DNA from: Henricia sp. BOLD:AAB3569
Taxonomy: Eukaryota > Echinodermata > Asteroidea > Spinulosida > Echinasteridae
Direction: 5' to 3'
NCBI GenBank assembly: GCA_037783545.1
Contig: JBBELK010000064.1
Location: 3,224,001 to 3,288,000, forward strand
DNA length: 64,000 bases
Of this stretch, positions 1 through 64,000 are shown one piece after another (the first letter of the stretch is position 1; every line of letters begins with the position of its first letter). A model generated the notes under the pieces. The model was not told where the DNA came from. It searched no databases and saw only the letters and a program-made list of their open reading frames with translations. The translations under genes were made by a program, and so were the position numbers.

Positions 1-19
1 TCTGTGTTCCACTTTGTAG

Positions 20-120
20 GAGTTTTTCCTAAACGTCAAGGCCATTCTGCGAGACGCTCACGCCAGCGGACCAGAGTCCTATGAAAAATGGAATGAACCG
101 GAACTAAATCACAACCAGCA
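20..120 (+). CDS. CARS1: CARS1 exon a (first in window)
   Basis: Acceptor ttgtag ends at 19 and donor GTAAGT starts at 121. It encodes [12 protein letters not shown] to NEPELNHNQ and ends two bases into a codon. It matches the helical region after the CysRS catalytic core. Confidence 0.88.
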
Positions 121-3100
121 GTAAGTGCAGACGCGTGTGGTCTAGTGGGTATGAAGCAGGACTCCCAATCAGAGGTTGGGGGTTCGAGCCCCACTTCTAC
201 CAACGTGTCTGTGTCCCTGGGCAAGGCACTTAATCCCAGTTGCCTCGTCAACCCAAGCGATATATGGGAAGCTGTTAAGGGGAATGCCACAATCTAACTG
301 CTGATAGGGTTGTGCGCCTGACCAGCAGCCACCTAGTTAAAGCGAAATGGTTCTGGCGATTCCCTGATGGCAGCGGTAATAATGGTAACAGCGCCTTGAG
401 CACCCTGCAGGGTGGATAAGTGCGCTATACAAATTGAATCATTATTATTTTTATTATTATGATCATTGCAAACCGCAATATAAAAAAGAGAGATAATGGT
501 GTCAGTACATTGTCGATTGGTGGTCCTACACATTTGTCAAATTATTGGCAAACTGTTAAATCTCACAAAAACTTTTTTACTTATTGAAATTTGTTGTTGA
601 TTGCAGTGCTTAGTTGTATAAAATGGAGTGCCATGGTGCAAAAGATGGCGACTTACCTCAAGCGTACAGAGTTAGGCAACCCTTTGCAAGTGTTGACCCT
701 TCCCTTTAAACATACGAGTGCTTGGAAACAGGCATGGTTGCATCTCTATAGTGTTTAGCAAATTTGCCTCTGAAGCTAGCAAACATTTAGCAGTGCTTAA
801 GGTTACGGTCTCCATAACCAGGGCCTTCGTTAACATAAAATCAGCTGCTAAATAGTAAATACCGCCATGAAATTAGCCCCGTTCTTTTTTATCGAAATAA
901 GTGAGCTCATCGTGTTTTTTCTACGCAGGTTTGAGTACTGCATGGCAAAGGTCCACGAAGCACTGTGCGATTCTGTTGACACTAAAACTTCCCTAGAAAG
1001 CATGAGGGTGCTAATCTGCCAATGCAATGTATATATACAGGAGCAAAGGGCTGCTAGAACCACACCAAATAGACGACTACTACAAAACATTGCAGACTTT
1101 ATTACTAAGATGCTGAGGGTAAGTGTTGCTGCTAGTAATTGACCAATCAAAGCCTCAGGTTTAGGTAACCAAAATGTTTGGTTACCTGAGTCCTGAACAT
1201 TTTGTGCACAGAGCTACGGCAAATGCAGCACGAGTGACGCAAAAACACCATAAACATCATTTTTATCAGCGCAGAGGAGGCTAGCAGGTTTAAAACGGAT
1301 TGTATAAGACTATCCTAACCTACTTTTAATCCCTTCATAAATGTGTTTTTGTGTAAACGGGAAAAACTCACCAAAATTAGCTTGTCGTTTTGCTAAGTTG
1401 TGCATTCACTTCGTTTTAGATGTGTGTCGAGATGTTTTTGTTTGATGGCACGCGTTACGCATATTGCAGGCGTGTTGTACGTGCACGCATACGACCGGAT
1501 ACTTAAGCGCACATTTTGCTTTCGAGCGTGCAGTTTCTATTTGCGTGTGCGTGTTTCAATACGCGCTGACCAGGGCGCGGACGCTGACGCACGGCACGGC
1601 CACGCGACTCTACTGCACACGTGCACATTGAGCTATATATATATGTAGGTAAATCAATGCACGTGCATGGCACGTGTGGCATGTTGCTAGGCAATTTCTA
1701 AATGGGCGGAGCTTACTGGATCGGTCTATTACAACATGGTTTGATGGGAAATAGTGACAATAATATACCTCATACATTGATTCTTGTTTACTGATTGGTT
1801 CAATGCAGATCACGCAACATGGATTAGTTAAACCAATTCCGAGGGCAACTGAAAAGTTACTGTTGACTAACCTTTTGCATCATGCATGTGTAGATCAAAG
1901 TATACAGTAGATTCTTAAGTCAAAACCGGATACTTTGAAACTCCGTTTACCTCGAAGTAATCGCTCATTCCCGACATGAGAATAGGCTTTTGTGCACACG
2001 AATACCTTTGTAACTCGAAATTCCTGCGAAAATGCCTCCGTTTACCTTTAATATTTTTGTGCGGCAAATCTAAAAAGAAACCGCAACTGAAACAAGCACA
2101 AAATGTGAAAATACCCGTCTTATCTATCAATAAAATGAGCTAAATACCGAGTCCACACTATACACGTGGGGCTAGCAAGTTACGATGGACACTTTTCGTG
2201 CATTAAGTGGAGCAAAACGGGATCTCCGCTTATCTCAATATCTGGATACCTCAAAATGTTTGCCCATTCCCTTGAGTTTTTGGAATGAATTTGTATGTTT
2301 TTGACAGTCAATTTCCCCTTCCTAAATTTTAGATTTTTGGTGCAATAGCAGGTGAAGATCCCATAGGTTTCCCAATGAGCGGTACTGCACAGAATACTAA
2401 TGTAAGTTTAGTACCCACCTATACACCAATCCGGTAACTAAGGTCTCCTTCCCTGTACATCCGCCATAGCTGGGGGGCTTCCACTGGATGAACTGTATGT
2501 TTTGCTGTTGCTGAAGCTGCATTTGTTTACTTCAAATAAGTTGCGCTTCTTTGTAGGGTTGTGTACGTGAAGGCGGGCGCGTTGCGTGTACGTGAAAAAG
2601 AGGCGCGTCGCAAGCCCTCGGAGAGGCGCGTCCCGTGCACGCGGAGAGGCGCGTCCCGTGCACGCGGAGGAGGCGCGTTCGTGCATGTAATGGATAAGTG
2701 CTTTTCGTTATAACAGCAACACAAAACGCACAGCCCACGCACTGGACGCCCCCCAGCTATGGCAGTTATAGGGGGAGGAGACCTTAGTTAGCGGATTGGT
2801 CTATAGCATGTCTATTAAAGGTAGTTTAACACATGATTGGTAAATCATTACTAATAGTTTTATCTCCCTGTGTGATTGAAGATATGCATGAATAAAACCA
2901 ATCCGAGTACAAGTAGTCTGGTACAAGTGATCTGATTTTTATCCTTTTGTGTTGTTTTTACAGCTTGAAGAGACTGTGTTGCCATACTTGCAAGTCCTCT
3001 CTGAGTTCAGAGAAAAGGTTCGGCAAACGGCAAGACAACAAAAAGGTACAATGTCACAATCTCTACTATAAGAACATGGTAGTCGGCCTAAAGAGGACAG

Positions 3101-6100
3101 TGGCTTCTCACTGTTTCTTGAGAGCATTACCGCTGGGCGGCAAGACAACAAAAAGGTACAATGTCACAATCTCTACTATAAGAACATGGTAGTCAGCCTA
3201 AAGAGGACAGTGGCTTCTCACTGTTTCTTGAAAGCATTACCGCTGGGTGGCAAGACAACAAAAAGGTACAATGTCACAATCTCTACTATAAGAACATGGC
3301 AGTCAGCCTAAAGAGGACAGTGGCTTCTCACTGTTTCTTGAAAGCATTACCGCTGGGCGGCAAGACAACAAAAAGGTACAATGTCACAATCTCTACTATA
3401 AGAACATGGTAGTCAGCCTAAAGAGGACAGTGGCTTCTCTCTGTTTGTTGAAAGCATTACCGCTGGGTGGCAAGACAACAAAAAGGTACAATGTCACAAT
3501 CTCTACTATAAGAACATGGTAGTCAGCCTAAAGAGGACAGTGGCTTCTCTCTGTTTGTTGAAAGCATTACCGCTGGGCGGCAAGACAACAAAAAGGTACA
3601 ATGTCACAATCTCTACTATAAGAACATGGTAGTCAGCCTGAAGAGGACAGTGGCTTCTCACTGTTTCTTGAAAGCATTTCCGCTGGGTGGCAAGACAACA
3701 AAAAGGTACAATGTCACAATCTCTACTATAAGAACATGGCAGTCAGCCTAAAGAGGACAGTGGCTTCTCACTGTTTCTTGAGAGCATTACCGCTGGGTGG
3801 CAAGACAACAAAAAGGTACAATGTCACAATCTCTACTATAAGAACATGGCAGTCAGCCTAAAGAGGACAGTGGCTTCTCACTGTTTCTTGAGAGCATTAC
3901 CGCTGGGTGGCAAGACAACAAAAAGGTGCAATGTCACAATCTCTACTATAAGAACATGGCAGTCAGCCTAAAGAGGACAGTGGCTTCTCACTGTTTCTTG
4001 AAAGCATTACCGCTGGGTGGCAAGACAACAAAAAGGTGCAATGTCACAATCTCTACTATAAGAACATGGCAGTCAGCCTAAAGAGGACAGTGGCTTCTCA
4101 CTGTTTCTTGAAAGCATTTCCGCTGGGTGGCAAGACAACAAAAAGGTACAATGTCACAATCTCTACTATAAGAACATGGTAGTCAGCCTGAAGAGGACAG
4201 TGGCTTCTCTCTGTTTCTTGAGAGCATTACCGCTGGGTGGCAAGACAATAAAAAGGTACAATGTCACAATCTCTACTATAAGAACATGGCAGTCAGCCTA
4301 AAGAGGACAGTGGCTTCTCACTGTTTCTTGAAAGCATTACCGCTGGGTGGCAAGACAATAAAAAGGTGCAATGTCACAATCTCTACTATAAGAACATGGC
4401 AGTCAGCCTAAAGAGGACAGTGGCTTCTCACTGTTTCTTGAAAGCATTACCGCTGGGCGGCAAGACAACAAAAAGGTACAATGTCACAATCTCTACTATA
4501 AGAACATGGTAGTCAGCCTGAAGAGGACAGTGGCTTCTCACTGTTTCTTGAAAGCATTACCGCTGGGCGGCAAGACAACAAAAAGGTACAATGTCACAAT
4601 CTCTACTATAAGAACATGGCAGTCAGCCTAAAGAGGACAGTGGCTTCTCACTGTTTCTTGAAAGCATTACCGCTGGGCGGCAAGACAACAAAAAGGTACA
4701 ATGTCACAATCTCTACTATAAGAACATGGCAGTCAGCCTAAAGAGGACAGTGGCTTCTCACTGTTTCTTGAAAGCATTACCGCTGGGCGGCAAGACAACA
4801 AAAAGGTACAATGTCACAATCTCTACTATAAGAACATGGTAGTCAGCCTGAAGAGGACAGTGGCTTCTCACTGTTTCTTGAAAGCATTACCGCTGGGTGG
4901 CAAGACAACAAAAAGGTACAATGTCACAATCTCTACTATAAGAACATGGCAGTCAGCCTAAAGAGGACAGTGGCTTCTCACTGTTTCTTGAAAGCATTAC
5001 CGCTGGGCGGCAAGACAACAAAAAGGTACAATGTCACAATCTCTACTATAAGAACATGGTAGTCAGCCTAAAGAGGACAGTGGCTTCTCACTGTTTCTTG
5101 AAAGCATTACCGCTGGGCGGCAAGACAACAAAAAGGTACAATGTCACAATCTCTACTATAAGAACATGGCAGTCAGCCTAAAGAGGACAGTGGCTTCTCA
5201 CTGTTTGTTGAAAGCATTACCGCTGGGTGGCAAGACAACAAAAAGGTACAATGTCACAATCTCTACTATAAGAACATGGCAGTCAGCCTAAAGATGACAG
5301 TGGCTTCTCACTGTTTGTTGAAAGCATTACCGCTGGGTGGCAAGACAACAAAAAGGTACAATGTCACAATCTCTACTATAAGAACATGGTAGTCAGCCTG
5401 AAGAGGACAGTGGCTTCTCTCTGTTTCTTGAAAGCATTACCGCTGGGTGGCAAGACAACAAAAAGGTACAATGTCACAATCTCTACTATAAGAACATGGC
5501 AGTCGGCCTGAAGAGGACAGTGGCTTCTCACTGTTTCTTGAAAGCATTACCGCTGGGTGGCAAGACAACAAAAAGGTACAATGTCACAATCTCTACTATA
5601 AGAACATGGCAGTCAGCCTAAAGAGGACAGTGGCTTCTCACTGTTTCTTGAGAGCATTACCGCTGGGTGGCAAGACAACAAAAAGGTACAATGTCACAAT
5701 CTCTACTATAAGAACATGGCAGTCAGCCTAAAGAGGACAGTGGCTTCTCACTGTTTCTTGAAAGCATTACCGCTGGGTGGCAAGACAACAAAAAGGTACA
5801 ATGTCACAATCTCTACTATAAGAACATGGTAGTCAGCCTAAAGAGGACAGTGGCTTCTCACTGTTTCTTGAGAGCATTACCGCTGGGTGGCAAGACAACA
5901 AAAAGGTACAATGTCACAATCTCTACTATAAGAACATGGTAGTCAGCCTAAAGAGGACAGTGGCTTCTCACTGTTTCTTGAAAGCATTACCGCTGGGTGG
6001 CAAGACAACAAAAAGGTACAATGTCACAATCTCTACTATAAGAACATGGTAGTCAGCCTGAAGAGGACAGTGGCTTCTCACTGTTTCTTGAAAGCATTAC

Positions 6101-9100
6101 CGCTGGGTGGCAAGACAACAAAAAGGTACAATGTCACAATCTCTACTATAAGAACATGGCAGTCAGCCTAAAGAGGACAGTGGCTTCTCACTGTTTCTTG
6201 AAAGCATTACCGCTGGGTGGCAAGACAACAAAAAGGTACAATGTCACAATCTCTACTATAAGAACATGGTAGTCAGCCTGAAGAGGACAGTGGCTTCTCA
6301 CTGTTTCTTGAAAGCATTACCGCTGGGTGGCAAGACAACAAAAAGGTACAATGTCACAATCTCTACTATAAGAACATGGTAGTCAGCCTAAAGAGGACAG
6401 TGGCTTCTCACTGTTTCTTGAGAGCATTACCGCTGGGTGGCAAGACAACAAAAAGGTACAATGTCACAATCTCTACTATAAGAACATGGTAGTCAGCCTA
6501 AAGAGGACAGTGGCTTCTCACTGTTTCTTGAAAGCATTACCGCTGGGTGGCAAGACAACAAAAAGGTACAATGTCACAATCTCTACTATAAGAACATGGT
6601 AGTCAGCCTGAAGAGGACAGTGGCTTCTCACTGTTTCTTGAAAGCATTACCGCTGGGTGGCAAGACAACAAAAAGGTACAATGTCACAATCTCTACTATA
6701 AGAACATGGCAGTCAGCCTAAAGAGGACAGTGGCTTCTCACTGTTTCTTGAAAGCATTACCGCTGGGTGGCAAGACAACAAAAAGGTACAATGTCACAAT
6801 CTCTACTATAAGAACATGGTAGTCAGCCTGAAGAGGACAGTGGCTTCTCACTGTTTCTTGAAAGCATTACCGCTGGGTGGCAAGACAACAAAAAGGTACA
6901 ATGTCACAATCTCTACTATAAGAACATGGCAGTCAGCCTAAAGAGGACAGTGGCTTCTCACTGTTTCTTGAAAGCATTACCGCTGGGTGGCAAGACAACA
7001 AAAAGGTACAATGTCACAATCTCTACTATAAGAACATGGTAGTCAGCCTGAAGAGGACAGTGGCTTCTCACTGTTTCTTGAAAGCATTACCGCTGGGTGG
7101 CAAGACAACAAAAAGGTGCAATGTCACAATCTCTACTATAAGAACATGGCAGTCAGCCTAAAGAGGACAGTGGCTTCTCACTGTTTCTTGAAAGCATTAC
7201 CGCTGGGTGGCAAGACAACAAAAAGGTACAATGTCACAATCTCTACTATAAGAACATGGCAGTCAGCCTAAAGAGGACAGTGGCTTCTCACTGTTTCTTG
7301 AAAGCATTTCCGCTGGGTGGCAAGACAACAAAAAGGTGCAATGTCACAATCTCTACTATAAGAACATGACAGTCAGCCTAAAGAGGACAGTGGCTTCTCA
7401 CTGTTTCTTGAAAGCATTACCGCTGGGCGGCAAGACAACAAAAAGGTACAATGTCACAATCTCTACTATAAGAACATGGCAGTCAGCCTAAAGAGGACAG
7501 TGGCTTCTCACTGTTTCTTGAAAGCATTTCCGCTGGGTGGCAAGACAACAAAAAGGTACAATGTCACAATCTCTACTATAAGAACATGGTAGTCAGCCTA
7601 AAGAGGACAGTGGCTTCTCACTGTTTCTTGAAAGCATTACCGCTGGGTGGCAAGACAACAAAAAGGTACAATGTCACAATCTCTACTATAAGAACATGGC
7701 AGTCGGCCTGAAGAGGACAGTGGCTTCTCACTGTTTCTTGAAAGCATTACCGCTGGGTGGCAAGACAACAAAAAGGTACAATGTCACAATCTCTACTATA
7801 AGAACATGGCAGTCAGCCTAAAGAGGACAGTGGCTTCTCACTGTTTCTTGAGAGCATTACCGCTGGGTGGCAAGACAACAAAAAGGTACAATGTCACAAT
7901 CTCTACTATAAGAACATGGCAGTCAGCCTAAAGAGGACAGTGGCTTCTCACTGTTTCTTGAAAGCATTACCGCTGGGTGGCAAGACAACAAAAAGGTACA
8001 ATGTCACAATCTCTACTATAAGAACATGGTAGTCAGCCTAAAGAGGACAGTGGCTTCTCACTGTTTCTTGAGAGCATTACCGCTGGGTGGCAAGACAACA
8101 AAAAGGTACAATGTCACAATCTCTACTATAAGAACATGGTAGTCAGCCTAAAGAGGACAGTGGCTTCTCACTGTTTCTTGAAAGCATTACCGCTGGGTGG
8201 CAAGACAACAAAAAGGTACAATGTCACAATCTCTACTATAAGAACATGGTAGTCAGCCTGAAGAGGACAGTGGCTTCTCACTGTTTCTTGAAAGCATTAC
8301 CGCTGGGTGGCAAGACAACAAAAAGGTACAATGTCACAATCTCTACTATAAGAACATGGCAGTCAGCCTAAAGAGGACAGTGGCTTCTCACTGTTTCTTG
8401 AAAGCATTACCGCTGGGTGGCAAGACAACAAAAAGGTACAATGTCACAATCTCTACTATAAGAACATGGTAGTCAGCCTGAAGAGGACAGTGGCTTCTCA
8501 CTGTTTCTTGAAAGCATTACCGCTGGGTGGCAAGACAACAAAAAGGTACAATGTCACAATCTCTACTATAAGAACATGGTAGTCAGCCTAAAGAGGACAG
8601 TGGCTTCTCACTGTTTCTTGAGAGCATTACCGCTGGGTGGCAAGACAACAAAAAGGTACAATGTCACAATCTCTACTATAAGAACATGGTAGTCAGCCTA
8701 AAGAGGACAGTGGCTTCTCACTGTTTCTTGAAAGCATTACCGCTGGGTGGCAAGACAACAAAAAGGTACAATGTCACAATCTCTACTATAAGAACATGGT
8801 AGTCAGCCTGAAGAGGACAGTGGCTTCTCACTGTTTCTTGAAAGCATTACCGCTGGGTGGCAAGACAACAAAAAGGTACAATGTCACAATCTCTACTATA
8901 AGAACATGGCAGTCAGCCTAAAGAGGACAGTGGCTTCTCACTGTTTCTTGAAAGCATTACCGCTGGGTGGCAAGACAACAAAAAGGTACAATGTCACAAT
9001 CTCTACTATAAGAACATGGTAGTCAGCCTGAAGAGGACAGTGGCTTCTCACTGTTTCTTGAAAGCATTACCGCTGGGTGGCAAGACAACAAAAAGGTACA

Positions 9101-12100
9101 ATGTCACAATCTCTACTATAAGAACATGGCAGTCAGCCTAAAGAGGACAGTGGCTTCTCACTGTTTCTTGAAAGCATTACCGCTGGGTGGCAAGACAACA
9201 AAAAGGTACAATGTCACAATCTCTACTATAAGAACATGGTAGTCAGCCTGAAGAGGACAGTGGCTTCTCACTGTTTCTTGAAAGCATTACCGCTGGGTGG
9301 CAAGACAACAAAAAGGTGCAATGTCACAATCTCTACTATAAGAACATGGCAGTCAGCCTAAAGAGGACAGTGGCTTCTCACTGTTTCTTGAAAGCATTAC
9401 CGCTGGGTGGCAAGACAACAAAAAGGTACAATGTCACAATCTCTACTATAAGAACATGGCAGTCAGCCTAAAGAGGACAGTGGCTTCTCACTGTTTCTTG
9501 AAAGCATTTCCGCTGGGTGGCAAGACAACAAAAAGGTGCAATGTCACAATCTCTACTATAAGAACATGACAGTCAGCCTAAAGAGGACAGTGGCTTCTCA
9601 CTGTTTCTTGAAAGCATTACCGCTGGGCGGCAAGACAACAAAAAGGTACAATGTCACAATCTCTACTATAAGAACATGGCAGTCAGCCTAAAGAGGACAG
9701 TGGCTTCTCACTGTTTCTTGAAAGCATTTCCGCTGGGTGGCAAGACAACAAAAAGGTACAATGTCACAATCTCTACTATAAGAACATGGTAGTCAGCCTA
9801 AAGAGGACAGTGGCTTCTCACTGTTTCTTGAAAGCATTACCGCTGGGTGGCAAGACAACAAAAAGGTACAATGTCACAATCTCTACTATAAGAACATGGC
9901 AGTCAGCCTAAAGAGGACAGTGGCTTCTCACTGTTTCTTGAAAGCATTACCGCTGGGTGGCAAGACAACAAAAAGGTACAATGTCACAATCTCTACTATA
10001 AGAACATGGTAGTCAGCCTAAAGAGGACAGTGGCTTCTCTCTGTTTCTTGAAAGCATTACCGCTGGGTGGCAAGACAACAAAAAGGTACAATGTCACAAT
10101 CTCTACTATAAGAACATGGTAGTCAGCCTGAAGAGGACAGTGGCTTCTCACTGTTTCTTGAAAGCATTACCGCTGGGTGGCAAGACAACAAAAAGGTACA
10201 ATGTCACAATCTCTACTATAAGAACATGGCAGTCAGCCTAAAGAGGACAGTGGCTTCTCACTGTTTCTTGAAAGCATTACCGCTGGGTGGCAAGACAACA
10301 AAAAGGTACAATGTCACAATCTCTACTATAAGAACATGGTAGTCAGCCTGAAGAGGACAGTGGCTTCTCACTGTTTCTTGAAAGCATTACCGCTGGGTGG
10401 CAAGACAACAAAAAGGTGCAATGTCACAATCTCTACTATAAGAACATGGCAGTCAGCCTAAAGAGGACAGTGGCTTCTCACTGTTTCTTGAAAGCATTAC
10501 CGCTGGGTGGCAAGACAACAAAAAGGTACAATGTCACAATCTCTACTATAAGAACATGGCAGTCAGCCTAAAGAGGACAGTGGCTTCTCACTGTTTCTTG
10601 AAAGCATTACCGCTGGGTGGCAAGACAACAAAAAGGTGCAATGTCACAATCTCTACTATAAGAACATGGCAGTCAGCCTAAAGAGGACAGTGGCTTCTCA
10701 CTGTTTCTTGAAAGCATTACCGCTGGGTGGCAAGACAACAAAAAGGTGCAATGTCACAATCTCTACTATAAGAACATGGCAGTCAGCCTAAAGAGGACAG
10801 TGGCTTCTCACTGTTTCTTGAGAGCATTACCGCTGGGTGGCAAGACAACAAAAAGGTACAATGTCACAATCTCTACTATAAGAACATGGCAGTCAGCCTA
10901 AAGAGGACAGTGGCTTCTCACTGTTTCTTGAAAGCATTTCCGCTGGGTGGCAAGACAACAAAAAGGTGCAATGTCACAATCTCTACTATAAGAACATGAC
11001 AGTCAGCCTAAAGAGGACAGTGGCTTCTCACTGTTTCTTGAAAGCATTACCGCTGGGCGGCAAGACAACAAAAAGGTACAATGTCACAATCTCTACTATA
11101 AGAACATGGCAGTCAGCCTAAAGAGGACAGTGGCTTCTCACTGTTTCTTGAAAGCATTTCCGCTGGGTGGCAAGACAACAAAAAGGTACAATGTCACAAT
11201 CTCTACTATAAGAACATGGTAGTCAGCCTAAAGAGGACAGTGGCTTCTCACTGTTTCTTGAAAGCATTACCGCTGGGTGGCAAGACAACAAAAAGGTACA
11301 ATGTCACAATCTCTACTATAAGAACATGGCAGTCAGCCTAAAGAGGACAGTGGCTTCTCACTGTTTCTTGAAAGCATTACCGCTGGGTGGCAAGACAACA
11401 AAAAGGTACAATGTCACAATCTCTACTATAAGAACATGGTAGTCAGCCTAAAGAGGACAGTGGCTTCTCTCTGTTTCTTGAAAGCATTACCGCTGGGTGG
11501 CAAGACAACAAAAAGGTACAATGTCACAATCTCTACTATAAGAACATGGCAGTCAGCCTAAAGAGGACAGTGGCTTCTCACTGTTTCTTGAAAGCATTAC
11601 CGCTGGGTGGCAAGACAACAAAAAGGTACAATGTCACAATCTCTACTATAAGAACATGGCAGTCAGCCTAAAGAGGACAGTGGCTTCTCTCTGTTTCTTG
11701 AAAGCATTTCCGCTGGGTGGCAAGACAACAAAAAGGTACAATGTCACAATCTCTACTATAAGAACATGGTAGTCAGCCTGAAGAGGACAGTGGCTTCTCA
11801 CTGTTTCTTGAAAGCATTTCCGCTGGGTGGCAAGACAACAAAAAGGTACAATGTCACAATCTCTACTATAAGAACATGGCAGTCAGCCTAAAGAGGACAG
11901 TGGCTTCTCACTGTTTCTTGAAAGCATTTCCGCTGGGTGGCAAGACAACAAAAAGGTACAATGTCACAATCTCTACTATAAGAACATGGTAGTCAGCCTG
12001 AAGAGGACAGTGGCTTCTCACTGTTTCTTGAAAGCATTACCGCTGGGCGGCAAGACAACAAAAAGGTACAATGTCACAATCTCTACTATAACAACATGGT

Positions 12101-15100
12101 AGTCGGCCTAAAGAGGATAGTGGCTTCTCTCTGTTTCTTGAAAGCATTACCGCTGGGTGGCAAGACAACAAAAAGGTACAATGTCACAATCTCTACTATA
12201 ACAACATGGTAGTCAGCCTAAAGAGGACAGTGGCTTCTCTCTGTTTCTTGAAAGCATTACCGCTGGGCGGCAAGACAATAAAAAGGTGCAATGTCACAAT
12301 CATCCCAAGTGTGGTTGTTTCATTTCAATAGTGACTGGGCATCATGCTAAATAGTGCAGTCATCAGAAACATGTACAGATTACGCTGTGTGTAATTGTTT
12401 ATTATTAAACTAAAACTTTTTGTTGTCGGTAGCCGTGGATATCTTAAAGTTGTGTGACGAGCTTCGGGACGAAGTCTTGCCTGATCTTGGAGTCAGATTA
12501 GAAGATCAAGATGAAGGTGCCGCGGTCGTCAAACTAGTGGACAAGGAAACAATACTGAGAGAGAGAAAACTGGCTCAACAGGTTGGCAAACTAGTAGCCT
12601 TTGGTTCATATAGTGGTCAAACTAGTGGACAAGGAAACGATACTGAGAGACAGAAAACTGGCTCAACAGGTTGGCAAACTAGTAGCCTTTGGTTCATATA
12701 GTGGTCAAACTACTGGACAAGGAAACGATACTGACAGACAGAAAACTGGCCCAACAGGTTGGCAAACTAGTAGCCTTTGGTTCATATAGTGGTCAAACTA
12801 GTGGACAAGGAAACGATACTGAGAGACAGAAAACTGGCTCAACAGGTTGGCAAACTAGTAGCCTAGTTATAGTGGTCAAACTAGTGGACAAGGAAACGAT
12901 ACTGAGAGACAGAAAACTGGCTCAACAGGTTGGCAAACTAGTAGCCTTTGGTTCATATAGTGGTCAAACTAGTGGACAAGGAAACGATACTAACAGACAG
13001 AAAACTGGCTCAATAGGTTGGCAAACTAGTAGCCTTTGGTTCATATAGTGGTCAAACTACTGGACAAGGAAACGATACTAACAGACAGAAAACTGGCTCA
13101 ATAGGTTGGCAAACTAGTAGCCTTTGGTTCATATAGTGGTCAAACTAGTGGACAAGGAAACGATACTAACAGACAGAAAACTGGCTCAACAGGTTGGCAA
13201 ACTAGTAGCCTTTGGTTCATATAGTGGTCAAACTACTGGACAAGGAAACGATACTAACAGACAGAAAACTGGCTCAATAGGTTGGCAAACTAGTAGCCTT
13301 TGGTTCATATAGTGGTCAAACTAGTGGACAAGGAAACGATACTAACAGACAGAAAACTGGCTCAACAGGTTGGCAAACTAGTAGCCTTTGGTTCATATAG
13401 TGGTCAAACTACTGGACAAGGAAACGATACTAACAGACAGAAAACTGGCTCAATAGGTTGGCAAACTAGTAGCCTTTGGTTCATATAGTGGTCAAACTAG
13501 TGGACAAGGAAACGATACTAACAGACAGAAAACTGGCTCAACAGGTTGGCAAACTAGTAGCCTTTGGTTCATATAGTGGTCAAACTAGTGGACAAGGAAA
13601 CGATACTAACAGACAGAAAACTGGCTCAACAGGTTGGCAAACTAGTAGCCTTTGGTTCATATAGTGGTCAAACTAGTGGACAATCAAACGATACTGAGAG
13701 ACAGAAAACTGGCTCAACAGGTTGGCAAACTAGTAGCCTTTGATTCATATAGTGGTCAAACTAGTGGACAAGGAAACGATACTGAGAGACAGAAAACTGG
13801 CTCAACAGGTTGGCAAACTAGTAGCCTTTGGTTCATATAGTGGTCAAACTAGTGGACAAGGAAACGATACTGACAGACAGAAAACTGGCCCAACAGGTTG
13901 GCAAACTAGTAGCCTTTGGTTCATATAGTGGTCAAACTAGTGGACAAGGAAACGATACTGACAGACAGAAAACTGGCTCATCAACAGGTCAGCAAACTAG
14001 TAGCATTTGGTTCATATAGTGGTCAAACTAGTGGACAAGGAAACGATACTAACAGACAGAAAACTGGCTCAACAGGTTGGCAAACTAGTAGCCTTTGGTT
14101 CATATAGTGGTCAAACTAGTGGACAAGGAAACGATACTAACAGACAGAAAACTGGCTCAACAGGTTGGCAAACTAGTAGCCTTTGGTTCATATAGTGGTC
14201 AAACTAGTGGACAATCAAACGATACTGAGAGACAGAAAACTGGCTCAACAGGTTGGCAAACTAGTAGCCTTTGATTCATATAGTGGTCAAACTAGTGGAC
14301 AAGGAAACGATACTGAGAGACAGAAAACTGGCTCAACAGGTTGGCAAACTAGTAGCCTTTGGTTCATATAGTGGTCAAACTAGTGGACAAGGAAACGATA
14401 CTAACAGACAGAAAACTGGCTCAACAGGTTGGCAAACTAGTAGCCTTTGGTTCATATAGTGGTCAAACTAGTGGACAAGGAAACGATACTGAGAGACAGA
14501 AAACTGGCTCAACAGGTTGGCAAACTAGTAGCCTTTGGTTCATATAGTGGTCAAACTAGTGGACAAGGAAACGATACTGAGAGACAGAAAACTGGCTCAA
14601 CAGGTTGGCAAACTAGTAGCCTTTGGTTCATATAGTGGTCAAACTACTGGACAAGGAAACGATACTGACAGACAGAAAACTTCGGTTCATATTTGCATTA
14701 TAATATCTGAGCTGCCAACAATCACAGATTTTGCAACAAATTTCCTGGTAAATTACTAAACTCATGACTCCTGATACAGATGAAAACCCTCCCTGATTGT
14801 CTATTAACAACAACAGAGATTTATAGACGGTAATAACAGGAGCCAAAGTGCTACATTCTTTATCCATATGGCGTTTTCAAGTTAACAAAATTATTTATTA
14901 TTATTATTTCTTTCTGGTACCAAGGATTCCTCAATAGTGCTCATTGCACTGTCGCTCGCAAGCGTGAGGAAACCTATGAAGAATTCGAATTAGAAAAATT
15001 CGGAAATTTCTGTGCCATTTCTAAATACATTGTTGTGTAGAATATTTAAAATAATTTACAAACAGTTAAACATTTTCATAGTCTTGAAAATAAGTGTGAC

Positions 15101-17022
15101 ATTTTGAAACTTTCGCTCAAAATGTAACAAATTTCACTCAAAATGTAATTGAAATTGATAAAGTCCCTGTTCTACAGCTGGGTAACATCAGCAACTACCG
15201 TTTCAGAAAGAAACTGGTCAAAAGAACTTGAAATGTAATCGCAAGAGTTGAAAAATGCCTTGCAGTACCCAGTCCTCCCCCACCCCCCCCCCCCCCCCCC
15301 CCCCCCCCTCCCCCACCCTTTACGTCGTAAATCAATTTTCTTAAATATTTTAAGGACTATGATACCAAGACATATCTATAACCGCTTGTAAATTATTTGA
15401 AATATTCTACATTATTTAGAAATTGCACAGAAATTTAAAACTTGAAGAGGCGAAATTACAAATGCATCAAAATGTGACACTTTGGCTCCTGTTTTTATGA
15501 AGAGACCCCACATAAGCTGTTCTGGTTCTTAGAGGAAATACATGTATATATACTGATTGCTTTTTTACAGCAAGCTGAAGATAAATTGCGGAAAAAGGAA
15601 GAAGCCAGGAAGAAAGAGCAGGAGAAACAAGCAGCTAAAGAAGCCCTGAGACGCATCGCACCGTCTGAAATGTTCCTTAACGAGACCACAAAGTACTCTG
15701 CTTTTGGTGATGAGGTGAGAGTAGTGAACGACTTCCCCTGTATGACATCGCTGGTCTGAAATGTTCCTTATCGAGAACACAAAGTACTCTGCTTTTGGTG
15801 ATAAGGTGAGAGTAGTGAACGACTTCCCCTGTATGACATCGCTGGTCTGAAATGTTCCTTATCGAGACCACAAAGTACTCTGCTTTTGGTGATAAGGTGA
15901 GAGTAGTGAACGACTTCCCCTGTATGACATCGCTGGTCTGAAATGTTCCTTATCGAGGCCACAGAGTACTCTGCTTTTGGTGATAAGGTGGGAGTAGTGA
16001 ACGACTTCCCCTGTATGACATCGCTGGTCTGAAATGTTCCTTATCGAGACCACAAAGTACTCTGCTTTTGGTGATAAGGTGAGAGTAGTGAACGACTTCC
16101 CCTGTATGACATCGCACCGTCTGAAATGTTCCTTATCGAGGCCACAAAGTACTCTGCTTTTGGTGATGAGGTGAGAGTAGTGAACGACTTCCCCTGTATG
16201 ACATCGCACCGTCTGAAATGTTCCTTATCGAGGCCACAAAGTACTCTGCTTTTGGTGATAAGGTGAGAGTAGTGAACGACTTCCCCTGTATGACATCGCA
16301 CCGTCTGAAATGTTCCTTATCGAGGCCACAAAGTACTCTGCTTTTGGTGATGAGGTGAGAGTAGTGAACGACTTCCCCTGTATGACATCGCACCGTCTGA
16401 AATGTTCCTTATCGAGGCCACAAAATACTCTGCTTTTGGTGATGAGGTGAGAGTAGTGAACGACTTCCCCTGTATGACATCGCAAACTGCGATACATTTT
16501 AGACAATCGGCTTAAAAGTAATTAACAAATAATGCTTGTAACAAGTGATTTTCTCCCAATTCCATCTACTTCCATTTCTGTTTCCTCATTATTGCCGTCC
16601 TCACCATCCCAAAATGACTGCAAATCCTTTGTTTACTGTTTTCTCAAAGGTTAAAGGACTGAGCTGGTTTTTGCTCAGGTTGGTTTTAATCATGCATATC
16701 TTCAATAACACAGGGGGTAAACCTATTTGTAACAGTTTACCAATCATGTATACTATCTTTAAAGTTGCTAAGCTAAATAAGTGGATAGCTGCACAAAATA
16801 ACTAGCCCCAAAACAACCACCCTAATTGTAATTTTTCCTAATTTTTGGGTTCTACCATTTCACTTTTAGGGGATGCCAACTCATGATGCTGAAGGGAAGG
16901 AATTGAGTGGAAAGCAGCTGAAGAAATTAGCTAAATTGTACCAAGCTCAGGAGAAGCTACACAATGAATATCTCCAGAGTAGGGAGTCAACACCTAGTAA
17001 TGATAATGCTGCCTCAAATTAA
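20..17022 (+). CDS. CARS1: Cysteinyl-tRNA synthetase, cytosolic (CARS1), 3' half of gene, 7 exons
   Basis: The enzyme charges tRNA-Cys with cysteine in the cytosol. Exons read here are 20-120, 929-1118, 2333-2401, 2964-3045, 12433-12581, 15571-15714 and 16870-17022. All have AG/GT borders and compatible phases, giving 295 codons plus TAA. The translation aligns from memory with the C-terminal part of vertebrate cytosolic CysRS: an EFFLNVK segment, [39 protein letters not shown], a Lys/Glu-rich helix, then APSEMFL and [13 protein letters not shown]. This is the anticodon-binding and eukaryote-specific C-terminal extension. The catalytic Rossmann domain with HIGH and KMSKS lies upstream of the window. 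Three of the six introns carry minisatellites that overlap the preceding exon end. Family assignment is strong; exon borders are read by eye without transcript data. Confidence 0.93.
128..460 (+). mobile_element. tRNA-derived SINE (family A)
   Basis: A tRNA-like head (GTGGTCTAGTGGGTATGA, then GGTTCGAGCCCC as B box near 180-191) is followed by a non-tRNA body and an A/T-rich ATT-repeat end near 440-460. A second copy lies in reverse orientation at about 38846-39066. It begins just after the donor of CARS1 exon a. Confidence 0.75.
929..1118 (+). CDS. CARS1: CARS1 exon b
   Basis: The acceptor is ctacgcag and the donor GTAAGT is at 1119. The first base completes a Gln codon from exon a. The product includes [12 protein letters not shown] and [13 protein letters not shown], very close to vertebrate CysRS. 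It ends in phase 0. Confidence 0.92.
1157..1196. repeat. Short hairpin in CARS1 intron
   Basis: The arms CAGGTTTAGGTAACCAAA and TTTGGTTACCTGAGTCCTG are nearly perfect inverted repeats around an ATG spacer. No function is evident. Confidence 0.55.
1200..2332. other. Intron sequence without recognised content
   Basis: CARS1 intron between exons b and c. I see no exon of the family, no array and no clear inverted repeat beyond the hairpin just upstream. The short open frames here lack homology that I recognise. Confidence 0.5.
2333..2401 (+). CDS. CARS1: CARS1 exon c
   Basis: This is a 23-codon exon between ttttag and GTAAGT. It reads [14 protein letters not shown]..., matching the IFGAVEED..GFP segment of vertebrate CysRS. 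It is in phase 0 at both ends. Confidence 0.88.
2425..2800. mobile_element. Foldback MITE, about 376 bp
   Basis: The terminal inverted repeat starts ACCAATCCGGTAACTAAGGT and ends with its near complement at 2800. The subterminal sequence GCCATAGCTGGGGGGC is also inverted at 2741-2763. The interior is GC-rich with short tandem copies of GAGGCGCGTCCCGTGCACGC. Confidence 0.7.
2813..2915. mobile_element. Partial copy of the TTAAAG...ATTGGTAA MITE family
   Basis: It shares 'ttaaaggtagtttaacac', 'atgattggtaaa', 'ccctgtgtgattgaagatat' and 'gcatgaataaaaccaa' with the complete copies at 53740 and 58409. Only one end is present, about 50 bp before CARS1 exon d. Confidence 0.6.
2964..3045 (+). CDS. CARS1: CARS1 exon d; its 3' end seeds the 110-bp array
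   Basis: The acceptor is ttttacag and the donor GTACAA is at 3046. It reads [19 protein letters not shown]..., matching [17 protein letters not shown] of vertebrate CysRS, and ends in phase 1. Its last 17 bases plus the donor are repeated in every unit of the following minisatellite. Using any downstream copy of the donor would read through into TAA about 11 codons later, so only the first donor gives full-length protein. Confidence 0.92.
3029..12300 (+). repeat. 110-bp minisatellite overlapping a 5' splice site, 84 full periods
   Basis: The unit length is exactly 110 bp. The motif CAAGACAACA recurs at 3031, 3141, 3251 and on to 12271, which is exactly 84 periods later with no net indel. The unit begins with the last 17 bases of CARS1 exon d and its donor (AAAAAG|GTACAA or GTGCAA), so 85 tandem donors exist. 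Each unit also holds a pyrimidine-rich stretch ending in AG (ctgtttcttgaaag) 31 bases upstream of the next donor. Variation is limited to about ten recurrent point sites. The array stops at 12300 against a SINE-tail sequence. Confidence 0.97.
12301..12350 (+). mobile_element. SINE tail fragment at the end of the 110-bp array
   Basis: The sequence CATCCCAAGTGTGGTTGTTT followed by CATTTCAATAGTGACTGGGC is shared with 26438-26490 and 61858-61905, where it follows tRNA-like or truncated SINE sequence. It abuts the last minisatellite unit. Confidence 0.5.
12433..12581 (+). CDS. CARS1: CARS1 exon e; its 3' end seeds the 88-bp array
   Basis: The acceptor is gtcggtag and the donor is CAG|GTTGGC. The first two bases complete an Ala codon begun in exon d. 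It reads [16 protein letters not shown] and [15 protein letters not shown]. The last 54 bases (12528-12581) are the start of the 88-bp repeat unit. The donor GTTGGC is weak by consensus. Confidence 0.92.
12528..14681 (+). repeat. 88-bp minisatellite overlapping a 5' splice site, about 24 copies
   Basis: The unit is 88 bp and starts with GTCAAACTAGTGGACAAGGA, which is coding sequence of CARS1 exon e. Every unit includes the exon end CTCAACAG|GTTGGC. One unit near 12861 is shortened and one near 13980 carries three extra bases. A pyrimidine-rich tttggttcatatag sits just upstream of each repeated exon end. The last copy is cut at about 14681. Confidence 0.96.
15279..15317. repeat. Poly-C tract
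   Basis: A near-pure run of C in the CARS1 intron before exon f. Run length is probably unreliable in any assembly. The complementary strand is G-rich and could form a quadruplex. Confidence 0.85.
15571..15714 (+). CDS. CARS1: CARS1 exon f; its 3' end seeds the 92-bp array
   Basis: The acceptor is ttttttacag and the donor GTGAGA is at 15715. It has 48 codons in phase 0. The product is a charged Lys/Glu/Ala helix followed by [19 protein letters not shown], matching PPSEMFLSETDKYSKFDE of vertebrate CysRS. Its last 61 bases plus the donor form the repeat unit downstream. Confidence 0.92.
15654..16484 (+). repeat. 91-92-bp minisatellite overlapping a 5' splice site, about 9 copies
   Basis: The unit begins CATCGCACCGTCTGAAATGT, the coding end of CARS1 exon f, and includes the donor GATGAG|GTGAGA or GATAAG|GTGAGA. 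Early copies read ATCGCTGGTCTG (91 bp) and later ones ATCGCACCGTCTG (92 bp), so unit subtypes are clustered. Each copy keeps 61 bases of exon sequence. Confidence 0.95.
16870..17022 (+). CDS. CARS1: CARS1 terminal coding exon
   Basis: The acceptor is cacttttag. It reads [19 protein letters not shown]...[13 protein letters not shown] and stops at TAA 17020-17022. This is the conserved extreme C terminus of cytosolic CysRS. The only AATAAA seen soon after is at 17254-17259, inside an inverted-repeat element. Confidence 0.93.
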
Positions 17023-17087
17023 CCTCATTTTGCATGTTTTATAGCGTCTGGTTCACTGACATACTTGCCTCCACACTGACACACTCG

Positions 17088-17493
17088 GGGCGTGTTTGTT
17101 TCATGACAGATCCGAATCCAGATTCCGATCTGTTTTACCGCGCACAAACAAACGAAACCGCTCTCAACTCGGATCTCAAATCATGTGAATTGCAATTTAT
17201 TTACCAAATTTGTCAAATTTCTGTTCCAAATTTCTCCCACGACATTCGTCGTAAATAAAGAAGCATTCTAAATTTGTTTGTATCGTGTGTTGCCTCTGAA
17301 AACTGAAACGACACGGTTTTACTCACACAAAATCTCCAAGATGTTTACGTCACCATTTTGGATCTAGCGCTGAACCATCTCTCGAGAAGGATTCCACAGA
17401 TCACAGATCTCGATCAGGATGTGCGCAAAGTGAACGAGTTCACCTTGGTAATGCGCCGATCTGAATCTGGATCCGTACGAAACAAACACGCCC
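17088..17493. mobile_element. MITE in the CARS1 3' region
   Basis: Terminal inverted repeats start GGGCGTGTTTGTTTC and end with the complement GAAACAAACACGCCC. Subterminal GATCCGAATCCAGATTC is also inverted near 17458-17475. It begins 66 bp after the CARS1 stop and contains the only nearby AATAAA. Confidence 0.8.
17254..17259 (+). promoter_or_regulatory. Candidate CARS1 poly(A) signal
   Basis: AATAAA lies 232 bp after the stop codon and within the MITE 17088-17493. I saw no AATAAA between the stop and the element. Use as the true cleavage signal is inference. Confidence 0.5.
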
Positions 17494-17652
17494 TTAGTAT
17501 CCACCTTACAAGTGCTGCTTTGTGATGCACGCAGCAGGTGAGAAGTACAGAATCAATACCGTGTTCATCATAGGAGAGAATGACATAAAGCAACCAGACT
17601 GTTAATTGTTAGGCATTGGCGTGCACCATGTAGCAACAATGGCATAGTATGT

Positions 17653-17747
17653 CACACTATGAGCAACTAACAATGGAAATTCGGCACAGACCATTGTTAT
17701 TAACAATGGTGTGGGGCCAATTTCCATTGGTAGTTGCTCATAGTGTG
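17653..17747. mobile_element. Small foldback element, 95 bp
   Basis: The arm starting CACACTATGAGCAACTA is inverted at the right end (TAGTTGCTCATAGTGTG), with CAATGGAAATT and AATTTCCATTG further in. The whole stretch can fold into one hairpin. Confidence 0.65.
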
Positions 17748-17892
17748 AAGAAGTCAGGGCACCATCAATGCAAATGATACATGCAATAGGCTAATTGAAA
17801 TCATTGTCTTGAGATATTATTCTCGTCCTTTGACTCGTCTTGAGATATCATTCTCGTCCTTTGACTCTTTTTGTTCTTAAGCCTAAAAAAAT

Positions 17893-18066
17893 GGATGTTG
17901 GTCAAACGCGGAACGGTGGAATGGAACGTGGAACGGTGGAACAGAACGTGGAACGGAATGCGGAACAGTGGAATGCACACAATGTGCAATCGCACAAACG
18001 TAACGTGTGCGCAACTGTTCCGCGTTCCGTTCCACCATTCCAACGTTCCGTGTTTTACCAACATCC
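17893..18066. mobile_element. Foldback MITE, 174 bp
   Basis: The left end GGATGTTGGTCAAACGCGGA and the right end form an imperfect terminal inverted repeat of about 33 bp. The interior has tandem GGAACGTGGAACGGTGGAA-like motifs. It lies between CARS1 and SAAL1. Confidence 0.7.
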
Positions 18067-19501
18067 TAATAAATCTGACACTGTTAGAAATCTATTTGCC
18101 ACTGCAGTCAAACCTTGATAACTTGAAGAGTAATATTTTGGGTCATTCCAACTGAGATAATGAACGTTTCACCACTTGACACCTGAGGACATGTAAACAC
18201 GTTCTGACAATGTATAGTCACAGGGGTTGTTGACTCGGAGTGTTGCAAAGTAAGATTCATACAATGAATCTAGAAATGACTCTCAAGAGTCAGTATTTGT
18301 GGTGCTTGACCTGGTCTTCACATTTGGCCTTTTTATCCCTTAGCAAGCCACCTTCGTACCAGTACGTCCAATTAATTCCCCATCACAGGCCGCCGGCGTA
18401 CCAGTACGTTCTGTGGATCATTGGATCATTTGCAATGACCCCAAAAAGTAATCGACGAGTTTCCAGGGCAAAAGTTCTGAAAGTAAAGATTGAATTAATA
18501 GCAACTATCCAATGAAAGGTTTTCGATCAAAATGATATAATTTTACCAGAAAATAATCCGTAAAGATGAAATTATTTAGATCGTTTGCAAACGATTTACT
18601 TATTTTTGGTTCGCATCTACGCGGTCCAAAATGCATGGGTGCTGTGTACTCCGTGTGCGTGTTCCAACGCGATGCATTTTTATGGATCGCGCGCACACGC
18701 AGTATGTGCGCCACAAAGTGCATGACGCAAGCCACATAGTACCCGATCAACTGAGAACGAATATTTGAAACACCCCACCAAGACCAGGAAAACGCATATG
18801 GATTTTCATTGTTTTTTTAAACGTGGTACATTTTGACAAAGCTGAAATTTCTTCGGATGAGTTTGTTGATGTCTTTCTTTTGATTTATAATGGTTTTATT
18901 CGCAGAATCGCTCAAAAACAGATCATCTAAACGGCCTTTAAACGACCAAATCGAAAATTTCCTAGTGATGTCGTAGAAAGGTACTTCCTCCATATACTAG
19001 CTATTTGCACATTATGTCTGCCTAGGTGAGCTGTAACAGGCAATTTGATTGGTTAATTCTGTTTTAGAACTTAACATATCATGTAAAATGGCTGGCCTGG
19101 GGATATAAAATTACTGATAAGGTCATGGGCACTGCAAGGCTTAAGAAAAAAAGTATTTTGTTGTACCAAAAATAATCCCGGCCTTAATTTGTTAAATATT
19201 TTGTCAATAACTTATTAATTCTTATTTTAGGAAATGAAATGTCACTAATTATGTAACTAAGGCAGTAGATGTATGTGTACAGTAAATTCTGAATATAACA
19301 CCCTGATATAGACCTTTATCACGGTGCGTCCATCTTTGTCTTGTTCCCCATAGTATGTATTGGGTACGATCAGTGCATCTGCGCTACCGTGCGTAGGCGT
19401 GTGTGATCTCCCGTTGAGAATCACTGTCCACGCTGCTCTTTCTCTTGATTGCGCAACGCCTGTGCCATTGTGATGCACACAATTTCAGAAAGGGACCATG
19501 T
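18067..19501. other. Intergenic sequence, nothing assigned
   Basis: Between CARS1 and SAAL1. I see a short repeated GTACCAGTACGT near 18356 and 18399 and a GC-richer stretch near 18610-18720, but no conserved coding sequence or clear element ends. Confidence 0.45.
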
Positions 19502-20117
19502 ATTCTTGGGTTTCACTTGGATTAACAACAGTTGCTATCCGCCATTACTGTGTCCATACTATAACACGCCAAAGCGAAATATAATTTAGCACTGATAATT
19601 TAATGTTAATGCATATTTTAGCAAATGTTGCACAAGAAAAAAAGGTTGGCATGACTTTGAAATGTTGATAGACTGTTTAAAACTGGCATAACGTGCTTTT
19701 GTTGGCAAGTTTTTAAAAATGTTGAGACTTGTTTTTCCAGGGTTGATGGCAAAATTATCAGTGTTTAATTTGTTCTGCTTTGGCGTGCCATACGCATGAC
19801 GTCAACAACTGTCATTACTGTTTCCATACTTTGGCACGACAAAGCGGAAATATTTCAACACTAATAATTTTGCCATCAACCCTGAAAAAACAAGCCTCAA
19901 CATTTTTTAAAACTTAACAAAAGCACGGTATGACAGTTTCAAACAGTCTGTCAACATTTAAAAGTCATGCCAACCTTTTTTTCTTGCGCAACATTTGCGA
20001 AAATATGCAACAACATTAAAGTAACAGTGTTGGATTATTTTTTTGCTTTGGCGTGCCATAGTATGGACACAATAATGGCGGTAGCAACCATTGTAAAGCG
20101 AAGTGAAACCCAAGAAT
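19502..20117. mobile_element. Large foldback element, about 616 bp
   Basis: The ends ATTCTTGGGTTTCAC and GTGAAACCCAAGAAT are perfect complements. Both arms carry the sequences gccattactgtgtccatac and tgctttggcgtgcc in opposite orientation, and the centre lies near 19810. It folds over nearly its whole length. Confidence 0.75.
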
Positions 20118-21579
20118 CAAAGGTAGAATACATCATTTACAGTGACTCTAAATTTGTTTTTCACGAGTTGACCTTACTCAAAGAGTTAATATGGTACCAA
20201 GCATGCACCACATTAATTTATTTCTGTAAAAAAAATTATACAACTGATGAAGGTGCATGGTTTCTTAAAAAGACTTTTGCAACAACAGACTTTTTTACCA
20301 TTCAACTTAACACATAAAAGACATGAATGGATTTTTCAAGTTTTCTGAATGCCTCTGTGTGGCTGAATTTTCTACAAGGAAGTTTTAATAACGGGTGAAA
20401 ATAACAACCTTTGTGACAGTTTACCAATAATGTACACTACCTTTAATCTTTATGGTGTCGATGATAACAATTATTATGTTAATTATGACAAGTTATAGTT
20501 ATTTTATCAAAATAGTCGTAATGTCTTCATTTTACTTTATTCCCTTTCTTCTCAAATCCTTGGGTTTTGTTTTCTTGAAATGGTTTAAAAAATGGTTCTT
20601 ATATGCTTTGAAATAAATAAAAAAATATGCATCTAGGCTTCCTCTGAATCAAATAAATATATATAAATTATATAAAACATTGTGAAGACCCCATTATTTG
20701 TAGTTGTACTGGTTTTTCCTCGTTGTTTCCGCATTAGAAAAATTATATCATCTTCACTTTCTTGAAAAGCAAAACAATTCTCTGACGTTTTAGAACTTTG
20801 TGAAGTTGCTTTAAAGGGCTTATTTAGGATTTTTTTTTAAAAAATATCTATGCTTTAAACCACTCTACTCAGTTAAAGTCATAAAAATCCTATTTGGAGC
20901 TTGCTTTGGGGGTTAAAACGAAGGTTTTTAGTTTTTATGCTGAAGCAATATGCATATTCATGACCAAGGTCACGATGTCACAAGAGGCAAACACAGGAAA
21001 ATCACATTCAACTGTGCACAAAAGATTCCACTTTTTTATAAATTTTCCTGAAACTTTTGTAATCCATGGCTGTTTGAGTTTGTTTTACATGTTGCCTGCT
21101 GTAACCCATGACAAAACTGGGGGTAGAAACTTCAGCAATTTGCCACAAGTCCATCTTGAAGTCTTATGTTTTTTCTTAACTTTTCCCTTCTGTCTTCCTT
21201 AGGGCCTATGTGATGCACTCAAAACAGCGCCCTCTGTCTGTGATTTATTGCAATGAAATCTTCAAAGTTGAAAAAGGCCACCTTTTATTGATTTTACATC
21301 CAAACGAACAATAGTAGGCCTATGTCTTGCTGAACAAGTAATCCGTCATTATGAACCAAAGCTTAGCACAAAGTTGTTTATCATGTCACAGCCCTTTAAC
21401 CGATATTCGCCAAAAAGTGGACGCTTGGTGGCGCTGCGCTCTTATGGCTCTGATTAGATCCGTCATTTTTATTAGACTGTCTGTGCAAAACATGGTGCAA
21501 AACAATCTGTTTACTTCAGTGATTGAAACGATAAAACAAGGCCTCGAGGCTCCAGGAAGGACACAAAACGACGACAAAT
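20118..21579. other. SAAL1 upstream region
   Basis: Mostly AT-rich. It holds a one-ended copy of the TTAAAG/ATTGGTAA MITE family near 20405-20450. The promoter of SAAL1 presumably lies in the last few hundred bases, but I cannot name a TATA box or initiator with confidence. Confidence 0.35.
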
Positions 21580-21592
21580 ATGTCTACAGAAG
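21580..21592 (+). CDS. SAAL1: SAAL1 exon 1 (start codon)
   Basis: ATGTCTACAGAAG is followed by GTAGGT. The trailing G joins AT of exon 2 to make Asp, giving MSTEDRNPSPP, which matches the human start MDRNPSPP with a short extension. This junction decides the start. Confidence 0.8.
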
Positions 21593-24500
21593 GTAGGTGT
21601 GTTTTACTTTCAGATACTGAAAGTATAGGCCTAGGCTTTGTTTTTACTGAATATCATTTAATGAATATTAAATGATATGATTTAAATAAAAAGCCTAGGG
21701 CCTACAGGGTGTTTAAAAAAAAAAGGAAACCGAGATTAATTCGTTAATTTCGTGGAGATGGCTAAATATTTTGGAAATTGGCAACCACCATCTATTAGCT
21801 AATGATGTCCTCTTTCTTATGACACCACGAAATCCAATTTACGGTCACACATGACTGAGCACTGAGCAGTGTAATCAACCATGTCTCAGAACTGGTCTTG
21901 CACCAAAAAGATGTTTTCATATAAATGAACCATGTCTGCCCAGTGCAGGGCTTTCGTTGGACTCCAAATTATGCAATCCTCAGCCTGTTATTTCATTGCA
22001 CACTCCTTAAAAGTTGGAAAGGTTGTTCATTTTCTCAGACCAGCAAAATGCAGCTTACAACTGAGCAGCGTGCATGGCGTGTGTTTGTAGTAACAGAGTG
22101 GTTGAGGACTGGAAGCCTTCAGCAAGTAGCAGATGCCTTTGCTTTGGTCAGCGTTTTCCTGACCGTGCCATTCCCGCCAAGTCGACAACCACTCTGTTAC
22201 CACAAACACACGCTGCTCAGTTGTAAGCTGCATTTTGCTGGTCTGAGAAAATGAACAACCTTTCCAACTTTTAAGGAGTGTGCAATGAAATAACAGGCTG
22301 AGGATTGCATAATTTGGAGGCCCAACAAAAGCCCTGCACTGGGCAGACATGGTTCATTATGAAAACATCTTTTTGGTGCAAGACCAGTTCTGACATAGTT
22401 GATTACACTGCTCCGTGCTCAGTCATGTGTGACCGTAAATTGGATTTCGTGTTGTCATAAGAAAGAGGACGACAGTAGCTAAAAGATGGTGGTTGCCAAT
22501 TTCCAAAATATTTAGCCATCTCCACGAAATTAACAAATTAATTTCGGTTTCCTTTTTTTAAAAACACCCTGTACTATACTCCATCTATAGTAATGCTAGG
22601 GTAAGTGTGGGAATGTTGCGCAGCTTACGCAATAAAAAGTTGCGCAAGCGGGCTTACGCAGTGCGCAAGGATTCGTGAAATCGGCTACAGGTGTCAAGAA
22701 AGTAATATAATTCTAACAGTTAAGTCGCATCTTTACTAATTTATGATATAAAAAAGCTATATTAAGTTGTTTAAAAATGGTGAAAATGGAGATTTAATTT
22801 TTGCACCAGTGAGTATTCAATCGCAGGGCCATATAAAATGGTAATCATTTTATGCAAATAAATGTTTGAATTAAAATATTATTTCTGCAATGGAAACTGT
22901 CAGTTTGAATGTATTCTGCACAATTTTGTTGCTTTGAATTGGCTAAACAGTAATTTTGAATGTTTCTTCGTTGATATGTGCATGTTCACTAATAAACACA
23001 TTAAAATTTACATAAACGATTATCGTTTTCTGGATTTAACTACTTTGCCTAATAACATGCGCTCATTTATCCAAAATGATGCCAAAGTACCAAATTTTCT
23101 TGACCCATTTAACATTTTCAGCCCTCTGTTCCAATTAAGGTGAATTCTCCCACACAACGAACCTATTAAACTAGAGGTCAAAGTTCAAATACCCAGATGA
23201 CAACACAAGGTTGTGATGTTAAGATGAATAAATAGTTGTCTTACATGTAAACATACATTTAAAACCAGCTACATGTAGGGGTCCTGCAGCCGATTTCACG
23301 AAACTTTACGCAATTGCGCAAGTCCACTTACGCCATTACTTGCGCAATAACTTATGGCGTAAGTGGACTTGCGCAATTGCGTAAAGTTTCGTGAAATCGG
23401 CTGCTGGGCACTGATAATAATGCCCATCGGTCTAGTGTCTTCAACATATCTAGTGGTCCTTCTGGTTTTTTACTGGTCTCTGACCACAGGACCAGTGTTA
23501 ATTTCAACACCTGGGTTGTCAAGTGAGTCATTCATGATTTGTGTTAATTATAGAAAGTGCTGTGTGTTTAATGGAATTTATGCCAAGACCAAGTAGCAAG
23601 TGGTCTCCATTTTTGAGATTTGGTGAGACATATGCTGAATGGTAATAGTACTAATAAGTTCAACCTTGTTGATTGTGTGTCAACTTCACAGATCGTAATC
23701 CGTCGCCACCAGCGCCAGATGTACTAGACATTGACCCTGAGATATTTCATGCCGACACCATCGGAGACACGGTCTTCAGCAAACGATGGGTTTTTGCTAC
23801 ATTAATGAAACTTCTGAAGGTACACGGTGATTTCAGTTGCATTCTACCCCACAATTGAAGTCAGCAATAAACCTTATCGACGTTCTCAAGGCATCATGGG
23901 ATTGGATGACAAATGAAGCTGGGAATTTTTGCACAAACCTATGGGGCTCTGGGGACATGACAACGTTCATAGATTTAATTCTCGTTTCTGTGAAGCGATT
24001 GACAGGTGATCTTCCCATATGTTTTTGATCAAGGAAAGATCCAATTTTTGACAAATGTGTCTGTTTTCAATACTGGAGAGACCTTTCCATCAGGATTATA
24101 TCTCTGTACAATGTCATTCATCTTCTCTCAAAACAGAAGAAATGTCTTAAGATTGATCTAAGGAGATAACTTCATCTAAAGAACGGCAACGAATAGTGCC
24201 ACAACATACTTTCCTGAAAGCCCTGTGTGCAAATTTCCAATATACCGTATAAAACAAGGACACCCAAAAATGTCACAAAGTATGTGTCTTATGTTACATA
24301 CGTAAAATAGGAAATTTGTAACAGTTTTCAGAAAGGTATGTTGTTGCACTATTTGTTGCTTAAGTTATCTCCTTAGATCTGCCTTAAGATATTTCGGGAG
24401 GATTGTTTTGAGAGAAGATAACTGGTGTTGCATAGAGTTATGATCCTGGTGAAAAAATCTCTCCAGTATTGAAAACAGACTTAAATATGATTTTTATTTT

Positions 24501-27500
24501 AGTTGAGCGTAGATGAAATAAACTAAGAAAATTGTTTGAACGGTGCCAGTTTGTAGCATTATAGAAGGGCTGTCACGATTGGTTGAGCCAAGGTTGAGCT
24601 ACCACGTTAGAGCCAATCAGGTGCATTCTTTTGTAAAGTACAAACTGGTGCTGTGCTTTATTTCAAATATTCTCATTTTATTTCATTTTACATTACTACA
24701 GTTAGAATAAAAATGATATTTGTCAAAAATTGTATCTTTCCTTTATGAAGAATGTGTGGCAAGATCACATGTCAATCGCTTCACAGAAATGAGAATGAAA
24801 TCAATGAACATTCTCATGTCCTCAGAACCCCACAGGTTTGTGTGAAAATTGCCAGCATCATTTGTCATCCAATCCCATGATACCGTGAGAACGTCGATAA
24901 GGTTTAATAAGGGGAAAGTTCAAACTAGCCCACATGGATTGGAACGTTGCACTGATCATTGGTACCACATTGATACTGACATTGATACTGAATTGATGCA
25001 GCATTTTATACAGAAATGATTGACTAACCAATGGCGCTCATACTTGAGCATTTGTGCGCCTGTATTTTGCCAGGATGGCGTTTGACCGGTGGTTAAAACT
25101 AGACACGAATCAAACTTTGAGCCCCTTGCAACCCCCCCCCCCCCCCCCTCCCCCCCCCCCCTACCCCCCTCCCCCCCCTACCCCCCTCCCCCCCCCCCCT
25201 CCCCCCCTCCCCCCCCTGTACGCATACGCACTTTATCTGTTGACTTCCTAGGCTACCCCATTTAAACATTGGTAGGTTCAGTACTATAGTGCTATACTAT
25301 TACGATTCACATGATGTCACCAAAGTCAAAAAAAAATTACAAAGTGGACAAGTTGACGACTATACTTAAAATGACTCATCAAGCATCAGTAACTGATGTT
25401 TTGAAAAACCTGACGTGAGAAAAACGTGAGATATGTTTGGTACATATGTAAGGTCTGAAGTCATGGTCAACTTGTCCATCCTTTCCCTCCTCCCCTCCCC
25501 TCCCTCCTCCCCCCCCCCTCGCCCCCTCCCCCCCCCCTCGCCCCCGCCCCCCCCCCTCGCCCCCTCCCCCCCCCCCCCGCCCCCTCCCCCCCCCCTCGCC
25601 CCTCCGTACTTTATAAACGGTGCCCTTTCCCCTAAAGTCAGACAGTTGATACATGTAGGTCGGTATGTCCATGAAGTTGGGTCACATTTTGTGACATACA
25701 TGTACCATATCTCAAAAACTATGTCTCATTTACAGCCTAGAAATGTCAGTCAATGTTCATTTCAGAAAAAAAACCACTGTAGTGAAAGTACCTACATTAC
25801 GGTGTAACAAACTACAGTACAGACCCATGAAAATGTCTGTACAGTGTTAAACTTATGTGGTGTCCATGTAGCATCGGTACAACAAGAATCTCATAATTGG
25901 CGAGTGACTGCCAAATGAAAACATGAATAAATGTAGCAGAGCACTACCAAATATCCAATCCCACAACATTTTGAATGAACAAGTACATTGTACATCTTCA
26001 GTATGTAATTGATACAACTTATACCGATGCTACATGTATTCTGTGCCCCAACTTCATGAACAAACCCAGGTGCATTACATGTACATTAATGCCATATTTG
26101 TCTATTTTTAGGAGGTTCAAGAAGAGCCCACAGGAAAGTCTGCTGAGGAGCTGAATGATGCGAAGACTTGTGGAATAGATATGAAGGAGTCCCTTGAGAC
26201 AGATTTATGCAAATTATGGGACATGACAGCCAATCAGGATGTGTCAAAGTTTCTTCACGAGTGGAAAGCCGAAGACATTCTAACTAACGTCATCGAGTAC
26301 ACGACGGCTCCTAGAATTACTGTAAGGGTATGCCGCTTCCAGACTTGACTTTGAAGATAGATTTGCCCATGACAAAATTGCTTTAAAAGTTTGACTTCTA
26401 AACCCCGATAAAAATAAGGCCCTTACGATTCGCCTCTCATCGCAAGTTTGGTTGTTTCAATTTCAATGGTGATCGGGCACCATACATGTACCATATGTTC
26501 ACTTTTAGAAGGCTAAAAGTGTTTTTCTGAAGTTTACATTGGGACGTTATCATTTTGTATGTTACACTTTTAGCCCCTTACCTTTTGAACCCCATTCGCC
26601 GTGTTGACTTTTCCTGCACGACAAAGATGGCGGCCCTTCTGCAAAGTAAAATTTCACGGATCAGTCAAAATTAAACATTGAAAAACTTACCATGGAAGTC
26701 CCTGGAATCTCCAGAATGTTGTACCGTAGTCTATTCTCCCCAATGTTTATTCTAAACAGAAAAAAACTAGTCCAACGTCATTTTTCTTGACATTTTCCAA
26801 GCTTTCTGGAGAGAACAGCGTGATTTGATGATTAACCAATTATTGCAAAGATATACCGCCCTCTTGTGGTCACCTCATTGTATGATGCACTGCAGTACAA
26901 TGACTGTAAGGTAGAATTTTACTTTGGAGAAGGGGGGTGGGGTGGGTGGCGGCGGGCAGGGTGGACGGCAGCGGTTAGAGCCAATGCGTACACCCAACGT
27001 TACAGCATATGGGTGACGTCACAAAATATGCGTACAGGGGGGAAGGGGGTAAAAAGTCGGCATTTCATGCGTACATACTTTATAGACGTCCCCTATGGCC
27101 GTCACTGCATTTATAAGCTAAATGTCTTCCTTATTTTGACAGGAGATTTGTGTGGGTATTTTAGCCAATATGGCTTGCAGTAAGGAGATTGCTGGCCACC
27201 TGAGCACAAACAACAAGATCAGGTAATGTTGTTCCTCTTTTGTAGAATTAGTGTTTTTGACGACTGCTCTAATTTGTTTTGTACAAATCGTCCTTGGTAA
27301 TCGTGGACCCTATTGTTCCTATTGATGATTGCGCGAGCAACATTCGCAGCGCGTGATTGGTCAGTTGCAATTACTGTCACTGGCTAATCAATATTCATAT
27401 ATACAGTCTAGCTCAACTCGTTTCAGCAAGGGTCTTGGCAAACTAGTTGTGCAGCAAAGACCTTTGCGAAAGAAAGATGAGTGCTGTTATCCAGCCCTGG

Positions 27501-30500
27501 TGTTGGATAATGTCACACATGCTTCACAGGAATCATTGCGACGTTAAGCAGTGATTGGAGCAGACAAACAAGTAGTGGGCGTGCAAACCACTGCGAAAGG
27601 GGAGTAATCTCTTCGATAAAAAAAACGAATTTGAAAGAGTTCAAATAGATGCATTTGTATTTTTTTTTACTGAAACCGCGACCTCTGGCACACAGAAAAA
27701 GGTGTTTCAATCAATAGACCGTATCGAATAGCTGCCATCTTGGGGGGCACCTTTTGTTACTTAAACCGTTCAACAGTGGAAGCACAATATGTGCAAACCA
27801 TGCATGTCTTCAAGGAACAAAGAAACTGCCCCATGAAATGGCGGCTATTCGATAGGGTCTATACCCTCCCCCTTCCCTCCAAAGAACAACATTCTCTTAC
27901 TTCCATTGTGTGCATTTGTCAGTTACCATTTATGTGTTAACTTCATGTACATTGTACATGTATATATGGGAAAGAATTGAGAAGTTGATCATGGGTTCAG
28001 ATCTTGTGTATAAAACATACGAGACAGGCTGAAATATTTTTTAGTATTTCCTTGCAAAATCTTAAAATTTTTTCACTTCTAGATTTGGGTTTTTCCCATC
28101 AAATCTGGAAGATGCTTGATGAGTCATTTGAAAGAAAGATAATTTGAGCAACTTCTCAACTTATAGTCTGTCGCTGTAATTGATAGCATTATGGGAGAGC
28201 CACCAGAGAGTGATTAAGTTCGCTTTTTGGCAATCCTTCAGGGGTGTTATCATTCTCGTTTTCTGAATTACTTGGTTTTTGTTTTTTTTTTAATTTTACC
28301 TGTAGTGTCCTTTGTCACGTTTGTTGTTTTGAGAAATAGTAAATGAACTGAAATGAAACTCATCCGTTTTATGTCTGGAAACAGATCCTTAACTCTGGAT
28401 TTTCTTGGGAGTAGCGACACTCAAACACTCATCCAAACAACGCGGCTTCTCTCAACGTGTCTTTCATCGAGGAAAGAGGGCGCTGTTGATCCCTGGTTGC
28501 AAGATATCACCCCCGAGTTCTATCAAAGGCTCTTGTTTATTCTTCAGAGTTCAACAAATAGTGAGTTGAGGCACAATTTTCACGTATAGACCTGTTTCAC
28601 AGGCGGCCATGACAGGGTGAAATCCCCGGGGCTTACCTCATGGGTCCCGAGATTTTTACATCATAACATCCGTCATATTTCTCTCATTACGAATCTAAAA
28701 CTCCCGCGCTTCTATGCCGCATATTTCCAAGGATATCGTCGAAAAACCACCAAACTAATTGCATCGCATCATGAGAATGTGACGCAGAGGAGATTTGGTG
28801 TGGTCTGGCAAACTGAGAATGTTGACTTGCATCGCATCATGAGAATGTGACGCAGAGGAGATTTGGTGTTGTCTGGCAAACTGAGAATCCCAACAAACAG
28901 TTTATGACCAATTCATTTTGTGATGTTCAGTTCTTCCAATAACACCAATATATATGATCAAGTGGTTTGCATGAGTATATAATATACCCTTTGTACCGAC
29001 GGCCAAAACATGGGGGAAGATTTTATATAAGACAATATCCACAAAGTGCCAACTCATGCATGATGCACAGTGACAATGTGACTGCCCCCTGTCATGGCTG
29101 GCTGTACAAAGGGTGAATAGATCCACAAAGTGCCAACCCATGCATGATGCACAGTGACAATGTGACTGTCCCCTGTCATGGCTGGCTGTACAAAGGGTCA
29201 ATAGATCCACAAAGTGCCAACCCATGCATGATGCACAGTGACAATGTGACTGTCCCCTGTCATGGCTGGCTGTACAAAGGGTCAATAGATCCACAAAGTG
29301 CCTACTCATGCATGATGCACAGTGACAATGTGACTGTCCCCTGTCATGGCTGGCTGTACAAAGGGTCAATAGATCCACAAAGTGCCAACCCATGCATGAT
29401 GCACAGTGACAATGTGACTGCCCCCTGTCATGGCTGGCTGTACAAAGGGTCAATAGATCCACAAAGTGCCTACTCATGCGTGATGCACAGTGACAATGTG
29501 ACTGTCCCCTGTCATGGCTGGCTGTACAAAGGGTGAATAGATCCACAAAGTGCCAACCCATGCATGATGCACAGTGACAATGTGACTGTCCCCTGTCATG
29601 GCTGGCTGTACAAAGGGTCAATAGATCCACAAAGTGCCAACCCATGCATGATGCACAGTGACAATGTGACTGTCCCCTGTCATGGCTGGCTGTACAAAGG
29701 GTCAATAGATCCACAAAGTGCCAACCCATGCATGATGCACAGTGACAATGTGACTGTCCCCTGTCGTGGCTGGCTGTACAAAGTTCAATAGATCCACAAA
29801 GTGCCTACTCATGCATGATGCACAGTGACAATGTGACTGTCCCCTGTCATGGCTGGCTGTACAAAGGGTCAATAGATCCACAAAGTGCCTACTCGTGCAT
29901 GATGCACAGTGACAATGTGACTGTCCCCTGTCATGGCTGGCTGTACAAAGGGTCAATAGATCCACAAAGTGCCAACCCATGCATGATGCACAGTGACAAT
30001 GTGACTGTCCCCTGTCATGGCTGGCTGTACAAAGGGTCAATAGATCCACAAAGTGCCAACCCATGCGTGATGCACAGTGACAATGTGACTGCCCCCTGTC
30101 ATGGCTGCCTGTACAAAGGGTCATTAGATCCACAAAGTGCCTACTCATGCGTGATGCACAGTGACAATGTGACTGTCCCCTGTCATGGCTGGCTGTACAA
30201 AGGGTCAATAGATCCACAAAGTGCCTACTCATGCATGATGCACAGTGACAATGTGACTGTCCCCTGTCATGGCTGGCTGTACAAAGGGTCAATAGATCCA
30301 CAAAGTGCCTACTCATGCATGATGCACAGTGACAATGTGACTGTCCCCTGTCATGGCTGGCTGTACAAAGGGTCAATAGATCCACAAAGTGCCTACCCAT
30401 GCATGATGCACAGTGACAATGTGACTGTCCCCTGTCATGGCTGGCTGTACAAAGGGTCAATAGATCCACAAAGTGCCTACTCATGCGTGATGCACAGTGA

Positions 30501-33500
30501 CAATGTGACTGTCCCCTGTCATGGCTGGCTGTACAAAGGGTCAATAGATCCACAAAGTGCCTACTCATGCATGATGCACAGTGACAATGTGACTGTCCCC
30601 TGTCATGGCTGGCTGTACAAAGGGTCAATAGATCCACAAAGTGCCTACTCATGCATGATGCACAGTGACAATGTGACTGTCCCCTGTCATGGCTGGCTGT
30701 ACAAAGGGTCAATAGATCCACAAAGTGCCTACCCATGCATGATGCACAGTGACAATGTGACTGTCCCCTGTCATGGCTGGCTGTACAAAGGGTCAATAGA
30801 TCCACAAAGTGCCTACTCATGCGTGATGCACAGTGACAATGTGACTGTCCCCTGTCATGGCTGGCTGTACAAAGGGTCAATAGATCCACAAAGTGCCTAC
30901 TCATGCATGATGCACAGTGACAATGTGACTGTCCCCTGTCATGGCTGGCTGTACAAAGGGTCAATAGATCCACAAAGTGCCTACCCATGCATGATGCACA
31001 GTGACAATGTGACTGTCCCCTGTCATGGCTGGCTGTACAAAGGGTCAATAGATCCACAAAGTGCCTACTCATGCGTGATGCACAGTGACAATGTGACTGT
31101 CCCCTGTCATGGCTGGCTGTACAAAGGGTCAATAGATCCACAAAGTGCCAACTCATGCATGATGCACAGTGACAATGTGACTGCCCCCTGTCATGGCTGG
31201 CTGTACAAAGGGTCAATAGATCCACAAAGTGCCTACTCATGCATGATGCACAGTGACAATGTGACTGCCCCCTGTCATGGCTGGCTGTACAAAGGGTCAA
31301 TAGATCCACAAAGTGCCTACCCATGCATGATGCACAGTGACAATGTGACTGTCCCCTGTCATGGCTGGCTGTACAAAGGGTCAATAGATCCACAAAGTGC
31401 CTACTCATGCATGATGCACAGTGACAATTAATGTGACTGTCCCCTGTCATGGCTGGCTGTACAAAGGGTCAATAGATCCACAAAGTGCCAACTCATGCAT
31501 GATGCACAGTGACAATGTGACTGCCCCCTGTCATGGCTGGCTGTACAAAGGGTCATTAGATCTACAAAGTGCCTACTCATGCAATAGCATGATGCACAGT
31601 GACAATGTGACTGCCCCCTGTCATGGCTGGCTGTACAAAGGGTCAATAGATCCACAAAGTGCCTACCCGTGCATGATGCACAGTGACAATGTAACTGCCC
31701 CCTGTCATGGCTGGCTGTACAAAGGGTCAATAGATCCACAAAGTGCCTACCCGTGCATGATGCACAGTGACAATGTGACTGCCCCCTGTCATGGCTGCCT
31801 GTACAAAGGGTCATTAGATCTACAAAGTGCCTACTCATGCAATAGCATGATGCACAGTGACAATGTGACTGCCCCCTGTCATGGCTGGCTGTACAAAGGG
31901 TCAATAGATCCACAAAGTGCCTACCCATGCATGATGCACAGTGACAATGTGACTGCCCCCTGTCATGGCTGCCTGTACAAAGGGTCAATAGATCCACAAA
32001 GTGCCAACCCATGCATGATGCACAGTGACAATGTGACTGCCCCCTGTCATGGCTGCCTGTACAAAGGGTCAATAGATCCACAAAGTGCCAACCCATGCAT
32101 GATGCACAGTGACAATGTGACTGCCCCCTGTCATGGCTGGCTGTACAAAGGGTCAATAGATCCACAAAGTGCCAACCCATGCATGATGCACAGTGACAAT
32201 GTGACTGCCCCCTGTCATGGCTGGCTGTACAAAGGGTCAATAGATCCACAAAGTGCCTACCCGTGCATGATGCACAGTGACAATGTAACTGCCCCCTGTC
32301 ATGGCTGGCTGTACAAAGGGTCAATAGATCCACAAAGTGCCTACCCATGCATGATGCACAGTGACAATGTGACTGCCCTCTGTCATGGCTGGCTGTACAA
32401 AGGGTCAATAGATCCACAAAGTGCCTACCCATGCATGATGCACAGTGACAATGTGACTGCCCCCTGTCATGGCTGCCTGTACAAAGGGTCAATAGATCCA
32501 CAAAGTGCCAACCCATGCATGATGCACAGTGACAATGTGACTGCCCCCTGTCATGGCTGCCTGTACAAAGGGTCAATAGATCCACAAAGTGCCTACCCAT
32601 GCATGATGCACAGTGACAATGTGACTGCCCCCTGTCATGGCTGCCTGTACAAAGGGTCAATAGATCCACAAAGTGCCTACTCATGCACAAAATGTGTGTA
32701 TGTGTTCAGGGGCATATTGGTGTGAAATTCTCATTACTTGTGTAATTTCAGATAAAATAACCACGTAAAATGGTGATATAACCACCCATTTTTTTCCGAG
32801 CCGCATATGGTTTCCCGTACGCATACCATTTCTAATGGTCCCCAATGTGACTGCCCCTGTTGTTTTGTGTCTTTGCAGCTGAGCTCCTATACAATGTTGG
32901 TTTTATCATCAGTACGCTGTTCTCATTGAATGAAACACTCATTCAGAATTGGACCGATACAGAACAAATTGTTGGCTTCATTGAGGCTCTTAGACAAGTC
33001 AGGTAAAATGGTCCCAACAACAATCATTTACTTGTTTGTTTGTTTGTTGGGGGCTGTTTGTTTGTTTGTTTTAAAGGTGCAAGCTCAGATTTGTGTGAAA
33101 TCGGCCCCTGGTACCCTTTCAGACATTGTCAGATGTGACTTTTCAGCTGGTCAGCTGATTTCTTCTTTACCGGTCCTCATATTCACTATTGTATGTGGAC
33201 CGGGAACCAGTCCATAGGAGGTCTGGGTCTTAGATTAATCCCCTGCTAAAAATGTGTTGGTGTTAACCAAAAAGATTCCGAGTGCCGTGTTTCCATTCTG
33301 TAGTTGATCTTAAGCGCGGCACCAGAAGTTGCAGTCAAAGGTCATGCTCTGTGTGTGCAATGTACAGAACAATGTGGTCATGTACAGCATATAAGACAGC
33401 CTGAATTTTGTAATATTTTCCCCGCAACCGCATTGGAGCGGATGCGGTAAAGATTAATTGCTTATCTAACTGCAAACTGATCCTGAGCTCAATGTTCATC

Positions 33501-36500
33501 CCCGAGCTCGGGATCAAGTGTAAACAGATCATAATCCTCTTCAATGGGACACTGGGGTATATTACATGTATGTTGTTTATGGAGTAGGCCACTTGGGTTG
33601 TAATCACTGAAACTTATGCTAATTACAGGAAGGGTGAAAAACCTGCAAAAGAGAGAAAAAATAGGAAAATTCCCTTCTGGCTTCAGAATTAAAGTTTCAT
33701 TTTGAAAATGCCCACAGAGTTGAAACCCTGCAGTTACCCGGCGGTTGGATAGAGATGCACTCCCTAATGAGATCAGTTGATTTTCATTCACTTCCTGTAG
33801 GTCAAGTGCCAAATCAACAACTGTCCAATCACGGACCATCTCAATCTTATTGAGTTGCCTGGAGATAATCGTTTCCAATGACGATGGAATGATGAATCTG
33901 GGTAAGCATCAAGCTGGATTAACACTCGGCCTTTTTCAGGTGTTTGTCGCGTAAATTTGATGCGCGTTGCTTCAAAAAAGAATGGCATATGGAAGGAATT
34001 TGAAAATGAGGAACTAAAAAATGACAGAAGGAACTGAAATTGCAGAAAACACAAATCCCAGTTGCCGCAAGTTGCTTATTGCTACTTTCTAGCAACTAGT
34101 TGTACCCATTTGCGGCAAGTTGCATACTTGGGTCATTCCCAAAATTAGGGGTCCAAAATTGTTGGTGTCCCAGTTACGTACGACACTCTCTGCTTCAAAA
34201 ATCACCCCTCCTGATCACAAATTCTCAGTAATGGACTGTGGCCTGTGATCATAGGGGGCAGCATCATTTTCTTCAATATTTTGTTCTCTGATTCCTGAAA
34301 AAGACCATAAAAGCTTAAAATTTGTTCCATGGTATTGAATAGGAGTTTGGTGTTCCGGGTTACCTACATGTACGCCAATGAAAATTGGCTGTAGAATGAG
34401 TTTGCATTAACCTTGGTGCCATATTTGCACACAAACATTAGATTTAAGTGGCATTTGTTGAAATAAAAATAATTATTATCTACTGGAAAACCTCTTTCAA
34501 TCACTAAAAACACTTAAATCTTAAAAAGCATGTCACACTTTTGGACCCCTAATTTTGGGAATGACCCACTTGCAACTACATGTAGTTGCGGTCAGTTGCC
34601 TGCAATCATCTGATCACACATTTACGTCAAAGTATTCTAGTTGCCGTGTCGATGTGCCAGCTATGAAAATGTAGACATGGCTGGTTGCTTCTAGTTGCTG
34701 CTAGTTGCGCAACTAATCAGTTGCTGTCGATATGTGGGCATGTGCGCAAGCCACCGACGGACCGCCGTCGGCTGCCGTCGGCTGGGAAGCGGCCGGTCGG
34801 CATCGGCACACCGACCAAAAACCACCGGCGGTTCGCCGGTGGCTTAATTGCAAGTGGCACGCGAACAGCGTTTGACAGCTCCCGAGCTACTAGCGAACCA
34901 CTATCGGTATCCAGTGGCAAACCACCAGTGCCACTGCCGCTCATCAATCTCCAACGGAGCACTAGCGGTCCGCGGTCCGCGGGTGGCTGCCACCAGCGGC
35001 CCGCTAGCGGTGCCGCTAGCGGGCCGCTGACAGCCCGACCGCGGCTTGCGCACTATATACGCTACGCACACATCGACAGCAACTGATCAGGGGCCAATTT
35101 CATTTTTAGTTTAGCAGAAAATCCACAAATTGTTTGCTTTATAAAAATGGGTTAATAGTCAAAATTGTATGCCAACTGGTGTTCATCGCAAGAATGTCTG
35201 CTGTTCTTGCTAGGAACACAAGTTAAAATACAATTTTTACTGTTAGCCCATTTTTATAAAGCAAACACATTTGTTATTAAGCAATTGTTTCTGCTAAACA
35301 GTTGGCCCCAGTTGAGTTGCTTTCAGTTGCAAGGTTGATGTACGCTTGGCTTTAGATTGATAATGTTAGTCATGAACCTCTTTACAATTAACTTTTCCCA
35401 CAAGTAATAAATGGGATTTTAAAGTAGACCCCAAATCGTTTGTTGAAACTGCTTTTTTTGACATGGAGCCAAAATGGTACCAAAAAAATGGTCACTACCG
35501 GTACATGCGCTGTAGCCCCTATGGGTCTTTCTATAAATCAGGGGTCCAAAAGTGTGACATTTGGTGTCCCCCGTTACACCTGATATGTGTAATTTTTCGT
35601 ACACAAATCATTAAAATGGCTTTTAAACCATTTTGTATGAATTGTACTTTATGTACTCATTCTTTAAAATGGAAAGTATTTAAAGAACGTGTCCTGAATT
35701 TACAAAAACAAGATGTAAAATGTAACGGGGGACACCAACATTGGACCCCTAATTTATAGAAAGACCCCTATACGAGGTCCCCAGAAGTCGATAAACCTTA
35801 CTGCATATCACAAGTTCTTAAGGTCGACGGTTTGTTTCTAATAAAGTACATGCAATTTCCAATGTATTTTAGTTTCAGCAAGCAACACTGTTTTGCCTCT
35901 GTTGTCTGATTTCTTGTGGGGTTTCTGTGAAGACGAAGTTGTGACAGTTGAGGGAAGTGAAGGTAGTTTAGCGTCCACAATCTACATCATAGAGGTCGTC
36001 ATGGCCAATATGGAGGGTGCCAGTGACATTGTGGAAACTCTTAGGAAGTGTAAGTCAGTGTTCCCTTGTAATAGTCTTTATGAAAGACATTCTAAACTTA
36101 GTTCCGTTCATGTTCGTATGCACAAGCAGTGTTGTAGGACTCGAGTCCTGGGCCCTGTTTCACTAAACAGTACTTAGTAGAACGGGACTTAGGATCGCTG
36201 CGATGCGTCTTACACTAAGACGGGTCTTACTGACGTCGTGTTCTTGCTTCAGTTCCACTAAACCGTTCTTTACTAAGTCGCATCTTGACTACGACGCGTA
36301 TTTAACAAAAAACGTCGCGATTGAGTTTACGAAGCTAAATTGTGACCTTTGACCTGCCTGAAAAATAAAAATCTTTGCCGCGTCAATTTTCGTCTGGCAG
36401 CAAAAGATCGAAAGTCATCAGAATAAACCTTATCGACGTTGCTCATTTTCACGAAAACCAAAAAGAGTTCAAGAACCAACCTCCCACCACTTTATCTTCA

Positions 36501-39500
36501 ATACATATCGAACATACTGACAAACATGTCCCGAAACAAAAATGTTGCAAATGCAAGAAATCATCGGGGATTCCCTTCGTGGCTGGCGAGTCCGTGTAAC
36601 ACGGACTCGCAGTGCAAAACACTCAATCCAACCACGCCGTAGCTATACGGCGCGTATTGCATTGCACATACCGAGCTGCGAGCGCGGTCCACGGACTCCC
36701 CCACTACGAAGGGAATCCCCGATGATTTCTCGCATTTGCAACATTTTTGTTTTGGGACATGTTTGTCAGTATGTTTGATATGTATTGACGATAAAGTGGT
36801 GGGAGGTTGGTTCTTGAACTCTTTTTGGTTGCCGAGTTCACGTCCGCCCCAAATGCACACAATTAGCCGGGAAATTTTGTCATCCAATACCCAATGATGC
36901 ATTGCGAACGTCAATAGAGTTTATTGTCGCATTTTAACATAATTTTGACTACTGTAGGAGAAAATGGGGAAGGTATGGTATTAACCTTTTTCTTAAGACA
37001 ACATAGAAGTAAAATATTGAAAGTGACATGATTTTAGATGAAATTTGTGATCGAAATTGTATTTGATACCGAAGAACAATTACATGCACAGTGCAATGCA
37101 TTGCATGCCAGACGGTGTATTAAACATCCAAGTAGATTGAATGCGACACTCGTACACTGTGACTGCTATAATTATTTTAGGCTCTATCTAAGCATGGATT
37201 TGGAACTATAAATGTGACAATTAAAGCCTAGCGCCTAAGACATAAGTCACTATAATAATCAGGACAAGGGCAAGGCTCCTGAGGCTGAGTGATAGTCAAC
37301 AATTTAGTCAGCCTAGCCCTGGCCTAGGCCAGGCCCAGCTACACCTGTACCTACATGCATGGCCATTCTTATTGAAATTAGGGCTTTCGACTTGGTACAT
37401 ACATTAGGAGGCATGCAGCTACTGTAGCTTGGCTTTAGACTTTTAGTTTGTAAGTTCCATGTATTTAAAATTTTACATTTTGATTTTGTCTAAGCTAAGC
37501 CTCGTACCCAAGGCGAGGGGGTTACTCGGATTTAAATACGGTACGGATGTCCGGCTGGAAGTTTTGACAACAACCCGATATACATGACAATTTACACTAA
37601 GAACAGTTCCTAAGTCTCGTCTCGACGAGACGTAGGCTAAGACCTGTATGCAACTTAGTGAGATGGGTACTAAGTGCCGTATGCGTCTTAGTGGTATTTG
37701 TGAAACTCCCGCTAAGATGCATCTTATACTAAGTCCTATAACCGGACTTAAGGATGCTTAAGACGCATCTTAGTGCTTAGTGAAACAGGCCCCAGGACTC
37801 GGACTCAAGTCCGACTCGAGTCCGACTCGAGTCAGACTCGAGTCACAATTTTTGTGACTCGGACTTGACTCGAGTCATGCAGGTCTTGGAGTTTCATCAG
37901 TTTTGACCAAGAGGATAAGCTTTAAAAACCATAGAAAAAAGAAGTCAATTTCAGAATTCGCCACTTTTTACTTCGCCTCCTTCAATGTCAATACATCGCT
38001 GGAGACGGTGGTGGAATGTGTGCTGCAGCCGAATAAAGAAAGGCAGGATCACTCCAAATGTTATTGCAAACCATCTCGATCGTTTCAAGCATTTCATCAG
38101 GAGGTGCACAGGGATCTTGGACATTAGACCGTTTCCTTAAAAATAGCGGATGCCAAGTCGAAAGTGACAAATTCTTAAATTCGCAGTTTTTTATGGCTTT
38201 TTAATCTCACCCTCTTGGACAAAACTGATGAAACTCAGTTAAATTGATCAGGTCTTGTTTACATGATCTAAAATGTTGGTTTAAATCCGTTGAAAAATGA
38301 CAAGGTTATTCCAGTTTAAAAGTAGGTCAGTTTTTTTACACATAGTACAAGGTTCCTGTTATAACGAGGTAATTTGCAATGTCCAAGGAGGACCTCTTAT
38401 TGATTGCTTTCCGGTGACGTCACGCCTTCCATCCACCATTTTGGTGGGCATTTTTCATGACCCACGTGGCTCGAGTAATAACCGGCAAACAGAGCAAGAA
38501 AAGCGAATTGGTTGCACTTACCTCCGTTGCTTAACCATGCTTTATGTTGCGCCATGGCTGTTGTATCGATAAAGATAAAAATGTCTTTCTTCAGGCTAAA
38601 AATTACGATCAAGTAGAAGCACTTTCGTGTTTACAAGCTGACTGCATGCTCAATATTTTGCACGTATCGCAACGCGCGTGTGTGGCATCTTCGAATGAAA
38701 ATACGCTGGTGAGTATTTTTTACACGTGTTCATTTGGCGCACGCGTGACTGTTGACCACCACACATTCCCGGATGTTCTACGTCATCGAAAGCAATCAAT
38801 TATGGAATTATAGAATTACATGTACAGAATCATCTCGCTTTAACTAGGTGGCTGCCTGGTTAGATGCGCACAACCCTATCAGCATTTAGATTGTAGCATT
38901 CCCCTAATAGCTCCCCAATTATCGCTTGGGTTGACGAGCCATTGGGAATTAAGTGTCTTGACCACGTACACAAACACATTGACCGCAGCGGGGCTTGAAC
39001 CCACAACCTCGTGATTGCGAGTCCCGCTCATACCCACTAGACCACACGCATTTCCATGCGACCGGTCCCATGCGATCGTAAGAGCGCAGACTGGTTTCAA
39101 TATTGTTATTTTGTGATATACTTTTGACAGATCCCAAACTCTTGAAGGGTGCTGTGGAGATATTCGCCAGTCTCTATTCGCAAAAAGTCTCGGGCAAAAT
39201 TGAAAGTGGGCAACAAACGACCCAGGATTGCCGAGAGAACAAGAATGCAGTTAAACAGGAAGACAAAACTGACGAGAGGCAGTCAAGACTGACAAATTGC
39301 CCTGAGGAGGCAAAGTGTAAGGAGTTTACTTCTAAGGAGACACAAGACGATAACAAAGAATCTGTCTCGGACACTCCACTTGCTGTTCCAGACAATGCCA
39401 ATACTGGAAAGAACACGGAAGTTGCCACTCGCGACCAAGAAGACCGGGACAATGATGAAAGTCTGCAAGTGGAACGAAGAGAACTTTCTGAGAACTTGTC

Positions 39501-42500
39501 GTCATTTTTTGTTTTCCTCTTGAGAGAAGCCGGGGTGAGTTGATTCTCATTCAGTGATTGGTTAAAGCAGGGATGAAACTTGTTCTGCATTTCCGCAGAA
39601 AACTAAGTCTTTGTCTGAGTGCTTTGTGACAAAGACTTTCCCTGGAAATGCGGAACAGGTTTCATCCCTATAAAAGGCTTTCCAAAGTTGCCAATAGTTT
39701 GTGCTGCATAGGATTTGACATGCATTGTAAAATGTCCGGATATGCCCTATGTCATGTATGTCATGTATGTACACGCATGTAGCACATTTTCCCAATATAA
39801 TCCCGGCCATAATCATTCACGGCTAAAGTACCACAAAAGCAGACTATTGATCAGAACAGGCCTCGAAATTCATTTTCAAAAGGGCACAGCAATTTTCTCG
39901 TAGTAAAGGGCACCTGAATGAGGAAATGGAAAATTTGTGTTAGAACTTTTAAAGGGCAACACAGCAAAAGCACGGGGCACTGATGGCAATTTGCCGTGGT
40001 GCCGTGGGTTATTTCAAGGCCTGTCGAAGTACAATGTACATAGAGGATGCTGTATCCATACAGCAGTGGTTAGATCACATACATACCGACATATCCATTG
40101 CATTGCACTCATACTGTCAATGTACATACTGTACAGTATACTGTGCTGGCGAGTCCATGTGCACACATACATGCAGTTATGATAGTGGATATTTTTTCCG
40201 GCCCTGAAGGTAAGATCCACTGGCATCCCTGAATAAGTAATAATGTTTTCTTAAAACAAGCTTTCAATACAAAGTATTTCAAAGTGCGATACAGTGTAAA
40301 CATTAAAAACAAATAAAAATGACAATAAATACGGTACATAATAGCACGGTCATTTCGATAATTTAGAGGTCGGTTAAAATAGTCATTAAAAAGGAAGGTT
40401 TTAAGACGCCTTATAACACCCTCATGATTCAGACTGGTACAACTTTGGAAGGCCAAAGTTATAAGGATAATAATTTGTGTCCAGTCACAAGTGGTCAGGT
40501 TATAAATGAATATTCATTAGCATAAGGGCACCACAATCGAGTCACTCGTGCCTCGTATATTGATGAATATTCATTAGCATAAGGGCACCACATTTGAGTC
40601 ACTTGTGCCTTGTATATTGATGAATATTCATTAGCATAAGGGCACCACATTCGAGTCACTTGTGCCTCGTATATTGATGAATATTCATTAGCATAAGGGC
40701 ACCACAATCGAGTCACTTGTGCCTGGTATATTGATGAATATTCATTAGCATAAGGCCACCACATTCGAGTCACTTGTGCCTGGTATATTGATGAATATTC
40801 ATTAGCATAAGGGCACCACATTCGAGTCACTTGTGCCTCGTATATTGATGAATATTCATTAGCATAAGGGCACCACATTCGAGTCACTTGTGCCTCGTAT
40901 ATTGATGAATATTCATTAGCATAAGGGCACCACATTCGAGTCACTTGTGCCTTGTATATTGATGAATATTCATTAGCATAAGGGCACCACAATCGAGTCA
41001 CTTGTGCCTGATATATTGATGAATATTCATTAGCATAAGGGCACCACAATCGAGTCACTTGTGCCTGGTATATTGATGAATATTCATTAGCATAAGGCCA
41101 CCACATTCGAGTCACTTGTGCCTCGTATATTGATGAATATTCATCAGCATAAGACACCACATTTGAGTCACTTGTGCCTCGTATATTGATGAATATTTAT
41201 TAGCATAAGGGCGCCACATTCGAGTCACTTGTGCCTCGGCTATTGATGAATATTCATTAGCATAATTCGGTGATTTTGACAACACAGGGTGACATCCCAG
41301 TCACAAGTGGCTAGGTTATTAATGAATATTCATTAGCATAATTGGGTTATTTGACGACACAGAGCAGCACATCCCAGTCACAAGTGGCTAGGTTATTAAT
41401 GAATATTCATTAGCAACATGGGTTCCTTGACGACACAGAGCAGCACATACCAGTCACAAGTGGCTAGGTTATTAATGAATATCATTGGCATATTTTGGTT
41501 ATTTAACAACACAGAGCAGGGCGAAACACTGAGCAGGGCGAAACATCCCAGTCACAAGTGGCCAGGCCATTAATGAATATTCATTAGCATAATTTGGTTA
41601 TTTCTTAACACAGGGTGACATCCCAGTCACAAGTGGCTAAGTTATGAATAAATATTCATTAGCAACATGGGTTCCTTGACGACACAGAGCAGCACATACC
41701 AGTCACAAGTGGCCAGGCCATTAATGAATATTCATTAGCATAATTTGGTTATTTCTTAACACAGGGTGACACATCCCAGTCACAAGTGGCTAGGCTTTTA
41801 AGAGACGCATGCGGTGATAAACATCGAGCTGTGTTACGTCAGGGAATGTCCGAGACCAAAGCAGGTCCTGAAATACAAGAGCTGTTGGTAGCAACCCTTG
41901 GAGACGGAACTTGAATTCGCCGGCAGAGTGTCACGTCAATGTCTGCTCGGACGCATTTATTTTGTTGACAACTGTTTACACTAATAATAATAGCACAGCA
42001 CTTATTAGGCGCACCATATCTGGAGGCCATTCAAAGGCGCCAGGTCAAGAAAGAAAGTCACTAGTTGTTGTGAAAAGCCTGGTGAAAAAGAAAAGTCTTT
42101 AAATGCCGTTTAAAGACAGAAAGATCACGTGTGGGTCTCAGCTCATCTGGCAAATAATTCCAAAGACGGGGTGCATAACTAGAAAATGCCCTATCCCCAT
42201 AGGTGACCAGACGGGTTCTGGGGACATAGAGCGTGTTACCTGTTGACCTGAGACTCGGTCTCACTGTGCGGACTTGTAGCAAGTCTTGAATGTAAGATGG
42301 TGCATATCCATGAAGGGCTTTAAATGTCAACAATGCAACTTTAAATTGAATCCTGTACCTAATGGGTAGCCAATGAAGTTTGAGCAGAATGGGAGTTATG
42401 TGATCTGAAATCCTTGAGTGTTTGAGCAATCGAGCGGCAGAATTCTGTACAGATTGGAGACATTTTAGTGTACTTTGTGGAAGACCCATGAGTAAACCAT

Positions 42501-45500
42501 TACATAAGTCAAGCCTAGATGAAATGAAGGCATGTATGATCTGTTCAGCAGCAGACTACGTTATGAGCGTCCTGGCAGCTGCAATGCGACGAAGATGCAT
42601 GTAAGGAGGATTGACACACAGACACTATTTGCATGGCGTTTCTCTACCCTTAGAACTATGGGGGATAATATATCCCCCATAGTTCATTTGGTTTTGTACC
42701 AATATGGCGGCGTCTGAAGTTTAAGATCGGACAGAAACTTTTTGGGCTAGCGCAATATTTCTAGTGCATGGGGTCGAGGTTGCAGCGAAAGAACCTGTTT
42801 TTAATGAGCTCCGCTCTTTTAACTTTTTATCTTTATTTTAGCAGTGGTTAGATCACATACATACTGACATGCACTCATACTATCAATGTACATACTGTAC
42901 AGTATACTGTGCTGGTGAGTCCATGTGCACACATACATGCAGTTATGATAGTGGATATTTTTTCCGGCCCTGAAGGTAAGATCCACTGGCATCCCTGAAT
43001 AAGTAATAATGTTTTCTTAAAACAAGCTCTCGATACAAAGTATTTCAAAGTGCGATACAGTGTGAACATTAAAAACAAATAAAAATGACAATAAATACGG
43101 TACATAATAGCACAGTCATTTCGATAATTTAGAGGTCGGTTAAAATAGTCATTAAAAAGGAAGGTTTTAAGACGCCTTATAACACCCTCATGATTCAGAC
43201 TGGTACAACTTTGGAAGGCCAAAGTTATTTAAAGGATAATAGTTTGTGTCCAATCACAAGTGGTCAGGTTATAAATGAATATTCATTAGCATAAGGGCAC
43301 CACAATCGAGTCACTTGTGCCTCGTATATTGATGAATATTCATTAGCATAAGGGCACCACATTCGAGTCACTTGTGCCTTGTATATTGATGAATATTCAT
43401 CAGCATAAGACACCACATTTGAGTCACTTGTGCCTCGTATATTGATGAATATTCATTAGCATAAGGGCACCACAATCGAGTCACTTGTGCCTGGTATATT
43501 GATGAATATTCATTAGCATAAGGGCACCACATTCGAGTCACTTGTGCCTCGTATATTGATGAATATTCATTAGCATAAAGGCACCACATTCGAGTCACTT
43601 GTGCCTCGTATATTGATGAATATTCATTAGCATAGAGCACCACAATCGAGTCACTTGTGCCTGGTATATTGATAAATATTCATTAGCATAAGGCCACCAC
43701 ATTCGAGTCACTTGTGCCTGGTATATTGATGAATATTCATTAGCATAAAGGCACCACATTCGAGTCACTTGTGCCTCGTATATTGATGAATATTCATTAG
43801 CATAAGGGCACCACATTCGAGTCACTTGTGCCTCGTATATTGATGAATATTCATTAGCATAAGGGCACCACATTCGAGTCACTTGTGCCTTGTATATTGA
43901 TGAATATTCATTAGCATAAGGGCACCACATTCGAGTCACTTGTGCCTCGTATATTGATGAATATTCATTAGCATAAGGGCACCACAATCGAGTCACTTGT
44001 GCCTGGTATATTGATGAATATTCATTAGCATAAGGGCACCACAATCGAGTCACTTGTGCTTGGTATATTGATGAATATTCATTAGCATAAGGCCACCACA
44101 TTCGAGTCACTTGTGCCTCGTATATTGATGAATATTCATCAGCATAAGACACCACATTTGAGTCACTTGTGCCTCGTATATTGATGAATATTTATTAGCA
44201 TAAGGGCGCTACATTCAACCGTACAAACAACTGCAATCGGCCTTCATCCTTTAAGACTACAATAACCACGCAGGTCCATGTACTGGATAGGCTTTTGAGG
44301 CATGGTTCTTATTCAGCTTTATCTAAGTTGTTAATATTATCTCAGGTTTTTGTGACATTAAATGCTGTGGCACAGGCCGGAGATGTACATCCCAACCCTG
44401 GCCCACGGGCCAAGTACCCGTTTGGTGCTTGTTCCAAAGCCTGCAAATGGAACCAAGATTGCATAGTGTGTGACGAATGTGAGACATGGCTGCACAAGAA
44501 ATGTATTGGAATGAACAGTGTAATTTTTAACCAGCTTGCAAACTCATCCTGTACCTGGATTTGTGATAATTGCGGCCTTCCACAGTTTAGCTCATCATTA
44601 TTTGAGTCGTCTCTGCATACTTCAAACTCATTTTAACCTCTGGCAGATCACATGGAAATGGACGAGGACTTTGGTGTTCCTTTATCGGCATCATCTCCAG
44701 TAGCCTCCGGCAATGATCATGGCACCCATGGTGAGTCTAGGAGGAGGAGCACTCGTATGCGTAAAGGTGATCAAGCGCAGGAAGAGGTGCATGACGTAAA
44801 AATAGGGGCTCTCGGTCTGCGCCTTATGATATTGAACCTACAGGGAATTCTTAATAAAACCCAGTCTTTTGCCGATAAACTCATTAAACTCATATTGTCT
44901 TAGCAACTGAGACATTGTTGTCACCAGACATCGGCAATAGTGAAATATTGCCTTCACATTGTAACTACACAGTGTTCCGGAAAGATCGCCAGAGCAGGGG
45001 AGGCGGAGTTTTTATTGCTGTTCGCAATGATATCGTTGCCACTCATGTTCCAGAACTTGATGTAGACACCGAACTATTATGGATTAAAATCCAAATCATT
45101 AATACAAAGCCCGTGTACGTAGGAGTCTTCTACAGACAACATAAGTTGGGAGCTGAACCACTCGGGAAACTTCATGACTCGCTGAGCAGAATTGATGCGA
45201 CTAGAAACCCTTCTATTTGGTTAGGGGGTGACTTTAATGTACCAGACATTGACTGGTCCATTCCTACTCGCAAACCACCTGGTGAGGATATTACAGCAAC
45301 CCTACTTAATTAACTACTTAGTTAATTGGGGACTTCTCACTCAACCATCTTGTTAGGGAAGTCAACCATGCTCACCAGACCAAGGTTCATTGTGTCATGA
45401 ATATTTTGCAATTATTACTCGTCTCAAACCCTGATGTCTTTTCTCCTGTGATTACTTACCCGGGTATCTCGGATCACTTCATTTTGACATCTGATGCCAA

Positions 45501-48500
45501 CTTAAAGCCTGTCATCCAAAAAGCTCCTCGTCGCAAAGTTTATAAATTCGCCAAAGCTGACATCGATGGCTTGAAAAGAAGAACCAAAGACGTTGCTGAC
45601 GCTTTTATGATTGACGCAGACACTCGCTCTCTCGAGGATAATTGGAATATATTTCAGGCAGCTTTATTAAACGTAATGGAGAATTGTATCCCAACTTCAT
45701 GTAAGAGCTCACGTTTTAATCTGCCATGGATGTCAAGTTCATTAAGGAAGTTATCACGGAAGAAGCAGAGGGAATTTTATACAGCTAAGACAAACAATAG
45801 TCACAGGTGCTGGGGCTGGGCCTATTACCGATCACTTAGGAAACAACTTCAGAAGCAACTCAGAAAGGCTGAACATGAATACCTTTCCACTACAGTTTTT
45901 GATTCTCTCCGTAGTGATCCTAAGCGATTTTGGTCGTTCATAAAGAACCGTCGCCGTGATTCAAATGGCATAGCTGCCCTTTGGAACGGTAAGCGACTTG
46001 TCAGTACGGCAGAGGACAAAGCTGAAGCACTCAGCAATCAATACAAATCCATCTTCACCAAGGAAGATAGTCGTTCCTCATCTAGTTTACCGAAAATGAG
46101 CAGTATTAAGCTTCCGAGTGTACCTCATTTAATTGTTCATCCGGATGGCGTATTTAAGCTACTCAACCAGCTATCGCCACACAAGGCTCCAGGCCCGGAT
46201 GGAATCACCCATTTGTTCTCCAGAAATGTGCATCTGAAATATTGCTCCAGTGTTGACCAAAATTTGTAACCAGAGCATTTCCCTGGGTAGGCTCCCATCA
46301 GCATGGGCAAAGGCTAATGTTACAGCTATTTTTTAAAAAGGAAGTCGTACGGACCCAGCTAACTATAGACCGGTATCCTTAACCTCCATCTGCTGTAAAG
46401 TAGTTGAGCATGTAATCTTGAGAAGCATCGTGCTCTAAACAGTGCTCAACATGGATTCAGGGCTAACCGGTCCTGCGAGACCCAACTTCTTACCACAGTT
46501 CATCAGATCTGGGAGGCAAACGAACGTGTTAAGCAGGTGGATGCAGTTGTGTTAGACTTTGCGAAAGCCTTTGATACCGTTCCGCATCGTCGCCTTCTCT
46601 ATAAGCTCCAACACTACGGAATAGTTGGGTCGCTTCACCAATGGTTTACTTCATTCCTTATGGGTAGACAACAGTCAGTAGTCATCCAAGGTATCCCATC
46701 CAAACCAGGGCTGCTTCCGAGCGCTCTTCCCTGGTGCACCTTGGCGTTGGGAACGTTACGTCACACACATGCGTACACACAATCGCGCTCGAAAGCGTTA
46801 TCGGGATCCCTGGTGCACCACGGTCATTAAACATTACATTCCCGCTAATAAAATCTTGGTTTTCCACATAATAAATCACAGATATCTGATGAAAATAAAT
46901 CATGAAAATGTTTACAACATTTGCATTCGATGTGGAAGCTTGAACATTCAAAATATCAACCCAAATTTCCAGAATCATTCTACGACGCGCCAGTCATTTT
47001 TGCCGATTCATGCATGAGTACGCGCATCTGCGCATGTCTCCCACTGTCCCGACGACTCGGAGGTCGGGAGCAGTTGGTGCCACCATCTGGTGCACCAACG
47101 CGCTTTCGGGCGAGTACCATGGAGCACCAGGGATCCCTGGTGCCGCGCTTGAAAGCAGCCCAGTAGAGGTGATGTCCGGGGTACCATAAGGCACAGTCCT
47201 CGGTCCTCTCCTTTTTCTCATGTATATTAACGACCTCCCTGATGGGCTAAAGTCCAAAGTTAGCCTATTTGCAGACGACTGTGTGGTGTATCAACCTATC
47301 ACTTCCTCTACCGATTGTGAGTTACTCCAAAGGGATCTGACGTGACCTCACGTTCCCAAGCCCTACAGGGCTTGGGAATGTGATGTCATGCAACTTCACA
47401 ATGCAGTGGTTTCCGCCATGTTTGTTCATGTTGCCAGTAACATGCGCGATGTACGTTCAGATATAAGCAATGGCAGCTGCGTAGCACTGTTGAACTGTAG
47501 TGCAAAGACGGACCCACAACCTGGACTGCTTTCGAGCGCTCGTCCCTGGTGCACCTTGGCGTTGGGAACGTTACGTCACACATATGCGTACGTACAATCG
47601 CGCTCGAAAGCGTTATCGGGATCCCTGGTGCACCACGGTCATTACAAATTACATCCCCGCTAATAAAAGCTTAGTTTTCCACAAAATAAATCACAGGTAT
47701 CGGATGAAAATAAATCATGAAAATATTTACAACATTTGCATTCGATGTGGAAGCTTGAACATTCAAAATATTAACCCAAATTTCCAGAATCATTCTTCGA
47801 CGCGCCAGTCATTTTTGCCGATTAATGCACGAGTACGCGCATCTAGATACTGCGCATGTCTCCCAGTAGCCCGACGACTGCTGGGCTGCGTTCCAAACAC
47901 GCGAACGTTTGCAAACTTTGGCAACGTTGGCCAACAATTCGAGTGGAACGTAATGTGCGCCACCAACGTTCGCCAACAAACTTTTGGGTTGTTCGCCATG
48001 TTCGCTAGGCATTTCAAAATTGCACACGCGACATGAAAGACGACTGACGATGTTTTGCAAATTGGAAAATTACAAATAAATTGCACCTTTTGTGGTTTTC
48101 TCATTATCGCTGGCGATACACAATCAATAGCAACGTGTCACATCTCTTCAAAAAATTTGAAAGCAGCGGAAAGCCACATTACAACGTAACGTCGGTACGA
48201 TTGTTGTGACTGTGGGCGCCGCCATCTTGACAATGTATTTTGGCAAACAATCCATTCCACATGAGCAAACGTTGCGCCAACGTTAAACAAACCGTTCGCG
48301 TGTTTGGAACGCAGCCCTGCTTTCGAGCGCGGCACCAGGGATCCCTGGTGCTCCATGGTGCTCGCCCGAAAGCGTGTTGCGTGCACCAGATGGTAGAGTT
48401 GATTGGTTCCGTGAAGATTCCAATACATTTTTACGAGGCGGGTTCCAGACGGAATTTTTGGTGCTACCAGAAAAAACTACCGCACGGCAGCCAGTTGGAT

Positions 48501-50171
48501 ACTCACTTGGGCTGCTTTCGAGCGCTCGTCCCTGGTGCACCTTGGCATTGGGAACGTACGTCACACACATGCGTACACACAATCGCGCTCGAAAGCGTTA
48601 TCGGGATCCCTGGTGCACCACGGTCGTTTAAAATTACATCCCCGCTAATAAAAGCTTAGTTTTCCACAAAATTAATCACAGGTATCTGATGAAAATAAAT
48701 CATGAAAATATTTACAACATTTGCATTCGATGTGGAAGCTTGAACATTCAAAATATCAACCCAAATTTCCAGAATCATTCTACGACGCGCCAGTCATTTT
48801 TGCCGATTCATGCATGAGTACGCGCATCTGCGCATGTCTCCCAGTTGTCCCGACGACTCGGAGGTCGGGAGCAGTTGGTGCCACCATCTGGTGCACCAAC
48901 GCGCTTTCGGGCGAGCACCATGGAGCACCAGGGATCCATGGTGCCGCGCTCGAAAGCAGCCCGGGCTGACGTCATGGGCGCTTACTTCCCAATCGCGCGG
49001 CTGAATCGGCCAATGACGCGCTCCAATTTGCTTATGAATATTTAGGAGGTGTAGTAACACCAACTGCTCCCGACCTCCGTCCTCGGGACAACTGGGAGAC
49101 ATGCGCAGATGCGCGTACTCATGCATGAATCGGCAAAAATGACTGGCGCGTCGTAAAATGATTCTGGAAATTTGGGTTGATATTTTGAATGTTCAAGCTT
49201 CCACATGAATGCAAATGTTGTAAATATTTTCATGATTTATTTTCATCAGAGACCTGTAATTAATTTCTTGAAAACCAAGCTTTTATTAGCGGGGATGTAA
49301 TTTTTAATGACCGTGGTGCACCTGGGATCCCGAAAACGCTTTCGAGCGCGAACATGTACGCATATGTGTGTGACGTAACGTTCTCAACGCCAAGGTACAG
49401 GTGCACCAGGGACGAGCGCTCGAAAGCAACCCATGGTTGTTCTTTTCTCTCTCAGGATGGAGTCGTGTACCGTGTGACGGTGGCTTCTTAGAACAGGTAA
49501 ATTGCGGATCTGTTAAAACTCTTAATTAGAATGAATTCATGAAAGTTTTACTTTCATACCTGCAATTTCAACTCGGTGTACAACTACAAGTGTTATGGAC
49601 CTCGTTTACAAAAAAATCGGTTTTTTCCCCCTAGAAATTATCACTATTGACAGAAATCAAGCTACCGGTAACAACATGTAGATGTTGCGCATGCGATGCA
49701 TGACCTGCACGTTTATAGCCACTAGGCGATTTGTGCAGTACATACCAGACAGATACAGATATATACAGATTATTCATGCTAAATTTTTCTGAACAAAATT
49801 TCACCTTTTGCCGGCAGAAGATAAACTGTACTAAACAATGCATACACTGAGGTAAAATCTTAGAAGAATAAATTATATTTACTGGTCGCCACTATTTCCC
49901 CTCAATGAATAAATATTGTATAATAAATAACATACACCCGCCTTCGTCACTAATTCTGTATATTGGGGGGTTTAGATGCACGTAAAACGTGAACGCGAAA
50001 TGCTGTGAGCACTTGGTCGTTGCTTTGAGGAAATCTTAAAACAGACGAAAACAAAAATCCACAAATATGGATAACTCTTTTGCCTTGACCAAAATTCGAA
50101 CCTGGGTTCTGAGACCTCGTAAAGATATGACCAGTGCAGGCGCGGATCCAGAGGGGGGCGTTTTGGGGGTC

Positions 50172-50204
<33 letters not shown>

Positions 50205-53200
50205 TGCTCCGACACCAACAAATATAATGTAATGCATTTTTTGCGTGTCCGCCTGTCCGAAACAAGCAGACATAAAAATCTGATGGGCAAAACCCCTCCC
50301 TGGTGGCAAAACCCCCTCCTGGAAAAATTCATGGATCCGCCCCTGCAGTGCTCAAGCCATTTCGCGTTCACGTCCGCGTTTTACGTGCATCATATTAACC
50401 CAAGAAATGATTATGGTGAGGTAACACATGAAACATGATGAATTAAGCAGTGAGAAAATTTCAAGTTTTACTTTGAAAACACTCAGAATTTTTATGTCGT
50501 GCTCCATAGACCATGGAGGCATTGAGTCTCAACTGGCGAGGGTGTATGGTATTTTTTCCTCGGTATTAAGTGTAGATTTGATTTAAAAACCCAAATTTTT
50601 TAGTGAGAAACATTCATGATTTTGTGAGGAAATACTGAACAGATTTTCAGCCTGTCTCATATGTTTTGCACACGAGGTTTGAAGCCATGATCAACTTCCC
50701 AATTCTTTCCAAAACCCCCAAACGGTGCACATCTGCGGAGTGAAAAGTGTCATTTTCCTTGAAACACGTGGACTATTTCCTTGAAACACGTGGACTATTT
50801 CATTAAGTTAGTAAATTTCCTACCTAATACCTCTGGTGATGGCAATGTGTAGAATTCTCTCATTTATACTCCACATAGGAACAACTAATTTACCACAAAA
50901 TGAGACCATTTTAAACAATCGTGGTAAAAGTTTCAGGAACCTTTTATTTATTTTTAACAGCAATACTTTGTCTTTTCTCCTCAGGTTTTGATTACCAGGC
51001 AAGGGTCCAGTTTAAATAAAGTAAGTGTCATTCTCTATTGTAACTTTAAAGGTGCATTGTTTGTGATTGGAGCCAATTTTACCATACAAATCTAGACAAT
51101 TCTGAGTTTGTTCATAACAATAGCACTGAAGTTTTATACATTCACTTTCTGTGTGGAGAGCTAGAGAGGCAATTTATGGTAAAATGCTTTGCCCAAAGGC
51201 ACATTCCCCTTTTGAGTACATGACACTTGACTGTTTGGATATCAAAAATTCACAGTAAATTTGGCTCGGAGCACGTATATTTTGAAGGAAAGAATTAACT
51301 GACGTCCAAATTTTTGAATATGTGGCCAGTGACGGAAAGAGTTGATCAGAAATTTGTTTTTTTTAAATGACTCATCTAGCATCTATGAGCAAGTTTGGGT
51401 GGGCGACTATAACCTACCCCCGGGGCTTGGTTCCTCTAGTCAGACTAGCTAGTCAAACCACGCAGCATTCGGGTGACATAAAGCAAGTTCGGGCGTGCGA
51501 ATAATAGTTAGACTAACCATATTCGAACTAGATGTCACTCGAACGCTGCGCCGTTTGACTATAGCTAGTCTGACTAGAGGAACCAAGCCCCGGGGGTAGG
51601 TTAGTCTAGTTAACTATAGTCGCCCGCACTGCCCATATCGACTATGGTTAAGTCTAGTCGCCCACCCGAACTTGCTCTATAAGGTAGGTGCAAATTGATT
51701 GAGAAAATTATGATTTTGTGAGGAAACACTTGAAATTTTCAGCCCGTCTCATATGTTTTGCACACAAGGTCTGAAGCCATAATCAACTTCTCAATTCTTT
51801 CCAAAAAAAACATGGTTTGAGAGATGAAAATCTATACATAAACTGCATTTTTTAAAAACCAATATATTTGATAATTTTAAAGCCAAGTTAGGAAAACAAT
51901 TTAATTGCGCTTTACAACTGTCAGGAACTACCTCAATATTGATACATGTATAGGTCGGCGAGTCGCGGCTAAGCCAGAGACACTGGGGACAAATTCTCTT
52001 CCAAAAGAATGTTCTAGGATCTGTAAGGTGCATTACACAACACTGGACCTAGGGCTTTACATCCCATCCACAGGATGGAGCAATTGGGGTCAAGTGCCTT
52101 GCTCAAGGGCACATTAACCTCAAGTAGTCTGAAAATCACAACCTTTGGGTGTTTCAACCGGAAGTTTGTGAGTGAATGACCCAAACTGCTCAGCCACGAT
52201 ACTTAACTCATTCTGCAAGTTACCTACACTGTGCTAAACGAAAAGAAAATGCATTGTATTTTTATCCGTATCATGTATATCACCAGGAAGGCAAAATCTG
52301 TGCAGTTGAATTTGCAAAAGGCTACATGAATACGTACATCGTACAGACTTGACCTACTCATCTGTGTAAATATTCGAAAGGTTCCATGTTGTGACAGGCC
52401 ACAATTTTCATTCATACATGCTGGTAAATGTACAGCACAAACCCCCTTATTTTTGGCACATGCCAAGGTTAAAACAAACTTTACTTATTGCATATGTGCC
52501 AAGTGAATGAATTTAATTGCTGGAGTGGTTAAAATTGGAGGTCAGTTGAATTCCCTATTTTTAACTTGTGCTACAGACATTCCATTAATATGCTCTGTCC
52601 TCCCGTGTACAGACTGCATGTGATAATATGAACTTATGTAGGCCATTATTCCAGCAACGTATCAACATTCACTGTCCTTATACATGTAGGTACCCATTTA
52701 CTCCTGGGTGGAGAGAAGCAAAGTGCATTGCTCATGGGCACATGAACCACAATCTGAACCCACATGAATTGAGCTTTTCGTTTTGTGGAAAGTGAAATGT
52801 GTAACATGCAGTTTGTGCTCTTGCATTTATAACGTGAAAAAAAAACATCCTAAAATGGCTAAAAAGAAACCTTTCAAGAAAATTCTAAATTTTAACCACT
52901 CCTAAATTCAGGGTTTGTTTTTGTCAAATCTGCGCTCACTAGTGCTCGTCATTTTATAAGAACAAATACATTTAATTCTAACCTATAAATTGATAACTTA
53001 AAAACATAAACAAGATTGTGTGCATTTTCAAAGTTTAACAAAATTAAACTAGTTTGAGGAAAGAATTTAGTACTCGATTATCACTTAGACCTGTAGAAAA
53101 CTTATGAGATTAGCTTAAAAATGTTAAGGAAAATATTTGCACAGAGCTTGGGCCAAGTTTTTGTGATCATGACTAGAAATCGGCAGTGGATCCAGGCACT

Positions 53201-56200
53201 ATCAAATGTGCAATTTCTGATGGTTACAAGTTTTTTAAAGGCCCTATGTATCATTCGCAAGATACAACTTTTTGCAGATTCGTAGAATACGAGTGTAACA
53301 TATCTAAGGAAGAATGTTGGTAAACTAGCCTGAAGAAATTTTAGCTACACAGATGCATCAATACTTCCGAAAACCTTGAAAAGGTCCCGTGCACAGGACT
53401 TTTTTAGAAACCCACCTTCGTTGTCAATTTCCAACATGAAATACCATTTTTGACGGAAATAAATGTGGTGTTTGTTGTTACCATTGCTATCGACACTTTG
53501 AGTAAGGTTTTCCTTGTCAACTCATGAAAAACAAAATTGGGTCATTGCAAATGATACAATGAGCCTTTAAGGACAAAGTGATGGTCGAGTGCTAAATTCC
53601 TACTGTTCATTGTATGAAGCTCTTTCCAAATTTCTGAAAAATAACCAATATGCAAGTGGATGTGTGCTGTAAAATAAAACTAAATTTGGTCAAATTTGTA
53701 CTCGCTAATGCTCAAGTAATTTTATAAGAAAAAATAAACTTAAAGATAGTATACATAATCGGTAAACTGTTACAAATAGTTTAATCCCCCTGTGTGATTG
53801 AATATATGCATGATTAAAACCAACCTAAGCAAAAACCAGCTCCGTCTAACTTTTGAGAAAACGGTCAAAAAAGAGTTTGCAGTCATTTTGCCCCTGAATC
53901 ACAGTGCATGTAGTGTTTTGATGAAGTAATTTGGGCGAATTGAATTTGTCTTATGAGGTGAAAACTAATTGTTTGACTCATTTCTCAAAGACTATAGCAC
54001 TTCAGACAACCATTTCAGGGGAAGTTTTCTACTGTCGTCATGTTTATATTGTGTAAGTTGGGCATAAATCTGTGAACATTTCTGATTTTCGAGATACCAA
54101 TCATGTATACTGCCTTTAAGAGCCAGATTCTGTAAGATTCAACCAGGGGGTGATATATCACCGTTCAGTATTCCATCCAATTTTTTTTTGTGGGTAGATA
54201 TATCATCCAAACTGACAAAAATCACTTTTTTTTTCGGAGAAACTGCTTCGGTTGAAAAATACGGCCGTGTTTAGGGTAGGGGTCCGAAGGGCCTGATAGG
54301 TGCCAAAGTCAAAATCTGGACTTTGTCCTCTGAATATCTTGGTGCGCCCTCAAAAAGCCTCCTTGATCTTATGGTATATAAATATATGGGTGGAGTTGTT
54401 CTGAAAAACGGTATTTTTTTCGAGGCTAATTGAGGGCGCCACCCATAAGTGGCGCTTCAAATCGCAACTTTTTGCATTTTAGACCATGTTTGAGGCCCTC
54501 CCAGTTCCTGCGCCCTCATAAAGCCTTGCTTGTTCATGTTTATTTGGACACATGGGGACCTTTTCTTCCCAAAAAAACATAAATGGCAGAGGCTTAGTGA
54601 GGGCGCTTGTTAATAGAGGGCGCTTTTTGCCGTAAGAACGCGATTTTTGGCAATTTTCGTCAGGCTATATCTCGGTGCGCCCTCTATGGAATTCAGTGAA
54701 ACTTGTTTTATTGTGTTCCTCTATATCCCCACTATTCATAATAAAAATAACTAGGAGGCTTTTTGTCTCATTGACCCTTTATGTGCAAATTCATGCACAC
54801 CAGATCACCACTTTTTGAAAAACAACACTTGGTTCTCGTACACACCTATAGGTGGCAACAATCATTTGGGAAATTTATTTGAGCATTTTCAGAGCATAAA
54901 AAGCATAACAATTTATTAAAATCAGCAACAATTTATTGAAATATACCCAAACTTTCAAGAAAACAATGAACGAGGCACCTTTGGTGCTGAAAAAAAAAGC
55001 CTGAATGGCCAGCAACTAAGTGAATGATATGCTTGGTCAAAAGGTTCTCACGACAGCCCCTAAATTAGAGTTAGCACATCCATGTACATGTAGTTCATAA
55101 CCAACTGAAAATGTTGACCGACTTTAGACACTATAACTGAAGGTTATACTTGTCCAAAAGACCTTGCCAAGGCATTCTCACAACAAAAGGTGACAGTCAA
55201 CGTGTTTATGCCTACAGAAGCTCTCCATGAAAAGTTCATGAATGGAGGTATTTTTAAATTTCTGACAGGCTCTTCTTAGAAAAGAAGTAATGTCCACATC
55301 TGCTTCCTGAAAGAAAAGTGCATCACTGAAAATGTTATCCTATTTTACTCCAATAAAGATGTATGATTGGGAATTCTGTGGCATTCCAACCCAAGCCTAA
55401 GCCTGTAATGCATACAATGTATCCCCATTTAATGTAATCTTTGCAGCGCCACAATCATACATCAGCCCAATCATACATCTTTATTGGAGTAAAATAGGAT
55501 AACATTTTCAGTGATGCACCTTTCTTTCAGGAAGCAGATGTGGACATTACTTCTTTTCTAAGAAGAGCCTGTCAGAAATTTAAAAATACCTCCATTCATG
55601 AACTTTTCATGGAGCTTCTGTAGGCATAAGCACGTTGACTGTCACCTTTTGTTGTGAGAATGCCTTGGCAAGAACTTTTGGACAAGTATAACCTTCAGTT
55701 ATAGTTTTGAAAGTCGGTCCACATTCTCAGTTGGTTATGAACTACATGTATACTGTGCTAACTCTAATTTAGGGGCCGTCATGAGAACCTTTTGACCAAG
55801 CATGTCATTAATTCACTTATTTGCTGGCCATTCAGGCCTTTTTTCAGCACCAAAGGTGCCTTGTTCATTATTTTCTTTAAAGTTTGGGTATATTTCAATA
55901 AATTGTTGCTGATTTTAATAAATTGTTATGCTTTTTATGCTCTGAAAATGCTCAAATAAATTTCCCAAATGATTGTTGCCACCTATAGGTGTGCACGAGA
56001 ACCAAGTGTTGTTTTTCAAAAAGTGGTGATCTGGTGTGCATGAATTTGCACATAAAGGGTCAATGAGACAAAAAGCCTCCTAGTTATTTTTATTATGAAT
56101 AGTGGGGATATAGAGGAACACAATAAAACAAGTTTCACTGAATTCCATAGAGGGCGCACCGAGATATAGCCTGACGAAAATTGCCAAAAATCGCGTTCTT

Positions 56201-57217
56201 ACGGCAAAAAGCGCCCTCTATTAACAAGCGCCCTCACTAAGCCTCTGCCATTTATGTTTTTTTGGGAAGAAAAGGTCCCCATGTGTCCAAATAAACATGA
56301 ACAAGCAAGGCTTTATGAGGGCGCAGGAACTGGGAGGGCCTCAAACATGGTCTAAAATGCAAAAAGTTGCGATTTGAAGCGCCACCTATGGGTGGCGCCC
56401 TCAATTAGCCTCGACAAAAATACAGTTTTTCGAAACAACTCCACCCATATATTTATATACCATAAGATCAAGGAGGCTTTTTGAGGGCGCACCAAGATAT
56501 TCAGAGGACAAAGTCCAGATTTTGACTTTGGCACCTATCAGGCCCTTCGGACCCCTACCCTAAACACGGCCGTATTTTTCAACCGAAGCAGTTTCTCCGA
56601 AAAAAAAAGTGATTTTTGTCAGTTTGGATGATATATCTACCCACAAACAAAAATTGGATGGAATACTGAACGGTGATATATCACCCCCTTGTATAAATTG
56701 GTCCATAGTTACAGAATCTGGCTCTTAATTCTTACCCATAAATTGATAATCATCTAAAAACATGAACAAGTTTGTGTGCATTTTCAAAGTTTAACTAGTA
56801 AAACTAATTGGATTCCAATTCTCAGCAAAAAATCATATTGAAATGTTCCCGTAAACACATTAGTGATCACGAAAACTCGACATGTTTAAAGGCACAGGCT
56901 CATCAGCAATGCGCTCGCCACGAAATACGCAGCTCCATGCCTTTGCTATGGAGCTGCGTATTTCGTGGCACGAATTTGGCGCGCGCATTGCTGACATGCC
57001 TGTGCCTTTATATTTATTATTTGGATAGCACATATAAAAACCTATGATTTCCAGCTAAAATGCATGTTTTGTACAAGTAGTAGGCAAATGCACCAAGTAA
57101 TGTTCTAAAGAGAAATTAACTGAAAATTAAAAAATTTTGGTATGAAAGCCATTGTAAAATGTGTTTATCTGAAACTAATATTTTGTTATTTTTCTTTTTC
57201 AGAAACGGCATCTCTAG
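21580..57217 (+). CDS. SAAL1: SAAL1 (serum amyloid A-like 1), complete gene model, 11 exons
   Basis: SAAL1 (also called SPACIA1) is an armadillo-like protein reported to promote fibroblast-like synoviocyte proliferation; its basic cellular role is less clear. Coding exons: 21580-21592, 23692-23819, 26112-26327, 27143-27222, 28385-28560, 32879-33002, 33801-33901, 35879-36049, 39131-39534, 50985-51020 and 57203-57217. Phases join throughout and give about 487 codons; the human protein is about 474 residues. Landmarks from memory of the vertebrate protein are DRNPSPP near the start, IGDTVFSKRWVF, LCKLWDM, EICVGILANMACSKEI and a Leu-rich helical middle. Exon 39131-39534 carries a long acidic Glu/Asp/Lys/Thr linker. 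The last two short exons are the least certain. Confidence 0.85.
21703..22573. mobile_element. Foldback mariner-like element, 871 bp, in SAAL1 intron 1
   Basis: The ends TACAGGGTGTTTAAAAAA and their complement at 22573 start and finish with TA, as in Tc1/mariner-type elements. Each arm is about 400 bp. Both arms encode, in opposite orientation, a short helix-turn-helix remnant (LTTEQR..FVVTEWL), near 22050-22140 on + and 22200-22240 on minus. It starts about 110 bp after SAAL1 exon 1. No intact transposase is present. Confidence 0.75.
22612..22690. mobile_element. Fragment related to the 23286 hairpin
   Basis: It contains several TTGCGCAAG/CTTACGC motifs and ends CGTGAAATCGGCTACAG, the same terminus as the perfect hairpin at 23286-23404. 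Confidence 0.5.
23286..23404. mobile_element. Perfect hairpin MITE, 51-bp arms
   Basis: Left arm 23286-23336 begins GCAGCCGATTTCACGAAACT. Right arm 23354-23404 is its complement with no mismatch that I can see. The loop is 17 nt. Perfect arms suggest recent insertion or gene conversion. Confidence 0.85.
23692..23819 (+). CDS. SAAL1: SAAL1 exon 2
   Basis: Acceptor cttcacag, donor AAG|GTACAC. It reads RNPSPPAPDV...IGDTVFSKRWVFATLMKLLK, the conserved N-terminal block of SAAL1. It ends in phase 0. Confidence 0.92.
23866..24909. mobile_element. Foldback element, about 1.04 kb, in SAAL1 intron 2
   Basis: The end AATAAACCTTATCGACGTTC is inverted at 24890-24909. The arms share CATGGGATTGGATGACAAAT, TTTTCAATACTGGAGAG and other blocks in opposite orientation, with the centre near 24280. 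The right arm carries an extra 24485-24715 segment. It starts 46 bp after the donor of SAAL1 exon 2. Confidence 0.75.
25131..25217. repeat. C-rich low-complexity tract
   Basis: Runs of C broken by T and TA. The open frame rich in proline that crosses it is not a gene. Confidence 0.9.
25335..25482. mobile_element. Diverged MITE of the GAAAGAATTGAGAAGTTGAT family
   Basis: It shares aaatgactcatcaagcatc and the end gtctgaagtcatggtcaact with copies near 27968, 50480 and 51700. The outer arms aagtggacaagttgac and gtcaacttgtcca are inverted. Confidence 0.5.
25485..25603. repeat. C/T-rich low-complexity tract
   Basis: Repeats of CCCCCTCG and CCCTCC. Apparent Pro-rich and Gly-rich open frames on either strand are compositional artefacts. 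Confidence 0.9.
26112..26327 (+). CDS. SAAL1: SAAL1 exon 3
   Basis: 72 codons in phase 0 between tttttag and GTATGC. It includes LCKLWDMTANQDVSKFLHEW and ILTNVIEYTTAPRITVR, the start of the armadillo-like region. Confidence 0.92.
26405..26492 (+). mobile_element. SINE fragment (family B tail)
   Basis: It reads 'aaggcccttacgatt' and 'ctctcatcgcaagtttggtt', then 'caatggtgatcgggcacc'. This matches the sequence after the tRNA-like head at 62002 and the tail at 12301. The tRNA-like head is missing. Confidence 0.55.
27143..27222 (+). CDS. SAAL1: SAAL1 exon 4
   Basis: Acceptor ttgacag and donor GTAATG. It reads EICVGILANMACSKEIAGHL, almost identical to the best conserved SAAL1 motif EICVGILGNMAC. 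It ends with two bases of an Arg codon. Confidence 0.95.
27714..27862. mobile_element. MITE, 149 bp, in SAAL1 intron 4
   Basis: The terminal inverted repeat ATAGACCGTATCGAATAGCT pairs with AGCT-like GGCTATTCGATAGGGTCTAT at the right end over about 25 bp with few mismatches. Confidence 0.75.
27968..28168. mobile_element. MITE of the GAAAGAATTGAGAAGTTGAT family
   Basis: The left end GAAAGAATTGAGAAGTTGAT and the right end gagcaacttctcaactta are inverted. Internal blocks TTGATGAGTCATTTGAAAGA and catacgagacaggctgaaat recur near 25335, 50630 and 51360-51760. Confidence 0.6.
28385..28560 (+). CDS. SAAL1: SAAL1 exon 5
   Basis: Acceptor gaaacag and donor GTGAGT at 28561. It reads SLTLDFLGSSDTQTLIQTTR and YQRLLFILQSSTN, aligning with the human DPPTLLETSRLLLTCLS and IMSSSTN region. 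It ends in phase 1. Confidence 0.9.
28761..28888. repeat. Two-copy tandem duplication, 68-bp period
   Basis: The sequence beginning GCATCGCATCATGAGAATGT occurs at 28761 and 28829 and extends 60 bp with one or two differences. Confidence 0.85.
29036..32690. repeat. 84-bp minisatellite in SAAL1 intron 5, about 43 copies
   Basis: The unit contains CACAAAGTGCC, ATGATGCACAGTGACAATGT, GACTGTCCCCTGTCATGGCT and GTACAAAGGGTCAATAGATC. Because 84 is a multiple of three and no stop falls in several frames, open frames of up to 582 codons appear on both strands. Variants (AAC/TAC, GTC/GCC, GGCTGG/GGCTGC) are clustered, and small insertions occur near 31430, 31580 and 31850. A near match to the unit lies at 32842-32860, just before the acceptor of exon 6. 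Confidence 0.97.
32879..33002 (+). CDS. SAAL1: SAAL1 exon 6
   Basis: Acceptor ctttgcag, donor AG|GTAAAA. It reads ELLYNVGFIISTLFSLNETL and QIVGFIEALRQVR, matching the human VDLLVKVGEVVDKLFDLDEKL region. It starts about 190 bp after the 84-bp array ends. Confidence 0.88.
33801..33901 (+). CDS. SAAL1: SAAL1 exon 7
   Basis: Acceptor cttcctgtag and donor GTAAGC. It reads SRTISILLSCLEIIVSNDDG, aligning with human YMHILQLLTTVDDG. Phases 2 in and 1 out fit both neighbours. Confidence 0.82.
34130..34567. mobile_element. GGGTC MITE with ACTT target-site duplication, 438 bp
   Basis: The ends GGGTCATTCCCAAAATTAGG and their complement are flanked on both sides by ACTT (34126-34129 and 34568-34571). The subterminal AGGGGTCCAAAA and GTTGGTGTCCC are shared with the element at 35523. 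Confidence 0.85.
34714..35088. mobile_element. GC-rich foldback element, about 375 bp
   Basis: The left part CAGTTGCTGTCGATATGTG and the right part CACATCGACAGCAACTG are inverted. CGCAAGCC and GGCTTGCG follow inside. The interior is rich in CCGCTAGCGG- and GCCGTCGG-type palindromes and is much richer in GC than its surroundings. Confidence 0.7.
35090..35309. mobile_element. MITE, 220 bp
   Basis: The left end GGGGCCAATTTCATTTTTAG and the right end CTAAACAGTTGGCCCC are inverted. The inner blocks TTTGCTTTATAAAAATGGG and CCCATTTTTATAAAGCAAA are a perfect pair. Confidence 0.8.
35523..35767. mobile_element. GGGTC MITE with CTAT target-site duplication, 245 bp
   Basis: The ends GGGTCTTTCTATAAATCAGG and their complement are flanked by CTAT on both sides (35519-35522 and 35768-35771). 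It shares the subterminal AGGGGTCCAAAA and GTGTCCC blocks with 34130-34567. It lies 112 bp upstream of SAAL1 exon 8. Confidence 0.85.
35879..36049 (+). CDS. SAAL1: SAAL1 exon 8
   Basis: Acceptor tttcag and donor GTAAGT at 36050. It reads LPLLSDFLWGFCEDEVVTVE and LASTIYIIEVVMANME, aligning with human LLFDLVCHEFCQSDD and LASVFSVLSAIYAS. An upstream alternative acceptor (exon start 35873) would keep the frame. Confidence 0.85.
36149..37793. mobile_element. Composite foldback element, about 1.65 kb, with inner palindrome
   Basis: The ends GGGCCCTGTTTCACTAA and TTAGTGAAACAGGCCCC are inverted, and subterminal GACGCATCTTA-type blocks are also mirrored. An independent inverted repeat sits inside at about 36459-36829. 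The flanks on both sides are parts of a GACTCGAGTC simple repeat, so it seems to have inserted into that repeat. Confidence 0.7.
36459..36829. mobile_element. Inner foldback element, arms about 145 bp
   Basis: Arms from CAAAAAGAGTTCAAGAACCA inward are mirrored to 36829 with high identity, including GGGGATTCCCTTCGT and ACGAAGGGAATCCCC around the loop. The similar open frames on both strands come from this mirror structure. Confidence 0.75.
37794..37880. repeat. GACTCGAGTC palindromic simple repeat
   Basis: Repeats of GACTCGAGTC/GGACTCGAGTCC, each containing an XhoI-type palindrome. A short piece of the same repeat lies at 36138-36148 on the other side of the 1.65-kb element. Confidence 0.8.
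37889..38236. mobile_element. MITE, 348 bp
   Basis: The left end GAGTTTCATCAGTTTTGACC and the right end GGACAAAACTGATGAAACTC are inverted over about 26 bp. Weak subterminal pairing continues inside. No intact coding sequence is seen. Confidence 0.75.
38846..39066 (-). mobile_element. tRNA-derived SINE (family A), reverse orientation
   Basis: It is the complement of the SINE at 128-460: GGCTTGAACCCACAACCTC is the reversed B-box side, followed by CTAGACCACACGC. It ends 65 bp upstream of SAAL1 exon 9. Confidence 0.75.
39131..39534 (+). CDS. SAAL1: SAAL1 exon 9
   Basis: The longest exon. Acceptor cttttgacag and donor GTGAGT at 39535, phase 0 out. It starts YPKLLKGAVEIFASLYSQKV, passes through a long Glu/Asp/Lys/Gln/Thr-rich segment, and ends ENLSSFFVFLLREAG, which resembles the human VEDFIKILREVD helix. 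The acidic linker differs in length and sequence from the vertebrate one. Confidence 0.85.
39569..39669. mobile_element. Small MITE, about 100 bp
   Basis: The left end GGGATGAAACTTGTTCTGCA and the right end TTTCATCCCT are inverted, with CATTTCCGCAG/CTGGAAATGCGG inside. It lies 35 bp after the donor of SAAL1 exon 9. Confidence 0.7.
39858..40023. mobile_element. Possible small foldback element
   Basis: The ends CAGGCCTCGAAATTCA and TTATTTCAAGGCCTG are inverted over about 14 bp. The interior repeats AAAGGGCA(C/A)C. Weak support. Confidence 0.4.
40062..41275. repeat. Duplicated cassette, copy 1
   Basis: Begins AGCAGTGGTTAGATCACATA and continues through a minus-strand open stretch (MAFQSCTSLNHEGVIRRLKT) into the 57-bp tandem array. 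Copy 2 starts at 42841 with about 95% identity by eye. The minus reading resembles the tail end of non-LTR polyproteins (RRLKTFLFNDYF). Confidence 0.8.
40497..41275. repeat. 57-bp tandem repeat, about 13 copies
   Basis: The unit has TGATGAATATTCATTAGCAT, aagggcaccacattcgagtc and acttgtgcctcgtatat. The core ATGAATATTCAT is a palindrome. The period of 57 (a multiple of three) makes long open frames on the minus strand that are not genes. Confidence 0.95.
41276..41800. repeat. Diverged longer tandem units related to the 57-bp repeat
   Basis: About six units share 'cccagtcacaagtggctagg' and 'attaatgaatattcattagc', then 'gacgacacagagcagcacat'. The ATGAATATTCAT core is kept, but spacing is longer and irregular. 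Confidence 0.8.
42058..42500 (-). pseudogene. 3' end of a non-LTR retrotransposon ORF2, truncated
   Basis: The minus-strand translation over 42061-42489 reads STLKCLQSVQNSAARLL, TPILLKLHWLPIRYRIQFKV, LWNYLPDELRPTRDLSVFKR and HLKTFLF. This is the conserved C-terminal tail after the reverse transcriptase in CR1/L2-like elements. The catalytic domain is absent, so this is a 5'-truncated dead copy. Confidence 0.85.
42653..42685. repeat. Perfect 33-bp palindrome
   Basis: GAACTATGGGGGAT is exactly mirrored around ATATA. It looks like a remnant of a small foldback element. Confidence 0.75.
42841..44215. repeat. Duplicated cassette, copy 2, with 57-bp array
   Basis: Same order as 40062-41275: GCAGTGGTTAGATCACATAC, the minus open stretch 42875-43222, then about 16 units of the 57-bp repeat from 43270. 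Unit variants (TCAGCATAAGACACC, AAGGCCACC) occur in matching order in parts of both copies. It abuts the CR1-like element at 44216. Confidence 0.85.
44295..44634 (+). pseudogene. Retrotransposon N-terminal ORF: 2A-like motif and PHD finger
   Basis: A Leu/Val/Ala-rich stretch precedes GDVHPNPGP at about residues 29-37. Then comes CSKAC...CDECETWLHKKCIG...WICDNC, which fits the Cys4-His-Cys3 spacing of PHD fingers. No ATG starts the frame; it is open upstream to about 44215, so the true start is missing or lies further 5'. 2A-like motifs of this form are known from CR1-like elements of sea urchins and amphioxus. The usual D(V/I)ExNPGP Glu is His here, which may weaken activity. Confidence 0.8.
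44652..45313 (+). pseudogene. Retrotransposon APE-type endonuclease, frame broken
   Basis: 44652-44903 reads LRLMILNLQGILNK, the N-terminal strand of the endonuclease, then stops. 44915-45313 continues in another frame with RQSRGGGVFIAVRNDIVA and SIWLGGDFNVPDIDW, the GGDFN catalytic block. The endonuclease nicks target DNA in target-primed reverse transcription. The break near 44902 inactivates this copy. Confidence 0.82.
45397..46708 (+). pseudogene. Retrotransposon reverse transcriptase, N-terminal part
   Basis: 45397-46269 carries the linker after the endonuclease and the early reverse transcriptase block LSPHKAPGPDGITHLF. Shifted pieces follow (NYRPVSL near 46355) and then 46537-46708 with LDFAKAFDTVPHRRLLYKLQ, including the first catalytic Asp of the F.KAFD motif. 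The insertion at 46709 interrupts it. Confidence 0.85.
46709..47161. mobile_element. Harbinger-like MITE copy 1, inside the reverse transcriptase
   Basis: The ends GGCTGCTTCCGAGCGC and GCGCTTGAAAGCAGCC are inverted. CAG flanks both sides, and removing the element and one CAG restores the reading around the split retrotransposon frame, so a 3-bp CAG duplication is well supported. CWG duplications are typical of PIF/Harbinger elements. Confidence 0.85.
47162..47343 (+). pseudogene. Retrotransposon reverse transcriptase, C-terminal fragment
   Basis: It continues after the MITE with VMSGVP, a stop in place of Gln, then GTVLGPLLFLMYINDLPDG and VSLFADDCVVYQ, the catalytic FADD block. It ends near 47343, next to the short palindrome CACGTTCCCAAGCCC...GGGCTTGGGAATGTG. 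Confidence 0.82.
47523..48380. mobile_element. Harbinger-like MITE copy 2, rearranged and host to another MITE
   Basis: It begins GGACTGCTTTCGAGCGCTCG and matches copy 1 to about 47880. A different element is inserted at 47886. After it, 48318-48380 is the right end of the same MITE family but in inverted orientation. Confidence 0.7.
47886..48317. mobile_element. Second Harbinger-like MITE, nested
   Basis: The ends GGCTGCGTTCCAAACACGCG and their complement are perfect over about 24 bp. CTG flanks both sides as a 3-bp target-site duplication. Inside are mirrored CCAACGTT-type blocks. It shares the GGCTGC terminus and CWG target with the host MITE. Confidence 0.82.
48509..48962. mobile_element. 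Harbinger-like MITE copy 3, 454 bp
   Basis: GGCTGCTTTCGAGCGCTCGT to CGCGCTCGAAAGCAGCC, the same length as copy 1 within a base and nearly identical inside. The flanks do not show a matching 3-bp duplication, so this copy may have recombined. Confidence 0.82.
49050..49434 (-). mobile_element. Harbinger-like MITE copy 4, inverted and partial
   Basis: The complement of copies 1 and 3, running from AACTGCTCCCGACCTCCG to the terminus GAGCGCTCGAAAGCAACCC. The end that would carry the CCATGGAGCACC block is missing. It ends 20 bp before the candidate exon at 49456. Confidence 0.75.
49456..49496 (+). CDS. Possible alternative SAAL1 C-terminal exon
   Basis: A strong pyrimidine tract (tcttttctctctcag) precedes a 41-bp stretch followed by GTAAAT. 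In the phase left by exon 9 it reads DGVVYRVTVAS and stops. It could be a stop-carrying cassette exon or chance. It lies right after the transposon nest. Confidence 0.25.
49974..50393. mobile_element. Foldback element hosting a hAT-like MITE
   Basis: The left end GATGCACGTAAAACGTGAAC with GCGAAATG is mirrored by CATTTCGCGTTCACG...TTTTACGTGCATC at the right end. The inner element 50137-50345 splits it. Confidence 0.75.
50137..50345. mobile_element. CAGGGGCGGATCC-type MITE, nested
   Basis: The ends CAGGCGCGGATCC and GGATCCGCCCCTG are inverted. CAGTG is repeated on both sides (50132-50136 and 50346-50350). The interior holds a run of about 28 C at 50176-50203. Such ends resemble widespread hAT-like MITEs, but a 5-bp duplication is not the usual 8 bp. 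Confidence 0.7.
50480..50716. mobile_element. MITE of the GAAAGAATTGAGAAGTTGAT family
   Basis: The right part CAGCCTGTCTCATATGTTTT and TTGAAGCCATGATCAACTTC...AATTCTTTCC matches the complement of 27968-28040 and the copy at 51725-51802. The left boundary is uncertain. Confidence 0.5.
50985..51020 (+). CDS. SAAL1: SAAL1 exon 10 (short, probable)
   Basis: Acceptor ttttctcctcag and donor AAA|GTAAGT frame a 36-bp exon that keeps phase 0 from exon 9. It reads VLITRQGSSLNK. Splice signals are good, but the homology is too short to confirm. Confidence 0.55.
51331..51803. mobile_element. MITE of the same family, split by a palindrome
   Basis: AAATGACTCATCTAGCATCT at 51365 and CAGCCCGTCTCATATGTTTT at 51742 are the family's internal blocks. 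They are separated by the 51386-51677 palindrome, which seems to have inserted between them. Confidence 0.5.
51386..51677. mobile_element. Palindromic element, 292 bp
   Basis: The ends GAGCAAGTTTGGGTGGGCGA and TCGCCCACCCGAACTTGCTC are inverted. An inner pair (AACCTACCCCCGGGGCTTGG and its complement) and CTAGTCAGACTAG motifs add a second palindrome. Confidence 0.8.
52030..52130. mobile_element. Possible SINE or LINE tail
   Basis: It contains TCAAGTGCCTTGCTCAAGGG, a phrase common in dispersed repeats. A related stretch (tgggtggagagaagcaaagt, then gcattgctcatgggcaca) lies at 52700-52746. Boundaries are not visible. Confidence 0.35.
52200..53235. other. Intron sequence, little recognised
   Basis: AT-rich SAAL1 intron between exon 10 and the terminal exon. 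A weak SINE-like phrase near 52700 is all I can point to. Confidence 0.45.
53236..53570. mobile_element. MITE-like inverted repeat, 335 bp
   Basis: The left end TAAAGGCCCTATGTATCATT and the right end AATGATACAATGAGCCTTTA are inverted with a few mismatches. Confidence 0.6.
53740..54119. mobile_element. TTAAAG/ATTGGTAA MITE, copy 1
   Basis: It starts TTAAAGATAGTATACATAAT and ends with the complement CATGTATACTGCCTTTAA. The interior shares CAACCTAAGCAAAAACCAGC and TCTAACTTTTGAGAAAACGG with 58409-58876. It directly abuts the 2.6-kb inverted repeat. Confidence 0.8.
54119..56726. mobile_element. Giant inverted repeat, 2.6 kb, 1.25-kb arms
   Basis: The left arm 54119-55371 begins AAGAGCCAGATTCTGTAA. 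The right arm 55466-56726 is its near-exact complement, ending ACAGAATCTGGCTCTT. The spacer is only 94 nt. Differences are few: single bases and a short extra piece near 56690. It lies in the last SAAL1 intron, so the pre-mRNA would hold a hairpin of more than 1.2 kb. No transposase-like coding sequence was seen in the arms. Confidence 0.9.
56886..57010. mobile_element. TTTAAAGGCACAGGC MITE, 125 bp
   Basis: The arms TAAAGGCACAGGC and GCCTGTGCCTTTA are inverted, and CCACGAAATACGCAGCTCCA is perfectly mirrored around the loop. Half of a related copy lies at 63218-63290. Confidence 0.8.
57203..57217 (+). CDS. SAAL1: SAAL1 terminal exon, coding part
   Basis: The strong acceptor ttatttttctttttcag is followed, in the phase of exon 10, by KRHL and TAG. 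The other two frames stay open much longer (to TAA at about 57256 and TGA at 57432), so other upstream exons could give different C termini. The exon then runs as 3' UTR to the AATAAA at 57727. Confidence 0.5.
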   Translation, partial: KRHL

Positions 57218-57726
57218 AGGCCGCAAGTACACCAGTTCCAGACGGAATAAGTTTTTAAATTTTTTCGTGACTGTCTTTTTGACTTGGTACGTCGTAATCG
57301 AGTCAATTGGGTATGTAGATGGAAAACTTGAGAAAGTCCATTTTCAGTTTATCATGATGTGTTTACTGACAATCTGTGACTTGATTCACCAAGTCAAAAT
57401 GTTGCTCATGAAAAGACTGATTCTCGACAAATGATGTGTTTTGATGATTAATGTTTTGAGATTGCAGTTACCGCTTATTTTGTAAATCATTTGAATTGTA
57501 TTTCTTTGTACAGGATTTTTATTAATGTTTTCTTTAACAGGTAGAGGGAAACCTCCATTTCAATACATTAGAAAATTGGACAGGGGGTAACCCCTGTTCG
57601 ATTTTTAATCCCTGCTGAGGGCCCATAACCTATCTGTAAAGACAATAGCAATTAGGACCTTGCATAAATTAAGTTAATGAACATTTTGCTTGCATATATT
57701 ACTTGGTTTACTTTAGTGGAGTACAG

Positions 57727-57732
57727 AATAAA
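57727..57732 (+). promoter_or_regulatory. Candidate SAAL1 poly(A) signal
   Basis: AATAAA about 510 bp after the proposed stop codon. The terminal exon has a strong acceptor, and no later + strand exon is evident. Confidence 0.55.
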
Positions 57733-58408
57733 ATGAGACTTGTTTACAATTGAAACTTTTGTTATCAGTGATTTTATTTTGACTTTGGAAATTACTTTAT
57801 ATATAACACTTTAAATAAGATTGCTAACAAACAAATAACTACATTTGTTAAAGTACATTTAACAATGCTACAAGATAAATAAATACAATTGGTTGTTGCT
57901 AAATGAAAACAAGAATATTAAGTACAATGTCAATGTTTACAAACTGTTAGTCATTTTATTTGAGCAAGTTTTGGTTTGTTTACAAACTGATAGTCATTTT
58001 TTTAGACACTGAAGAGTTGTGTGCTCAGGAACTGATGGAAGGATGAGTTGAGTTGATTCAAATCATTCAATGTTTACAAACTGTTAGGTTTTTGTTGAGA
58101 CTTGGGAACTGACTGTTGGATTCAGGAACTATGATAGGTTGAGTTGATTCAATGTGTACAACTGTTGAAGGAAAGATTTTAAGTGATGTGTTTTTAATAA
58201 GTTTAATTAAATACTCGAGAACTGACCATTAAATTCAGAATCTATCTATGGTAGGTTGAGCAGAAGGTTCAGTTGACTTGACTCTTTCAACATGTCTGTG
58301 GGGGAAAAAAGTAACAAATTTAACTTTGTGGAAAATAGGGATGAGACTTTAAAGATACAATAGTTTTCAGAAGGTTATTTGTAATGACTTCATGAAACTG
58401 AAATAAAT
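57733..58408. other. Spacer after SAAL1
   Basis: Between the SAAL1 poly(A) signal and a MITE. It has repeated ATGTTTACAAACTGTTAG-like and GAACTGA phrases but no clear coding sequence. Missing 3' exons of the minus-strand gene might lie here or further left, but I could not place them. Confidence 0.4.
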
Positions 58409-58876
58409 TTAAAGATAGTATACATGATTGGTAAACTGTTACAAATAGTTGTATCGCCCTGTGTGATTGAAGATATGCATGATTAAAGCCAACCTAAGCA
58501 AAAACCAGCTTCGTACCTCGTCTAACTTTTGAGAAAACAGTCAAAAAAGGGTTTGCAGTTATTTCGCCCCAAAACCACTTCGCCCTGAACCACGGCCTGT
58601 GCACGAAGTAGTTTTGGGGCGAAGTGGCATTTGGGCGATGTAGTGTTTGGACGAAGTAATTTGGGGCGAAATGGCACTCGGGCGAAGCGGTTTCGGGGCG
58701 AATTGAATTTTCGTCTCATGAGACGAAAACTAATTGTTTTACTCATTTCTCAAAGACTATAGCACTTTAAACAAAACCATTTCAGGGGAAGTTTTCTACG
58801 GTCATTGTGTAAGTTAGGCGTAAATCTGTGAACATTCCTGATTTTCGAGATTACCAATGATGTATACTGCCTTTAA
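58409..58876. mobile_element. TTAAAG/ATTGGTAA MITE, copy 2, with inner palindrome
   Basis: The ends match copy 1 at 53740. The centre 58556-58710 has an extra set of mirrored TTCGCCC/GGGCGAA motifs that copy 1 lacks or has lost. Further one-ended copies lie near 2813, 16720 and 20405. Confidence 0.8.
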
Positions 58877-59190
58877 ATGGGGTCATCGTTCAATTTTGAC
58901 CAGATACATGTAAAGGTACAATTATTATTTTGGGGGCCTAGGGGTATTGTGTACATTGCACATGCATCTATAAACACCATCTTTAGTGTTAGCCGACACT
59001 TGAAAGAATTGCAAACCGGTTTCTGGATTAACCGTAAATTCCCATCCGTAGTGGAAAGAATTCCATGTTTGACGAGTCAGAAAATGTTTTTCCATGCTGT
59101 AAACTGCAACTCCTCAAGGCCCAATGCATCGCTAGTCATTTGTCAGAGACGAGATACTTTATACAGTAATGCGTGTGTATTGGTACTTAC

Positions 59191-59305
59191 CATGGGTCAA
59201 TCTTGGCCACTCTGAAGACGATGCAGTGAGGTCTGCCAAAGTACAAACAGATCTTGAAAATATTCAGCTGGTCGACATCGCTTGCCGCACCCAAGTCTTT
59301 GTCAC
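59191..59305 (-). CDS. Minus-gene exon 4
   Basis: Acceptor catttttcacag and donor CATG|GTAAGT. In the frame entered in phase 1 it reads GDKDLGAASDVDQLNIFKIC and LYFGRPHCIVFRVAKIDP with no stop. The other frames have stops, so this frame is likely. Confidence 0.6.
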
Positions 59306-62300
59306 CTGTGAAAAATGAAGAAAATATGTTACAAAATACTGCAAATTTAGAGGAAATTAAAAGGTGAATAGTTTCTGAATTCATATACAAATTGACAATT
59401 TTTGAAAAGAAATACAAAAATATGCCTTACAAAAGGCTGTGGGTTCGAGTCCCACCTAAGCACAGGTTTTTAATGAATGATTCAAACTGACACTCCGACA
59501 CCAGCACACTGAGTGGGCGAGTGGTTAAGACAACTGTTCTAGAATGCTGTGGGTTCAAGTCCCACCCAAGCACAAGGTTTAAACAGAGTTCTTGGAAAAG
59601 CACTGAGCACACAGTGTTGATAAATCTTGTCAAAAAAGAGACATGGGATTGGTTGTGATACCAACTGCTCCATGATTCAAACTGGCCCTTTGACACCAGC
59701 GCACTGAGTAGTCGAATCATTGAGGTTCAAGTCCCAACTGCTCCATGATTTAAACCAGCTCACTGAGTGGTCAAGTCAACTGTTGTAGACTGTTGTAAAA
59801 TGTAGGAGGATATGGGTTCGAGTCCTACCCAAGCACATTTTGATGTTTTTAATCGTTGTCGGAAAAGAGCAAGGGATTAGTTGTGATACCAACTGTTGCA
59901 AGAATCAAACAGGCCCGATGACACCAGCACACTGAGAGGTCGAGCAGTTAAGGCAACTGCTATATAATGCAGAAGGTTGTAGGTTCGAGTCCCAACCCAA
60001 GCACAAATTGTTGACGCAGTTCTTGGGAAAGCACCCAGCAAAAGTGCTGATAGATTATTTTTGGGAATGGTCAAGCTATTCCTAATTTAGCGAAGTAGTA
60101 ACAAGCTGATTTACAATACCTGAAAGCTGCTCGTGATGACAAATGAATTCCAACAGGAGAGAGACATGTACGTGGAGTCCAATAGTCCAGGCGAGGCCAA
60201 GCATGGGCAGCAACACGAGGGAGCTTCACAAACTGGTCCTGTTAAAAGGAAATCAAATGAAATGCATTAGTATGTAAAGTTTACTCCTTACAAGTTTGGA
60301 AATTTGTTTTCAATATCTCAATTATTTGTGACCTGTTCATATCATGTGTCGTATCAACAGAACTTGGCTCATTCATTGCCTTTCATGAAAATTAATATTT
60401 AAAAAGAATATTTCAAGGGCATTAAAAATATTATAGAGCTTGATATCTTTCTATACCAGATGCATGTATGAAATGCAAAAATTATACAGCTGAACCCTGT
60501 TAATAAGAGGTCCTTAAGGCTTTGCAGATTACCTTGTTATAACAGAAACCTTGTATTATCAAAAATTAAACAATTTACAAAGGATTGGGATCTAAACTTT
60601 CTCCTTGTTATACATGTAAGTGTAAAAGAGGGAAAATTAACACGTTGCAGTAATACAGGTATGTAAATGAGCAATATTTTTGATTAAGACTTTTATTAAG
60701 GTAAGGATAATACACCCAGATGTCAGTATTAACTCATTTCATTCAATGTGTTGGGGCATTCTGGGTAGTATCATGATGAAACCATGGCCATTATGTGACT
60801 TCCAAAAAACCAAACTGGAACTCAACTTCAGGGGACACCATTCATGAATAAACATGAGAAAGGGGCAAAAGAAGAAAATGTGTTTGGAGCAGTGTATTGG
60901 GGCATTCTGGGTAACATCCTGATGAAACCATGGCCATGATGTACGTGACTTCCAAAAAACAAAACTGGAACTCAGCTTCAGGGAAACACCATTCATGAAT
61001 AAACATGAGCAAGTATTGGGGCATTCTGGGTAACATCATGATGAAACCATGGCCACTATGTGACTTCTAAAAAACAAACTGGAACTCAGCTTCAGGGGGA
61101 CACCATTCATGAATAAACATGAGCAAGTAAGATGATGTATTAGAGCCATCAGTGTATTGGGGCATTGTGGGTAACATCATGATGAAACCATGGCCATGAT
61201 GTGACTTCCAAACAACCAAACTGGAATTCAACTTCAGGTGGACACCATTCATGAATAAACATGAGCAAGGGCAAAAAAGTAAATTTGGCATGCTGCAGTG
61301 ACATGTAAATAAGAAACAGATTTGCATAAATTTGATTAAGGCAAGAATAGTACACCAAGATGTCAGTACTAATTATGATGCTGTAACATGTAAATGAGCA
61401 ACAATCTGCATATATTTAAATACATAAAATGGTGTACTACTATGAAAATTAATTTGACAGGATATTTTGATTAGAGATACATTGTAAGTCACCAACATAT
61501 CAGTTATTTATTCCTAAGGGTCGATTCACACTAAGTCTTTTCAAGTGTAAATTTGATGTGCATCAATTTGAGAAAAAAAGCGCATTACGGATAAAAAAAA
61601 GCAGTGTGAATCCACCCTAAATGTGGCCAAACCTTGCACCAGCCCCAGGCGACTAAAGAAATTGTGTCACTCCCAAAAATGAAACTTGTCCAGAATTTGA
61701 AACCCAAAGATATAGCACCGTAGGGCAAGATAGACTACTCTACCATTAGACTACAAGATAGACTACTGATCTCTAATTCAAGGCGCCATTTTAGTAAGAA
61801 AACTAGACGCGCCTCATGTCCGTTTGACATGCCTCTCGTGGATGCTGATTTTTCTCTCATCCCAAGTTTGGTTGTTTCATTTCAATGGTGATAGGCACTA
61901 TGCCAGATATTGTGTTCGTTACTTTGCTCAGTTACGCTCCAATGCAACACCGAGAGAAAAATATGGGCTCATAGCGAAAACCTGAAGAAGTATACCACTG
62001 TGCCTTATAGCTCAGCTGGTAGACCGTCTGCCCAGTGAGTCAGAGGTCTTGGGTTCGAATACCGATAAGGCCCTCACAATTTTTCTCTCATCCCAAGTGT
62101 GGATGCTGCTGTAACTATTCGCCACAACACATATTACACCACGAGAGGCATGTCAAACAGACACAAGGCGCATATAGTTTGCTTACTAAAATGGTGCCTT
62201 TACATACTTCACTTTATTGAATTGATTTCGGATGGGTGGGATATCTTGCACCTTTGCTGCTACATGTATATCATCTTTGAGGAAGCCCTACCCATGCATG

Positions 62301-63640
62301 CCTATAAGCGGAAGCTAGACAAGTTTTACTACAGTGGAAAGTCACCATTAACGAGCATTGTATCTGAACCATAACAAGTGTTTGTTTTGGTGGCATTTGA
62401 TCCAAACAAATGGATATATACTATAATACAGGTAGTTAGGAGCCATGAGTGATGTTCATTGCAGCAGAACGTTCTTTATGGTGTTCATTATAGAGAATTT
62501 CCACTGTAATGAAATTGGAATGATGGCCAAAAACTCACCTCTCCTGTGTTTTCAGTATCCATGGCAACACGTCCATTTTTGTAGTGTGTAATATCAAGCT
62601 CCAGTCTGTGGGCTCCATCTCCAATCTATGAATACATAAGGAACAAAAATTAGCAACTGTGACCGAAATGCAACCAATCCAGCCTTTGACATTAACCAAG
62701 GCCACCGAGGTCAATGGCCTACAGTGCCCTGCTGAGTTGGCCTTGATGCCCCTTCAATATACACACTTTCTAAGGCCAACTTGGCCAGCACCTATCAATA
62801 AACCCTTTCACGGTTATCGACGCCATCTTGTTCACGGGGCACATAGAACACGCATTGCTGTGTGCGTGCGCGGATTGTAGCTAATGCACAGTGACCTAAC
62901 AATGCATTCGTCTACGATCCCCTCACGCACACAGCAACGCGTGTTCGAACTGCGCCCCGTGAACAACATGGCGTCGATAACTGTGAAAGGGTTTATTCCT
63001 TTTTAAGAAGAAATAGGCAATGCGAATTTGAAGCTAGGCCCAGGGACAACTATGCCCAAAGGACAAGATGTCAGTACTAATTATGATGCTGTAACATGTA
63101 AATGAGCAATAATCTGCATGAATTTAAATACAAAAAATGGTGTACTACTATGAAAATTAATTTGACAGGATATTTTGATTAGAGATACATTGTAAGTCAC
63201 CAACATATCAGTATTTCGTATTGCGTATTTCGTGGCACGAATTTGGCGCGCGTGCATTGCCATTGCTGACGAGCCTGTGCCTTTAATATACCGGTATGTC
63301 ATAACAAGGAAAATCATAGGTGTCTGGCATAGTAAAAACACCTCAGATCTTACCCACAACGCGCAGGATAGACAGAATGATTCATTCCCTACGGGTTGTT
63401 GTCATTTTTTCTCGAAATTCAAATCACACCCAAAAATGTCCTCCTAGTTGTGTCCTGCAGTGGTTTGAGATGTCCATGATTGGAAAATGATTGGAAAGAA
63501 ATACTTACAACACCGTTTTTTAAGCCAAAATGTTTGTCCACGTGCAATCTCAACGATAGTCTTTGTCGTCGCAGTTTAAATAATTCTGGACGTGAGATGC
63601 GCTCTCCGTAGTGTAAATAAGGCCAAGTTCGATCAAGCAA
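59191..63640 (-). CDS. Unrecognised minus-strand gene, spliced exon candidates
   Basis: Four exon candidates read right to left: 63640-63509, 62625-62539, 60238-60120 (or 60223-60120) and 59305-59191. All have AG/GT borders. I do not recognise the product. With the first acceptor of the third exon, the frame opened by a well-placed GCCATGG in the second exon ends soon after joining the fourth. With the internal acceptor at 60223, a frame starting MEPTDW or MDVLPW joins a hydrophobic stretch (SLVLLPMLGLAWTIGLHV) and then DQLNIFKICLYFGRPHC, which looks strongly coding. That would be a small membrane protein. Further exons to the left were not found. Confidence 0.45.
59430..60075. repeat. Tandem tRNA-like SINE copies
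   Basis: At least three copies of a head with GAGTGGGCGAGTGGTTAAG and a B box GGTTCAAGTCCCAC or GGTTCGAGTCCCA occur near 59437, 59507, 59750-59838 and 59928-60005. Between them are shared phrases (acaccagcacactgag, gggattggttgtgatacc). Orientation is + for the B box. Confidence 0.65.
60120..60238 (-). CDS. Minus-gene exon 3
   Basis: Acceptor tccttttaacag (60238 start) or an inner AG giving a start at 60223. Donor CAG|GTATTG. One frame encodes a membrane-like LVLLPMLGLAWTIGLHVHVS segment. Another reads QFVKLPRVAAHAWPRLDYW. The choice of acceptor decides which is used. Confidence 0.5.
60745..61266. repeat. Irregular tandem repeat, four copies
   Basis: Copies begin near 60750, 60894, 61014 and 61152 with TATTGGGGCATTCTGGGTAA and end CACCATTCATGAATAAACAT. 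Spacing is 120-145 bp with variable linkers. It lies in an intron of the minus gene. Confidence 0.85.
61358..61502. repeat. Dispersed duplication, copy 1
   Basis: AGATGTCAGTACTAATTATG through CAACATATCAGT recurs at 63066-63211 with only a few differences. Confidence 0.85.
61780..62200. mobile_element. Foldback element hosting a SINE
   Basis: The ends AAGGCGCCATTTTAGTAAG and CTTACTAAAATGGTGCCTT are inverted. TTTGACATGCCTCTCGTGG and CCACGAGAGGCATGTCAAA lie inside as a second matching pair. The tRNA-like SINE 62002-62100 sits in the middle. Confidence 0.8.
62002..62100 (+). mobile_element. tRNA-derived SINE (family B)
   Basis: GCCTTAT and ATAAGGC pair as an acceptor stem. AGCTCAGCTGGTAGAC is an A box, and GGGTTCGAATACC is a B box. 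The anticodon arm does not pair cleanly, so it is tRNA-derived rather than a functional tRNA. The tail CTCTCATCCCAAGTGTGG matches 12301 and 26438. Confidence 0.7.
62539..62625 (-). CDS. Minus-gene exon 2
   Basis: Acceptor gtattcatag and donor GAG|GTGAGT, 87 bp. Two frames offer ATGs: GGAGATGG (MEPTDWSLILH) and GCCATGG (MDTENTGE). The first leads into the hydrophobic exon only if exon 3 uses its inner acceptor. Confidence 0.5.
62797..62998. mobile_element. MITE, 202 bp
   Basis: The ends AATAAACCCTTTCACGGTTA and TAACTGTGAAAGGGTTTATT are inverted. CGACGCCATCTTGTTCACGG and its complement follow inside. Confidence 0.85.
63066..63211. repeat. Dispersed duplication, copy 2
   Basis: Near-identical to 61358-61502. 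It is followed directly by half of the TTTAAAGGCACAGGC MITE (63218-63290). Confidence 0.85.
63509..63640 (-). CDS. Minus-gene exon 1 (5' UTR or coding)
   Basis: Donor GTT|GTAAGT. One frame is open (HYGERISRPELFKLRRQRLS) but has no ATG, so this may be untranslated leader. The upstream border is uncertain. A hairpin lies just outside at 63652-63716. Confidence 0.4.
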
Positions 63641-63651
63641 CTATAGTTCCT

Positions 63652-63716
63652 ATAGTCGACTAGAGTCCCTCGAACAACGGACATTATCTGTCGATCGAGG
63701 GACTCTAGTCGACTAT
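63652..63716. repeat. Hairpin near the minus-gene 5' end
   Basis: ATAGTCGACTAGAGTCCCTC and its complement at 63697-63716 flank a short loop. The TAGTCGACTAG and CTAGTC motifs resemble those in the element at 51386. Confidence 0.75.
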
Positions 63717-64000
63717 CTGTGCTATATACACATATGGACTGGCAATGAGGTCACTAGTGCACGTCTATGGGCCCCGAGGGACTGTGAGTGACCACAAGAG
63801 AGTCCTATTTCCTGAGGCCGAAGGGACGTAGTCGCACTGCGAGTCTCGTGGGCCTTGACTTGAGATCCAGGATGGTGGGACAGGCCAATGGCCGCCAACA
63901 ACCATCGAGAGATCGTGGTCACAGAGGCTGGGCGATGTGGGCGTATTGTTGTAATGAACAACTGCTTGACGTCTCCCCTCAGCTGCTAAGTACGAGCGAT

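Follow-up and report, generated by a model that had tools for sequence, protein, structure and literature searches.

Mirage-like minisatellites at four exon–intron junctions of the CARS1 gene in a sea star

The CARS1–SAAL1 locus

The window, i.e., the whole stretch of 64,000 nucleotides that was analysed, corresponds to positions 3224001-3288000 of the contig JBBELK010000064.1 (C64) in a Henricia sp. assembly of 740.7 Mb. It opens within CARS1, the gene of the cytosolic cysteinyl-tRNA synthetase, which is followed by SAAL1, and both genes lie on the + strand. The protein comparison gives CARS1 an identity of 77%, 77%, and 75% to Patiria, Acanthaster, and Asterias amurensis, whereas none of the listed proteins of brittle stars, sea urchins, and amphioxus exceeds 66%. 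The nine mapped exons of SAAL1, when joined, are 64%, 63%, and 60% identical to the proteins of Patiria, Acanthaster, and Asterias rubens. These similarities point to a sea star outside the genera compared and rule out amphioxus as the source. The CARS1 exons mapped in the window, all on the + strand, include two internal exons at 929..1118 and 2333..2401, which are free of arrays at both ends, three exons whose 3′ ends carry an array (2964..3045, 12433..12581, and 15571..15714), and the final coding exon with the stop codon (16870..17022).

Donor arrays in the last three introns

The last three introns of CARS1 each begin with a minisatellite which copies the end of the preceding exon together with its splice donor. 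The first of them, A1 (3029..12301, + strand), is described by TRF as 84.3 copies of a 110-bp unit with 97% matches and begins in the final 17 bases of its exon. The second, A2 (12528..14681, + strand), consists of 24.5 copies of an 88-bp unit and begins in the final 54 exon bases, and the third, A3 (15654..16484, + strand), comprises 9.1 copies of a 92-bp unit, shortened to 91 bp in some copies, which begin in the final 61. The TRF scores of 17601, 3938, and 1487, respectively, against a threshold of 50, are far past chance. The initial annotation had placed arrays with units of 110, 88, and 91–92 bp at 3029, 12528, and 15654, each starting within the exon, 17, 54, or 61 bases before its end, and including the donor; TRF recovers all three, and the mapped exon ends (3045, 12581, and 15714) agree with those distances. 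The units of the three arrays are unrelated and thus point to separate origins, as had been proposed there.

Each unit copies one true splice site, either a donor or an acceptor, when cryptic sites are left aside. The A1 donor, AAAAAG|GT, is present 85 times, since the 33-bp partial unit in which the array terminates still holds it. A1 contains 28 distinct unit types among 84 units, together with one exact repeat of a 20-unit block. In A2, the donor AACAG|GT occurs 20 times, and four of the 22 well-aligned units carry T at position -3. Of the earlier estimate of about 85, 25, and 9 donors, the first and the last figures stand, and the count for A2 is better given as about 24, because its final partial unit has lost the donor, on this contig as well as on the second contig described below (C501).

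The effect of the arrays on the protein was assessed by alignment with the orthologues of five echinoderms: Patiria, Acanthaster, Asterias, Amphiura, and Diadema. The CARS1 protein predicted from the first donors shows zero gaps at the exon joins, and gaps are confined to two residues within an exon in Amphiura and to the C-terminal tails of the Acanthaster and Asterias proteins. The use of the second donor is predicted to lead to an in-frame stop codon for A1 and A3 and to a frame shift for A2. If the gene works, the first donors must therefore be used. A repeated exon within the CARS1 protein was also considered and is ruled out by the gap-free joins with the echinoderm orthologues.

A fourth array at a 3′ splice site

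A fourth CARS1 array lies just upstream of the window, from -34694 to -1015 in window coordinates, where 280.5 copies of a 120-bp unit extend over 33.7 kb and almost fill the intron preceding the exon at -1109 to -981. This unit is composed of the last ~25 bases of the intron, including the acceptor, and ~95 bases of the exon. The array is a mirror image of A1–A3, with the last copy and not the first one being functional. When the edge copies are used, all four array-bearing junctions are gap-free against the five orthologues, and the edge sites, i.e., the first donors in A1–A3 and the final acceptor in the upstream array, are presumably those used in transcripts. CARS1 thus bears arrays at three 5′ splice sites and one 3′ splice site, the array at the latter being the largest. 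As this array copies an acceptor, the effect extends beyond 5′ junctions, and the specificity for exon ends that had been assumed in the initial annotation has to be given up. Between anchors, the acceptor array contains 46 distinct segments among 259, one of which is a 2.5-kb stretch without an anchor.

Copy number on other contigs

The same locus is found on the contig C501, with ~93–97% identity over stretches of at least 1.4 kb, and C501 is most likely the other haplotype of the C64 locus. All four CARS1 arrays recur there at the same junctions, A1 as just 1.3 units (a value read from the sequence) in comparison with 84.3 copies on C64. At the A1 junction, 85 donors on C64 are thus opposed to two on C501. 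The differences in A2 (24.5 copies on C64, 37.5 on C501) and A3 (9.1 and 7.0) are smaller, and the acceptor array is represented by 280.5 copies on C64, 6.4 on C501, and 29.4 on a further contig, C297. If C501 is the other haplotype, such differences are as expected of minisatellite turnover. The array in the SAAL1 intron is nearly equal on both contigs (43.3 copies on C64 and 43.6 on C501), which indicates that fast turnover is not general to the arrays. The contig C297 (1846001-1871000) bears a third, partial copy of CARS1, which may be a partial duplicate and departs from CARS1 in the intron holding a 33-bp array. Beyond this array, C297 contains unrelated satellites of 116 bp x 19.6 and 331 bp x 17.

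The contigs bear directly on the explanation that mis-assembled repeats account for the arrays or, failing that, for their great length. The exact 20-unit block repeat inside A1, the 84 copies of A1 on C64 compared to 1.3 on C501, and the third, partial CARS1 copy on C297 would all be in accordance with such an artefact. The recurrence of the four arrays on C501, and of the acceptor array on C297 too, speaks against it as the origin of the arrays, though not as a source of the exact copy numbers. Moreover, the 28 unit types of A1 and the 46 segments of the acceptor array follow an order which no simple loop would make. An assembly artefact, which had been named at the outset among the findings that would refute the proposal, is therefore regarded as highly improbable.

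Variation among the repeated splice sites

The donor GT is invariant in all scored units: 84/84 in A1, 9/9 in A3, and, in A2, 22 of the 22 well-aligned units (out of 24) on C64 and 37/37 on C501. Such invariance could be a sign that the repeated splice sites are functional, with the extra donors recruiting U1 or slowing splicing and in this way tuning the expression of CARS1, or with the arrays being intermediates of intron gain or loss. A mirage-based model of intron gain has been proposed for the amphioxus globins, according to the accessible parts of the sources (PMC3087553, PMC3902484). However, the mean frequency of minor variants per site in the donor arrays is just 1.4–6%, so an invariant dinucleotide is expected anyway and carries little weight. 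In addition, the same housekeeping gene has two donors on one contig and 85 on the other, the exon joins match those of other echinoderms, and no new exon is seen. A function of the repeated sites consequently appears quite unlikely.

The acceptor array of C64 behaves differently from the donor arrays, as AG is present in 141 of 260 anchored copies and TG in the remaining 119, with ~20 anchorless units left unscored. The acceptor AG is kept in 29/29 copies on C297 and in 6/6 on C501. Among the 257 units of exactly 120 bp, only three of the 120 positions have a major variant below 80%, and these include the A of the acceptor. This could be read as the disarming of acceptors, which is suggestive only, because three randomly placed sites would hit a given dinucleotide with a probability of ~5% (calculated by hand). 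A broader reading assumes that splice junctions attract tandem duplication in this lineage and that the fate of the copies then depends on whether they precede or follow the true site: the decoy donors, being downstream, would stay intact, and the decoy acceptors, whose upstream position could let them be selected before the true one, would be in the course of being disarmed. We hold this reading as a whole to be unlikely.

Breakpoints and the A1 spacer

The breakpoints of the four arrays are situated 17, 54, 61, and ~95 bases inside the exon, and no common sequence among them was seen by eye. Inspection by eye also revealed, in A3, a 7-bp microhomology, with CATCGCA present at either end of the ancestral segment, and, in A2, a 4-bp filler where the units join. 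Such differing breakpoints fit ordinary duplications no less well than they fit a single dedicated mechanism.

A1 on C501 is in a minimal state, in which a 33-bp piece holding the donor (17 exon and 16 intron bases) occurs twice around a 77-bp spacer, with flanks as on C64. The origin of A1 is ambiguous in this respect, as a duplication could not be told apart from an insertion with a 33-bp repeat on either side. Positions 45–100 of the A1 unit match at least 38 other places in the genome (40 of 178 candidates scored). The spacer was also considered as a local transposon copy, and this candidate was rejected, with no copy found in the C64, C501, and C297 stretches outside the A1 site.

Junction position compared with chance

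The part of CARS1 that starts at the most upstream mapped exon measures 23.5 kb with the arrays collapsed and contains 24 junctions. A random segment of 88–120 bp would span a junction in it with a probability of 0.09–0.12. In the mapped part of the gene, all four arrays with a basic unit of at least 80 bp span a junction, a comparison made post hoc. A wider count covered, on either contig, the TRF arrays of at least 500 bp in the mapped spans of CARS1, SAAL1, and three genes of CCT chaperonins. Being confined to spans of known gene extent, it includes neither the 57-bp arrays past the last mapped SAAL1 exon nor the arrays that precede the first mapped CARS1 exon on C501. Four of the eight intragenic arrays span junctions, namely A1–A3 and the 120-bp acceptor array; the other four, a 27-bp-based one at -45988, the 33-bp one on C501, and those of SAAL1 (84 bp) and a CCT gene (78 bp), do not. 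At p = 0.1, this corresponds to a binomial P of ~0.005, calculated by hand and post hoc, uncorrected for the choice of a locus with this feature, and with all four cases in one gene.

Outside CARS1, neither of the two large intragenic arrays (SAAL1 and CCT) spans a junction. The SAAL1 array, A4 (29037..32687, + strand), consists of 43 copies of an 84-bp unit and is located in an intron, 476 bp past the exon end at 28560 and 191 bp ahead of the exon at 32879. It holds open frames of 561 codons (+ strand) and 588 codons (- strand), and its unit length is a multiple of three. The CCT array starts 94 bp from the nearest profile hit, the exon edges of the CCT genes being profile hits and not full gene models. 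On the contig C387, 78-bp arrays with a unit that looks tRNA-derived by eye occupy two introns of a CCT chaperonin gene (405416-406169 and 408416-408857). The SAAL1 and CCT arrays, as intronic arrays that span no junction, demonstrate that the birth of arrays is not confined to junctions.

The genome was also sampled with two protein families, PF00118 (67 matches, 87/87 candidates scored) and PF00270 (at least 50 matches, 49 of 248 scored). A tandem copy was defined as a pair of hits sharing more than half of the profile segment within 1 kb on one strand, and none were found among the 117 hits. Some genes contribute hits from two or three contigs, and a small number of the long open frames have a bacterial look. 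For the positive control PF01406, the matches listed include a series of hits spaced 120 bp apart along the CARS1 acceptor array, but arrays with a short coding part, such as A1–A3, would be missed by this screen. As far as the two-family sample goes, exon parts are thus not commonly present in large tandem copies in the genome.

These counts are relevant to the view that a process acting at exon–intron junctions starts tandem duplications, at 5′ and 3′ sites alike; examples of such a process would be breaks linked to U1 snRNP or R-loops, or a nucleosome edge. In its favour, a single gene has four junctions with an array each, separate from one another and unrelated in their units, at a chance of ~0.1 per array. 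The amphioxus genes Adh3, globin, TnC, and PGBD5 likewise show arrays at both boundary types, according to the accessible parts of the sources (PMC3087553, PMC3902484). Against it are the breakpoints without a common sequence, the two large arrays outside CARS1, the 0/117 tandem hits (in which only units with a long coding part would be visible), and the fact that the locus was picked because of this very look. The nucleation of duplications at junctions, which the initial annotation had argued for, is thus backed by the four CARS1 arrays and not by the arrays elsewhere; it is possible but unproven, and in the form of a dedicated process it seems rather doubtful.

Relation to known arrays

The original paper on the amphioxus mirage is reportedly that of Canestro et al. 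2002. Amphioxus mirages are described for Adh3, the globins BflGb6 and BflGb9, troponin C (TnC), and PGBD5, including somatic instability of the Adh3 mirage and a globin mirage of six and three units in two haplotypes, with both boundary types represented (PMC3087553, PMC3902484; accessible parts). The initial annotation had pointed to the Adh locus of amphioxus, which proves right in kind. As far as the accessible parts of these papers go, the units of the amphioxus and CARS1 arrays alike straddle the exon–intron boundary and copy the splice site, 5′ as well as 3′, and in both the copy number differs between haplotypes, provided that C501 is the other haplotype. The terminal units of the CARS1 arrays span the boundary and the internal units repeat the splice signal, as mirages do. 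The amphioxus genes have normal-looking products in the same accounts, and the CARS1 protein predicted from the edge sites is gap-free at the joins. The host of the known cases in these accounts is a cephalochordate, whereas here it is a sea star, which is an extension of the range and not a structural feature. The scale also differs, with four arrays of 88–120-bp units and up to 280 copies (33.7 kb) in CARS1, in contrast to the 2–7 copies given there for amphioxus globin and PGBD5. Among the matches listed in the open-licence literature, there was no echinoderm case of mirage arrays. The CARS1 arrays are regarded as the same kind of structure as the amphioxus mirages, larger and in another phylum.

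Another array of repeated donors is said to be the minisatellite of human IFI6 (6-16), which according to Turri et al. 1995 supplies multiple splice donors; its unit is reportedly 12 bp long and the donors are used alternatively. In comparison, CARS1 has long units, and its predicted protein stays intact only with the first donor. Intron gain by tandem genomic duplication is represented by the AGGT model and the potato RdRp case (PMC4974935, accessible part). As described there, this model shares with the CARS1 arrays the tandem duplication of a segment with a splice site. Unlike in intron gain of this type, the array-bearing joins of CARS1 have no gap or insertion, and no new exon is seen. 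The earthworm metallothionein introns with tandem repeats were considered as well and set aside, as the accessible part of the source does not place the repeats on the splice junction (PMC12783039).

Origin and persistence of the arrays

Exon definition and the origin of repeats by random duplication are both established ideas. In our preferred explanation, to which we assign a probability of roughly 60%, the arrays are exon–intron boundary minisatellites of the mirage type, which arose from separate random duplications straddling a junction and are tolerated through the edge copy. Each array would have started with a separate short tandem duplication of ~90–120 bp which happened to straddle one splice junction. 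It would then have expanded or contracted by unequal exchange or gene conversion, as is the case for minisatellites. The edge copy, i.e., the first donor in A1–A3 and the final acceptor in the upstream array, would be joined to the rest of the exon. Junction duplications would persist because only this copy has a partner splice site close by; the remaining copies, each with one true splice site only, would lie inside the intron, would not be exon-defined, and would be removed together with it. We infer, in this way, a random origin of the duplications with exon definition as a filter. A bias of array birth toward junctions is possible in addition, as the 4/4 long-unit arrays of CARS1 at junctions leave room for it.

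With the CARS1 arrays, a structure known from amphioxus is carried into echinoderms at a far larger scale. The two versions of the locus, with two or 85 donors and with ~6 or 280 acceptors, constitute a natural experiment on the choice of the spliceosome among many identical sites. The same two versions bear on the question of whether exon edges favour the birth or the survival of duplications.

Other repeats near the locus

A long inverted repeat (fold-back) was recognized by eye at 21790-22560, in intron 1 of SAAL1, and also through similar reading frames on both strands, and it includes a frame which we take to resemble the N-terminus of a transposase. A tandem segmental duplication of ~2.8 kb, carrying 57-bp arrays, occupies 40109-41800 and 42875-44216. 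The adjoining frames at 42061-42555 and 44199-46830 look like a LINE reverse transcriptase. The arrays that follow SAAL1 and those that precede CARS1 were checked for coding sequence. On the reverse strand of C501, at 3734-4429 of a 100-kb stretch, a 147-bp repeat present in 4.7 copies is located inside an open frame of 367 codons and is possibly an in-frame protein repeat. One array of C64 lies, judged by eye, in reverse-transcriptase-like sequence, and the others gave nothing clear.
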